64,000 nucleotides of DNA from Prostheceraeus crozeri (Eukaryota; Platyhelminthes; Polycladida; Euryleptidae). The stretch is taken from the NCBI GenBank assembly GCA_907163375.1, contig CAJQUW010005305.1:62001-126000 (forward strand), read 5' to 3'. The notes under the pieces are model-generated. The model was not told the DNA's origin and ran no database searches. It saw only the letters and a program-made list of their open reading frames with translations. Of this stretch, positions 1-64,000 are shown piece by piece. Each line of letters begins with the position of its first letter. Position 1 is the stretch's first letter. Both the position numbers and the translations under genes were made by a program.

Positions 1-3000
1 AGACTTTCACAGAATGATGTACACCTCATAGTCCGGCAGCCAGCACGAGTTTGTGCAGGGAACGATGCCGACTTTGAGACTTTCACAGAATGATGTGCAC
101 CTCATAGTCCGGCAGCCAGCACGAGTTTCTGCAGGGAACGAGGCCGACAATGAGACTTTCACAGAATGATGTACACCTCATAGTCCGGCAGCCAGCACGA
201 GTTTGTGCAGGGAACGAGGCCGACAATGAGACTTTCACAGAATGATGTGCACCTCATAGTCCGGCAGCCAGCACGAGTTTCTGCAGGGAACGAGGCCGAC
301 AATGAGACTTTCACAGAATGATGTGCACCTCATAGTCCGGCAGCCCGCACGAGTTTGTGCAGGGAACGAGGCCGACAATGAGACTTCCACAGAATGATGT
401 GCACCTCATAGTCCGGCAACCAGTACGAGTTTGTGCAGGGAACGAGGCCGACAATGAGACTTTCACAGAATGATGTGCACCTCATAGTTCGGGAGCCAGT
501 ACGAGTTTGTGCAGGGAACAAGGCCGACAATGAGACTTTCACAGAATGAAGTACACCTCATAGTCCGGCAGCCAGCACGAGTTTGTGCAGGGAACGAGGC
601 CGACAATGAGACTTTCACAGAATGATGTACACCTCATAGTCCGGCAGCCAGCACGAGTTTGTGCAGGGAACGATGCCGACAATGAGACTTTCACAGAATG
701 ATGTGCACCTCATAGTCCGGCAGCCAGCACGAGTTTCTGCAGGGAACGAGGCCGACAATGAGACTTTCACAGAATGATGTACACCTCATAGTCCGGCAGC
801 CAGCAGGAGTTTCTGCAGGGAACGAGGGCGACAATGAGACTTTCACAGAATGATGTACACCTCATAGTCCGGCAGCCAGCACGAGTTTCTGCAGGGAACG
901 AGGCCGACAATGAGACTTCCACAGAATGATGTGCACCTCATAGTCCGGCAGCCAGCACGAGTTTCTGCAGGGAACGAGGCCGACAATGAGACTTTCACAG
1001 AATGATGTGCACCTCATAGTCCGGCAGCCAGCACGAGTTTGTGCAGGGAACGAGGCCGACAATGAGACTTTCACAGAATGATGTACACCTCATAGTCCGG
1101 CAGCCAGCACGAGTTTGTGCAGGGAACGAGGCCGACAATGAGACTTTCACAGAATGATGTGCACCTCACAGTCCGGCGGCCAGCACGAGTTTCTGCAGGG
1201 AACGATGCCGACAATGAGACTTTCACAGAATGATGTGCACCTCACAGTCCGGCAGCCAGCACGAGTTTGTGCAGGGAACGAGGCCGACAATGAGACTTTC
1301 ACAGAATGATGTACACCTCATAGTCTGGCAGCCAGTACGAGTTTCTGCAGGGAACGAGGTCGAAAATCAAGCTTTCACAGAATGATGTACACCTCATAGT
1401 CCGGCAGCCAGTACGAGTTTGTGCAGGGAACGAGGCCGACCATGAGACTTTCACAGAATGATGTGCACCTCATTGTCCGGCAGCCAGCACGAGTTTCTGC
1501 AGGGAACGAGGCCGACAATGAGACTTTCACAGAATGATGTGCACCTCATAGTCCGGCAGCCAGCACGAGTTTCTGCAGGGAACGAGGCCGACAATGAGAC
1601 TTTCACAGAATGATGTGCACCTCATAGTCCGGCAACCAGTACGAGTTTGTGCAGGGAACGAGGCCGACAATGAGACTTTCACAGAAAGATGTGCACCTCA
1701 TAGTTCGGGAGCCAGTACGAGTTTGTGCAGGGAACAAGGCCGACAATGAGACTTTCACAGAATGATGTGCACCTCATAGTCCGGCAGCCAGCACGAGTTT
1801 CTGCAGGGAACGAGGCCGACAATGAGACTTTCACAGAATGATGTACACCTCATAGTCCGGCAGCCAGCACGAGTTTGTGCAGGGAACGAGGGCGACAATG
1901 AGACTTTCACAGAATGATGTGCACCTCATAGTCCGGCAGCCAGCACGAGTTTCTGCAGGGAACGAGGCCGACAATGAGACTTTCACAGAATGATGTGCAC
2001 CTCATAGTTCGGGAGCCAGTACGAGTTTCTGCAGGGAACAAGGCCAACAACGAGACTTTCACAGAATGATGTACACCTCATAGTCCGGCAGCCAGCACGA
2101 GTTTCTGCAGGGAACGATGCCGACAATGAGACTGCCACAGAATGATGTGCACCTCATAGTTCGGCAGCCAGCACGAGTTTCTGCAGGGAACGAGGCCGAC
2201 AATGAGACTTTCACAGAATGATGTGCACCTCATAGTCCGGCAGCCCGCACGAGTTTGTGCAGGGAACGAGGCCGACAATGAGACTTCCACAGAATGATGT
2301 GCACCTCATAGTCCGGCAACCAGTACGAGTTTGTGCAGGGAACGAGGCCGACAATGAGACTTTCACAGAATGATGTGCACCTCATAGTTCGGGAGCCAGT
2401 ACGAGTTTGTGCAGGGAACAAGGCCGACAATGAGACTTTCACAGAATGAAGTACACCTCATAGTCCGGCAGCCAGCACGAGTTTGTGCAGGGAACGAGGC
2501 CGACAATGAGACTTTCACAGAATGATGTACACCTCATAGTCCGGCAGCCAGCACGAGTTTGTGCAGGGAACGATGCCGACAATGAGACTTTCACAGAATG
2601 ATGTGCACCTCATAGTCCGGCAGCCAGCACGAGTTTCTGCAGGGAACGAGGCCGACAATGAGACTTTCACAGAATGATGTACACCTCATAGTCCGGCAGC
2701 CAGCACGAGTTTGTGCAGGGAACGAGGCCGACAATGAGACTTTCACAGAATGATGTGCACCTCATAGTCCGGCAGCCAGCACGAGTTTCTGCAGGGAACG
2801 AGGCCGACAATGAGACTTTCACAGAATGATGTGCACCTCATAGTTCGGGAGCCAGTACGAGTTTCTGCAGGGAACAAGGCCAACAACGAGACTTTCACAG
2901 AATTATGTACACCTCATAGTCCGGCAGCCAGCACGAGTTTCTGCAGGGAACGATGCCGACAATGAGACTGCCACAGAATGATGTGCACCTCATAGTTCGG

Positions 3001-5268
3001 CAGCCAGCACGAGTTTCTGCAGGGAACGAGGCCGACAATGAGACTTTCACAGAATGATGTGCACCTCATAGTCCGGCAGCCCGCACGAGTTTGTGCAGGG
3101 AACGAGGCCGACAATGAGACTTCCACAGAATGATGTGCACCTCATAGTCCGGCAACCAGTACCAGTTTGTGCAGGGAACGAGGCCGACAATGAGACTTTC
3201 ACAGAATGATGTGCACCTCATAGTTCGGGAGCCAGTACGAGTTTGTGCAGGGAACAAGGCCGACAATGAGACTTTCACAGAATGAAGTACACCTCATAGT
3301 CCGGCAGCCAGCACGAGTTTGTGCAGGGAACGATGCCGACAATGAGACTTTCACAGAATGATGTGCACCTCATAGTCCGGCAGCCAGCACGAGTTTCTGC
3401 AGGGAACGAGGCCGACAATGAGACTTTCACAGAATGATGTACACCTCATAGTCCGGCAGCCAGCACGAGTTTCTGCAGGGAACGAGGGCGACAATGAGAC
3501 TTTCACAGAATGATGTACACCTCATAGTCCGGCAGCCAGCACGAGTTTCTGCAGGGAACGAGGCCGACAATGAGACTTCCACAGAATGATGTGCACCTCA
3601 TAGTCCGGCAGCCAGCACGAGTTTCTGCAGGGAACGAGGCCGACAATGAGACTTTCACAGAATGATGTGCACCTCATAGTCCGGCAGCCAGCACGAGTTT
3701 GTGCAGGGAACGAGGCCGACAATGAGACTTTCACAGAATGATGTACACCTCATAGTCCGGCAGCCAGCACGAGTTTCTGCAGGGAACGAGGCCGACAATG
3801 AGACTTTCACAGAATGATGTGCACCTCACAGTCCGGCGGCCAGCACGAGTTTCTGCAGGGAACGATGCCGACAATGAGACTTTCACAGAATGATGTACAC
3901 CTCATAGTCTGGCAGCCAGTACGAGTTTCTGCAGGGAACGAGGTCGAAAATCAAGCTTTCACAGAATGATGTACACCTCATAGTCCGGCAGCCAGTACGA
4001 GTTTGTGCAGGGAACGAGGCCGACCATGAGACTTTCACAGAATGATGTGCACCTCATTGTCCGGCAGCCAGCACGAGTTTCTGCAGGGAACGAGGCCGAC
4101 AATGAGACTTTCACAGAATGATGTGCACCTCATAGTCCGGCAGCCAGCACGAGTTTCTGCAGGGAACGAGGCCGACAATGAGACTTTCACAGAATGATGT
4201 GCACCTCATAGTCCGGCAACCAGTACGAGTTTGTGCAGCGAACGAGGCCGACAATGAGACTTTCACAGAAAGATGTGCACCTCATAGTTCGGGAGCCAGT
4301 ACGAGTTTGTGCAGGGAACAAGGCCGACAATGAGACTTTCACAGAATGATGTACACCTCATAGTCCGGCAGCCAGCACGAGTTTCTGCAGGGAACAAGGC
4401 CGACAATGAGACTTTCACAGAATGATGTGCACCTCATAGTCCGGCAGCCAGCACGAGTTTGTGCAGGGAACGAGGCCGACAATGAGACTTTCACAGAATG
4501 ATGTACACCTCATAGTCCGGCAGCCAGCACGAGTTTGTGCAGGGAACGAGGCCGACAATGAGACTTTCACAGAATGAAGTACACCTCATAGTCCGGCAGC
4601 CAGCACGAGTTTGTGCAGGGAACGAGGCCGACAATGAGACTTTCACAGAATGATGTACACCTCATAGTCCGGCAGCCAGCACGAGTTTGTGCAGGGAACG
4701 ATGCCGACAATGAGACTTTCACAGAATGATGTGCACCTCATAGTCCGGCAGCCAGCACGAGTTTCTGCAGGGAACGAGGCCGACAATGAGACTTTCACAG
4801 AATGATGTACACCTCATAGTCCGGCAGCCAGCACGAGTTTCTGCAGGGAACGAGGCCGACAATGAGACTTTCACAGAATGATGTGCACCTCATAGTCCGG
4901 CAGCCAGCACGAGTTTCTGCAGGGAACGAGGCCGACAATGAGACTTTCACAGAATGATGTGCACCTCATAGTTCGGGAGCCAGTACGAGTTTCTGCAGGG
5001 AACAAGGCCAACAACGAGACTTTCACAGAATGATGTACACCTCATAGTCCGGCAGCCAGCACGAGTTTCTGCAGGGAACGATGCCGACAATGAGACTGCC
5101 ACAGAATGATGTGCACCTCATAGTTCGGCAGCCAGCACGAGTTTGTGCAGGGAACGATGCCGACAATGAGATTTTCACAGAATGATGTGCACCTCATAGT
5201 TCGGCAGCCAGCACGAGTTTGTGCAGGGAACGATGCCGACAATGAGACTTTCACAGAATGATGTGCAC
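1..5268 (+). repeat. 76-bp tandem repeat array, left arm
   Basis: About 69 head-to-tail units of 76 bp; a unit begins AGACTTTCACAGAATGATGT and ends near GGAACGAGGCCGACAATG. Units differ at a few recurrent positions (GTAC/GTGC after ATGAT, TTTGTGC/TTTCTGC, GATGCC/GAGGCC). Because 76 is not a multiple of three, short open frames recur with the repeat and are not genes. Blocks of many units recur identically at distances that are multiples of 76, which shows multi-unit amplification. Confidence 0.97.
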
Positions 5269-5840
5269 CCTATGCCTACTACGAATCGGCACGTCTGCCG
5301 AGTTCTAGTGAGTTCTTCTTCCTGTCAAGGAAAAGCACATGTAAATGCAATGGTGCGCAGATTGCAGTTTCTGGTTAAAATGAAATTTCCCATGTTTTCT
5401 CTTATCAACTGAAAAGTATTAAGTCTAGATTCATAATTTTCGACATGGAGTGTCTTCAGGTAATTTTCGTTCTTTTTCATGCACCCCTGTCTATAAAGCT
5501 AGGCACATTTTGATTTGAGTGAGCCTCTTAATGTCGTCAAACACAAACATTTTGCGCAATTTTTCAACTTTCAACCACATTCTCACATACATTGCCGATC
5601 AGAAGCATGAAAAAACACATGCACATAATAGGAAATGACCTGGAGACATTCCATGTCAAAAATTATGACTCTGGGCCTAGTGCGTTTCGTTCAATCAGAG
5701 GAAACATACAAAATTTCATTTTAATCAGAAACTGCAATGTGCGCCCCAATGGATTTACATGTGTTTTTCTTTGATCCTGTCTGACAAGAAGAGGATCCCA
5801 CTAGAACTCGGCAGACTTGCTGATTCGTAGTAGGCATAGG
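5269..5840. repeat. Foldback hinge: diverged inverted unique arms around a loop
   Basis: Just inside the left array, about 5269-5495 is unique DNA whose reverse complement, by eye roughly 75-80 percent identical, lies at about 5605-5840 just before the right array. Matching landmarks are CCTATGCCTACTACGAATC at 5269 and its complement near 5822-5840, and ACATGTAAAT near 5338 and its complement near 5755. The central loop of roughly 100 bp (about 5500-5600) is not repeated. No convincing ORF lies here. Confidence 0.85.
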
Positions 5841-7503
5841 GTGTACATCATTCTGTGAAAGTCTCATTGTCGGCATCGTTCCCTGCAGAAACTCGTACTG
5901 GCTGCCGAACTATGATCTGCACATCATTCTGTGAAAGTCTCAAAGTCGGCATCGTTCCCTGCACAAACTCGTGATGGCTGCGGGACTATGAGGTGTACAT
6001 CATTCTGTGAAAGTCTCATTGTCGGCATCGTTCCCTGCAGAAACTCATTCTGGCTGCCGGACTATGAGGTGCACATCATTCTGTGACAGTCTCATTGTCG
6101 GCCTCGTTCCCTGCAGAAACTCGTGCTGGCTGCCGAACTATGAGGTGTACATCATTCTGTGAAAGTCTCATTGTCGGCCTCGTTCCCTGCAGAAACTCGT
6201 GCTGGCTGCCGGACTATGAGGTGCACATCATTCTGTGAAAGTCTCATTGTCGCCCTCGTTCCCTGCACAAACTCGTGCTGGCTGCCGGACTATGAGGTGT
6301 ACATCATTCTATGAAAGTCTCATTGTCGGCCTCGTTCCCTGCAGAAACTCGTGCTGGCTGCCGGACTACGAGGTGTACATCATTCTGTGAAAGTCTCATT
6401 GTCGGCCTCCTTCCCTGCAGAAACTCGTGCTGGCTGCCGGACTATGAGGTGTACATCATTCTGTGAAAGTCTCATTGTCGGCCTCGTTCCCTGCAGAAAC
6501 TCGTGCTGGCTGCCGGACTATGAGGTGCACATCATTCTGTGAAAGTCTCAAAGTCGGCATCGTTCCCTGCACAAACTCGTGCTGGCTGCCGGACTATGAG
6601 GTGTACATCATTCTGTGAAAGTCTCATTGTCGGCCTCGTTCCCTGCACAAACTCGTGCTGGCTGCCGGACTATGAGGTGTACATCATTCTGTGAAAGTCT
6701 CATTGTCGGCCTCGTTCCCTGCAGAAACTCATGCTGGCTGCCGGACTATGAGGTGTACATCATTCTGTGAAAGTCTCATTGTCGGCCTCCTTCCCTGCAG
6801 AAACTCGTGCTGGCTGCCGGACTATGAGGCGCACATCATTCTGTGAAAGTCTCATTGTCGGCCTCGTTCCCTGCTCAAACTCGTGCTGGCTGCCGGACTG
6901 TGAGGTGCACATCATTCTGTGAAAGTCTCATTGTCGGCCTCGTTCCCTGCAGAAACTCGTGCTGGCTGCCGGACTATGAGGTGTATATCATTCTGTGAAA
7001 GTCTCATTGTCGGCCTCGTTCCCTGCACAAACTCGTGCTGGCTGCCGGACTGTGAGGTGCACATCATTCTGTGAAAGTCTCACTTTCGGCCTCGTTCCCT
7101 GCAGAAACTCGTGCTGGCTGCCGGACTGTGAGGTGTACATCATTCTGTGAAAGTCTCATTCTCGGCCTCGTTCCCTGCAGAAACTCGTGCTGGCTCCCGG
7201 ACTATGAGGTGTACATCATTCTGTGAAAGTCTCATTGTCGGCCTCCTTCCCTGCAGAAACTCGTGCTGGCTGCCGGACTATGAGGTGTACATCATTCTGT
7301 GAAAGTCTCATTGTCGGCCTTGTTCCCTGCAGAAACTCGTACTGGCCGCCGGACTACATCATTCTGTGAAAGTCTCATTTTCGGTCTCGTTCCCTGCACA
7401 AACTCGTGTTGGCTGCTGCCGGACTATGAGGTGTACATCATTCTGTGAAAGTCTCATTGTCGCCCTCGTTCCCTGCAGAAACTCGTGCTGGCTGCCGGAC
7501 TAT
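5841..7503 (-). repeat. 76-bp tandem repeat array, inverted right arm
   Basis: About 22 units of the same 76-bp repeat in the opposite orientation (a unit reads CATCATTCTGTGAAAGTCTC on the plus strand). One unit near 7350 is shortened and another near 7405 carries a 3-bp expansion. The array ends at 7503 with GCCGGACTAT, after which the sequence becomes unrelated. Confidence 0.95.
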
Positions 7504-7742
7504 CGTCCGAAGGCATTCTTTCAATCGAATGTGAATATGATAGAGGACACATGGCTCATTAGACTTGACTGAAATTGAGTCAAATGTAGAAGTAATCAAA
7601 TTTTTGTTAAAATTGATCAAAATTTGCCACATTATTAAAGGGACAATTGACTTCCTTATGATCTGGAAGGATCTTAAAATTGATGTTTTAATTTGATTGA
7701 TTGAAAATTCTCAAAATTTCGTCACTGTAAAGAGGATTCACT

Positions 7743-8160
7743 ACCTTGAACGGCAATGTACTGTTTTCTGCAGAAAATGACTACATGATGGAAGATATTA
7801 TTTTCTCGATTAAAATCTAATCTTTTATCTGGAAAATGGGTCAATGATACAGACTGTCTGGAACGGCAATGTACTGTTTTCTGCAGAAAATGACTACATG
7901 ATGGAAGATATTATTTTCTCGATTAAAATCTAATCTTTTATCTGGTAAGTGGGTCAATGATACAGACTACCTTGAACGGCAATGTACTGTTTTCTGCAGA
8001 AAATGACTACATGATGGAAGATATTATTTTCTCGATTAAAATCTAATCTTTTATCTGGAAAGTTGGTCGGTATAATGCATCGTCTTTTCGCAGAAAATGA
8101 CTACATGATAGGACTAATTATTTTTTCAATTAAAATTTTAATCATTTTTCTGCGCATGTG
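7743..8160 (+). repeat. 113-bp minisatellite, about 3.5 copies
   Basis: GAACGGCAATGTACTGTTTT occurs at 7748, 7861 and 7974, a period of 113 bp. The first three copies are nearly identical. A fourth, diverged copy starts near 8070 and retains CAGAAAATGACTACATGAT. It contains no ORF. Confidence 0.9.
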
Positions 8161-9126
8161 GACTAAGACACGTATATTACACTGCTTTTACTTCTGCAGA
8201 TCATCGCTTCTCTGAACGACTTGTGAGGAAGAAAACAACGGGCAGGCTACAACTACTTGACAAAGATGATGTAAGTGGATTTTATATCAATTGTACAGCT
8301 TATTCTGATTATTTTGTGCTTTATTCTAGAGGATTGAAAACTGGTTAATTATTAACCATTTCTTTCATTAGGGAGGATTTTGTACATTCTTCTATAGTTG
8401 TATCTGCCAAAGAAAGATAAATTATTATTAAAAGTCTCCTTCACCTATTTTTCCCACAATCTGATGCACTGTCATTCGGCATCAAAGGTACACTTTGACT
8501 ACGCATTTTCCACTTGTAATTCAGACTATGTGATTTGTACTTCAGGAGATAAAATTTGTATTTAAAAAAATCCTTTTTCTGGGTACTGATTCCGCCGGTA
8601 TGCTCATTTAAATATCTTATATGTCAGACGGCAGTCACAGCCTTATTTATGCCTGATTGCTTTACGAGAACAATAGAAAGGCCCTATGTGTGATCCACAA
8701 CAACATTGACCATCTGTTTTTAGTTTTTTGTCGAATTACTTACAACTGTGGCCCTCTCACCTTATCAAATCTTGACATTCGTTGATCTAAAGGTTTTCCG
8801 CTATCCAAGTATTCGAATGATTTGATTCATTATTTAATGGTATTCGCAATGTGCTTGGAACCTAATTATTTATCATGATGACGAGATCTGTCGTTCTGAC
8901 ATGTGTGTTGTGTTGACTATAAATATGGCTACTAATATATGCATGTAATAGAGACATTAAGAATTTTTTTCTTAGGGCGTTACCCCAGATGGTGAAATCT
9001 ATTTTTCAGTCAGGAAAAGCACATTATCTCCTATTTCTCAAATTAAGATTTGAAAATGTTTTATTGCTGTTATGTGATTTATAATGCTACACATATTTTC
9101 TGACAACACTAAAAAATCAGGCCTAC
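8161..9126. other. No recognisable gene
   Basis: AT-rich DNA with many stops in all frames. I see no repeat structure or coding signal. Confidence 0.6.
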
Positions 9127-9545
9127 TTAGAGGAAGTCAAGAAAATAGTCAACAGGAATGTCCTGTAACTGCAAAGCAGCTTCGTAAAATGTGGTGTGCT
9201 GAGCAGCTTTCGCGCAGTCCCTTGCCGTCATGATACTTCTACCATCACTCACCAGACGTTCGAGGTACTGAAGTATTTGTTCTCCCAGTCCTCGTACGTC
9301 AACTACCAGAACTTGCATATTTGACTTGACGAGTGCTTACAGTTTCGACCAGACATCTTCGATCGCATTAAGCATCGGACTGTAAGGAGCTATGTATAGG
9401 AGCTTTGCCCCAGAATCCTCGAACAAGCGGGAGAGACAAGGCGCATTATCCACAACTGCTTTCAGTTCCGATAACTCAAATGTCTGTCTCCATTCACTTA
9501 AAACTTCCTCCATCCATCACGGGATATTGAACAGAATCGCTCTTC
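9127..9545 (-). pseudogene. Tc1/mariner (IS630-type) transposase C-terminal fragment
   Basis: The minus strand from about 9545 down to 9127 reads in one frame, apart from a stop near 9331, as the end of a DDE transposase. It has the VVDNAPC motif (second catalytic Asp, near 9450), then LYIAPYSPMLNAIEDVWSKL with the catalytic Glu, followed by an alpha-helical tail ending DYFLDFL. The Asp-Glu spacing is 29 residues rather than the usual 34 or so, so some residues are deleted. The N-terminal DNA-binding region and first catalytic Asp are not found. This is a dead fragment of a cut-and-paste transposon. No inverted repeats or TA duplication are visible around it. Confidence 0.75.
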
Positions 9546-9851
9546 AGCACTTAGAATCGGTTGGCCACACTATTCATGCAGTAAGTGTAAACAAGGTTCT
9601 AGTTGCATTACATGCTCACGTATCATTCTTTGTTGGCAAATACAGCAATTATCTTTTAATTCCATATTGTGCACAGCAAGGATTTAGTCTGTCTTCCAAA
9701 AATTTAAATTAAGAGCTCTAAACAGAAATTCAGAAATTCATTAAGGATATTTTAAGTGCATTTGCTTATAATCAGGCTCTGAAAAGAATAGAGACAGATC
9801 TCTCTTAGAAATCCAATGAAGTGATTTGAATTGTGAAATCCAAAATTCAAT

Positions 9852-10209
9852 CATCATCGTCGTCGGCCTTGTCCAGCGTTGTTGGCGGGTCGGGGATTCT
9901 GCATCTTCATTCTCCAGTAGGTTCTATCCTGCGCATCTTCTGCACGGAGTCCTCTTGTCGCCATATCCTCCCGAACGTTGTCCATCCATCGTTTGCAAGG
10001 TCTTCCTCTCCCTCTTGCTCCCTCCACTGACATTCCCCACATTCTCTTCACTCATTCTTTGTAGATGGCCAAATCAACGAAGTCTTCCTCTTCTTACGCA
10101 TTCCATTATTGGTACCACTTTGAGTTCTTATCTAATTTGTTCACTTCTTATTCTATCCCTGATTGTAACACCTTTGATCCTTCGCAACATTCTCATCTCT
10201 GCTGATTCT
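9852..10209 (-). mobile_element. 5'-truncated non-LTR retrotransposon (LINE) with 15-bp target-site duplication
   Basis: AATCCAAAATTCAAT occurs at 9837-9851 and again at 10210-10224, a perfect 15-bp direct repeat. The 358 bp between are a LINE 3' end on the minus strand. The ORF at 10051-9854 carries the motif RGRGRPCKRWMDNV and then EDAQDRTYWR, a signature of the extreme C terminus of many LINE reverse transcriptase proteins. It ends in a short GAT-rich tail next to the 9851 junction, as target-primed reverse transcription predicts. The rest of the element was never inserted. Confidence 0.85.
9854..10051 (-). pseudogene. LINE reverse transcriptase C-terminal remnant (about 65 codons)
   Basis: This 65-residue frame is basic and rich in Arg, Lys and Trp. 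It contains RGRGRP, a W-D-N-V stretch, and the A-Q-D-R-x-x-W-R block that closes many LINE polyproteins. It ends NNAGQGRRR shortly before the element's 3' tail. The polymerase motifs are absent because the insertion is 5'-truncated, so it cannot be functional. The family (RTE, Jockey or another clade) cannot be fixed from this short tail. Confidence 0.75.
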
Positions 10210-10232
10210 AATCCAAAATTCAATGTCAGTTC

Positions 10233-12239
10233 CGAAATACAAATCTTATCTTCTGAATCAAAATCATATCTTCTGAAATACAAATCTTATCTTCTGAATG
10301 CAAATCATATCTTCTGAAATACAAATCTTATCTTCTGAAATGCAAATCTTCATCTTCTGAAATACAAATCTTATCTTCTGAAATACAAATCTTATCTTCT
10401 GAATGCAAATCTGATCTTCTGAAATATAAATCTTATCTTCTGAATGCAAATCATATCTTCTGAAATGCTAATATTATCTTCTGAAATACAAATCGTATCT
10501 CCTGAATGCAAATCTTCATCATCTGAAATGCAAATCTTATCTTCTGAAATACAAATCTTATCTTCTGAAATACAAATCTTATCTTCTGAAATGCAAATCT
10601 TCATCTTCTGAAATACAAATCTTATCTTCTGAAATACAAATCTTATCTTCTGAAATACAAATCTTATCTTCTGAAATGCAAATCTTATCTTCTGAAATGC
10701 AAATCTTATCTTCTGAAATACAAATCTTATCTTCTGAAATACAAATCTTATCTTCTGAATGCAAATCATATCTTCTGAAATACTAATCTTATCTTCTGAA
10801 TGCAAATCTTATCTTCTGAATGCAAATCTTATCTTCTGAAATACAAATCTTATCTTCTGAAATGCAAATCTTCATCTTCTGAAATGCAAATCTTATCTTC
10901 TGAATGCAAATCTTATCTTCTGAAATACAAATCTTATCTTCTGAATGCAAATCTTCATCTTCTGAATGCAAATCTTCATCTTCTGAAATACAAATCTTAT
11001 CTTCTGAAATGCAAATCTTATCTTCTGAAATACAAATCTTATCTTCTGAATGCAAATCTTATCTTCTGAAATACAAATCTTATCTTCTGAATGCAAATCT
11101 TATCTTCTGAAATACAAATCTTATCTTCTGAAATACAAATCTTATCTTCTGAATGCAAATCTTATCTTCTGAATGCAAATCTTATCTTCTGAAATACAAA
11201 TCTTATCTTCTGAAATGCAAATCTTATCTTCTGAAATACAAATCTTATCTTCTGAATGCAAATCTTATCTTCTGAAATACAAATCTTATCTTCTGAATGC
11301 AAATCTTGATTTTCTGAATGCAAATCTTCATCTTCTGAAATACAAATCTTATCTTCTAAAATACAAATCTTATCTTCTGAAATACAAATCTTATCTTCTG
11401 AAATGCAAATCTTATCTTCTGAAATGCAAATCTTATCTTCTGAAATGCAAATCTTATCATCTGAAATACAAATCTTATCTTCTGAATGCAAATCTTCATC
11501 TTCTGAAATGCAAATCTTATCTTCTGAAATGCAAATCTTATCTTCTGAATGCAAATCTTCATTTTCTGAATGCAAATCTTCATCTTCTGAAATGCAAATC
11601 TTCATCTTCTGAAATACAAATCTTATCTTCTGAAATATAAATCTTATCTTCTGAAATATAAATCTGATCTTCTGAATGCAAATCTTCATCATCTGAAATG
11701 CAAATCTTATCTTCTGAAATGCAAATCTTATCTTCTGAAATACAAATCTTATCTTCTGAATGCAAATCTTATCTTCTGAATGCAAATCTTCATCTTCTGA
11801 AATGCAAATCTTATCTTCTGAATGCAAATCTTATCTTCTGAATGCAAATCTTCATCTTCTGAAATACAAATCTTATCTTCTGAATGCAAATCTTATCTTC
11901 TGAATGCAAATCTTATCTTCTGAATGCAAATCTTCATTTTCTGAATGCAAATCTTCATCATCTGAAATGCAAATCTTATCTTCTGAAATGCAAATCTTAT
12001 CTTCTGAATGCAAATCTTATCTTCTGAAATACAAATCTTATCTTCTGAATGCAAATCTTCATCTTCTGAAATACAAATCTTATCTTCTGAATGCAAATCT
12101 TCATTTTCTGAATGCAAATCTTCATTTTCTGAAATGCAAATCTTCATCTTCTGAAATACAAATCTTATCTTCTGAATGCAAATCTTATCTTCTGAATGCA
12201 AATCTTATCTTCTGAAATATAAATCGCATGGTCTGAAAT
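10233..12239. repeat. Minisatellite of 20/21/22-bp units, about 95 copies
   Basis: Tandem units of three main lengths: GAATGCAAATCTTATCTTCT (20), the GAAATACAAAT version (21) and a version with CTTCATCTTCT (22). They are intermixed without a simple order. Stops are rare in several frames on both strands, which creates long spurious frames of up to 221 codons (for example 11827-11162 on the minus strand). It starts 9 bp after the right target duplication of the LINE fragment and ends at 12239. Confidence 0.95.
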
Positions 12240-12728
12240 ACAGGTGGAAAATTTATTTTCCGAACAACGGATACACAAAATTGGTGCACACACAGACTGA
12301 TAGTACAGGTGAATAGTCCCAAGTCAGACGTGAGAAAGAGTCAGAAGAAGGACCTGCACTTGCTGAGTCTCCACATTTTCGCAAGTGAGCGATAATATTC
12401 CACGGAAGAATCCTGTATAATTGAATGGAGACTTTGAAGCCGGTAGGAGAGCGCAATGCCGTTTGAGAAATCAAAGAGATAGAAATATAATCAAAAGTCA
12501 AAAGATCATTAGTCCTCCAAAAAAACTAAAAACAGAAAAATATGAAACATAGAAAAGTAACGAAGACTAGGAAATAACAAGATGAAAAAAGGATAAAAAT
12601 TATATTAAATAATTCACGGTCGCATGGTCAAGTGCCCATATTGAAACTGTCAAAAGCTTTCAAGGAACCATCAACTACTAGTTTTGACAAGTCAGATAAG
12701 TCATATTTGCTCCACTTAAATAGCACCT
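12240..12728. other. No recognisable gene
   Basis: Mixed AT-rich sequence between the minisatellite and the R2-like fragment. Short frames are present but none has a recognisable motif. Confidence 0.5.
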
Positions 12729-13242
12729 TTAAAATACTGACAGATTGCAAAAACAAAATGCCGCGAAAACATACAATAAAAGGCGCATGGATGAGTTTTG
12801 AACATTTTCAAAATGCCCCAAGAATCGGTTGATGCTGTCATGAACAAGTGGGTTTCCGTACTTTTCCACTTTGGTAGAAAAAGCCAAGGAAGAATTTGTG
12901 TCCCCACAAACTTGGACGTCAATCACATACGCGGTGCTTCGAGCAATAACAATCAGACCAGGTTGAACAAATGATGATCCGGAGGGTACCTGAGGCTCAT
13001 GAAAACTTCTTAAACCTCGCTCATGTGAGAGGTAAGCAACTATTTTGTTGTGACGGGCAATTCTCAGGCCATGGGTTCGTGGACATCTCTGTATAATATG
13101 GTACGCACTTTCTGGTGTATTGCAGTCATGTCTCCACATAACGTCGATGGAGGAGCAGGTAGGCCAGCGCTTCTTGCGAGGTTTCGTTGTCAAGAGATTA
13201 TTACGCAGTTTCAACCCACGTATGTATAGTCGGGGGAAGACT
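12729..13242 (-). pseudogene. R2-clade LINE fragment: C-terminal endonuclease region
   Basis: The minus-strand frame from about 13242 begins PRLYIRGLKLRNNLLTTK, the conserved lead-in to the zinc-binding region of R2/NeSL-type elements. It continues with C-N-T-P-E-S-A-Y-H and then IIQRCPRTHGLRIARHNKIV, corresponding to the CCHC knuckle and the R-x-x-R-H-D-like segment. It then has a restriction-like endonuclease core, QPGLIV followed by YVIDVQV and a KVEKYGN segment. In the family the first acidic residue of this nuclease lies in a P-D motif; here it is P-G. The first zinc cysteine also appears lost. This is a degraded 3' part of a site-specific-type LINE. The polymerase domain is not found upstream. 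Confidence 0.8.
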
Positions 13243-14800
13243 TTTGTCTGATTATCAACCCACTAAGACGATTTCTTATTGCAGTGTTTCATCATCTCAC
13301 CATCTTTGGAAGTGTGCAACTTCTTTTGACCACACAATCTTTGGCTCAATCATTTCGATCTCGTGAAAGCCGGAGGCATTGAATTGTAAGTTGTAAGAGC
13401 CAATCTATTATGCCATTGCGACCGGATTAAGTGATTGGTATTCATCTGCAGTGATGAACCAGACTTGGTAATAAAACCCTCAGTCAAGCGCGTATTTTAA
13501 TGAGATAAATACAATATTCGGAGCAATCTTATAGAACTAAACAGGAGTCTCAATTTAGTTTCATCACAGGTAAGACCACAGAATTAGATTGTTTAATCGC
13601 ATCACTTTGTTAGAAGTGCAAACTGATTCACACAGATGGCGAATGCAGGAACTTAATAAGAGGGCAGAAAGAAATTTTTAATACCTTACAGAGATAGGAA
13701 AAATAGTCGCGTGCCGCTCGCGGATTGCTCTGAATTCCTTCAAAATGCTCCGATCGCCTCGACTCCTTCAGATTCGAAAAATTCAGATAATTGCGCAAAA
13801 GTTTTCTCGATAATGTTGGGCTCTCCGATCATTTCAAAAAAAGTCAGCAGGCGCACGAAAAAACGTTCACAAACTTCTCTGTAGAACTTGACATCGTCCG
13901 TGTCTCTTTGCTGTGTGATCCGGTTGATAACAGTCACTGAAACTTTGCACAATTTGGAGTGTTTAATGTTGAACTGGCTGGTCATTGTTCGATTGCTATG
14001 GTATTTAGTCAGGAGATTGTGCCATTTCATTAACGTTACATGTTCCAATGCTTCCCTTCTGGTCAAGCGGAAGAAAAGACGACCTGTTTAATTCTGCGGG
14101 TAAGACACTTTGATCTTTTTGTTCTTACATCGATTGTGATAAATGCTTCACGTACATGTATGCATGTGTATTCTTTACTTGTTCCAGACCCCTTATTAAT
14201 TGGGTGCAGGATTTTAGAATTTTCTAAGCTTATCTTGTACTTCAGGCAATCTACAGAGAATTACATTGTAACCCGCCACAAATTGGAATAGTTTCAAGTG
14301 TGTTTGTCTTGTAAAGAAAAGATCCCTTATCAACATATCAAAAATCTATGAAAATCTATGAAAATCTATTAAGTAGAACACATTGAACTTTCCACTTAAA
14401 GTCACGAGTCTTTTCGAAATAAATCAATATTCGAGATATAGATCTGCCACATCTGCAACAGCCAATCAAAATGAAGCGCTATAGCCTTGTCTCACTAACT
14501 GCATTCACCTTCCGCATGGCTCTCATCAATATCAGCTACGTTTTCTGAATTCTGTCTTCCCAAGCGGTTAGATTTCTCAATCACTAATTCAATAATACTT
14601 GTAACTATCTGTAGATGCAAACGGATGCAGATTTCACCAAGTTAAGTCACAAATCTGCGGGTTTTAACATAAACGATTACTTTCAGCAACTACCGTCTCG
14701 TGAAAACGCATAGCTGTTCAAGCCGCTGGGTCGAAAACGCGCTAATGCATCCTTGTCTTGTAGATACCTGTAGGGTGGAAATTGATACAAACAACTCTAA
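13243..14800. other. No recognisable gene; one unassigned 108-codon frame
   Basis: A minus-strand frame at 14066-13740 (108 codons, ending EFFESEGVEAIGAF) has a balanced composition and could be an exon or another transposon relic, but no family is recognised. A triple AAAATCTATG repeat lies near 14340. The remainder shows nothing. Confidence 0.35.
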
Positions 14801-14803
14801 ATA

Positions 14804-14829
14804 TACTCATTGACAAAATTTTTGAAACA
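14804..14829 (+). repeat. Tc1 left terminal inverted repeat
   Basis: Begins TACTCATTGACA directly after a TA target dinucleotide and is inverted at 15951-15976 with three mismatches. Confidence 0.85.
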
Positions 14830-14938
14830 TATACTTCTTTAACTTTTTTCATTTTTGACTGGTATATATACATGTATGTATGATGCCTTGATAAGTTAAT
14901 CACAATCTCCATCAAGTCGCTAGCACAGAAAAACAACT

Positions 14939-15896
14939 TTAGTAGCGCGTGTGCCCCCCTCTACCTCCAATACATTCAGCAATCCGAGATGGCATGGATT
15001 CACAAAGTTTCTGAATGAAGGATGTTTCAAGGAGAAGCCACTGCTCTGTCAGTCTTTCAGAGAGAATCTTCAGGGACACTGGTGCAAGTGAATAGCGGTC
15101 TCTCACTCGCCGCCCAAGCTCGTCCCAGACTTGTTCAATGGGTGACAAATCAGGTAAGCGTGCAGGCCAGTCAAGGGTTTGAATGTTCAATCTCCTAACA
15201 GTGGCAATGACAGCCGAGGAGCGATGTGGTCTTGCGTTGTCGTCTTGGAAGACGAGATCCTCCACCCTGACCATTGGGGCAACAACAGGAAGCACAATAT
15301 CATTGAGATACCTCTCTCCAGTCAACGTGCCTTTGATGATGACTGCTATCGTTCGTCCGCCATGCCAAATGCCACCCCACAGCATAACACTTCCACCACC
15401 ATATCTGTCGTGTTCTTTAATACAGCATGGGGCAAAGCGTTCACCTGGAAGACGATGCACTCTGACATGACCGTCATTGAAATCCAGAGTGAATCTCGAT
15501 TCATCGGTCCACAAGACTTTCTGCCAGTGATGGTCATTCCATGAGCGATGGGCATCACACCAGGCAACTCGTCTTCTGCGGTGCTCAAAACTCAGTGGAA
15601 TTAGGACAGGTGGTCGTCGCGATTGAATTCCAGCTTCTCGCAACCTTCGGTAAGCCGTTCGAACGCTACAGTCTATATTTGAGGCACTCTTCCAGTGTAC
15701 GACTAGCTTTGGGAGTGACACAAATCTATTCCTCTTTGCAGCTAAAACTAGACGTGCGTCTGTCCTTCCTGCAGACTTTCTTGGTCGACCAGATCCCTTC
15801 TTCTTTTTAACATCTCCTTCTGCTTTCCATCGATGTTTTGAATAATGTGTTGTGATCTAATGTGTTGAATGGTAATACACAGAAAGCGAGATATTG
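14939..15896 (-). pseudogene. Tc1-type DD34E transposase, 5'-damaged
   Basis: The frame up to 15721 starts at a GTG that is internal: the same frame is open upstream and carries the GSGRPRK hook-like motif and a basic KKKK run (near 15800). Further upstream the helix-turn-helix (ISRFL and ITIQHIRS, 15896-15840) is in another frame, so there is a frameshift near 15835 and no usable ATG. Counting from the GTG, the catalytic residues are D73 (WTDESRF), D161 (QDDNARPH) and E196 (LSPIEQVW), with 34 residues between the last two. The C terminus is intact, ending GGHTRY. The catalytic core looks complete and fairly young, but the gene cannot make a full protein. Confidence 0.9.
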
Positions 15897-15950
15897 CATC
15901 ATACCTTAGAAAAAAAATGAAACAAACTTCAATTCAAGCCAATGATAGTT

Positions 15951-15976
15951 TGTTTCATTAATTATGTCAATGAGTA
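15951..15976 (-). repeat. Tc1 right terminal inverted repeat
   Basis: Reverse complement of the left end. It ends ...TCAATGAGTA, followed by TA and then unrelated AT-rich DNA. Confidence 0.85.
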
Positions 15977-16039
15977 TATATTCTATAAACTAATAACAAA
16001 AAATCATTTTGATTCTGAATTAATTTTCGCGTAAACCGC

Positions 16040-16561
16040 ATGATAAGAAGGTACAGTAACAATTCGAGGTCGATATGGCCTAAATGGATCCCACCTATAC
16101 GTTTTTCTGTTGAGCCGAACTGGCTCAACAAACAACTTCTATACTTTCCTTTTCCATATATATCGGACAAAATGGACAAAAGAATAAAAGGAACTTTTCG
16201 AAAAAATAACATAAATGTCCTTTTGACAAGAAAAAATAAAACCATTTGACAAAATTTCAAACAGAAAAACGTTTCTTCATCAGACAATTGTACTCTCGCC
16301 AACTGTCCCTGGGATAAAAACGAATTGTGTAATCAGAAAAATATCATCTAAATCTCATGCAGCGAATGTAATAAGTTTTATATCGGTAGTGCCATCAGAT
16401 CTTTTCATCATCACGACAAGGAACATTTAACAACAAAAGTTTACAAACATATTCAAAATTGTCACATCAACAACTTTAATCCTACGCGCTCAATTCTTGC
16501 CTATGATAATGACAATACTAATATCCATTTGAGTGAATCATTTTTTATCAACAAATTGTAG
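16040..16561 (+). pseudogene. Penelope-like element tail with GIY-YIG endonuclease (PLE-C)
   Basis: One frame with two internal stops (TGA at 16247, TAA near 16349) reads as the end of a Penelope-like retroelement. A YISDKMDKRIKGTFRKNNI segment links reverse transcriptase to nuclease in this family. It is followed by a paired-cysteine stretch (NCTLANCPW) and then ISCSECNKFYIGSAIRSF, a GIY-YIG signature with its Cys-x-x-Cys neighbour. A histidine-rich helix (HHHDKEHL) and ESFFINKL with the C-terminal Glu follow. The reverse transcriptase domain is missing upstream. A hairpin with an 8-bp stem (GTTGAGCC, 16109-16129) sits inside the frame and may be accidental. Confidence 0.75.
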
Positions 16562-17869
16562 TCCTCTATTAAGAATAAAAATGAGCTCAACAGTTTTCGA
16601 AACCTCCTTTCCCAATAGCCTTTTTTATGCAGTTACCTCCTTTATTCCTTTTATATTTTTGTACTCTTAGCTGAACTACTAGTCAGGTCAATTTCTGTTG
16701 CTATTGGTAATTTGCAGCCCAATACTACCTGTCGCATATCATCATCATCATTCATCTTAATATATCATTGATGGAAATCATTTACCGCATTCTTTCTTGC
16801 CAACCCCTACTCGAATTAAGTTTAAACTATGTTTTATGTTTGAATTGCTTACATAGCACTACTTGCCCTTTTATGAATTTCTTTTTTACCTGAAGATGGT
16901 CTGTGGATGCTGACCGAGATATTTTGTACACATTATAATCGTTTAACATCAAAACATTCCTGATTCTTTCTAACATCATATAAAGCAACATGACTAATCA
17001 GGGCCTTTACTTTTCACTTTTCACTATATACATAATGTAAAATGAATAAAAATATGCAAAATGTATTAACTTCCGGTCATCACATCGACACCATCATATC
17101 AGAAACTCGGTTTGTATCTTACAAGAACCAAATACAAGTATCAGGAGCAAAATAAATCATATTTTCTAGAATGTTTTTGCTGGATTTTACCACATACGCA
17201 CGAATATATATGTAATCATATATGTATACACATATTATATGTAGTATATTAAATATATTACTAATATATATGTAATGAATGACTAACATATAATAATATA
17301 AAATGAATTAATGATCACAATAATTCTACCATTATATAATATATAACAATATGAAGTAATTGTTTTTGTTATGACCGAAATAATTAAATAACGTCGTGGA
17401 ATGACGATTATTGACGAAGCTTTCCAGCAAGCAATGTGATAGAATCAAATGACCTTCTATCTTTTTCTTTTTGATTTAGCAGACATCTTGATGGCATTCC
17501 TGAAAAATAATTGGCGTTGGTTTGTTCAGATGAATATAAACAAGTATCTCAAAACGATAACAAAACATTGATGCTTTTGACTGGATATCAAAAACCAAGG
17601 GTATATATTGCAAAAAATATGAATCTTAAACTAAAATCTTTCACAAATTACAATTACAAGAAGTATAGATCACTGAACATGGGCTAGTGGCACCATTGAG
17701 TAAATCTTGATGCTCTCATTTTTGCTGTAGATATTGCACTGGAGCGCTTTTCGTGTATCTCAAATGAGTGTCCTCTTGAAACAATAAAGATGTGTAGCAC
17801 CAAGTCTTGTGACATTGACTCAATTCCAAGTGATGTTTTTTCTACGTTTCTTTGACTTGTTCTCACCCG
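16562..17869. other. No gene; AT-rich with a TATA-type microsatellite
   Basis: Apart from the hammerhead-like motif, the stretch has no coding signal. About 17190-17370 is dominated by ATATAT/TATGTA runs. Confidence 0.6.
16890..16930 (+). other. Hammerhead-ribozyme-like motif downstream of PLE-C
   Basis: CTGAAGA (16890-16896) is followed by a hairpin whose stem is GGTC/GACC (16898-16901 and 16912-16915), then GAGATATTTTGTA. This matches the order of a hammerhead core (CUGANGA, stem II, GAAA, short stem III, NUH), with GAGA in place of GAAA. Penelope-like elements are known to carry hammerheads in their terminal regions, and the motif lies about 330 bp after the GIY-YIG stop. It is probably a degenerate, inactive copy. 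Confidence 0.4.
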
Positions 17870-18640
17870 TGTTAATGAACATTATCAATGCGTCGTTATA
17901 TGCAGTTGATGTTCCTTAAGGTATAAGAACAACTCTTGTAAAACTGAAAGTTGAAAAATCCTTGTGAAGTTAAATCCTGACGAGCTCTGTAGCCACCGAC
18001 AATTTCAAATGTGCCCTTTTTATCGAAATTGTTACGTGTCGTGCTAAATCAACTTCATGTTCACCACGAGGTTTGCTCCCAATTTACCGGTCTGCTCATC
18101 GGAGTCACCACAGTACGGAATCTTCAATAAATTGCATTATGAATGATGTTCTGACGAGTTGCGATGAACATAAGATTACAGTTCTTGTAATTTTGGATAT
18201 ACCGGCAGCATTCGATGCTGTGAGCCACTGTATTTTGCTTGATCGCTTGTGTTCTGACTTTGAAATAAGAGTGTCGACCTTTGCTTGGTTTAAATCATAT
18301 TTAGATGATAGATTTATAACTGCTAGTACTTCACAATTCATTAGTCTAATCCTTTTTGAATGACTTTTAGAGTTCCACAAGGGTCAAATTTGGGCCCTAT
18401 TCTTTTTACGATGTACCCACAATCACTCCCTTTGATTCTGGATGAGCATAGAGTTCGGTGTCACTTTTTTTTGATGAGGATCTTTATATTTAATCTCTGA
18501 TAGTGATGACATTTTAAATTCGATTCGAGAAATGGAAATGTATATCAGCGAACTGTAATTGTGGCTGACGTGCAAGCATCTCTATCTGAATATCACAGAA
18601 TCCAAAGCTACTGTATTGTTTTAAGCAAACTTACATGTAC
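17870..18640 (+). pseudogene. CR1/Jockey-type LINE reverse transcriptase fragment
   Basis: The longest open stretch (18073-18363) reads YRSAHRSHHSTESSINCIMN, then TVLVILDIPAAFDAVSHCIL (palm motif A, the F-D-x-V-x-H signature) and WFKSYLDDRF. Frame changes then lead to VPQGSNLGPILF (motif B) near 18375 and a damaged D-E-D-L-Y-I in place of the catalytic Y-A-D-D near 18475, followed by ITESKATVLF near 18600. Upstream, NIINASLYAVDVP and further blocks near 17880-18060 match the region before the palm, with stops. Domain order is that of a CR1-like LINE ORF2. The endonuclease and 3' parts are not seen. Inactive. Confidence 0.85.
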
Positions 18641-20749
18641 ATGTAGATCTGTTGTAAATTCTAGGTGGTTTTGGCCTAAATGGATCCCACCTATATCTTT
18701 GTCATAGCACTTATTCATTGATAGCCATACTCATTTTAAGCTAAAATTTGCAGAAGCGTAAAACTTTAAAGCTCAAACTTCAAAAAAATATAAAAAAACT
18801 CATAAAATCAAAAGAATTTTATATAGTCTACCGGTACAACAACTTCCGCAAATCATTTTAATATAATTAATTGAATATGCACTACAAATTCACTGTCAAG
18901 CATAAATACATGCATGCATACCAGCATAAATCGGCGTAGGGAATGAGACCAGTGGAGACAGCTGTGCGCCCTCTATTTGACATTCATACTAATCTGGTTA
19001 ATTATTTCAAGTAGGCCTATTCTTGACCTACTCAAATTCATGATGTTGTGATGTGAATATAAATGAATAACCATTGAGTAAAATACATTCAATGAAATAC
19101 TTTTCAGCTATTAGCTCCTGTTATACTAGTATCAGTATGATAGCCAGGGTAAAAAAGGAATTCATTGAAGGGTAAGTAGTGCTATGAGAGACGCAGTATG
19201 CGCAGTCTCAGTGTCTGGTGAAAACGTGCAGAATGTCAACGTTCAATCTGCACGTTTTAACCTGCGTCCCCAAACGTCTGTCTCCTGTATATACTTTTAA
19301 CATTCAACTTTTACGGATAAATCACAGTTTTGGGATATACAGCAGTTTGGGATCTCTTTAACTTCTTTGCTTTGCTGTGTTGGAAACAGTTGAATCTGCT
19401 TTCTAGATCCTCAATCTTGAGGGGGTAGATAACAATAACATTAGAAATAAACACAACGACGCGTCATCGGGGATTTTTAGGTCTGTTTCATTGCTAAACT
19501 CGACAACACTCGAGACTATAGTGAATGAAAGGCAATCACACAGCTTCAGCCCAAAATCAATAGAAAACATGAATTACCGCAATACAGTCTGTCTTCACAC
19601 TCCAATCACCTCACATTTGACGCACAACACACTTCTTAATGTCACTCACCTCTTTGTAAACCTTCAAACAGGCTGCCGTTTAGCACTTTACATCGACCGG
19701 GACAAGGAAGGCCTTGGACGCCGAAGACCCTGTCAGATTTTTGCGCAACTTGCCGCTTCTTTGGCCAATAAATATTTATCGAGAGAATTCATATCTTTTA
19801 TTTGAAGCATGGCTAACGTCTCTCGTCGTTAAAACAACATTGCATTTGTAAATCTATGGATTGGGAAGCGTCATTAGTGCACAATATGACTACATCAATT
19901 CTTATTCAAATTACTGAGAATTATGTTCCTTTATGTGAATGCTGAGATGATTTTCATCACCGTATGACAACTATGTACGCAACAGCTCTCTTACCTTGCT
20001 TTCTAAAACAAATGGCCTTTTATAAATTTGAGGAGTGTTTCGTGCATGGAACGATGTCTGTCAACAACTTGCGAATGTTTCTATTTTCTTTTCAGATTCC
20101 TTACATCTATAATTTGCATTTTGATTTTTACTGCCGTGGAAGAATGCGAGTCAAAACCAATAACCGGTAAAGTTCAATTTTACTTGTTGTTGAATTCCTG
20201 AGTAGCCTATATTTATACTAATGCGGAGTTTGAATTTTCCGAACAAATCTATTTGTAATCTAAGGTAGCCTATACGCCATGCCACTGACGGGTAAATGAT
20301 AGAAGCTTTATTATTCGATGTCTAGATTCTGTGTTCCTACATTGTAAATCGCTCGATACCAATCACATACGAAGGATGCATACCAAGATATTTTTTCGGT
20401 ATATCTTCGTATACATTGGCAAGATTTTCGCATGTTATTTCAAATGTGGTATGCAATACATACTAAAGACATACCAGCACATTGTTAAAGGAAAGCATCA
20501 ATGATGTCTGATATATGTTGATTTAAGACCTTTTGTCAATAAAGATCACTACTGTTTGAGGTTACTACTGTTTTGCAAGTAGTGAGATAATGACATTCAA
20601 GAGTCAAACTTACAATACTGATGTATATGTAATGGCTTTAGGCGGGAGGAATGAATACAAGAAAAACGCCACAAATGTCTCCCGAAATACATATAATGCC
20701 GAATCGAATACACACAAAGGTTTAAGTAAAATATAATAAAGGTAAAATC
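18641..20749. other. No recognisable gene
   Basis: AT-rich DNA with several short random frames, for example 104 codons at 19491-19805 with no motif. A 24-bp word at 18672-18695 is identical to 16076-16099 at the start of PLE-C. Confidence 0.5.
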
Positions 20750-20785
20750 GGCAAACGTTTCGCGTCCAGACGCTTGGTCACTGCC
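20748..20785 (-). other. Hammerhead-ribozyme-like motif at PLE-A 3' end
   Basis: On the minus strand GTGACCAA (20781-20774) is followed by a 5-bp hairpin GCGTC/GACGC with a 2-nt loop (20773-20762), then GAAACGTTTGCC. The order and the GAAAC after a strong stem II fit a hammerhead core, but the CUGANGA element has two departures and the cleavage triplet reads GCC, so activity is unlikely. Self-cleaving hammerheads are established for Penelope-like elements. Confidence 0.4.
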
Positions 20786-22012
20786 TTATTAGATGATTCT
20801 AACAGTAGGTGCAACAACACCCTCGTGTCGCCTGTTCAATTCTGGCTTACGAAAATCGATCAAACGAGATTCCATCAAACTTGTCTCAATTGGATCGTGC
20901 ACACACTTTAAGAAATTAATATTGAAGCTATCTATGTTGGTACACGGGTTGCAAATTATTTTTTTGATCTCTCAAGGCGCTATGAAAATCACGTTTGATG
21001 ATGCTATTTTTATGTTCGTTATACCGCAAACGGAACGGCCGAGCAGTTTTTCTATACATTTAGAATTACAAAATTTACACTCAAATTCATGAACAACGCA
21101 TGATTTATCACAATTATACTTATCAGGAAGTTTTACGCAGATTTCACAATTGCTATGTTTTTTGCACGGGCTATTTCTTTTCAAAACCTGGCGCAGTTTC
21201 TTATTTCCGGTAGTTACAAAGTTGATTTCTAGTTTGTCTTAGTTGAGTCTAGTTTCTAGTTATTTTTTCTTATTAAACTATCGCTGACAAAAGGCAACTT
21301 TAGTGTACATTTGCTACTTATTGATTTTGTATTGTTTTTGCTATCATTTGATTTGTGTTTATTTTTGGTTTTGTTGCACTTCCTTATGTTAGCACATCCG
21401 TTCAATTAAAAACTACTTTTACACGCTTCAATGTCTGCTTCATAGCTTCTGCAGGAAAAGTCGCACTACTACGAATTTCTATGTCATTAACTTTTTGTTG
21501 GACAAAATTCGTTTTTTCGAAGCTGGTTAGCCAACTATCTTTTTTAAGAGAATTATCGGAGAAGTGTTCTCTTTAACATATTACTTATGGGTTATTTTTC
21601 CATTATTTGTCCAAACCGTTAAATCTAGGAAGTTCAATCTACCGGTATGTGGAGATTCCACGGTCAACTTAATGTTGTTGTCAATCGAATTAAAAGTCGT
21701 ACTTATTAAATCGAAATTGTCAGAATCTCTTTTGAAGGACCTATTATAATGTCGTCAATGTATCTTTTACAAATAATATTATCAAATTGAGCTGAGCTCT
21801 AATGGCAGCAATAGCTCTTTCTTCTATACTATCCATAAATATGATTGAAAGTGGTGGGGCATAGTGTGATCCCATGGGAACACCCTTAATCTGGAGGTAA
21901 CTTTGATCATTAAAAGCGATCTCATAATTGTAAGACACGAATTTTAGCATAGTGAGAAATTGGTCTACAGTTATGTCAAAGTTATCTATCTGTGTCCAAT
22001 GCTTATGAGCGA
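20750..22012 (-). mobile_element. Penelope-like element PLE-A, 3' part (interrupted copy)
   Basis: Read on the minus strand from 22012, it has a reverse transcriptase segment YEIAFNDQSYLQIKGVPMGS (motif B, 21935-21845), then a YIDD catalytic box at 21762-21751 that is one frame away from the preceding stretch. It continues with LNFLDLTVW near 21640. The GIY-YIG region follows at 21184-20797: C-x-x-C pairs, then a YIG-like segment with a 1-nt deletion, ending EGVVAPTVRII. The 5' half lies at 25541-26845 on the same strand, so 22013-25540 is an insertion. It ends with a hammerhead-like motif at 20781-20750. Frameshifts make it non-functional. Confidence 0.8.
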
Positions 22013-25000
22013 ATGAATTTATCCGGAGCGAGCGAGCGAAGCGAATTATATGAGCGAGCGAATGAATCCGGTTATAAGATTATAGAGTTTGGCCGAAATC
22101 CTAATCGCGAGGCATTGCTAGTGAAGGTGGGAGGGTCTGTTTAGATCCATTGACTGTTAACGCGCGCCTCAGCGAGGCAGCCCCTCGCCAATAGGTTACA
22201 GTCCGGCCTGTTGCCCTTGGGTTTTGAGAGCACATAGTCCTAGAATTTTGCCTTATTCGACAAGGGGTAACAATGAAACTTTGCTTGCGGCTTCTAGAGT
22301 TAGACACCATTACCCCTTATGTATCCGATAGCACGGGTTCCTTTTCTATTGACAGTTGTAATAGAAAAGGGTGCTTGTGTTGTGGGTCCATACATAAATC
22401 TTCCTTTTTCGTATCAAACACCACTAGAAAGGCTTTTCTCATAGATTTAAGTGGTTCTTTCGATTGCAAATCCAGCTTTGTAATCTATCTCATTTCTTGC
22501 AGCGAATGCGGGTTCCAATATGTTGGCAAAACCACCCAATCTTTAAATGCTAGGTTGAATGGTCACCGTCACCATGCATCCTCAAAACCAACTACTTTCC
22601 TTTATGAGCACTTTAGGCAAGATGGTCATAATTTTTGCAACATTAAATTGCAAATTATAGACCATGTAGATTCTAACTTCTCTGATAATTCTGACCTTAG
22701 GGATAGGGAGCTTCTGAAGAGGGAGGATTTTTGGATTAAAACACTATGTACAATCTTCCCACTTGGCTTGAACGATGGAATTCAAGGTTTTGGTTGTGTC
22801 TCCAAAGGTTCCTTACATGAGCAGTACTTCTCTTCTCCGGTCCTTAGAAGACCTAGAGGGCATGGAATTCACAGTAATAAGAGAAATGTCTTGGCTAAAT
22901 GCTCGGAGTCTCTCTACGATAAAATTAATAGCCTTTGTTTTTCCAACATGTTTTACGAGTTTTACATCACTTTGAAGTCTCTTAGTCGTACCACACTTAA
23001 GCAACTTCTTGCTTTTACTCTTAGCAAGCCGGGTACCTGCTCGTATCTAGTCGAATCCTTCTGTTCGAGATTCTTAAAAGTCGAAGATTCCGTTGATAAG
23101 ATCGACAGGGAAGTTATTATTATCCCTTTTGAGTGCAAAGAAGTAGATATCTTAAAAGTTTCTTCCATTTTCGCTGATTCACATGTTAGTAGTATGTTGC
23201 CTAATCCAATTCGTAGTAAATGTCCACTACAGGTTTTCTTTAAATACACCACCCCTAATGGTCGGAAGCTCTTCAATTACAACCAGATCTTGAAGAATGC
23301 TTCTATTGATGAAATGAGAGAATTTATTAGCAAGCCTTGTCTTTGTTCTGATTCTATCTTCTGCTACAAGCCCGCTTCACACGTGGTTACAGGTGACTTG
23401 AGTATTATATCCAACCCTAAACTTAGGGATTTGATGGCTAAGGGCACTAATTATAGAGAGCCTATTCACAAGTCTTGGGATTTTGTTAGGGTCAGTGTTA
23501 AAAATGCACTAGTTGCATTTATTGAAAAGTCCTGCAGAAAATACGCCCTTAAGAATTCTGACTTCCAGAATTGGTCGGAGGCTGTCCTTAAGATAATTAG
23601 AAATCGCATTTCCTTCCTAAGTTCTAGCTTTCCATCTTTGCATTCGCACGAGGTACTAAGATCTAAGGAGTGTAAAAACTTCATCTCAAACTTTCAGAAG
23701 AATTACATCATTACTCCGGCGGATAAGGCCGCCAACAATTTTGTCATTGTGTGTAGGAAGTATTACCTCATTATCCTCTTGAACGAACTAGGCTTTGACC
23801 TTAGAAGTTTCAATGCTGTTGGTAATCAGACTTACGCACCAGTAATTTCTTCCATTAATGACATAATTGCCGAACATTGCACCACCCTCAAGGATTCCTT
23901 TGGCATAACGGTTAAAGATAAGTTTATGGTTTTACCTAAACTTTTCTGGATACCTAAATTGCACAAAAATCCGTATAAAAGTAGATTCATTGCTGGTGCC
24001 AGGAACAGCACATCCAAAGATTTGGCCATACTGGTGAACAAAGGTTTGCAATTGGTCCGGGACAAGTTTAGTAGTTATTGCCTTTCCATCAAGCATAATT
24101 CAGGTGTGAACGCCTTCTGGAGCATTAACTCTTCTGGGGAATTCCTTGACAGGATGTCGTGTTTGAATTGCCACTCCTTACAAGTATATGATTTCTCCAC
24201 ACTCTATACGAATCTTAATTTAGACCAGGTTATGGAGTCCTTGAAAGACTTATGTGAGTTAATTTTTAGCAGTTCCAAGAGCTTTATTTGCATTGGCTAT
24301 TATAGAACCTTCTTCTCGAATAAAAAATACAGAGGGTATCACTGCTGGTCCAAAACCCAATTCCTTAATGCAATAAGTTTTATCCTGAATAACACTTTTG
24401 TCACTTTCGGGGGCTTGTCTTCAAGCAAATTCGAGGCATACCTATAGGTGGGAATTCCAGCTCGCTCTTAGCTGACCTGTTTTTGGCTTACAGGGAGTTT
24501 AATTTTGTGAGGGGGCTCCTAGCGAGTAAGAGATTTGGCTTAGCCAAACTTCTCTCTCGTACCACTAGGTATGTCGATGACATTTGTGTTTTTAACTTCA
24601 AACATTTTGATAAGATCCTTCCTGAAATCTACCCGGTAGATCTCTTGGCTAGCAGAAGCGGGGACAGCAACAAATGTGTTAATTATTTGGATGTAAAAAT
24701 CAGGATCGAAGATGGTGGCCATTACATCACAGAGGTTTACCATAAGGTTGATAAGTTCAGCTTCCCAGTGGTGCTGTATATACTTTCCCCGAGAGTAACA
24801 TGCCTTTGAACACTGGCTTAAACATCTTTGCTGCCCAACTCATCAGATTCGCTAGGATTTCATCTGATACTTCCGCCTTCATATCAAGAGCTAAGGGCAT
24901 TTTTGATATCTTTAAAGGACGGGGTTATAAGAATAATTTGCTGGTTAATACTTGCATTAAGTCCTTCTCCAAGAATAGGTTCCTCGTTTTTAAGTTTGGT

Positions 25001-25540
25001 TGTTTTTCGCCCCGCCAGATGCCATCCATCATTGGCATGTTGGGCTAAGATAACCTCTTCTAGTTTCAAGTGCGTCCTTTTGTCCTAATATATTAAAAAA
25101 ATTATTTTCGGTTAGGTTCTGCTATGTTTCCTCAGGCTTGGAGAGACCTTCCATATCGTACATTCGATATGGTTGGCCTGGCCCCGCCATGTGGTATAGG
25201 TTGGAGGTTAGGGGCCGAAACCTTGCTTCATGCAGCCATATGGCTCCTCCCTGATGACTCCATACATAGCAAACTTAATTTTGGTTTTTTAGGTTTCTAA
25301 TTTTCACCTTTTGTTATTTTTAGTTAGCTTCTCGTCAGGTCCATGACGAACTCTTATTACTGTTCTTATTTGATAAAAATTAAATCGTTTATAAGTATTA
25401 ATTTATTTCCCTTACCGTCTTCAGTTGAGTAGACTTGCCTTTATACGTATTCCAGTACCTGCTCTTTACTAGAGTAGGTTGCTCTATGTTGTCAGTATTA
25501 ATTTATATTCATTCGTTCATGACTTTTAATTACCTAATTA
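22013..25540 (+). mobile_element. Domain-permuted Penelope-like element (N-terminal GIY-YIG, Naiad-type)
   Basis: This plus-strand element interrupts PLE-A; its exact ends are uncertain. GAATGAAT-TAT words appear near 22016 and, inverted, near 25515. A 250-bp leader precedes the long ORF, and about 490 bp of 3' untranslated DNA follows it, including an 8-bp hairpin (CCATATCG/CGATATGG, about 25153-25174). Placement of the nuclease before the reverse transcriptase is the arrangement reported for Naiad/Chlamys PLEs. It is younger than its host element, since it splits it. Confidence 0.75.
22273..25048 (+). pseudogene. GIY-YIG endonuclease-reverse transcriptase of a Naiad-type PLE
   Basis: The 724-codon frame (22273-24447) starts at an ATG. 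Residues 29-37 hold a cysteine knuckle (CNRKGCLCC) and residues 70-100 the GIY-YIG core (IYLIS, QYVGKT, R94, H98/H100), with E151 in the EDFW helix. Reverse transcriptase follows: ITPADKAANN (480-489), LFWIPKLHKNP (557-567), RFIAGARNST (571-580) and VYDFSTLYTNL (638-648, catalytic Asp). Near 24410, at a G-run, the frame shifts, then gives GIPIGGNSSS, RYVDDICVF (about 24569-24595, catalytic Asp pair) and NYLDVKI. A second shift near 24785 leads to the last frame, ending 25048. All motifs are present, so only two indels separate it from an intact polyprotein. They could be decay or assembly error. Confidence 0.85.
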
Positions 25541-26845
25541 TTTACAAGATTCTCCACTAGGGTAATTGTTTAACTTTGGCGTCTTCCGTTTCCTGGATCC
25601 TTCGAATTTTTTTGACCGTGTCGTGTCTTGATTTGATTTACAGCATCCAAAGCAGGGGCTATCGGAATGCCGTTGGGTAGAAATTGACCACATCTAGAGA
25701 TGTGAAACATGCAGTCTTCGCTTATTGCTTCAGTATAATTTTTAGATATATCTGTAAGTTCCAGAGAACTTTTTAAATGTGCAGGTGCAAAGTTCACAAG
25801 TTGATTCGAAATACGGCCGCAAAAAATCCAATCAACTTTGTTAATAGGGTTATTGGTAACCGAAGCAATAGGCCTGAGAGGATACTGATTACATTTAATT
25901 ATCTCTTTATGATCTTTAATCAACGCGTAGAAATTTGAAGGTTGGCTTCCCGAAACATGCAAGCGCTGCAAAATCGATTTACTCAAGTTATCTTCAAAAA
26001 TATTATTTATCATACTTCTTCGATTTTAGGAGGTGACAGTGTACAGTGTAGTGTTCGCTTGCTTCTCTAAACTATTTTTCTTACTTTATTTGATTGGGTT
26101 ATACGTGAATCTATCTTTTAAGATCTTCTCAGCTCTATCATTTCTGAGGCTTTCGTGACACAAAGTCGATTGCTTTTATCGGTAGCTGTAATCAAAAGGT
26201 CATTTTTTCAAGAATTTTTTTATTGTTTCGCATTTTTTATTGAAACTTGTATAGTTATCTTTGTGTTTGACATGAGACACTTAAGTTTTAACGGCTTCAA
26301 TTATTTCTTTTTTTAAACAACAGTAAATTGACTTCGTTTTCGTTATCCATGCAATTGGGTAACGTGACAGTATTTTTATGAAAAGGTATGTTCGTAAAGT
26401 CATTATTGCCAGTGTCATTTCTAAGCTCGAGGTTAAATTTCCAACGCTATTATGCGTCAGTTTTTCTAACGCTAATTCAACATCATCCATAAACTCATCA
26501 GAATTCAAGTTTGGTGGAATCCTGAAATTAGGGCCTTTTTTGAGAACATCAATCAAATCAAATGGTAAATCAATGTTCGTTTCGTTCGTATACAAACTAC
26601 AAGATGCGTCACGAGAATGTTGAAGCTTACCCAACTGGTCCTGCGGAGAGACGCGGCAAAAATATTCATCTGCATACTCGAAAGGAAATGATGGCTTGAC
26701 TGTGATGATACTTCATTCTACCATGTGGGTAATTATCATAAGATAACTGTCCCCATTTTTTACCATGTGTTGTGAATTTTAGCTCTTCTTCCTTACGCAA
26801 ATCAGCCCCTAATAAATGAAGCAATGCTCAAGGATATCCACGTGT
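25541..26845 (-). mobile_element. Penelope-like element PLE-A, 5' part
   Basis: On the minus strand, frames at 26634-26281 (GPNFRIPPNLNSDEFMDDVE, then LALEKLTHN) and 26013-25570 (PSNFYALIKDHKEI, PLRPIASVTNNPIN, then a frame change to SLDVVNFYPT and back to IPIAPALDAVNQI) match the N-terminal and early palm blocks of Penelope-like reverse transcriptases. The blocks in 22012-20750 on the same strand continue them. A weakly readable lead (KEEELKFTTHG, from about 26815) may belong to the ORF start. Several stops and frame changes show long decay. Confidence 0.75.
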
Positions 26846-26871
26846 AATCTCCTTGTAGTAGTAAGGAACGT

Positions 26872-27572
26872 TTCGTAGTAGTGCGACTTTTCCTGCAGAA
26901 GCTATGAAGCAGACATTGAAGCGTGTAAAAGTAGTTTTTAATTGAACGGATGTGCTAACATAAGGAAGTGCAACAAAACCAAAAATAAACACAAATCAAA
27001 TGATAGCAAAAACAATACAAAATCAATAAGTAGCAAATGTACACTAAAGTTGCCTTTTGTCAGCGATAGTTTAATAAGAAAAATTAACTAGAAACTAGAC
27101 TCAACTAAGACAAACTAGAAATCAACTTTGTAACTACCGGAAATAAGAAACTGCGCCAGGCTTTGAAAAGAAATAACCCGTGCAAAAAACATAGCAATTG
27201 TGAAATCTGCGTAAAACTTCCTGATAAGTATAATTGTGATAAATCATGCGTTGTTCATGAATTTGAGTGTAAATTTTGTAATTCTAAATGTATAGAAAAA
27301 CTGCTCGGCCGTTCAGTTTGCGGTATAACGAACATAAAAATAGCATCATCAACCGTGATTGTCATAGCGCCTTGAGAGATCAAAAAAAAATTTGCAACCC
27401 GTGTACCAACATAGATAGCTTCAATATTAATTTCTTAAAGTGTGCGGACGATCCAATTGAGACAAGTTTGATGGAATCTCGTTTGATCGATTTTCGTAAG
27501 CCAGAATTGAACAAGCGTCACGAGGGTGTTGTTGCACCTACTGTTAGAATCATCTAGTAAGGCAGTGACCAC
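26872..27572 (+). mobile_element. Inverted partial copy of PLE-A (3' part with GIY-YIG)
   Basis: The sequence from 26872 to about 27572 is the reverse complement of about 21474-20780, with few differences. It carries the same GIY-YIG region: SNCEICVKLPDKYNCDKSCV and ECKFCNSK at 27163-27290, then KTARPFSLRYNEHKN in another frame at 27288-27557, ending GVVAPTVRII. Both copies share the same 1-nt deletion between CNSK and KTARPF. The copy starts abruptly at TTCGTAGTAG and loses homology after GCAGTGACC, before the hammerhead-like motif. It lies head-to-head with the 5' part of PLE-A. Confidence 0.85.
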
Positions 27573-27900
27573 CCAAGTAAAATTACCGCTGTCAGTTTAA
27601 CAAATACTTACCAAGTACTTGGCATTAATGTCATAAACATTTAAGAAATATTTAAGAAATATTTATCAAACCTAGTACATTTCCTAAACTTTTACTAAAT
27701 ATTTAGCAAACTTGCCAAACTTCCACAAAATATTTGGCAAATTCTCTGAACTTTTACGAAATGTTTAGTAAATATTTTGTAAATTTTCCAAACTTTTACA
27801 AAACATTTAGCAAATTATTTCTAGCTTCATAATATGTCTAGCAAATAATAAGCAAATTTTATCCTACTTCATAGGCGATTATGAAACATTTGCAAATTTG
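27573..27900. repeat. AT-rich degenerate repeat with terminal word ACCCAAGTAAA
   Basis: Starts ACCCAAGTAAAATTACC, directly after the PLE copy, and continues with loosely repeated AAATATTTAGCAAA / CCAAACTTTTACAAAA words. An inverted, diverged counterpart is at 37590-37831. The pair may be the ends of a 10-kb element or two copies of one repeat family. Confidence 0.45.
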
Positions 27901-29056
27901 AATTCATGAAAAATATCTTCTTGTATGAAATGTTTTATATTTATCAAATAGAAAACCAAAACAATCATAATTCAGCAAAAAGATAGCTAGTAAAACGCTC
28001 TGCTCGAATTATTCATGCTCAAAGTCGTTCAAAATCCGTGCGGCATATAAAACTGCATGACTATAATAAAATGACTAATCTTGCTAAAATTATGCTTTGT
28101 ACGATAACATTCATAGAGATTACAAAAACTGAGCCCTGCTCCCAAAGTAAACAGCAGAAGGAATAGATATCCTTCAAAAATATAATTTTTCATACGTATT
28201 TGGAAAATGAACAGAGTTTTATATAGTAGCACACATCGAACGATCCGATACAAATAATTTTTATGAATATCACTTTTATCAACATAAAGGAAATTTCTCT
28301 ATCCGGATTTGATCATTCTTCATTTGAAAATCCTTTCAACCGGAAAGCATGCCCACAGCCCGAATACGCATTTCACTTCATCTGAAACACTGTCATTTCG
28401 AGTCAAACACCGTCGCGCCGTTATCAGTTACATTTTTAAGAATAGAGGTGATATCACGAAAAATTTACAGTTCAACGGAGAAACAGTCACTACCAAATGA
28501 AGTTTGAAGCGATGATACGAGGTCACTGAAAAAAACATCTTCGCGGTTGGACCACAACACGGTTGTCCGAATCTGATGATCGCTGGGACGTTGCGAGTAT
28601 GAGAGATTTATGGATAAAGAATAATTCCAGTAGTTTTCGGGGTTAATTAGCTGACAAGACAAGACGGAAAAGCAGCCGAATGTAGGTCAGGTATTGAGTC
28701 ATCGATGGACAGATACACAGCCTCAGCAATCAACACCTGTAAAAAAGAAGACAAATCTTGTGCTGATGTGCAGAGCAGAATTATCAAACTTAACGGATCT
28801 TAATTAACATTCTATGGGTAGGCCTACTCAAAGTTCAGAAGATAAATCATTTATAGTAATTTTAGGTGTTACAGTAAAGACTATTAAGAAAACTGCTTTT
28901 GGATTATTTCATCTCTGACAATGTGGGAAGCGATATTCTTAGGAATTTTCATAGCAAATGAAGATATTCAAGAGTGGTTGAATTGTGATCATTAACAATT
29001 TATCAATTATTTTTTTAATCAACACTCTTAGTATTTATCAATAATTTTATTTTGAT
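27901..29056. other. No recognisable gene
   Basis: AT-rich. Frames of 60-75 codons at 28029-28662 carry no motif. Confidence 0.5.
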
Positions 29057-29064
29057 ATTCAAGT

Positions 29065-31383
29065 CAGGGCTGTGGAGCCGATGCGTTATCTCATCGGCTA
29101 CGGCTCCGGCTCCACGACACTGATGTGAAAGGCTCCGGCTCGGCTCCGGTCCGGCTCCGACTCCGACTTCAAATTCAGGTTCTATCTATGCTGGTTATCC
29201 TGAATCCGTTGAACGGGTTTTTTGGATAACGGTGTGGCCTTTAGAGGCTTGCTACAATCATCAAATTAGTTTTCATTAACAAGCAACGACTTAAGTTAAT
29301 AATAAAAATGATAATAGCCTAATATAATGACAAGTAACATACTTGTCATATATTTTTGCATGAATTGACTATCTCTGGAAGATAAAATAAAGTTATAGCC
29401 AGGATTGGTTAAATTAGATAAAGATCTCCCGCACTGGCTAAATATAAATTGGCCTAGCCTGCAACCAGTCTACTACGAGGCTACATTAAATAAGACCACA
29501 TGAGTGATGATGATATACCTAATTAGCCGTCACAGGGGCCGAATAGTAGTATAAGCTTTTTAACAAAGCTTGAATATGAAACTGGATAGCGCAGGCCTCT
29601 AAATAGCTTATAGGGCCTGTATCTACTCGAACATGGAAAGGGTATCGCCTATATAGCCAAATATACCGTATCAATAAAGATATCAATTGCTTTATTGAAT
29701 ATTAAAGTGTATATAGGCTAGCTTAGGTTGTTTTTGTTATTTGTTATTGCCTTTATTCAATAGTCTGTTGGTCCATGAATAATATGATCGGTGGGTAGCC
29801 CACGACTCATCATCTGTAGAAATTGTAATTTAGATAGCGTCATTGCAATGTAGGCTAGAAATGTACAATTGAAAATTATACTTGAAAAAATTAAAAATAT
29901 CTAATTTAGGACAAGTTTTGTAATTCTATGCAGCATACTTAATAAGTTAAGGCCTAACTTACATTATATTAATTTCGTATTTTTCATTATGGCGTAAAGT
30001 TGAACTAAATAATTCATCAATGATTCATGTCTATTATTATATTCAATTTATGTATAACACATTACCACTATTCCTCTGATGATGGTTAGGCTGATGAAAC
30101 TGAACTTGGAGTATCACACAGTATGTTGCAGGGTGCTATGCATAATAAAAATTTGACTGCGAGCACCGAGCAGAAATCCCATCTACTTTGCTAGCTTTCG
30201 AATGCACGTCCGGTTTAATGTCACAGACAATAGAAAAGGGAGGTCAAAAGGCGCCTTTATTGAGAGCGTCTCAGTCTTTTTTTATTGTTTACATATAAGT
30301 CAGCATGATATCAGCATAAAGTGTTGACAGACGGAAAAAATAATAATGAAAATTCTTGAAATCCACAGGTCTATGACATTTGGGGAAATATTATTACACG
30401 ATACGGCTCTTGTGCAGTCCTTCCCCCCCATTTTTTCACTGGTCAAAAGATGCAGCACCATTGGATGTCCGTTTCAGCATCACCGGTTTGAGTGAAGCAT
30501 TCCGTGCTGTTGTAAAAATCTACGTGGGTAATTGCGATGTCATGGTCGCAAATTTCGTCAGCAAGTCAACATTGTAATTTGCCTTCGGGTTTTTCGCATT
30601 GAAACATACCCTTTGAATTTTGAAGTCAAAGGAAATTCATTGTGAATGAGATACCTTTAAAATAATAGGGCGCTACTAGAAGTGGCTGGGTCGCTTATTG
30701 CTATAGCCATGCGGTCATTCGTGTGAGTGTGAAGAGTTATCCCTCCAATCAAAATTGATCAATTTGAATAATCGATTGTTTTGAAAAATGTAGGTGGGGG
30801 GACTGCACAAGAGCCTACAATACAATCTAAGGAAATTGGCATTGTCACGGATGCCAGTAGTTTCTGCCAGTAGCCATACCGATAGATGATAGCCTACATA
30901 GTAACCGTATTAGATTTAAGACATTGCGCAAGAAATGTAGCTATATTATCTTTGCTGACTGAACTGGAAATGTGTACATAAATGACTGGCGACTTGTCGC
31001 TAGGAATCTACAATCATCTAGTTAGCATGTATATAACAAGTCTTCAATGGATTTTGGAGAATACCTTGTCAATATGGAAATTAGTATTACGAAACATATG
31101 CAATAAAAAATATTACACATGTGTGTAAATATATAATAAATATAATACAAAAGAAGGCGGCAACTGCAAAGAAAGATATCGTGGAGGACAGATCATTGGT
31201 ATACTTAAAATACATATCTTTAGATTTCAAATGATTTAATTTTTTTATGATGCCAATTAATAACTTTCAAAATTCTAGATTTATATCAAAGCTCAAACTA
31301 TCGGAGCCGGAGCCTTTGTGATAAATCGGCTCCGGCTCCGACCAAAACCATCGGCTCCTTAAGGCTCCGGCTCCACAGCCCTG
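29065..31383. mobile_element. Non-autonomous hAT transposon with 8-bp target-site duplication
   Basis: The left end starts CAGGGCTGTGGAGCCG and the right end is its complement, finishing CGGCTCCACAGCCCTG. Both ends are rich in GGCTCCGGCTCC subrepeats. ATTCAAGT is duplicated exactly on both sides (29057-29064 and 31384-31391), the 8 bp expected of hAT. The 2,319-bp interior has no transposase frame and hosts a nested small element at 30405-30815, so it must have been mobilised in trans. Confidence 0.93.
30405..30815. mobile_element. Nested MITE with GGCTCTTGTGCAGTCC termini
   Basis: GGCTCTTGTGCAGTCC at 30405-30420 is inverted as GGACTGCACAAGAGCC ending at 30815. Each end is followed inward by a C-run (left) or G-run (right). 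TAC flanks both sides (30402-30404 and 30816-30818), a possible 3-bp duplication. The 65-codon frame inside (30380-30577) crosses the boundary and is not a gene. A 3-bp duplication would suit a PIF/Harbinger-type MITE, but the class is not proven. Confidence 0.75.
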
Positions 31384-31391
31384 ATTCAAGT

Positions 31392-32296
31392 ACCGGTAAC
31401 TGTTTTTACAAAAAATGCAATCTGCAAATTAAAACAGAGCCTTACCGAGATGTAGCCTATTACCGACTGCTTGTCAACCGTTCATGCGATGAAGATATTC
31501 AGGAATGCTTGTATTTTTATTATAGTATTTAATACCGCACATGTAATTTTATTTTGATATTTTATTTTATTTTAAACAATTTGTTTAAAATCACAATCTG
31601 CAAACACATACACACGTAATGTCATCTTGTCTACCGCTTATATGACAGCATCTCTGCAGGTAATTCATGGTGGGCCTACAACTAACATGTGACCATAATA
31701 GCTAGGCCTTACGATGATATTGAAAAGTGCGAAGCATAATTTGTAATAAGTAAACACAAATTGAATATAAGAGTAGCAATGAGTTTGTACTTTGTTTGTT
31801 TTATATTTATCGTAAAGCATGAAAAATTATTGATTTTGCAAAACTAAACCTATTGTTGGACTGCAACGCATGACTGATCTTTATTACAGTGTGCATGTAG
31901 CCTACAACGTGCAGTCCGTCGTGTAGCATCTATGCCTTTTGTGTGCTTGATCATTTTTCTTAAACTACTCGAAATGTCAAATTGATACCATTTTCTAAAA
32001 TGTGGCAATTCTGAAAAAATTAATTGAATATCATAGGCGGTAGCTACAGGTTTTCAATTCAACATATATAAAATGGAAATAGTGACCTATTTAAACAAGC
32101 TTCCTTGATGGATCCATCTTTTAGAAAATAGATTAAATTGCATAACTTAAGCAGATATCGAATAGCTCAATAGTTAGTCCGCATTGATAAAAACATTCTC
32201 CATCTAAAATTTTTGCAGTCCTGAAATAGAACTTTTTGACTTATAGCATGTTTGACTGTTTCAAAAATTTTTCAATTATTTGTCATCCAAATATTG
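31392..32296. other. No recognisable gene
   Basis: AT-rich unique-looking DNA with no frame or repeat structure that I can support. Confidence 0.55.
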
Positions 32297-32386
32297 ATGC
32301 CATTGCACAAGTATACTACATATCTAAATATTGAAGTGCTAAATTAAAATGGTTTTAATGCGCTAATTAAGTTCTTTCGTGCTCAT
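32297..32386 (+). repeat. 90-bp perfect direct repeat, upstream copy
   Basis: Identical by eye to 35392-35481, which spans the last codons, stop and 3' flank of the transposase-like gene. Here it precedes AGGGTGGTCC, so it looks like the stump of another gene copy joined to a new sequence. Confidence 0.9.
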
Positions 32387-33430
32387 TAGGGTGGTCCACA
32401 AATATATGGGAAAAATAAAACATTCAAAATTCGCCTCGCTCCCTTTATTTTCTTGTTCCAATACATGTTTTGGAATTCCAGTTCAAATTTCAGCTCAATC
32501 GGAGAGTATTTAGCGGTCGCGCCCAAGTGTCGAATTCAGGAGTAGTCAGACTTCGCGTTTCTTCGAGCGTCATTTTATGAATCTTAATACAACTTCTTGT
32601 GTGTTATGAGTCACTTCTGTATGAAGCGCACACCTATGAATGAACAGAAAGGAAAGAAATGATTTATTGATTAAAGAACTTGCCACCGAGTGGTCAAATA
32701 CACCTTTCACATAATAGAGTTCAGTTATCTTGCGCGTTCAATGCCATTCGTTCCCTGAGGTGTCGGCCTGAATAAGCTTATACCGTACATTGAACTCGTC
32801 TTGTGTTTTTCTCCGACTGCTATCTACACCCTGTGTCGTACACACTCGTATCAACTGTTTATCAATCCGTGCAATCAAGGTGAGTTTATTTGAGATCATC
32901 TAATTGTACATGTATAAACTCGAGCCGATAGTGATAGAAAAATTCTTATCCAACAATAAGAGATGACATCTACCTAATGATAAGCTAACTATATTTTCTC
33001 AGCAAAGATATAATGAAATAACGCATTTGTTAAACCACATATTATTCATCCATATGTATAGACTAACAAGTAATGGATCTCAGCCATCAACATATCACAC
33101 CTGCCGGCAAACGAATGTTTCTTAAGCGATTCGTTACAGAATAAATAATTAATAAATTCGGGGATCTTAGGCAATATAATATTGATGGTTGGTTCAATTA
33201 ATAAATCCGTTACAAAATAAATAATGATAAAAAATTACATGTACTTATTGTTGGGGATTTTATTCGTATTACCCTGCATGTCTGTTTAACAGAAAAATAT
33301 TTTTATGTATTTTAGTGGTTAAAATAGAAGTTTTCATGAATTGATAATGTATAATGAAACACTTGCTGTACAAATGCATATCCTGTCGCAGTACATGTAC
33401 CTATATTCAATATTGATATTTTCTTTGTAG

Positions 33431-35442
33431 ATATGGCTCGAAAGCTACGATCAGGGTCCGATTGCTGGCTGATCGGAATATCTTCCAGAACCATCAAAAC
33501 TCAAGGTTTGCCATCTAAACATGACGTGCTGCTAAAATACATGTATCATCATGTAGAATTGAATCAAACTGCTCGAGAGAGTTGCAAAGCAACATTAGAA
33601 GAGGTCTTGGGTTTCTGGAACAGAGCGCGAATACCAACAATGATGACAGAAAAAGCAATTTCAAAGCTAACGAGATTGTTAACGAAGTACAATGATTTGA
33701 AAAAGAATAAATACAAGAAAAGTGATTCTGCTTGTATGCATGAGTCTATGTTCACAGCAGATCTTCCGGAGTTATTTGACGTAGCACATCAGAATGCTTT
33801 GGAGATAATGACAATTCAAGAGGACATCAACTTCTTGATAAGTCAGCGTGAAGATGTTTGAGAGCAGCGTATGGCTGGTATAGATGTGGAACTTGCCCTC
33901 AAAGAGAAACGCAAAAAGGAAAGAAACGAAAAATGTGAGATTCGCAGAGAAAAAGAAGAGGAAAGGAAGAGACTACTCGAAACAACCATGGAAAACAGTA
34001 GCGCTAGTAATAGCGAACAGGAAGATATTGCCGGTAATGACCCTACCACGTTGCACAAACCATTCATGAAACATTCGCGTAAAAGTTCTTCGTCCAAGGA
34101 AACTGATACAGAATATGTATCCGTCACGCTTCCAAAAAAATTCTCACTAAGTCTGTGACAGGTGCGTATACGATTTTATGAAATTAGATAAATCATATAA
34201 AATTATGTACATTCATCTTCAGGTGTTGCTGATCGGTTTGGTTTATCCAAAAGACAATTATTCGCTACTGTGGCTACAGTATTGAATGAATCGACATCTT
34301 CGTCAGTTCAAGATTTTGTGCTTTCGCCTACCTCAGCACTACGTTCACGAACATTTAATCTACAAAAAGTCTCCGAAGAAGTGAAGATTAGTACCACATT
34401 CCCAAACTTCTGTACTGTTCACTGGGATACTAAGTTGTTGGGAGAACTTGGAGAACATTTGGCGGTAGCCGTTAGCGGAGACTTTCCAATTAAGATATCC
34501 GAAAAATTACTTGGTGTTCCTGATATAGACTCATCGTCTGGAATGAAACAGGCGAATGGCATACTGGGGATTCTACGTGATTGGAACTTACAGCGGAAGG
34601 TCTTTGCACTTTGTTTTGACACGACTTCCTCTAATACTGGCGTTTTCAACGGTGCTGCTGTTATATTAGAACGACTTTTGAATAGGAAATGTCTGTGGTT
34701 GGCATGTCGTCATCATACTATGGAGGTTATGGAAGCCGGAGTCGGCTCTTCTATTTTTGGAAAATCCACTGCCCCAGACAATCCATTGTGCAAAACGTTC
34801 AAAAACAAGTGGGACTCATTAGACAAGTCGATGGGAAGACTTGTCAGGCTTCCAGAATCAACATGGCTTAACATCAGAAAGAATCTAATTATTGAGCGTC
34901 TTCAAAATATTCCTGGTTGCTTCTGTCGTGATGATTATAGGGAGATGATCAATGTAGCGTTGGCACTTCTGGGAGAGCTAAACCCTGATGTGTTGAGGAA
35001 ACCTGGTCCCATTCATCACGCAAGGTGGATGTCAAGAGTACTGTACTTTGGGAAAATGCTGATATTTTCCTGTCAACTTGATTACTCGGAGGATTTCATT
35101 GAAAAGTTGAATAGACTCGCAATTTTTAACTGTCTGTTATATACAGCTTCATGGTTCGATTCCTCTGAGTGTGCTGCTCATGCTCCAGCGAATGATATTC
35201 GACTTTATATAGATCTTCATCGATTCAAGCTGATTGATTCTCAGATTGCCACTGCAGCTCTTGACAAATTAAAGAATCATCTATGGTATCTAACTCCAGA
35301 AATGTTGACGCTGAGTTTATTTGGAACTAATGTTCCTGCTGCTACAAAATCCGAAATGGCAAATAGGTTACTTGAAGTGAAACCTCTACCAATGCCATTG
35401 CACAAGTATACTACATATCTAAATATTGAAGTGCTAAATTAA
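33431..35442 (+). pseudogene. Three-exon transposase-like gene, broken (D/N...CRHH..E family)
   Basis: A strong donor (CAAG|GTGAGT, 32880) and acceptor (TTCTTTGTAG, ending 33430) define a 551-bp leader intron. Exon 2 runs 33431-34161 with its ATG at 33433, and a 61-bp intron (34162-34222) leads to exon 3, 34223-35442. Exon 2 encodes a helical N-terminal region (FLISQREDV) and a charged coiled coil (KEKRKKERNEK), but has an in-frame stop at 33859 and a frameshift in the A-run near 34135. Exon 3 has TVHWDTKLL, ALCFDTTSSNTGVFNGAA and LWLACRHHTMEV, resembling the second acidic residue and the C..H motif of hAT-like DDE transposases, then KNKWDSLDKS and HHARWMSRVLYF. Families with this Asp-Asn and CRHH..E pattern occur as multicopy uncharacterised genes in invertebrates. 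The exact superfamily is uncertain. Confidence 0.65.
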
Positions 35443-35481
35443 AATGGTTTTAATGCGCTAATTAAGTTCTTTCGTGCTCAT
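35392..35481 (+). repeat. 90-bp perfect direct repeat, downstream copy
   Basis: Covers the last 17 codons and the 3' flank of the transposase-like gene and is duplicated at 32297-32386. Confidence 0.9.
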
Positions 35482-35747
35482 AGTTTCTAAGGTTTTTAGC
35501 ATGCGACTATTTTGTCTCAACATAACCAGATGTTTGTGCTATTTTCAATTTTCAATGTAAGCAATCAGAAATTACGAATTTGAAAACAATATATTACCAT
35601 TTCAACATATTCCTATTTGATTATGATTCTTTTGACGACACAATCAACTTTTGATCGATTTTTCAACGAGAAACGTCGTCGTGAAAACTGATATACATGC
35701 ACATTCTCATATTAAATTCAAAGTGAATAAGCCTTGGGCATGTGACA

Positions 35748-35875
35748 TCATTTGTGTGATGGAAAACCCAAGTAAAACGATGTGTTTCTTGATAGCTAAA
35801 ATATTTATATATAAATAAATATTATAGCTATCAAGAAACACATCGCTTTACTTGGGTTTTCCATTACACAAATGA
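35748..35875. mobile_element. Palindromic MITE-like foldback, about 58-bp arms
   Basis: The left arm from 35748 begins TCATTTGTGTGATGG and contains ACCCAAGTAAA. The right arm, ending 35875, is its complement with very few mismatches, and the centre is ATATTTATATATAAAT. The 128-bp structure would fold into one long hairpin. The arm shares ACCCAAGTAAA with the terminal word of the repeat at 27573. No clear target duplication is visible. Confidence 0.8.
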
Positions 35876-37589
35876 ATTCAAAGTATTGGTAGGACTCCTA
35901 AAATGTGATATGTCTGCTATGAGGAACTAAGAGGAATTGAGATATTTTGCTATCAGTAAATTAAGTATGACGCTAGTAGCTCTTTAGTATTTGTAAAATT
36001 AAGAGCAGATATAGCAGTAGTCAATAATAGAAATGTCTCTACGTGTTCATGGTCAATAAACCGAAATCCATGACCAAATCTCTCCTTTGATTTTGTTTTC
36101 GGGATTTCCAAATACATGTACCTAGACTTGCAGTTAAATGCTGAAACTAAGTTGACAAAATAAATTCAGAAACATTTAGAAGCTTACCATTTTTCTGTAG
36201 TTTGATCCAAGAGCTGCATTTTTAATTCTGATGCAAAAATCAAAGGAACTTGATGGCTTCATTCACTGGAAGAAATCACTGACTACATGCGAGTGTTCAT
36301 TTTCGAGTTGTGCTCCATTTTGTGCATGATAGCTAAGCAAGATGATGAAAAAACGTAGACGATCAGAAACCGACGATGAATAAATAAAGGTGTGTAAGTA
36401 AAAATATCCTCTTGATGCGCTGACTTTTGTAATATTAAGCAGTTGACGTAAACACGCGTTCGACACGAGATGGAAGAGTGCACAAGCTACTGCGCCTTGC
36501 GCAGCTTTCTGTTCCAAGTGATGGGCGGATAATAATTATTAAGCAGTGACGCTGAGTCACAGCGCAGCTAAAGAATATTATCGACCGCTCATGGTTCCCG
36601 AATGCGGCCACGACCAGGCTGCCAACAATGTGAACGAACTTCCTCAGCTGCGTGCGTGTGGCGAATTTCCTTAATATAGTGACGGAAAGTTATGGAAGCG
36701 AGATATGATTACGCAGACTGAGCGAGATGCTTATGTAATTGTTTGGTTCAGTTGCATACTGATTTAATATCACTAGCTAAGTAATTTAGCGAACACACGA
36801 GCAAACTGATCAAAGTCGACTTGCTGATGGGCATGGTATGGAACTTAGAAACTTCAATAAATGCTTTAATTTGAGAAGCAAAATGTGTGCCGATAGAACT
36901 GCTTAGGCTCCCTTAATAATGAAAATATATGACTGATGTTGTTGCTATTGTAGCTACAGTGTACATGTAGTGAATGTGAAAGATGATGAAAAATGAGTAG
37001 AAGAAGAAGAAAAGGGGAACGAGTGAGTGAGAAAGAGAGAGAGAGTAGTGATGAAGTCACCTGAATATTTATTTTATACACACCATTTCATGAAATATAA
37101 ATAGGCATATATAAAATGCTCGAAATAATAGTAGACATGCACATTTCAGGCCCACATGTTTCATATGTCGATATCCATGGAAATGACATAATGCACTCTC
37201 TTTAAGATTTGAAAGAAATTGTTGGTGCCATCATAGAAAAATATCAACAGTTTCCTGACAATTATTCCATTATTCAATCATTTAATTAAGTTTGATGGCA
37301 AAAAATCAGCCAGTTATCAACGACGCAAAACTGTGATATAGTACAGACTTTATTATTGGGTATTTCCTGTGACGTTGCATTTCTATTTTATTGAGAGATG
37401 ATTGCAATCAGAGTTTATGAGAGCTGATGATCATCCTTATGATATGCATGAGTTCAAAAAATTGTACAGGTGAAGTTACAGCACATTGAAATCACCATGC
37501 AATTAAAACCGCCTTTTACGACAGTTACTCATAAGCGGATCCTGCCTATTGCAAGATTTTTCTTTCATCAAACTTAGTAAATGCAAAAA
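35876..37589. other. No recognisable gene; short GA-rich tract
   Basis: AT-rich DNA with a GAGTGAGTGAGAAAGAGAGA-type tract near 37020-37047. No motif-bearing frame. Confidence 0.55.
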
Positions 37590-37831
37590 AATTATTTGTT
37601 TGGATAACCAAACAAATATTACCTAGGCATTTGATAAACGTTTTCTAAATTTCGCAAAATTCGTTAATATCGACTTACATACAAAATGTAGTAAATATTT
37701 GTTAGGCCATTGTTACACATTTCCTAAATTTGTTAAATTTCCAAAACGTTTGTTAAACTATTCAAATCTTATAAATTTTCCAAGTAAATACCAAATATTT
37801 GGTAAAGTTGGTAAGTTTTTTTTCTCGGGTT
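37590..37831. repeat. AT-rich degenerate repeat, inverted relative to 27573-27900
   Basis: Contains CCAAACAAATATTACC, GTAAATATTTGTTAGG and CCAAATATTTGGTAAAG words. It ends GGTAAG, a T-run and CTCGGGT, which read in reverse resembles the ACCCAAGTAAA...TTACC start at 27573. It abuts the truncated PLE-D. Confidence 0.4.
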
Positions 37832-39035
37832 CCAAATGTCCCTGTTAAGGAGACTATAGACATTGTGTTATCGACTATTGTTCGAAATATTTGGATTGGC
37901 CTTCCATTAAGCATGCTCCGTCATCTTCTCGAGCTGTGTACTCTAAACGTGGAATTTCTTTTTGATGGTACCTACTATCGTCAAAAGGAGGGATGTGCCA
38001 TGGGTAGCTTTCTCGGACCTGTTCTGGCTGACATATTCATGGGTCACATTGAGCACAAGCTCAAAGCTAGCATTGATAGAAATGGTAAAGTGTATAAGCG
38101 CTACGTTGACGACTGCTTTCTTGTTGTCCCTGATTAGGTTGATGTGCAGAAACTCTTGAGCACTTTTAATGCTGTTCATGCGAATATTTTAGTTCACAGT
38201 TGAACAGGAAGTGGACCGCAGTCTTCCCTTTTTAGACGTTTTGAGCACTCGTTGTCCTGATGGTGGTGTTCGAACTCGCATTTATAGGAAGCCAACTTGG
38301 ACAGGCTTGTACACGAGTTTTTTTGGTTTTGTACCGCGTAGTTACAAAGTTGCTCTTCTAAAGACACTCACTTTTCGTGCTCGCAAAATCTGCTTTCCTG
38401 AATGTCTACACAGTGAGCTCTCCAATATTGAAAAAACTTTAATGTCTAACGGCTACCCTCCCTTTTTTATCAGCCGTTATATGAAGTATGCTCTTGAGGA
38501 CAAAATTCCTGTTTTTGGTCCTGAGAAGAAGCGTATTGTCATCAAAGTGCCATTTATTGGAGACAGTGGAGCCAGTTTTTTCTGCAGAGCTGTTAAAAGC
38601 ATTTTCTCTGTTTTTCCAGCTGTTGAGCCGAAAGTAGTTTTCTCTGTGCGTAAAGTTCCCGTGGCCCCTTTAAAAGATCGCCTTCCTGTTACTGCCCAAT
38701 CTAACGTAATCTATTCTTTTGTGTGTGTTTGCGGATGCAAATACATCGGTAGAACAAGTCGGCATCTTCAAGAAAGGGTAAACGAGCACTTGCCAAAATG
38801 GTTACGTTTAGGTAAGACTCGGCCACGTGCCAAACATCCTCCGTCCAGCTCTATCACACGTCATGTATTTGAGCAAAAGTGTAAGCCTTCAGAAACGGCT
38901 TTTAGTGTATTATTTCATGTGGGGCACACCAGTCTGTTACGTCTGCGCATTGCCGAGGCATTGTATATTAAACGCCTCCGGCCAAATTTATGTGTACAAA
39001 AAGAAAACGTTTTGTCTTTAGCTTTACCTTGGTAA
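37832..39035 (+). pseudogene. Penelope-like element 3' half: reverse transcriptase C-part plus GIY-YIG (PLE-D)
   Basis: Starts within the palm (NVPVKETIDIV, just after the motif A position). It continues with CAMGSFLGPVLADIFMG (motif B), YKRYVDDCFLVV (catalytic Asp pair, about 38096-38131), a TAG at 38135, a frameshift near 38187, then SLPFLDVL, RIYRKPTWTGLYTSF and the thumb. The C-terminal nuclease reads VIYSFVCVCGCKYIGRTSRH, then ERVNEHLPKW and RIAEALYIKRLRPNLC, whose glutamate suits the nuclease. This is the canonical order, nuclease last, unlike the permuted element at 22013. The 5' half is missing at the junction with the AT-rich repeat. It differs clearly from PLE-A. Confidence 0.88.
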
Positions 39036-42000
39036 TGGACTTAAACTATATTTGTTTTTAATGATTTCTTATCTTTGTTTAAACATATCAGTGATTTATC
39101 AATTCTATAGTGTCAACAATTCAAATGCTTGTGGATCTGCTTCACACCGGTGTAATGCCTGAAAGAGAACCGGTCGAAAGGCCTCGCATGCACTTTGCGT
39201 TGTTTTTTGCTTACAAACTACATTATTTAGTGAGCAAATCCGGTATCATTCGTAGATTCATGACAAATGGAATTTTGCAACGTTTCCTAGCTTGCAAGAC
39301 GACTGGATATGGCAGTAAAGAATTGTCATTTTACTGATGTTGGATGACAATCTGCAAATTAAAAATAGTAGGAAGCTGTGGTACGAATTTTGGAAGAAAA
39401 TGCCAGTGGCTGTCGGACTAAATAAACGTTCGAATAATTTCAGCTCCAAAGTCATCGTCTGGAAATGGGATATGACAGATAGCTGCATCAAAACTTGAAA
39501 CCAAAGGGAAATTAGTTCTGAAAGACCTCCGTTCACGCCTTGGTAATAGTTGGCGTTCTATTCTGTTTGAACAAAAATCAGAACTTACAGCTGTTATGCA
39601 GATAGGTAAAGAGAATCAATGAGACTTTCAGTTGTCGTAAAGATTACTTCACATTGCATTCTTATGTTCACCTTACATGTTCGTATAAATCAACGATGAA
39701 AGCAGAATTATAATACGAGTAGCTTGCAAGCAAAATGATTTACAGCAATTGCTTCGACATATTAAAGTGCACAACTTCACATGATGATGACTGTGTTGAT
39801 AACAAATAAACTAAACATGGTCTTCTACCGAAATTTGGTAAAATATCTCACAAATTCCGACTAATTATCTTCTTCAAGACTGTTACGTCCATTAATGTTG
39901 ATAATGATTGACAACTTGTATCGAAGCGATTCAAAGCTACTTTCATGAGCATGCGACCATTTGGAGTCGATAGATAGAAACAACGATTTTCTACCTAGAT
40001 TCATTTAAAGGAAGAATGTCCTGCCAGAATGAATCTCTTAAATGACGCCACATAAGGATTGGTTGAATTTCAAATTGATTTAAAGTCATTTGGTGTTCAT
40101 ATTCATCAAAGAATCTTATTAAAGAACTGCTGTCTTGTAGTTTTATTAGTTATTAATTAATAGTTTCCCAAATGACTATTGCAGAAAGTTTGTTTGAATA
40201 GCGATAAATCGTCAATAGATAAGCTGCTCTTGAAGAGTTTCTCTCAGTTCTCCAAAAGAATCAATTTTCAATATTGTCTGCTGTCATTACATACAAAGGA
40301 TGTGAATGGATTTACTGAAATTAAGTGAAGTACATATCATGCAATATTGGCAAGAGCTGCATCACTCTGATGGGTGCAAGCCTACTTATCAAATCGGTTT
40401 TATCTCTTAAACATGTAGAAGACATTCTCTGGAAAACTTGCGTATCGAGCTAACTTGTCCCTTGTTGTAGTATATTCCCCTGTTTTGAAATTTCGTGTGT
40501 GTCAAGAACTTGCGGATAAACAACATAGTACTTTGCATACATTTCTTCCATTTTAGGAACCCCAAGACTAAGTTAGAAATCATTTATAGGTCTAATAACT
40601 TTTTTTATAAATGATATCTGACTGGGAGTAGATTTTGGATTTCCCGAAAATGGAAGAAATACATGCCTAATTACGGCCCTTTATTTAAAACAATTATTTT
40701 AATTTAAAACAACGATATTTTGTTCCAAACTGCTCTATATCGCTTGGATAACACAGATGGTAATATGAGCAAATTACTTAGTTGAGCTGGAACTCGACAT
40801 CTTGGACAACAAGCGTCATGCAAATGAGATAGGTGCAGCATCGAATGATGACTGATCATCATTGGGAAACATCGAATTCCGACGAGCAATACAACATGTA
40901 ATATCTGAAGATTAGAGTTTTGCGGTCATGAAACATGTGATGATAAACTGGTCGAGATCTCGGCCACAAGGAACTACTGGCAAACCAAGCAATGAAAAAT
41001 AGATTTCTACCTTTTTGTTTGGTTTGTTAAGACGGCTATTTCATTTGGATTGAAAAAGAACTTCGAAAGCTTGCCAATAAATGCTTCATTGACCTTGTTT
41101 CTTTTCCGTTGAAATGTTTGATTTTGATGTAAACTTGATAGATGACATTCTTGCCCAGGTCCGTAACCGCCATGTTAGGACGGTTCCAACTCTGACATGA
41201 TGCATCCTGCCGTGACATGCACCCAGATCGGCGTGGGATCTCTCTGGGCTAGGGATTGGTGATGTGCGGTCACAACCGCTGGCCAGTTATGGTTAAAAGT
41301 TCCACGGTTACGGTCGGTTACGGTTAGCGTGATCAGAGATTGCGGTTAATCATGGCTACATTTTGAATTGGAATATATTTTGCTCGTATTTGTTTTACTT
41401 TTGGAACTTTAAATGAGTGACAATCGAATGCTGTCTAACGTTAAACAGCAAGTGCAAGATATTTTCAATCAAATGTGAATGATGTCAGAATCATAAACAT
41501 GTACGCTAGGTTCATGCATTTGTTTGATGTAAAACTAACAGCTCTGTTAAATGGCTGCGTAAACAAGTCGACGTCTGTAATATGATATATCACATAATTG
41601 GCTACAAGTTCTAATACTCGCATTAGTTATTGCTATGTGTAGATGTATGTACACAATATCAGAGTTAATAACATTTCGAACTTCTAACGTTCGATACCGG
41701 TAGTTTGGCTTTCTATTTACCACGACTTCTCATAATTCGCATTCAGGTCACCTTAATGGGATCTTTGCGTGTACATGTAGGCTTAGACTGCGAGCTGTGA
41801 TTACGAGGATAAACCATCGCATGTAGGCCTCTTGTAGGTCATCGTATGCCTACACGATATAAAGGTATCATAATTAGTTGGCCGATCGTGATTGATTGAA
41901 GCAGCTTTCAAATGAAAGAAAGAATGGCTTGATCATGCAGTGTACCATAGGCCAATAGAACATGCGCCCATGCGCCTATATGATTCGCATTTGTAGCGTA

Positions 42001-42317
42001 TGCAAAGCGCTGTCTTTGACTACATGTGTACATGTATTTGATAAACGTTTTTAACCACGATTTCTTTCAGAAATAAAGCTTTTTATAGTAATAGTTAGGG
42101 AAGGCAAGTAGGCTTATTAGGCTGCTGTCAGTATTTTGTCGATAAGTGAAGTATGTCATGCATTATGCAAGTTGTAGTCCATTGCGATGACCAGTAGGTA
42201 ACTGATGTAGTGTATTGATTCAGCGAGCCTACGTTCAAACGATTAACAGTCGGATACACAATCTAACGGTTGAGGTTGGTAACAGTTAGGGAAGTTTTCT
42301 TTACGGTTGGTTGCGGT
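39036..42317. other. No recognisable gene; GGTTACGGT-like words at 41268-42317
   Basis: No coding signal. Between 41268 and 41345, and again at 42260-42317, the sequence is rich in GGTTACGG/GGTTGCGG words in direct orientation. They might mark an undefined repeat element, but I find no inverted ends or target duplication. Confidence 0.4.
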
Positions 42318-42448
42318 CATAGAAGTGGATAATAGTACACTAGAATGGAAGTTTGATATCTTGCCTATGTACAATGATGGCACATGGAAAAATCTATGGT
42401 TTGTACATCAGATTCGATCTCAAACATTGTATCAAAGTGAAATTATTT
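42318..42448 (+). repeat. Dispersed ~130-bp repeat, copy 1
   Basis: Nearly identical (about four differences by eye) to 55373-55503. It contains GGATAATAGTACACTAGAAT and GATGGCACATGGAAAAATCT. The parent element is not recognised. Confidence 0.9.
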
Positions 42449-44488
42449 TAGACAAGGCAATTTTTCAAAAAATCGAAACCCTATGAGCGCTTACCTACTG
42501 ATATCACCCGGCTCTATTTTCAAATTATCGAGGTTGTCTTATGCATCGGATTTGCTGAGAAATTTGAAGTGCCTCTATGGGGACACGTCACACCACCGAC
42601 AATTCGGGTACTTGAATACTATACATCGAAAAGAGCTCAGAACTGCGCGTGCGCCTAAAATCCTGGCACATTACAAACATCCTCTATTTTGATAATCTTT
42701 TGTAGTCGAAATAATGAACATTGAAAACTGACTTCAGGACACAAGATTTCAAATATTCTGTGGAATGACCCATGTATTACCTGCTTCATGCGTATAAAAT
42801 GATGTTTATTAGGACCTCTTTTATATTGTGATAAGTTTCAAATATAGGTTACTGACTAATAGCATTTATCTTGCAAGCATAATTATAGCACAATCACTAT
42901 GAATGAAAGTGATTTGATCTACAAGTAGATGATTTGCCGGCGATTATTCCGATATAAAAAGTCGTGTGACTCAGCCTCCATTTAGCTCTGTCCTAAAGTG
43001 AGCTTGTAGCGATCTTCCCCTTCAGACGTCCCTGACACACCCAGGCTATCATAGGTCATTCAAAATCATTGTCAATGTATATCGGATGTGAAATCACCAC
43101 AAGTTTAGAGTGCGAGAGGACTAAACTGTTTTGATCATAAGAAATTTGCGAGGAAAATTGCTGACATTGATTACTTGCATCCCATTAGAAAATCATTACA
43201 GCGGGAATTTATCGCATTAATTGAATCATTGTATCTTTTGCACTTCAGATTTTGGTAAGCAAAACTATTCGATAAGTACCAAGTGTTACGTCAAAGTAGA
43301 TATCGAGGGGTTAAAGAAGCAAGCTGACGAGAAGATGTCATACAAACCGGAGATGGAAAGAAGGAAGAGACCGAACGGAGACGAAGTGTTCGACAAATAA
43401 TATCTATTTGAGATACTAACTGTTCGGTTCGCAACGCTGAATGCAGATTCATATTGCAATGACAGTGCTAAATAACGACTGTATAATTATGGTGATAGAT
43501 AGATGGCGATCATGGCTGATGTCTTCAAAAAAATGCCAATGGTGTCACTTGAAATTCAACCAAAAATTATCAGCATCATCAGACTTGTGGTATTTGCGAA
43601 AAATATGTTAGGGGAATTATTTTATTTAAAAAATATACATTTCATTCAGCTGATTGGTTTTTGCTAGCATTAGTACATACAATTTACAATGATGAATGTG
43701 TGGCGATAGAATAAGAGAAATTCAACTTTAATGATTTTCTACATGTATAAAGAAAATTTATAAATAGACACGCTTGATAGACCTCAAATAGGCTATATTA
43801 TGCGCACAATATATACCTGTTCTTGAAACCGACGAGATGAATAGCCTACACCGAAGTCTTATTCGATTGTCTAATATCATTATTTATGAGAAGTGTGTTT
43901 TCTTGAAATTTTGTTTTGATTATCTACATCTTTTATCCATGGATAAGTACATCCATGAGGGTTTTGTTCATTTGAGTTTAGCGCCTGCTGTGATGAACGA
44001 AGTATTCGATAATCGCAGCTTTACTGCAATTTCCTATGTATGAATCTAAAACGTAGCTACTCCCGCTTCTTGACGATTGGACGGTGATTGGATTTTCAGG
44101 CAGTGGCAGCAGCGGTTTTTCGAAATGTGAGACAGTGGTACTAGCGGTTTTGCATGTTCTGTCAAGTAAATGTAGTGTAGATCATAGTTCTCCTGTGTTT
44201 TAGAGAGATTCTTCTTTCAGTGGTTGATACTTTAGTAGTTGTTCCACATAGTTACTTACTACAGCTATACTCTCGGTCTTCGTCAATCAGCGTCAATTTT
44301 ATGGAATTCATCCAATTCAGCACCACATCTATATTTGGGGAATCTCACAGGCAGGCCACCAATACGCTGGGCAATAGGAATTTGGAATGCTTTATTTTCC
44401 ATGAGTTCCCAAAGATGGAAATGATAATGATAATAATAGCCTTTATTTTCTCACATAAAATTCGGTGAGAGTATTACGACAGTTAACG
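42449..44488. other. No recognisable gene
   Basis: Short frames only. GATAATGATAATAATAG near 44424 resembles a microsatellite tail of a retroposon, but the adjacent sequence is not identified. Confidence 0.4.
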
Positions 44489-44599
44489 ATAACAATCAGT
44501 GGCGTACCGTAGGGGGGGATGCAGGGGATGCATCCCCCCGATTTTCGTAACTCTAAGTGGTATGAAAAAGGGAGAAACTTAGGCATACTGAGCATGTGA

Positions 44600-47500
44600 A
44601 AATATCGAGTGTCGGTTTTTGTAAAAATTAATAAATCATCCTTTATTTTGAAATAAAAATACTCAATTTCAGACCAATAATACTTGATTTAACACTTGAA
44701 TATATACCTTGTAAATTTCTATAAGTTTCTATCAATTTTGACTGTTGATCAAATTTCCTCTTTCATCCTTCACGATACACGGGTATGGGTATGAGGCAGG
44801 TGATTATGTCATCGACAAATATGTGAAAGTCGTTAATCCTATTCCCCTCCAAGTTCCTAGGTCGGAATTTAATGTATCTTTGTTGATATTTCTTGAAAGT
44901 GGGCGAAGAGTTTAGTATGCAGATGTAGTTTTGCTTTTACTGTCGGTAAATGAAATATTCAACACCTTTGTTTATCATGATAAAGAGGCGATTCAGCGAG
45001 AATCGTTGCGACTTCCTGTTGTGATAACACATTTGGAGATATTAGGATGCAATTTCCAGCGGCTGTTTAATCCATTAACTGAAGAAATGAGGTGAGTTTG
45101 ATCCGTGCGTACATGTTTTGTTTATCACCACATTTCCAATCAACATGCCTCGGACAAGTTTCTCGCGTTTCATTTGTTCATAGAAGCATGGCTTGACTTA
45201 TAAGTAATTTAGTCGTAGCTACAGACAGATTCAGTTTATCACATTGACTTGCTGCAGTCTATATAGTGAACATTTCTATCTGTCAAATCATATTTAACTG
45301 AAGAGTAAGTACATATATGCTTATGAGTGCTTTGCATTTCCAATGCAATAAAATGATGAAATCTCAATCAAGGTCGGTGATGCAATATACGGTACGGAGT
45401 AACCTCCACAGCGGCAACAGATCCCTGCCGCTGCGTCGCTTCTGGTAGCAGATTCGACTTACTTCGACGTGACAACCCTCGGCCCCGGAAGTCATCCTGG
45501 GTGGTTGTCTTTGGCGGGAATGCGTTAGAGTAACGCTAACGAAGCAGTCGGAGGAAGAAAAACTCATGGTCTTAGATGCATCACCGACTAGGCCAATAGC
45601 AGTAGAATGTCCCCTAGTTAAGTTGGCCACCTTAATAAATTAGTCTGACTTTTCCGCCCCTACCTTGATCGGATGACCTGTCTGGGGATAGTGCTGAATG
45701 CAGCGACTTCGACAGTCAGTGAATCTAACAGGTACCCTGATCGAATCAACCATTCGAGAAGGACCGACCTGATGGATGAGACGGAAATTTAATGCTGCAC
45801 TCAATTCGCCAGCAGCTCCGATCGTGAGAGGGTGGTTCCTTCTCACCTTAAGGACCAAAATATACTTGCAAAATACACAAAAGAATCATGATCCGTTATC
45901 TAAAATGTATGAGTCAGTAAACGTATGATAATTTGTCTGAACATTACCTGTAATAGGTTTATCTGATGTCTGTAGCCAAGGCGTAACCCACTCTGAGGAA
46001 ATATCATTGACGGAAGAGTCGATTGCTGATTAGATAGGCCTACTAAGGAACGGTTGGATCAGATTACGTCAAAGAACCGTCAAAAGATCTTATAGAGAGA
46101 AGTGAAACAAGACGAAATGTGTTTGATTATTGTAATTCCTAAGTTTGTTAAGGTTACATAGATTTATCTTAAGATTTTGATGATTCAACGAAGCATAGAA
46201 ATAATTCAAATAGGTTGATGAATTAAACATTCTGAAGAAAAAAGTCAATCACTTGAATCTGCTGGCCTACGTGAATATCAGCCATCATTATTGGCATTAA
46301 TACGATTACACGTTAGTAATACTTATAGCTCTTTTGTATTTTTTGTTTGTCGGCACTTGAATAAATTTTGTCGGCAAGCGATGCCCCCAAACTAATTTCC
46401 AATGCATAGTTGTACCACTGATTCGGTCATGATAAATGTGTAAGACAAAGTGTTTAAATATGTTAAGTGTGCAATCAACTCATTGCTCTAATGTATTTTT
46501 TTTGGCGACATGTCCGCCATCTTTTTTCGCCAAGATGATTTTCAGAAATTCACATTTACCAATTTCAAAAAGTTACTGTGACTAAAATTTATGGCAACAA
46601 CTCAATTTTCCAATTGATTCCTACCCAAAATTCATCAGGCTTCTCATATTTCATGCCAATTTTGATGATGGACGTGTCATTTCTGAATGGTATGGTTTTA
46701 CAGATGAAACAGTGGAGAAATTGCTTCATTTTGCGCTTAGATATTGTTTATCTACATATTTAAGATTGCATCTAATACAAATATTTCCTGGAAAGAGAAG
46801 AAAAGAATCCTTGCTTGCTTTTTCAGCAACATTTTTTGCCTATGATGGATATGCTACGCTTCCCATCACAGTGAAGGTCAACTCTGCGTGGTTGAAGCAC
46901 GTGACCCTTGTGTGTGTCCTAAAACATCACAGCATGCCTCTATATTATCGATGTCTTAAGTCACTGTGCCCAGAGTAACCAGCTGTTGGAAATTCCACCG
47001 TCATCATGAGAATTGAACGAGATGCTCCCACACAAATAACTCGACGTTTACACTTGTGACGTCATACTGAATCGTTGTCTGACTGTTGTTATTAAAGAGT
47101 ATAGCAGACAGCGACAGACAATGACTCAGTGAGACTGTGTGAACGACAGGCTGAATGGCGCATGGTGTTATAAATTTTGCTGAAGACGAATCATTCTGAC
47201 CGCGTAAAATGGCGTCTGGTAAGTTGTTGTTAATGATAGTAGGTTCATTCAACTAAAATCGTCAAATTTGCGCAACACCTAGTGAAAGGTCACTGCATAT
47301 AATGCAGTTGATGTCTCATGAACACGGTTCTACATCTCAGTTAGCAAGAGTATAACTTTTCAGTGCCAATTCATTTATGTTCAACTACATAGTCCACTAA
47401 AACTCATTTATGACAAGGTTCATTGTTGACGTACATCCCATTCATCTAGTGGTTGATGTAGTATAAAAAATTATGACGCATTCAACTGGATCAGTAAGTC

Positions 47501-50500
47501 GATCAAATTTTTGGCATATAATGAAAGTAAAAGCAATCACCATAAATGCAGACAGTGCGTTAATTTTCACCACGTGAACTATACATGAGCAACTAATTTC
47601 GCAAAAATGATCCGGTTCAACCCAGTTTACCACATGAATGTCAGAAGAATAGATTCTTCCAAGTTGCGATGTTGAATAGTGAGCGTTCTTTAAGAACAGT
47701 TTCAGTAGGCCTATTTAAGAAAAAGGAATGGCAGCTGACGAAAGGTGGGTCATTATGGGAGTTGGTACTTTCATTTTAAGAAAATAAGCGGTTCTGCAGC
47801 CTAATTCAATCAGCTAATATAAAGTTGATTTTGTATTACCAACTCATGACCTGATTTGATGATGATTGATCAGACATTAAATGACGTATTATTCGCACGC
47901 AATGTTGCGTGTAAATAACCGGATAACTGAGGCCCAGTTATTCCCCCGTGAAAGTGTGTACCAACAGCCGAAACTATGCAGGGAGGTTATTTAGACGAGA
48001 CAATTCTTCGAAATACGAATTATTTTGAATGGTTAAATTTTTGTATGACATCATGATTACTGCCAAATATTCTGCAAAATATTTTTTAGCAATAATCGCT
48101 AGAATTGAGCACCTATTTCTTAGAAGTGGATATCTGTTGAACAAGTTACCCATCATTCATTCACAGTAGGGCTATCTTATTCATATAGTACAGCTTGCCT
48201 AATCGAATTCACCGGAAATTTCAGAGTTATGTATTTTGCACATCATTATCTGCTGAATATGTCTCTTTAGCAATTATACAGCTTTCAATTTTAAATAAAA
48301 TCGGTATGTTTGAGAACATTTTTTGGCATATCAGAAGGTACAAATTGAAGACCTTATATAATCTCTGTGAGTAGTCATATTCAAAAATTTCAAGCGGGCA
48401 TTGATTACCTTGCTTCGTAGTTCGGGTGATGCTTTTTGACATCAGGTAAAATAGAACGAATCAGACACTGATGGTGCGAAATCTATTTATCTGCTCAATG
48501 ATGGGCACTACAACATGATGATTTATGTCAGTGATTATTAATGTAGGTCTATACGTATGTATATGCACTTGTATCATAGGTTAGTGGGTATTAACCCTAA
48601 AGTTCATAGTGTTGCATTTTTTTCGCAATAGATCAGGTATACTACTTATTTTACATATAATCCTCCGAATTTTTTTTCTATGACCCTGCGATCTTTCTGA
48701 TGATGAATGATGATCAAATAATTTTGGCTTTCTTACAGGTCCCGTGTTTTGATTTCCCTCCTCAATGCTATGAATGAAATTTCAATAAATTATTTTTTTT
48801 TTTTTTTTCGTTTTTATATTATTCATATGCAGATAGACACAAGCAGCATGTCGGAAGCTGAAATTTACAGGTTATCTTATCAAAATATCTAAAAAAAAAA
48901 AACAAAAACGGCGCTGAATATGAAAACTTTGGTTGTACTTGATTATGAAAATTTAGGTAGTTTGTTGCACTTTTCGCAACAGTATGCAAAAAATCACACT
49001 ATTGTGCATTTTCGCAACAAACCGAAATTTGAATTTTTGTGCTCATTAAAAGCTTTCACGATTGAAAGTAGTAAGTAAGTAAATGAACTCATTTATCGCT
49101 GTCTCTTGTCTAGTGCTTGACGCGATGGACGAGATATTTCCAACATCGTCATATGCCTATGCTCTATGTCGTAAATTTTTTTTTTAAATTTTTTAAATCA
49201 CGTGTTCGGCGATACGCGAATAAAAGCGAACAAATATTATTATTATTATTGACATTATCCTACCAGAGTTAGCAGAAAATGCCAATATCGATCGAGATTG
49301 TGTGTGTGATATTGGGTTGTGGGGTGTGCAGCAAAATATGCTGAAAAGAATCAAACGATCTTATCACGTTACTACCCAGGATTCATCCGGAGTTGGATGG
49401 AACAAAACTAACACATCAGTCAGAATCAGCAGCCGCCGAGTCGGTTTCTATTCAGGAGATGCAGTAAACAACAACAACGACAGGAGATTTACCTGAATTT
49501 CGGAAGCAGAAAAGCAGAAACTGATTTTGACACTCACTTTACGACTGAAGTAGGCCTAAATAATTGTGCACTCTACCTAACAGATGAGTTTCTGGAGACT
49601 GTTATAGGATTTACAAATCTCAAGGGCTCGGCAAATCAATCCAAATTCAAAATTTTTTTATTGGTGAGAATGATTTGATATTATATATATGCTGTGACCT
49701 TATACATTTGTTGAGTTGAGGGTTACGAGACGCTGCCGGAAAAATAAAATAATTCAGCTGAGGGTCAGGTAGAATATAAACTGTAAATCGCTATGAATCT
49801 AACAAAAGCTAAAACGCTTTGCTTTTGCTTGCAGACAGCAACAACCCAACAAAAATTCAAAATTTTTCAAGTTTGATATTTATTTAACCATTTCCGCGAG
49901 GCAGATTCCAAGACAGAGAGAGAGAGTGTTTTTCTGTTGGATGAAAACTTAAAAAGTAAAAAAAACTAAAAAGTCAGCTTCGTCATACAAAAATGCAAAA
50001 ACCCAAAAAAATGGGCTGTAAAATGTTCATGATGGTGTGTGTGAGTGTAGTATTGTTTCAAATCTAGATTTTTAACCGGAAATTAGGATGAGGAAATTCG
50101 TTACCAACCATTCAGTCGTTGCACATCAGTCGTTGGTCAGTTGTGCGGTACGCTGCAGGGTCTAGAGATTACAAAGAATCATGAAGTATTTTTTGACAAA
50201 CTGTGATTCCTGCCGTTTTTGCTGTGTGAATCTTGCCAAACGAGGGATTACTGTAGAGGAGCACACTTCAGATTAGTACAGAGAAGGGTCTTCTGATGAA
50301 AGGTCGATGAAACAAGAAGGCAGGTCGTCGATGAATGTCATGTTGTGGACCGGCATGTCGGTCAATAAAAGTGGAAGCAGTCAAGGTGTTAGATAAATCA
50401 GAAGTTCTACGTTTGCTCACTTTGTTGTCCCTAATCAGAAATGGAACGTGTTTTGTCGTTTGAGCAAAAAAGAAAAAAAAAGATTTTCCTTGATGTGTTC

Positions 50501-52541
50501 TTGATTGTTACAGTACATGGGGTTTGTTGATTCAAGTTAGTTGTTAATTCACACATATTCGGATAAAAGTAAATTCAAAAAAATAAAATTAAAAAAGATT
50601 TTTTTTAAACATTTTTTTTTTTTCTTTTTTTTTTATCTTGGTTGTGGAATAATAGGAATAGCACTATAGGAGAGTGAAAAGTGGTGAAAAAAAGCAAAAA
50701 GAAGGTGGCTGAAATTTAAGAAAAAGCCAACTCATCTCTCAAGACGTCCCTCCAATCCAAATCAAGTCGGATCTCCTCTGATACCACAAAAGCGAAAACC
50801 ATAAATCTAAAAAACAAAAAAATGCCAGGTGTCCACCTACGTCTGATGCAAAAAATGCATTTGGTTTTTGTGCGTGATGATGGGGTCCTTTGTTGATGCA
50901 TTTGTGCAGGGAATGGTGGTTTTGCGTTTGTTGCAGGATCGTGAGGAACGTGTGCGGAATGTCGCGGAAATGTCAAGTGAAATTGTGCATCGGAAAAAAC
51001 AGAAGAAATGATCGTAAATCAGATAAAAAAAATAATTATTATTTTTGTTATGAATATTTTGTAATATGATTTCTTTGAATTATGTTATGCTGTTTTTGTA
51101 ATTTTTTTAGTTTTTTGTAACTTTGGCTTTAAAATTTGTAAATTGTAAAATTGGTTAAAAATAAAAACCAATATGTTTTCTTATTAGTGTACACCAAAAA
51201 GTTGGATAAAGACATCTCTATTTAACTCGTATCAAATTTATATGCAAATATGCATTTGTATTCTTTATTTTTTTTGGAATTTTTTTTAGAAAAGAGCTAT
51301 TTGTCAAATTATATTTTATATATGTATATATTTATACATACAATTGTTCAGTAATTAATACTACAAATTTTATAAACAACATCGTACATCTTAACAGCTT
51401 CAAAACTAGGTTAGTTGCAAAACTCAACATACCGTAAAAATTTGAAAATAACAAAATTAAAAGAAAACAATACATAAAATATTGAAAATTAAAAAGAAAA
51501 TCCTACAAAAACATCAAAAAATAATAAATTTATAATCAAACAAAAAAATGCAATTATATTGTTGCGAAAAATGCAAAGCGTGCGTTTATGCATAGTTTAA
51601 AAACAATGCAAAAAAACTTCTTTGTAAGGTATGCACACATATTTTCGAAAAAGCAATTTGTTTGTGTTTAATGGGTGTGTGTAATGAATTCAATTTTTGT
51701 TAATGTAGGCCTACAGATAGACAACGTGAAGTTCCACAACACACCAAAAAAATGACAGACTTACATATCTATTTGACTTCATCATAATGTATTGTACTAT
51801 ATCGACCGTCAAGTTAATCGTCCACCTATCATAGCGAATCTAACATCTACTTGTAATGACGTTGTTCGCTATTGCTTGTTATTTTATTTTTTATCTAAGC
51901 TTATAGCCGAAGCTTAATAATCAAATTATTATTAATTTAGGAAAGGTCTTCCTTCTACCAAAAAATATACTATATGAACTGCGTATGACAACGTAAAGTG
52001 TAGCGATGTCAACAGCTTGATCTAACTTCGTCTGTTCGACGCATCATTGCTACTCGTGTATGCATTGTTCTCTCTACTTCTTCGTCTCATTCACTGCCAT
52101 TTGAGGGATGTGGCGCAGTCATCATCGCTTCACGAATTGTAGAGAAATGACTTTGTTGACCTCAAGAGCCTTCTGCTCAGACGTTGAGGTCACTGACAAC
52201 TCAGATGAAGCTGCCGGTATCGCTGCACTTCAAGTCATCGCTTCTAATTCAAAAAGAACATATCTGATTTGCCATAATTTGGTATGTGGCTAGAGATATC
52301 CTCACCTACGTGTGTTTAAAGTTTTGTGACGATTGATTCATTTCTACGACTTTTGGACAAATTTGAAAACGTTGAGGATAACCCACAAGTACCGTTTTTT
52401 ATTTGTGTTCTGCATTTGTGACATGAGTCTCATTCGCCTGACGATGACTGTCTGTGCCGTTCGAAAGGTCTCGCCTAAATAGACATTTTTACCGAAATAT
52501 CACGGTTTTCGGCCTCCGTCAAATAGAAAATAATCAGTCAA
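44600..52541. other. hAT interior: no gene recognised, low-complexity AT tracts
   Basis: Contains A/T homopolymer tracts (48795-48815, 50580-50640), ATT microsatellite near 49235, and short frames (for example 45630-45364 and 45858-45640, minus strand) without motifs. Remains of hAT exons may lie here but cannot be identified. Confidence 0.5.
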
Positions 52542-53345
52542 GTCGATTATTTGGCGAAAAAATGGAAGTATTTATTTCTAGTCCTGGCACTCGTTGAATG
52601 AAGAATGTAAGTGTTAATTTCGGGTTAGATGGTAGTGAGACCGCAACTAGTCAACCAACTGAAGTAAAGTGATTGTACATGTAGTTAGCACCAGTTAGCA
52701 ACAACAATATGTTTGGGATAAAATTATACACTGTTGAATGTAGGATTGGAAACTTATTACGCCGCCGCACTAGTTAAGTGTTTATTAACAAATGAGAAAC
52801 GTTGGTTTATTTTATATAACTTTATAATATAAATTTCGTTGGAAGACCTTTTGTGAATTGATACAGCCTATAATATTCCAACCGATAAAATCAAATCTAC
52901 GTTTGCTTAATTCAAGTGTCAGATGTCCCAAATGCTTTAACTCTGTCGATTATTTGGCGAAAAAATGGAAGTATTTATTTCTAGTCCTGGCACTCGTTGA
53001 ATGAAGAATGTAAGTGTTAATTTCGGGTTAGATGGTAGTGAGACCGCAACTAGTCAACCAACTGAAGTAAAGTGATTGTACATGTAGTTAGCACCAGTTA
53101 GCAACAACAATATGTTTGGGATAAAATTATACACTGTTGAATGTAGGATTGGAAACTTATTACGCCGCCGCACTAGTTAAGTGTTTATTAACAAATGAGA
53201 AACGTTGGTTTATTTTATATAACTTTATAATATAAATTTCGTTGGAAGACCTTTTGTGAATTGATACAGCCTATAATATTCCAACCGATAAAATCAAATC
53301 TACGTTTGCTTAATTCAAGTGTCAGATGTCCCAAATGCTTTAACT
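52542..53345 (+). repeat. 403-bp tandem duplication, two copies
   Basis: GTCGATTATTTGGCG begins at 52542 and 52945. The copies appear identical by eye through CCAAATGCTTTAACT, so the duplication is very recent or an assembly effect. Confidence 0.95.
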
Positions 53346-53350
53346 TGCTT

Positions 53351-53672
53351 CTGAATGTTTCGTGTTGATTTCCTTTTTTTCTGTTGTGAATATAGTTTTA
53401 TTTTTCAGCGATTTGCCGGAAGCCGAGGAACTATTGTGTTGATTGCTCAATATATTCAAATGCAATTAATACAAAGTATCTGCAGCTTAAGGCAGGAGCA
53501 TCATTCATCATCTGAATGTTTCGTGTTGATTTCCTTTTTTTCTGTTGTGAATATAGTTTTATTTTTCAGCGATTTGCCGGAAGCCGAGGAACTATTGTGT
53601 TGATTGCTCAATATATTCAAATGCAATTAATACAAAGTATCTGCAGCTTAAGGCAGGATCATCATTCATCAT
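53351..53672 (+). repeat. 161-bp tandem duplication, two copies
   Basis: CTGAATGTTTCGTGTTGATT starts at 53351 and 53512. The copies differ by about one base (GGCAGGAGCA versus GGCAGGATCA). It follows the 403-bp duplication directly. Confidence 0.95.
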
Positions 53673-54193
53673 TTTTCCTTATTTTCATCAGACCTGTCAC
53701 TTACTTACTAACAATCAATATTTTAGTGATTATTTTAGTGAATTGAAATCTAAAACTGATCAATGAATGCATGCACAACTGGTTATCAACAAGAAGATGA
53801 AGTATTTATAGATTCCAGACAAAGATTACAATATGTTCAGTGGGCAAAAGTTGGCAAATGCATTAATATAGGAAAACAATCATATAACACCCACATCAAT
53901 GTGTAGATAAATGAGTGGTTTACGTTCGTACCTTAACAATCAATTAATTTCTATGCCAAATCAACTCTGACATTCTAACCATAGAAATGGAACTTCATCT
54001 ATGTTTTTGTCTTCCAAACGTCTACGGATAACTATGTGATTTTTCGCTGATTCATAGCTTTGACATAGCTATTCAGTCCCTTCCATTTAATAATTCAATT
54101 GTCTTCTGTTATCAATTGAGATATCAAATAAAACTGCTTATAAGAGCTGGCGAAAAAGTAATATCATAGATGTCCCCACAAATCATGCTTTGA

Positions 54194-54577
54194 TTGCATA
54201 CTTCTCTTATATACTTACTTTGGTGTAAGATGTCGGCAGAGTTTGAACGCTGGCATGACTTTTGGCGACAGCAGCCATCGTCCAACCGATTGGAGCTCAG
54301 CTTGACGGAGGCGCTGAGAGAGTGTGATAAGAATCTCTATCCAAATGTACATAAACTCCTAACCATTTTTTTGATCACCCCAGTGACAACATGTACAGCT
54401 GAGAGATCTTTCAGCCTGCTTCGCTTACTTAAAACCCATCATAGGGCAATGATGGGCCAAACGCGTCTAAACGGACTCGCACTTCTGGCCGTTCACAAGG
54501 ACATTAAGTTGTGTTACGATTCCGTTGTACAGGAATATGCGAGAATATTTGATTCTCGATTGCGATTGATAGAATAA
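54194..54577 (+). pseudogene. hAT transposase C-terminal dimerisation domain
   Basis: The 127-codon frame contains SLTEALRECDKNLYPNVHKL, then LITPVTTCTAERSFSLLRLL, KTHHRAMMGQTRLNGLALL and AVHKDI. This is the hydrophobic dimerisation block typical of hAT proteins and of their domesticated ZMYM-like relatives (the T-A-E-R-S-F-S-x-L-x-x-L-K-T core). The domain begins around the internal ATG of MSAEFERWHDFW, preceded by an AG that could be a splice acceptor near 54240. The frame ends at 54577, about 330 bp inside the right terminus of the 44497-54904 hAT, so it is almost certainly the last exon of that element's transposase. Earlier exons with the catalytic residues are not found. Confidence 0.85.
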
Positions 54578-54912
54578 ATTTGCATCATATTATTATCCGT
54601 TATATTCATCCATTTTTATAATATCTATTGAATACATATAGGCTAATGAATGCATCAGAGATATGCATGTACCGGTACTATTATATGTATATACATTCGT
54701 TTAATATATTTTGAACGCAGTTTTACAGATTTTTGTATTGTTTGAGCGCAAGTGTATATGATATTTGATTTGGCTTGATTCAACAGGTAAATCACATGCA
54801 GCTAAATCGACTAGGTCTATTCATACAAGTTCTAAAATTTTTGAGGTCAGTATTCAAATACATGTATCATCCCCCCCCGAACGAAAATCCTGGGTACGCG
54901 CCTGATAACAAT

Positions 54913-55979
54913 ACAGAATCAAGAAGGAAGTACCATTGCGAAGTGGAACTAAAAACAACTTTACAGAACCGAATAAAAGATTGGTTATAGCGTCGCGTCC
55001 TTGATAAGGGAGGCAACTATGCTGTTGATGAATGACAGGTATTTGCAGAAGCCGATCTAGGAGCAAATAGTTCGCAAAGTAGATCGGACGTTGATTTAAC
55101 AATTTTTTCAAAAAGTTTCAAACAACTTCTTAAGCAGGCCTTAAGCAGTAAGTCATTTTCACATCTTGCTCTACGTACAGTCGTAAATTTCGGAGAATGT
55201 GTATCCTCCTACCTTCTAGAGGCCTTTTTTACAACACAACTAATGTGTTCATTCCATTTAAGATTGTTAAAAAAGTAACACCCAGGAAAAGGAAAGACTG
55301 TGTACGACGTAGCATTGAGGTGGATGACAAAAAGATATCTTTCATTACGAGGTTGCTTATATCTATTACAAGCATGGAAGTGGATAATAGTACACTAGAA
55401 TGGAAGTTTGATATCTTGCCTATGTACAATGATGGCACATGGAAAAATCTATGGTTTGTAGATCAGATTCGATCTAAAACATTGTATCAAAGTGAAACTA
55501 TTTGCCAAGTTGGTTGTGGAAGTTGTGGAATTACAGGATTTTCATAATAGAATTGCAAGTGAGATGGCGGCATTGTTTTATGTGAAATAGCCTACTATTC
55601 CATGGATTAATATAGTGTGTCTATTTGTCTGACAACAATTTTCCAATATTGGAATGCGAATTAAAAATTGGTTCACAAAGTCATAATTGAAAGTGGTCGG
55701 TGTGCTGTTTCTAAGAACATCTGAAGAATTCACAGTTAGAAAGTCTAATTATTGGATACTTTCTTCTTCAAGCGCCTAAGAAACCTGGCGCTTTTCTGGA
55801 ATAAACACATTGAAAGTTTCTTTACCGACAATCATTTCTCAAATAAATGAAATGTCGCTGCAATTTTTCAATTAATCATTGAATGACACGTGCTATTTTG
55901 GAAGCTGATATTCGAATGCATGAAGAGATTTTGAAAATTTTTCAAATTTAGTGAACAGGGGATGCCAGTAATGGGAAAA
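54913..55979. other. Intervening DNA with dispersed repeat copy
   Basis: Contains the second copy of the ~130-bp repeat (55373-55503) inside an unrecognised 116-codon frame (55197-55547). No other signal. Confidence 0.5.
55373..55503 (+). repeat. Dispersed ~130-bp repeat, copy 2
   Basis: Matches 42318-42448 with about four differences. Read in frame it gives DNSTLEWKFDILPMYNDGTW, the same phase being open in the surrounding 116-codon frame, so it may be part of an unrecognised transposon ORF. Confidence 0.9.
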
Positions 55980-56415
55980 AGACCGTTACAGGACACCATA
56001 AAATTCAAAAAATAGTATCTTTAAAAACGACATAAATTCATGAATTTTGTCCCTTTTACAGGTTTTTAAGACCTAAATTCATAAATTTAGACCATTTAAA
56101 AAGTACCATTTTTTTAAAAACGACATAAATTCATGAATTTGAACCCTTTTTCAGGTTATGAAGACCTAAGTTCATAAATTTAGGCGTTTTTAAAAATTAC
56201 CAATTTTTCAAATTTTTCAAAATCTCAAATTTGAGAATTACAATTTTTACCTTGAAAATCATGACCGTTCCAGGACACCGAAAAAATCATAAAAGTTAAG
56301 AATCTCAAATTTGTGAATTACAATTTTCACCCCCAAAATCATGACCGTTCCAGGACACCGAAAATCATAAAAGTTGAGAATTTCAAATTCATGAATTTTA
56401 TCCATCTTTCAGGTT
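55980..56415. repeat. Subterminal tandem repeats with AT palindromes
   Basis: GACCGTTCCAGGACACCG recurs at 56263 and 56343 (80-bp period), with a variant at 55981. TTAAAAACGACATAAATTCA recurs at 56021 and 56114 (93-bp period). The perfect 14-bp palindrome AAATTCATGAATTT is at 56034-56047, 56127-56140 and 56385-56398, with related CTAAATTCATAAATTTAG at 56073-56090. The cluster lies just outside the first gene of the viral block, where terminal or subterminal repeats are expected. Confidence 0.8.
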
Positions 56416-56455
56416 TTTTAAAATATATCATGTGACTAATAATATTTCTTTAAAA

Positions 56456-56997
56456 ATGGATGAAGCAAAAGTAGAAGAAACCGCAAGAATATATCCTTCG
56501 TTATCACAGTTAAAAATAAGTGAATTGAATAAAGAAAAACACAAAGATAGAGTACGTTATATGAAAGATAAGGAATCTCAATTATTATTAAGATTAGAGC
56601 ATTATAAAAAATTAAGAAAGAGATGGACTAAAGTTAAGAATGTAACACAAGGAATTGGCATATTCTTAACAATAAGTTTAGGTGCTTTAACAATTGTTAT
56701 ATCTTCAGGTGTTTTAGTAATTCCAGTAGTTGCTACTGCTTTAACAGGTACGGGTGTTTTTGCAACTTCACTTGTTACAATGTTAGATAAATCTTTAATA
56801 ACTAAGAAACGAAAATCATTAAAAACTAAGCATTTACATATTAAAGAAGTCTATGAAACTACATTAGTACTTTCAAAAAGTATGTGATGATAATGTTATT
56901 ACGTTAGATGAGATTGAAAAATTTGATCAAATAGCTAATGAAGTAAATCAAACCTTTCAATTACAGTCCGAAAAAGTTGATGATTAGAATAAACAGG
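56456..56997 (+). pseudogene. Viral-block membrane protein with hydrophobic hairpin (one frameshift)
   Basis: The open frame spans 56432-56887. I prefer the second ATG (56456, AAAAATGG context, MDEAKVEETARIYP) because each neighbouring gene starts in an A-rich run. The N-terminal half is charged and helical (KDRVRYMKDKESQLLLRLEH). About residues 74-118 of the 56432 frame form two hydrophobic stretches rich in Gly, Ala and Thr (GIGIFLTISLGALTIVISSG, then VLVIPVVATALTGTGVFATS), a membrane hairpin. After SLKTKHLHIKEVYETTLVLS the frame breaks at an A-run near 56876. The next frame gives an acidic tail to the stop at 56995 (VITLDEIEKFDQI), typical of the end of this protein type. It is probably a virion or membrane-remodelling protein; no enzyme motif. 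The function is inferred only from context. Confidence 0.6.
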
Positions 56998-57233
56998 ATG
57001 GCAAAATTTCTGGTGATGGTAAATTTCTAGTGAAGAAAATGACAAAATTTTTTTAGAAGAGCTAAAAACTTTAAGCGAAAATTTAAGCAAAACTTTATTA
57101 AACAAAACTTAAAACCAGAAACCTTTAAACGAAAAGATGTAAGACAACAAAGCAATAAAAAAATAATTTGTTCAGTAAAATGTTTTTGTTGTATTCCAAT
57201 GTTACCACAAAATTCAAATATTATATTTTAAAA

Positions 57234-58067
57234 ATGGATAAAATTAAAGCTGATAATCAAAAAAGAATTAAACAATTAGAAGAGTTAATAAAACAAACAA
57301 ATATTATGAAAGAAAATCATCTTCAACATAGATTGATAAAAGCTGGTATTCAATCTGATATGTTTGAAAAAATGCAGCAAACCGAGCAAGTGAAAACTAA
57401 TTTTGAGAAAACTATGAAACCATTTAAAACTCTTGAAAAAGAAAGTACAAATAATGATAAACAAGTTGATATAACAGATCCAGAGCACAAAACTATATTA
57501 GATGACTATGGTTTACTAGAATCAAACATTAATAAGAAATTACCAAAATCTATGCAATTTGAACATTCTATTTCATTTATAGATGGAAAAACAATACCTA
57601 GATTTCATCTCGGACAAAAGGAAATATTTCCACAACCTTTTCGAGGTTTAATTTTTTCACCAGATAAATATCCTTTTAATTTAGATAGAAATTTTGTTGA
57701 TCTTTTAAGAGGAGCAGATTTAAATAATTATGCTGTAGAAGATCTCATAAAATATAAAGCTATGTTAGATAGAGTTGGTGCAGTAAAATCTCTAAGACGT
57801 TATAAACAATTAGAAAATTTATTATCAACGGGAGTTAAAGTAGGAAAAGGTTTTAAAACAGAAACAACTGTATTTTTACCAGATGATCCACAAGAATTAC
57901 TAAATAGATTAAATATTTTAATATCTGCAATAAAAGAAGGACATAATTCTAGTTTCAATGAAATTCATGCTATATTGAAAAGACTGTTAGAAAAGAAGAT
58001 TCTAAATGAAGAGGATTATAAAAGTATAACGGGACATCGGAGATGTCTTCCAGGGCTTCGCCCGTAG
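57234..58067 (+). CDS. Unassigned conserved protein of the viral block
   Basis: The frame opens at 57168, but the ATG at 57234 (TTAAAAATGG, MDKIKADNQKRIKQL) has the same context as its neighbours and is the likely start, giving 277 codons. The N-terminal third is a basic coiled coil (LEELIKQTNIMKENHLQHRL). A middle region has DYGLLESNINKKLP, QPFRGLIFSPDKYPFNLD and LRGADLNNYAVEDLIKYKAM. The C-terminal part (FLPDDPQELLNRLNILISAI, then LLEKKILNEEDYKSI) resembles a domain common in invertebrate virus-like loci. No catalytic motif is seen. A structural, virion-associated role is a guess from position. The last codons are encoded by a double GC-rich hairpin (58033-58063), so the natural C terminus was probably overwritten there. 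Confidence 0.65.
   Translation: MDKIKADNQKRIKQLEELIKQTNIMKENHLQHRLIKAGIQSDMFEKMQQTEQVKTNFEKTMKPFKTLEKESTNNDKQVDITDPEHKTILDDYGLLESNINKKLPKSMQFEHSISFIDGKTIPRFHLGQKEIFPQPFRGLIFSPDKYPFNLDRNFVDLLRGADLNNYAVEDLIKYKAMLDRVGAVKSLRRYKQLENLLSTGVKVGKGFKTETTVFLPDDPQELLNRLNILISAIKEGHNSSFNEIHAILKRLLEKKILNEEDYKSITGHRRCLPGLRP
58033..58063 (+). terminator. Double triloop hairpin at gene 3' end
   Basis: GACATC-GGA-GATGTC (58033-58047), then TTCCA, then GGGC-TTC-GCCC (58053-58063); the stop codon follows at 58065. Two GC-rich stems in otherwise very AT-rich DNA at a gene end suggest a 3'-end or termination signal, or a mobile palindrome. The role is inferred. Confidence 0.45.
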
Positions 58068-58132
58068 CTGAAATATGTTGTTGTTTTTAATTTTTTTTAT
58101 AAAAGACATTTATTCAAAATTTTAATTAAAAA

Positions 58133-58267
58133 ATGTGTTCAGCAGATTTAGACAAAATTAATAATCATTTAGAAAATTTGACAGAGATTTTGGGTTCATC
58201 AAAATTTAGTACGACGTTAAAAATTATAACAACTACTTCATCACACACTTGTAATTTAGAATTTTAA
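58133..58267 (+). CDS. Small 44-codon ORF
   Basis: Starts MCSADLDKINNHLENL with an A-run directly before the ATG, as at the neighbouring genes, after a TATAAAAG-containing leader (58098). The product is hydrophilic and Thr/Ser-rich toward the end (TTTSSHTCNLEF). It stops 24 bp before the next frame. It could be a real small viral gene or the detached start of the following gene. No family is recognised. Confidence 0.35.
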   Translation: MCSADLDKINNHLENLTEILGSSKFSTTLKIITTTSSHTCNLEF

Positions 58268-58290
58268 CAGACGGAAAATAGCTGCGAGTC

Positions 58291-58959
58291 TTGGTGGAAC
58301 CCATTCTACATTTGGAACAAAATAAAAATTATCAAATTGCATTGACTAGTTTCTCCACTTTTAACACTATTCAAAACGTTATCAAAGATGTGAATGACCA
58401 ATTTAGATATTCTACTGATAAAGGCAAAACGTGGAAAATACTAACTTTTCTTCCTGGTTCTTACGAAGTTGAATCAATATCAAATGAAATTAAGAGATAT
58501 TTAGGTATACCATTTAAAGATAAGAAACAATTACATTTTGCAGTTGAACCGGCAATTAATAAATTTTCTCTTACTTTAGACGAAAATCATCAAGTTGATT
58601 TTAATCATGATAGATCATTGTCAAAGCTATTGGGATTTAATAAACAAACCTATAGTCAAGGTTATCATTTAGGTGAGAAGATTCCAAAAATAACTGAAAT
58701 AAATTCAATTGTTGTACATTGTGACATTATTGAAGGAGGATATATAAATGGTAAATTGTCAAATTTAATATTCAGTTTTCCAGCTTTTACTGTACCCATT
58801 GGTTATAGATTAAATGTAATTCCACAAACATTAATATATTTCCCTATTACAAGAAAAACTATTAACAACATTAACATGAGAATCACTGATGAAAAAGGAC
58901 ATGAAATAAATTTTGGAGGTGAAGAGATTATGATAGATCTTTTGGTTCGAGAGGTATAA
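58291..58959 (+). CDS. Candidate beta-rich capsid (penton/minor capsid-like) protein
   Basis: A 222-codon frame directly preceded in frame by a TAG (58279). The first usable codons are TTG-GTG, with no ATG before the conserved start (VEPILHLEQNKNYQIALTSF), so the initiator ATG may have mutated. The protein alternates short beta strands: FRYSTDKGKTWKILTFLPGS, YEVESISNEIKRYL, SLSKLLGFNKQTY, IVVHCDIIEGGYINGKLSNL and TLIYFPI, with a final VREV. This resembles proteins repeatedly found beside packaging ATPases in invertebrate virus-like loci and is plausibly a jelly-roll virion protein. I cannot prove the fold. It sits 160 bp upstream of the ATPase on the same strand. Confidence 0.5.
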   Translation: MVEPILHLEQNKNYQIALTSFSTFNTIQNVIKDVNDQFRYSTDKGKTWKILTFLPGSYEVESISNEIKRYLGIPFKDKKQLHFAVEPAINKFSLTLDENHQVDFNHDRSLSKLLGFNKQTYSQGYHLGEKIPKITEINSIVVHCDIIEGGYINGKLSNLIFSFPAFTVPIGYRLNVIPQTLIYFPITRKTINNINMRITDEKGHEINFGGEEIMIDLLVREV

Positions 58960-59012
58960 ACTCCCGTTCGGGAGGTATAAACTCCCGTTCGAGAGTTATA
59001 AACTCCCACGCG
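58951..59012 (+). terminator. Triplicated 20/21-bp palindromic repeat at a stop codon
   Basis: Three tandem copies of GAGGTATAAACTCCCGTTCG (58951, 58971, 58992; the last diverged). CGGGAG (58969-58974) pairs with CTCCCG (58982-58987) across GTATAAA. The first copy contains the stop codon of the candidate capsid gene. It is followed by a pyrimidine-rich CTTCTT tract. A 3'-end signal is the likeliest reading. Confidence 0.5.
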
Positions 59013-59117
59013 AAGCTAGAGAAGTTTAATTTTCTTCTTCTTATTATTATTCTTCTTATTCTTCTTCTTTACAAACAAAAAATAAAAAAATTAAAAATAA
59101 AATTTTTTCATTAAAAA

Positions 59118-59885
59118 ATGAGTGAAGTACTACCATTAAATAAAAAAAAACTTAAATTTAATCATCATCCAAATTTATCTAATAAAGTTTTGTCAGTTAT
59201 TTGTGGAAGATCAGGATGTGGAAAAACATATCTATTATTTAAAATTTTAACGACTCCAAATTTTTTGGATTATAGCAATCTTATAATTTATACAACAACA
59301 GCAGAACAACCCGTCTATCAATTTTTAAAATATGGATTTGAAAATAATCTTAAAAAAACAGCAATTGCTTCATTATTTAAAGAATATGAAAAATCTGAAG
59401 ATGAAGAAGAAATAAGTTCGAGGTGTGAAGAAGCAGCAAAAAATAATCAGTTAGTTGAATCCAATAAAAATAAGCATATAAAGATACAATTAATAGATGA
59501 TAGTGGTAATATGCAAGATCCTAGTAAACTAGATAAAAGAGTGAAACATTGTGTAATTTTTGATGATTGTGTTAATGATAGAAATCAGTCAGTTCAGAGA
59601 AATTATTTCGCAAGAGGTAGACATAATAACTGTAGTGTTTTTTATTTAACACAAAGTATGTATTCATTAGACGGAAGTGTTATTAGAAAGAATGCAAATA
59701 TATTTATACTATTTGAAATAAATGCAAGAAACTTAAGTGATTTGTTAAGAGATTTATGTGTAAGAAATAAAGATGAATTTAAACAATCGTGTAACAATGC
59801 TTGGTCAAAAGATTATGGATTTATCACAATTAATATTGATAAAAAAATTCATGATGGAGTTATCGAACAATTGTTCTCTGACTAG
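59118..59885 (+). CDS. A32/FtsK-type genome-packaging ATPase
   Basis: 255 codons from an ATG in a long A-run. Walker A is GRSGCGKT (residues 30-37), Walker B is HCVIFDDC (144-151), followed by the GRH arginine motif (167-169) and the sensor-like YLTQSMYSL (176-184), then VIRKNANIFILFE. This is the order and spacing of the packaging ATPases of Polintons and nucleocytoplasmic large DNA viruses (vaccinia A32 relatives). It would pump the genome into preformed capsids using ATP. The frame is intact over its whole length and ends normally (VIEQLFSD). The stop codon overlaps the first of three hairpins. It converges with the polymerase gene, with about 160 bp between them. A kinase- or helicase-type P-loop protein is less likely given the GRH and TQS motifs. 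Confidence 0.88.
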   Translation: MSEVLPLNKKKLKFNHHPNLSNKVLSVICGRSGCGKTYLLFKILTTPNFLDYSNLIIYTTTAEQPVYQFLKYGFENNLKKTAIASLFKEYEKSEDEEEISSRCEEAAKNNQLVESNKNKHIKIQLIDDSGNMQDPSKLDKRVKHCVIFDDCVNDRNQSVQRNYFARGRHNNCSVFYLTQSMYSLDGSVIRKNANIFILFEINARNLSDLLRDLCVRNKDEFKQSCNNAWSKDYGFITINIDKKIHDGVIEQLFSD

Positions 59886-59921
59886 GCTTCGCCTCGAGGG
59901 GCTTCGCCCCGACTGAAAGTC
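59884..59921. terminator. Three consecutive triloop hairpins between converging genes
   Basis: AGGC-TTC-GCCT (59884-59894), GGGGC-TTC-GCCCC (59898-59910) and GACT-GAA-AGTC (59911-59921) lie end to end, starting in the stop codon of the ATPase. The same stem type (GGGC-TTC-GCCC) ends the gene at 58065. The intervening AT-rich DNA to 60046 has no gene. Suited to ending transcription in a convergent intergenic region; inferred. Confidence 0.5.
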
Positions 59922-60046
59922 GATACAAGATTTGTTTACTGAGTAATAAAAAATTTTTATACTGAGTAATAAATAATAAAATTTTTATTTTAGACTGATT
60001 TAAATAATAAAAATTTTTTTCTAGATTAAATAATAATAAATAAACT

Positions 60047-60468
60047 TTAAAAAGGTGAAGTAGTTATTCCATCAGGTAAAATTTTTCTTTTATCATCAAA
60101 TGGATCTAATGCTAATTTATGTTCTTCTTTTAAATACATTTCATGTTTCTTTGAATTAAGTCTATAATTGCATGCTGTTTTTATTTCATTATTAAATAAT
60201 ACATTTTTATAATCTTGAAATGTTATTTGATTAGCCACTGATGCCTTTGAAATTCCTTTTAATGTTTTATGTGTTTTAATATTATTAGTTGTATCATAAC
60301 AATAACATTTAGATTTTAAAAATATAGCTTCTGTTATGAAATCTTCATTTCCTAACTCATCTTTTACTTTACATAATTCTGAAGGGTGAATAAAATCTTT
60401 TATTTTATTAATTTCTTCATCAAGTGAAGAATTATACGGTATTGTTAATTCTAAGAAACAGAATCGGT
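60047..60468 (-). pseudogene. DNA polymerase B, segment 5 (C-terminal thumb)
   Basis: After a frame change beside the catalytic D-T-D-S box (near 60468), the open frame runs to the stop at 60047. It contains LTIPYNSSLDEEINKIKDFI, ELCKVKDELG, KTLKGISKASVANQITFQDY, ACNYRLNSKKHEMYL and KRKILPDGITTSPF. The K-x-L-K-G-I block and the Y-R-L segment after the palm are characteristic of the thumb region of Polinton-type polymerases, and the R-K-I-L-x-D-G-I end is the usual C terminus. So the 3' end of the gene is complete. Confidence 0.8.
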
Positions 60469-61500
60469 ATCTGTAAAGTGTAATTTATAGTTTTTGCCAT
60501 AAGCAGGTGCTAAATAATCATATATAAATCTATACATAAATAGTTTAGCTAATTCTAATATAGTGAATCCAATAAAATTAAACTTATCATGTTTTACGCT
60601 AATTCGACGTAAATGTACAGCACATAGTTCATCACTAAATCTAGTAGTTCGTTTATATGTAGGTTTCCTTGTTGAATTTTGAAACCTATCTTTATCATAA
60701 ACTATTTCAATATTTTGTCTATTACGCACATTTTCTAAAGTCTTACCATAAAATGCATTATTCATTAATTTGAAGAACACGTTTCCAGAATCATCTTTAT
60801 TTCTTTTAGCTATTTTACTTTTTTCAATATTGAACTCTATATAATTTTTTAACCACCTAGATTTTTGATAAAATAGTTTCTGTTGTATTTTGGTGAGAAT
60901 CATTCCATGTTCTAAATGCCAATCTAGCATTCTCCCTTCAACAACATACTTTCCTTTATTACTTTGTGTTAACATAAGTTTTTTTGTTGGTCTGTATTTT
61001 TTAGGCATTATAGATTTTTGATAATCTGAAAAATCTTCTATATTGGGAATTTTGTTTTCGGGACAGAAAGGAAAATATTTTGTTTTATCTTTTATTTCAT
61101 CAGGATATACTAAATCAACTTCATATATATAACCATGATTATTTTCACCATCTAATGTAGGTTCGTATTCAAGAATATTACTCCATTCCATTTCACCTGT
61201 TGGTAATTCTTGTATCATGCAAGAAGAATATAAGCTATTAAAATCATAATATAACAAATAGTTTTCTCTCATGATTTCATCAACTGCTGCTTGACTATCT
61301 TCATTTGATATAAGTCCTTCTATATTTTGATTAAACAATTTTATAAATTGAGCTTTTTCTTCTGGATTTAAAATTTTTAAATAACCATAATCATCAGGAT
61401 TTACTTTCTTATTGTAACACTGTACATAACGATTACCTAAAACTGATGAAACTCCACCTCTAATTCCAGATTCAAAAAATAATAATTTATCATATGCATT
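60451..61500 (-). pseudogene. DNA polymerase B, segment 4 (palm: motifs A, B and C)
   Basis: The frame is open from about 61500, although the first listed start (61338) is only a TTG. It contains ESGIRGGVSSV upstream, then LLYYDFNSLYSSCM (motif A, metal-binding Asp), the TPR-like region (YRPTKKLMLT), KLMNNAFYGKTLENV (motif B, K-x3-N-x2-Y-G) and HFTDTDSV (motif C, catalytic D-T-D) at the very end, where the frame breaks. Motif A reads S-L-Y-S-S where Polinton polymerases usually have S-L-Y-P. All catalytic aspartates are present. It belongs to the DNA_pol_B_2 group, enzymes that replicate linear genomes by protein priming. Confidence 0.9.
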
Positions 61501-62090
61501 TTTTTATAATGTTTAAGTTTAACGGAATTTGTCCTAGAGCCATCGGCTTGAACACCAGTATGTTTTAATCCTGCTAACCATGTTAAACTTGGTGTAGAAT
61601 AACAATAACATGGATCTATTCCGTAATATTCTAAACACATATCACGAAGGTTTTCGAAAAGATCAGCTAGTATTAATACATCTATCTGTAGATATTTCAT
61701 TGTATAATCATACATTGTTCTACAATTTAACTCTCTCCAATTTTTTTCAGCTTCTGCATAATCTTCTTCAGATAATTGTGATTGTCTTAATGTTGATTTA
61801 AATTTATTTATTGGAGGAAGTTGTTTTTCTTTCATAATTTTATTCACAGAGTTAAAATCTCCAGTTATATATTCATACGGAAATATTCCTTTTAAAAGTT
61901 TTAAATTATATTTATCTAATATTTTACATTGTTCAGGTTTCAAAGTTTTTCCCATAACATGTAATGAATAAGGAGTAAAAAATCTAAATGCATCTAAAAT
62001 TCTAATGCAACCTAATTGCATTGAAAAATATTCTTCTTCTGTTTTACATAGTACATTTATTTGTTGTTGTTGTAATTTTTCAGATGAAAA
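61437..62090 (-). pseudogene. DNA polymerase B, segment 3 (exonuclease III region)
   Basis: In frame from about 62090. It holds MQLGCIRILDAFRFF, YITGDFNSVNKIM, RTMYDYTMKYLQIDVLILAD (ExoIII motif, Y-x3-D type) and DPCYCYSTPSLTWLAGLKHT, the segment leading to the palm. The frame breaks near 61500 in a run of seven T. Between HTGVQ and NSVKLK the sequence ADGSRT is encoded by a short GC-rich hairpin (61538-61548), discussed with the palindromic repeats. The proofreading exonuclease would be functional if the frames were continuous. Confidence 0.85.
61538..61548 (-). repeat. GC-rich triloop hairpin inside polymerase (encodes ADGSR)
   Basis: AGCC-ATC-GGCT on the plus strand, preceded by CCTAGAG. 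It shares the CTAGAGCC.TCGG core with 62591-62602 and 62249-62257. Confidence 0.6.
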
Positions 62091-62244
62091 AAATCTTTCA
62101 TTACTAGATGGAAATCATATTTAGAACCATTGTGGAAATATAGAGGAACAAAGTTATATTTAAATTTATTAGCATTAAGATTACAAGAATTATGTGCTGC
62201 ACCTCTATATAATCCATTTAGATGATCATGATCTTTTACTTTGT

Positions 62245-62264
62245 CGGCAGAGCCGTCGCTTCGC
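62245..62264 (-). repeat. GC-rich triloop hairpins inside polymerase (encode SDGSAD)
   Basis: CGGC-AGA-GCCG (62245-62255) followed by GC-TTC-GC (62258-62264), within the zinc/endonuclease module between C-x2-C and D-H-D-H. Confidence 0.6.
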
Positions 62265-62578
62265 TTATCATTACCCAATTCTTTTCCACAGTAAAAACAT
62301 TTTGTTTCATTAACAAAATTAATTTTTTCTTCATCCGTTAATGGAAGCATTGGTATATTTGTTTCAAGCAATTGTGAAAAATAATTTTGTAATTCTTCTA
62401 CTTTCTTTGTAAACATTTCTGAGCTATCTTCACCATAGTATTGATAATATTTTGATTTAAATAATTCAGAATGATTTGAATGAATGTACATTCCCCAACA
62501 TAATGGTTTTTGTTCAAATAAATATTTTTCTTTACTTTGTTCAGGTGCAATTTTTTCATAATTATCATTTTCAGAATC

Positions 62579-62602
62579 GGGCGAAGCCCTAGAACCTTCG
62601 GT
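62579..62602 (-). repeat. GC-rich double triloop hairpin inside polymerase (encodes EGSRASP)
   Basis: GGGC-GAA-GCCC (62579-62589), TAGA, then ACC-TTC-GGT (62594-62602). The minus strand reads GGGC-TTC-GCCC, the same stem that ends the gene at 58065. Confidence 0.65.
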
Positions 62603-62769
62603 ATGATTTTGTGTCATATTAACATTATATGCTTCAAAATCACAATAAATAGTAAAGGGTACTTTATTTTTCAAATACCATTTATTATATTCTAAATAAT
62701 CATCTTTTGGAAATGTGTTTCTGACTGCTTCATTTTGTTGACAATTCTCCAAATGTCTATTCATTTCTT

Positions 62770-63999
62770 CTAAAGTTCTAAAACTTGCATACATTGAAGA
62801 CAAGGAAAATTTGTATTATCTGAAGATATAGTAAATATAGAAACATCTTTACACAATATAAAATGACCCTGATAATATAATATATTCGCTTGTGCTGGTT
62901 GCTTTGTTTGTTTTAATTTTTCAAATTTATCTTGATATATTTCATGTGTTTCATCAATTTCTTTTGTAAGATTAAATGTATTTCGATGAAAATTTTGATT
63001 TAATATTTGTAGCTGATAAATATATTCTTTATCATATTGTTCTTTATATTGTTGTTGACATTTTTTTAAACATTCATTTATTTTTTGATTGGTTTCATTT
63101 TCTTCATTATTTAATTCTTTATTGTCTTTATTTAATTCTTGAATCGTTTCTATCTTATTTTGATATTTATGGCCATATTCTTGTACTAATATTTTTGTTT
63201 GTTGTTGATAATCTGTTTTACATTTTCGTAAACTTTCATTTAAATTTTGTAATTTTTGTTGATATTCTAAAGATAAAGATAAATAATCGGAATAATAATC
63301 ATAATTATAATTACGTCCTTTATAATTATTATGATTAATCATTATTGGTGATAGTGTTTTTATAATTTCAAATTTTTCAGTACATATTATATTTCCTTGG
63401 TAAAAAATATTATCATGCATGTAATTTCCTCTATCATTATATACTATTTCTGATTGACATAAATTTTTATTATTCAAATAAATTTTTTTTGAATCTGAGT
63501 AAAATGGAGTAATATTACCAATAGAAACATAATTCACATTTAATTCAAAAACATTTACTTCTATTAAATTTTTATTCTCTTTATGAAACTTTTTTAACCT
63601 ATTATAATCATATGGAAATTCATGTAAGCCATCAGAGTGATCAAATTCATTTTTGTATTCTTCTTTATTGTAATGTCTTAGTCTTTCTTTATGATATTTT
63701 GCAGGATGTAAATGTGCTATAATACTCCACAGAAAACAATAATCATCTTCATTTTTTATGTTGATTATTTGTGGTGAACTGAAAGGCAAAGGAACATAAC
63801 TACCACCAGTATTATTTTTATATTTATCAATTACTATTTTCTTAGATAGTATTTTAACAAATCTCCAACCAGATTCACGTAACTGGGCTTCAATTATACA
63901 ATTTTCTAATTTAAGTATCATTTGTTCAAATATGGGTTGTATATCATTTACATTATGAATTTCTTGTGAATTTGTACAATGTCCTTGTATTATTTCTTC
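62770..63999 (-). pseudogene. DNA polymerase B, segment 1 (N-terminal domain, extends past window)
   Basis: The first ATG in view is at 63921, but the frame stays open to the window edge (63999), so the true start lies outside. It has LRESGWRFVKILSKKIVIDK, GGSYVPLPFSSPQIINIKNE and DDYCFLWSIIAHLHP, the conserved N-terminal region of invertebrate Polinton-type polymerases (R-x-S-G-W, then S-Y-x-x-L-P, then the D-D-x-C-F-x-W block). Next come FPYDYNRLKKFH and NLIEVNVFELN. About residues 213-340 then form a Gln/Lys/Asn/Glu-rich coiled coil (for example KCKTDYQQQTKILVQEYGHK). The domain resumes with YYQGHFILCKDVS and FPCLQC, the first zinc pair, where the frame breaks near 62785. This coiled-coil insert is unusual for the family. 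Confidence 0.85.
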
Positions 64000-64000
64000 A

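What the first reader, a model, noticed from the sequence alone, without database searches (positions are those of the whole stretch)
55980..64000. Integrated dsDNA virus-like / Polinton-like gene block with no integrase in view
Compact AT-rich block: packaging ATPase (GRSGCGKT, VIFDDC, GRH), protein-primed-type polymerase B with an inserted zinc/endonuclease motif, a hydrophobic-hairpin protein, a beta-rich candidate capsid protein and an unassigned conserved protein. The motifs are seen directly; family assignment of ATPase and polymerase is established knowledge; the virion roles are inference. The gene set, with convergent ATPase and polymerase, could represent a little-described animal virus lineage rather than a standard Polinton.
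Basis: partly seen in the sequence, partly recalled or inferred. Interest (0 to 1): 0.8.

Follow-up and report, generated by a model that had tools for sequence, protein, structure and literature searches.

The report
Polinton provirus with swappable gene cassettes
The stretch is half of an old, broken copy of an integrated animal virus (a Polinton) whose capsid and integrase genes lie just past the window edge; the same genome holds many close copies in which the polymerase gene has been swapped or the capsid gene block turned round.

Summary
The block is real: it is the left half of a Polinton (Maverick/adintovirus-type) provirus. The "missing" integrase is a window artefact. In the next 11 kb of the contig lie a double-jelly-roll capsid protein (PF21738, E 1.2e-15), a protein joining a parvovirus-type phospholipase A2 to an rve integrase, a protease candidate and the second inverted repeat; the element spans 18.0 kb. 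This copy is decayed: polymerase in four frames, capsid gene with an in-frame stop, integrase frame broken, no target-site duplication. The host genome (2.05 Gb) holds many relatives: 134, 104 and 141 listed loci for capsid, PLA2-integrase and polymerase, all lower bounds. Three features go beyond a standard Polinton. (1) Two deeply diverged polymerases (25% identity over 252 aa) sit at the same site between the same neighbours, in opposite orientation, in elements with capsids at least 95% identical. (2) PLA2 and integrase share one open frame in 14 of 15 loci where both were seen, and 100 of 120 listed database homologues carry both domains. (3) The capsid cassette occurs in both orientations, between spacers of small palindromes; the tree needs three orientation changes, at least two on well-supported branches. 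Mechanisms are inference. Verdict: new variant of a known kind.

The parts
55967..56354 (+). Left terminal inverted repeat; starts AGTAATGGG; its partner is at C4409:135602-135992 (L010:702-1092, opposite strand), 81-82% identical; built of internal tandem repeats
   Evidence: internal repeats
56456..56887 (+). Conserved small protein with a hydrophobic stretch (143 aa here; 241 aa from first Met in copy L022); function unknown
57180..58067 (+). Conserved 295-aa protein, predicted mostly helical at low confidence; function unknown, not shown to be a capsid protein
59118..59885 (+). Packaging ATPase, A32-like
   Evidence: 79-98% identical per aligned piece in other copies
59898..59910 (.). GC-rich hairpin GGGGCTTCGCCCC just after the ATPase stop, near the border of the exchanged polymerase segment
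60451..61272 (-). Type-W DNA polymerase B, palm part (piece of a broken gene)
61437..62021 (-). Type-W DNA polymerase B, middle part (piece)
62057..62794 (-). Type-W DNA polymerase B, part with Endonuclease_7-like zinc motif (piece)
62770..64000 (-). Type-W DNA polymerase B, N-terminal part, open frame running on to L009:1644 (outside the window)

Best explanation
The block is the left half of a decayed Polinton-type provirus of 18.0 kb (C4409:117967-135992) in an animal genome. Shown: inverted repeats, ATPase, type-B polymerase, double-jelly-roll capsid protein, PLA2-integrase protein, and many near relatives in the same genome. Inferred: the element replicates by its protein-primed polymerase, packages its DNA with the ATPase into double-jelly-roll capsids, uses the PLA2 half of the fusion to pass a membrane during entry and the integrase half to insert. 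Also inferred: related elements present together in one nucleus recombine in the AT-rich and palindromic spacers between genes. This would have replaced one polymerase gene by a distant one in a single step (shown: identity stops 18 bp before the end of the ATPase frame and resumes just past the stop of the gene on the other side) and would have turned the capsid cassette round between inverted copies of the palindromic spacer (shown: both orientations; the recombination itself is not shown).
For: Gene set beyond the window; inverted repeat at both ends. Swap: window and L031 are 98.0% identical over 735 bp of ATPase, then share only short matches (26-91 bp), then are 81.7% identical over 1039 bp at the next gene; the polymerases between are 25% identical over 252 aa, E 8e-7, and with 22 and 28 relatives fall in two clades of 23 and 29 (FastTree supports 1.0 and 0.98, midpoint root). 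Layouts: polymerase W opposite in strand to the capsid gene in 6 of 6 pairs, polymerase A on the same strand in 2 of 2. Fusion: one open frame in 14 of 15 loci; 104 listed loci at 96% identity or more; 100 of 120 listed homologues carry both domains. Capsid cassette reversed in 3 of 20 capsid copies first placed and in 13 of 20 further loci that I chose; one clade of reversed copies is rejected, p-AU 0.00025.
Against: No 6-bp target-site duplication (GATGCC against TATATG). The protease is assigned by eye only: Pfam, PDB sequence search and fold search gave no significant match (model of mean pLDDT 52.9). A vertex (penton) protein was not identified. Orientation of the capsid cassette mostly follows subfamily, so it is not shown to be a switch; gene conversion between copies could mimic repeated inversion. 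A single polymerase swap is not rejected (p-AU 0.19, 8 rows). No relative found in IMG/VR for capsid, ATPase or PLA2-integrase and two weak ones for polymerase A, so no free virus form is shown.
Confidence: 0.8

Rival explanations
1. A standard Polinton, nothing more: the two polymerase types mark two old element lineages, and likeness of capsid and ATPase is due to later gene conversion rather than a polymerase exchange.
For: Orientation of the capsid block mostly follows subfamily (13 of 14 chosen copies at 96% or more to L017 reversed, 0 of 6 at 95% or less); gene conversion is plausible among many copies; a single W clade on the capsid tree is not rejected.
Against: The exchanged segment is the polymerase with its spacers, identity falling from 98% to almost none at its border, and capsid and integrase go with either polymerase at 95-96% identity or more. 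Conversion of all genes but one would be the less simple account.
Confidence: 0.15
2. A little-described integrase-less animal virus lineage.
For: No integrase was seen in the part of the window that belongs to the element.
Against: An rve integrase (PF00665, E 7e-8) follows in the same element, before the second inverted repeat.
Confidence: 0.02
3. The mixed layouts are partly assembly or nesting artefacts: elements inserted in or beside each other.
For: Some loci clearly hold more than one element (two capsid genes in L015; inverted repeat followed at once by an ATPase fragment in L019); one of 5 polymerase-A/integrase pairs has another spacing.
Against: The spacing is constant: 7.70-7.92 kb in 6 of 6 W/capsid pairs, 5.01-5.07 kb in 2 of 2 A/capsid pairs; reversed cassettes recur on many contigs.
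Confidence: 0.1

Closest known systems
Sf Maverick 1 and 2 of Spodoptera frugiperda (PMC5803895; passages read)
   Same: ATPase with A32-like match, rve integrase, PLA2 domain, ORF compared with adenovirus protease, polymerase B with a weak Endonuclease VII match
   Different: There PLA2 is at the N-terminus of a separate CAP frame; here it is fused in front of the integrase. No polymerase exchange is mentioned in the passages I saw
Vertebrate Mavericks (PMC8097293; passages read)
   Same: Polymerase, ATPase, integrase, capsid and protease genes, inverted repeats
   Different: Those are reported with generally conserved architecture and mostly low copy numbers; here three layouts and 134 listed close capsid loci sit in one genome; the window copy has no 6-bp duplication
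Adintoviruses, incl. mixed Alpha/Beta pairings of Hexon and PolB (PMC11071296; passages read)
   Same: Mixed pairings of polymerase and capsid lineage are known between viruses; integrase and hexon-type capsid present
   Different: Here the exchange is seen between near-identical elements in one genome with readable borders; whether A and W equal Alpha and Beta was not tested
Polinton lipases (PMC4642659; passage read)
   Same: States that some Polintons encode lipases closest to the parvovirus PLA2
   Different: Does not, in the passage read, speak of a fusion with the integrase

Membership tests
Polinton/Maverick | Terminal inverted repeats of some hundred bp, about 15-20 kb apart | tested here: met
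   388 bp of the left end aligned at 81.8%, ends 18,026 bp apart; the 15-20 kb figure is recalled
Polinton/Maverick | 6-bp target-site duplication | tested here: not met
   GATGCC / TATATG in this decayed copy; other copies not tested. The feature is taken from PMC8097293 (passages)
Polinton/Maverick | Type-B DNA polymerase | tested here: met
   PF03175 over cut-off; protein priming itself not tested
Polinton/Maverick | Retrovirus-like (rve) integrase | tested here: met
   PF00665 E 7e-8 in this element, 33.1 bits against a cut-off of 32.6
Polinton/Maverick | Packaging ATPase | tested here: met
   PF04665 23.8 bits, cut-off 22.8
Polinton/Maverick | Double-jelly-roll major capsid protein | tested here: met
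   PF21738 E 1.2e-15
Polinton/Maverick | Adenovirus-type cysteine protease | tested here: inconclusive
   His/Asp/Cys pattern seen by eye and invariant in 4 copies; no significant family or fold match
Polinton/Maverick | Minor (vertex) capsid protein | tested here: inconclusive
   160-aa protein next to the capsid gene has only a weak Adeno_PX match, E 0.011, below cut-off
Adintovirus | PolB with N-terminal OTU-like domain | tested here: inconclusive
   No Pfam OTU match up to E 1 in the type-W frame of L033 (which runs off the fetched stretch) or in type A; a fold comparison was not made
Adintovirus | Hexon recognisable by BLASTp against reference adintoviruses | not tested
   No reference adintovirus sequence was at hand; the IMG/VR scan found no relative of the capsid protein
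Adintovirus | Integrase with C-terminal chromodomain | tested here: inconclusive
   No Pfam match in this family; PF00385 is listed for P0116, P0118 and P0119 among homologues

The most novel reading that the evidence does not exclude
One animal genome carries a recently amplified pool of endogenous viruses that works as a recombining population: polymerase and capsid genes are cassettes bounded by AT-rich or palindromic spacers; polymerases of two distant lineages are interchangeable behind the same capsid, and the capsid cassette turns over repeatedly. The PLA2-integrase is a bifunctional virion protein that couples membrane passage to integration, perhaps cut at a conserved Gly-x-Gly in its linker by the element's own protease.
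Probability: 0.3. Interest if true: 0.7.

Novelty: new variant of a known kind. Interest (0 to 1): 0.5.

Why it matters
Mixed pairings of capsid and polymerase lineages have been reported between viruses (PMC11071296, passages). Here both versions exist side by side in one genome with 98% identical DNA on one flank, so borders, direction and number of exchanges can be studied directly. The PLA2-integrase fusion suggests that integrase may enter the cell with the virion, a question that bears on how Polintons spread as viruses or as transposons. Many copies with open capsid, integrase and polymerase frames in one genome give a large sample for such tests.

Tried and rejected
Rejected: absence of integrase (window edge only); the 295-aa protein as capsid protein (the capsid protein is elsewhere; its own model is low-confidence and mostly helical). 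Considered and weakened: an adenain-type cleavage site [MIL]xGxG (pattern recalled) in the PLA2/integrase linker. The element has LFGQG, but the strict patterns occurred in only 6 of the 49 homologues whose linker could be delimited; 52 of the 101 used could not be, and 19 of 120 were dropped as under 380 aa. Only the two glycines are conserved (invariant and nearly invariant in 20). Considered: a capsid orientation switch; orientation mostly follows subfamily, so I speak of repeated reversal, not of a switch. Led nowhere: scans of IMG/VR with capsid, ATPase and PLA2-integrase (none) and polymerase A (two weak matches, not followed); PDB sequence searches; NCBIfam (nothing over a cut-off; the integrase comes nearest to IS481, E 1.3e-10); folds of the protease and the 295-aa protein (two clan-CE type proteases, NopD and OtDUB, stand among the insignificant matches). 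The host was not identified: COX1 has TGA codons inside and reads well in the invertebrate mitochondrial code (other codes were not compared); mollusc is only a guess, from Lottia among the named matches of polymerase A. Literature: searched open-access papers only; passages were read in eight of them; the founding adintovirus paper was not held.
Full report
What was given.

The window. It is C4409:62001-126000 of a 2.05-Gb genome in 14165 contigs. The ATPase (59118-59885, +) matches Pox_A32 at E 3.5e-5; the polymerase lies on the minus strand in four frames from 60451 to past the window end, with PF03175 at E 2.4e-10 and 3.4e-8 in two pieces and Endonuclease_7 at 1.1e-4, slightly under its cut-off. 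The genes at 56456-56887 and 57180-58067 have no family match above cut-off but recur in other copies. GC is 0.24-0.28 from 56001 on.

Beyond the window. The next stretch (L009 = C4409:125001-134900) holds: the start of the polymerase (to L009:1644, minus); two minus-strand frames of 305 and 173 aa without family; a coiled-coil frame (3566-4048, plus; called x160 here); a short frame (x91); the major capsid protein at 4871-6208 with one in-frame stop, whose longer piece matches the double-jelly-roll domain PF21738 at E 1.2e-15; a 160-aa protein (weak Adeno_PX, E 0.011); one frame with a phospholipase A2 domain (PF08398, E 6.3e-10) followed by an integrase core (PF00665, E 7e-8), then a frame break and the integrase C-terminal part; and a minus-strand frame with an adenain-like His/Asp/Cys pattern, seen by eye. 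Polymerase, capsid gene and integrase of this copy are thus all interrupted.

Ends. The left end, window 55967 onwards, is an inverted copy of L010:702-1092 (C4409:135602-135992), 388 bp of it aligned at 81.8%. Both begin AGTAATGGG; the six bases outside are GATGCC and TATATG, so there is no target-site duplication. The element spans 18,026 bp. With the broken genes this marks an old or rearranged copy.

Other copies. Searches of the same genome listed 134 capsid loci at 95% identity or more to the window element (the window's own included), 132 of them without a stop in the matched part; 134 loci for a second capsid type, at 91% or more to L017; 104 PLA2-integrase loci at 96% or more to L019; 141 polymerase loci of the window's type at 93% or more, many in open frames near 1500 aa; and 88 core matches of the Pfam polymerase search (counted from the table). 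These tables hold only the best candidates, so they are lower bounds.

Polymerase exchange. The eight polymerase loci cut out do not match the window's polymerase pieces at E 1e-4 although their ATPases are 79-88% identical per aligned piece to the window's (the best BLASTP match of the pieces to those polymerases has E 0.03). I call them type A and the window's type W. L031 shows type A at the very site of type W: 98.0% identity over 735 bp up to 18 bp before the end of the ATPase frame, only short matches of 26-91 bp over the polymerase stretch (the longest, 74% and reversed, falls in the 173-aa frame), then 81.7% over 1039 bp at the 305-aa gene. The two polymerases are 25% identical over 252 aa (E 8e-7). 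Their database relatives form two clades (22 and 28 picked from 62 and 108 long enough, out of 120 and 120 listed, plus the two of this genome; midpoint root). Copied hit coordinates give 6 of 6 W/capsid pairs on opposite strands 7.70-7.92 kb apart and 2 of 2 A/capsid pairs on the same strand 5.01-5.07 kb apart; W/integrase 2 of 2 opposite; A/integrase 4 of 5 at 6.8-7.4 kb downstream and one with another layout. Few pairs are seen because each table holds only its own best rows. The capsid genes behind W (L036, L037) and A (L034, L035) are 96.3-97.6% identical in DNA to that of the window and lie with it in one clade. A single exchange is not rejected (p-AU 0.19; in that tree of 8 copies the polymerase of L011, L016 and L018 was taken from their contigs). 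In a third layout, type A is convergent with the ATPase as W is here (L001-L008), with capsids at about 84% DNA identity.

PLA2-integrase. PLA2 and integrase matches lie together in 15 loci (L009 by Pfam; 14 others); a motif search finds both in one open frame in 14 of them. The fifteenth, L016, has the two matches side by side and in phase but was not listed by the motif search. Three of the 14 (L009, L017, L018) have shortened frames. In the database 1208 proteins match; of the 120 listed, 100 carry both Pfam domains by my count of the table. In 20 aligned members H93, D94 of the PLA2 part and D212, D270, E300 of the integrase part are invariant (that these are the catalytic residues is recalled). 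Papers: PMC5803895 has PLA2 in a separate CAP frame (passages); PMC4642659 mentions PLA2-like lipases in some Polintons (passage). Of searches (17 papers; 60, 15 listed; 10) I read passages of seven papers and none of the rest; no report of the fusion was seen, which is weak evidence, in an open-access library.

Capsid cassette. In 3 of 20 capsid copies the block of x91 plus capsid gene is reversed against its neighbours (L017, L018, L021). Of 20 further loci chosen by me over the identity range (134 listed), 13 are reversed and 7 are not: 13 of 14 at 96% or more, 0 of 6 at 95% or less. On a tree of 26 capsid genes (20 plus 6 fetched of those 20 loci) the label needs 3 changes, at least 2 by well-supported branches; reversed copies as one clade are rejected (p-AU 0.00025), and a reversed and an unreversed copy are sisters (L062, L060; support 94/98, not starred). 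I named the group after seeing an earlier tree, and gene conversion could give the same picture. The spacers on either side are rich in small palindromes such as GGTTAGTAACC, GGACCTTTGGTCC and GGCTAAAGCC, in both orientations, in the 7 loci printed; in L009 the two spacers share a 39-nt inverted repeat. Strict GC-rich hairpins number 1 in the window piece and 5 in L009, against means of 0.02 and 0.14 in 50 shuffles; 4 of these 6 are intergenic. Recombination between these inverted copies is the simplest cause of reversal, but it is inferred.

Conclusion. Known kind: Polinton. New in the variant: cassette exchange of polymerases at one site, capsid cassette in both orientations, PLA2-integrase fusion as a rule in the loci seen.

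Noticed in passing
window 1-5269 and 5840-7503: A 76-bp satellite in two arrays (69 and 22 copies) whose consensus units look like reverse complements of each other by eye, so two head-on arrays.
   Followed up: no
window 10230-12239: A 21-bp tandem repeat, 96 copies, where the strongest GC skew of the window lies.
   Followed up: no
window 54230-54577: C-terminal piece of a hAT transposase (PF05699, E 7.5e-12) just left of the provirus.
   Followed up: no
L010:1554-2552 (-): Frame that looks by eye like a piggyBac-type transposase, just right of the provirus (no family search).
   Followed up: no
L009:8347-8835 and 9002-9247: The protease candidate has a partial second copy beside it, 73% identical over 93 bp, a local duplication.
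   Followed up: no
L009:3566-4048; L011:7849-8637; L018:4281-5015: The coiled-coil gene beside the capsid cassette starts, in the longer frames, with a stretch that reminds me of phage tail-fibre N-terminal repeats (recalled); a candidate fibre protein. Pfam gave only weak coiled-coil matches under cut-off.
   Followed up: partly
L015: Two capsid genes of the two types (96% and 81% to the window's) within 10 kb, so elements lie side by side or nested.
   Followed up: no
P0122: A JGI metagenome protein of 1168 aa is 97% (BLASTP) to 100% (alignment) identical to polymerase A of this genome: the host or its virus may have been sampled in a metagenome.
   Followed up: no
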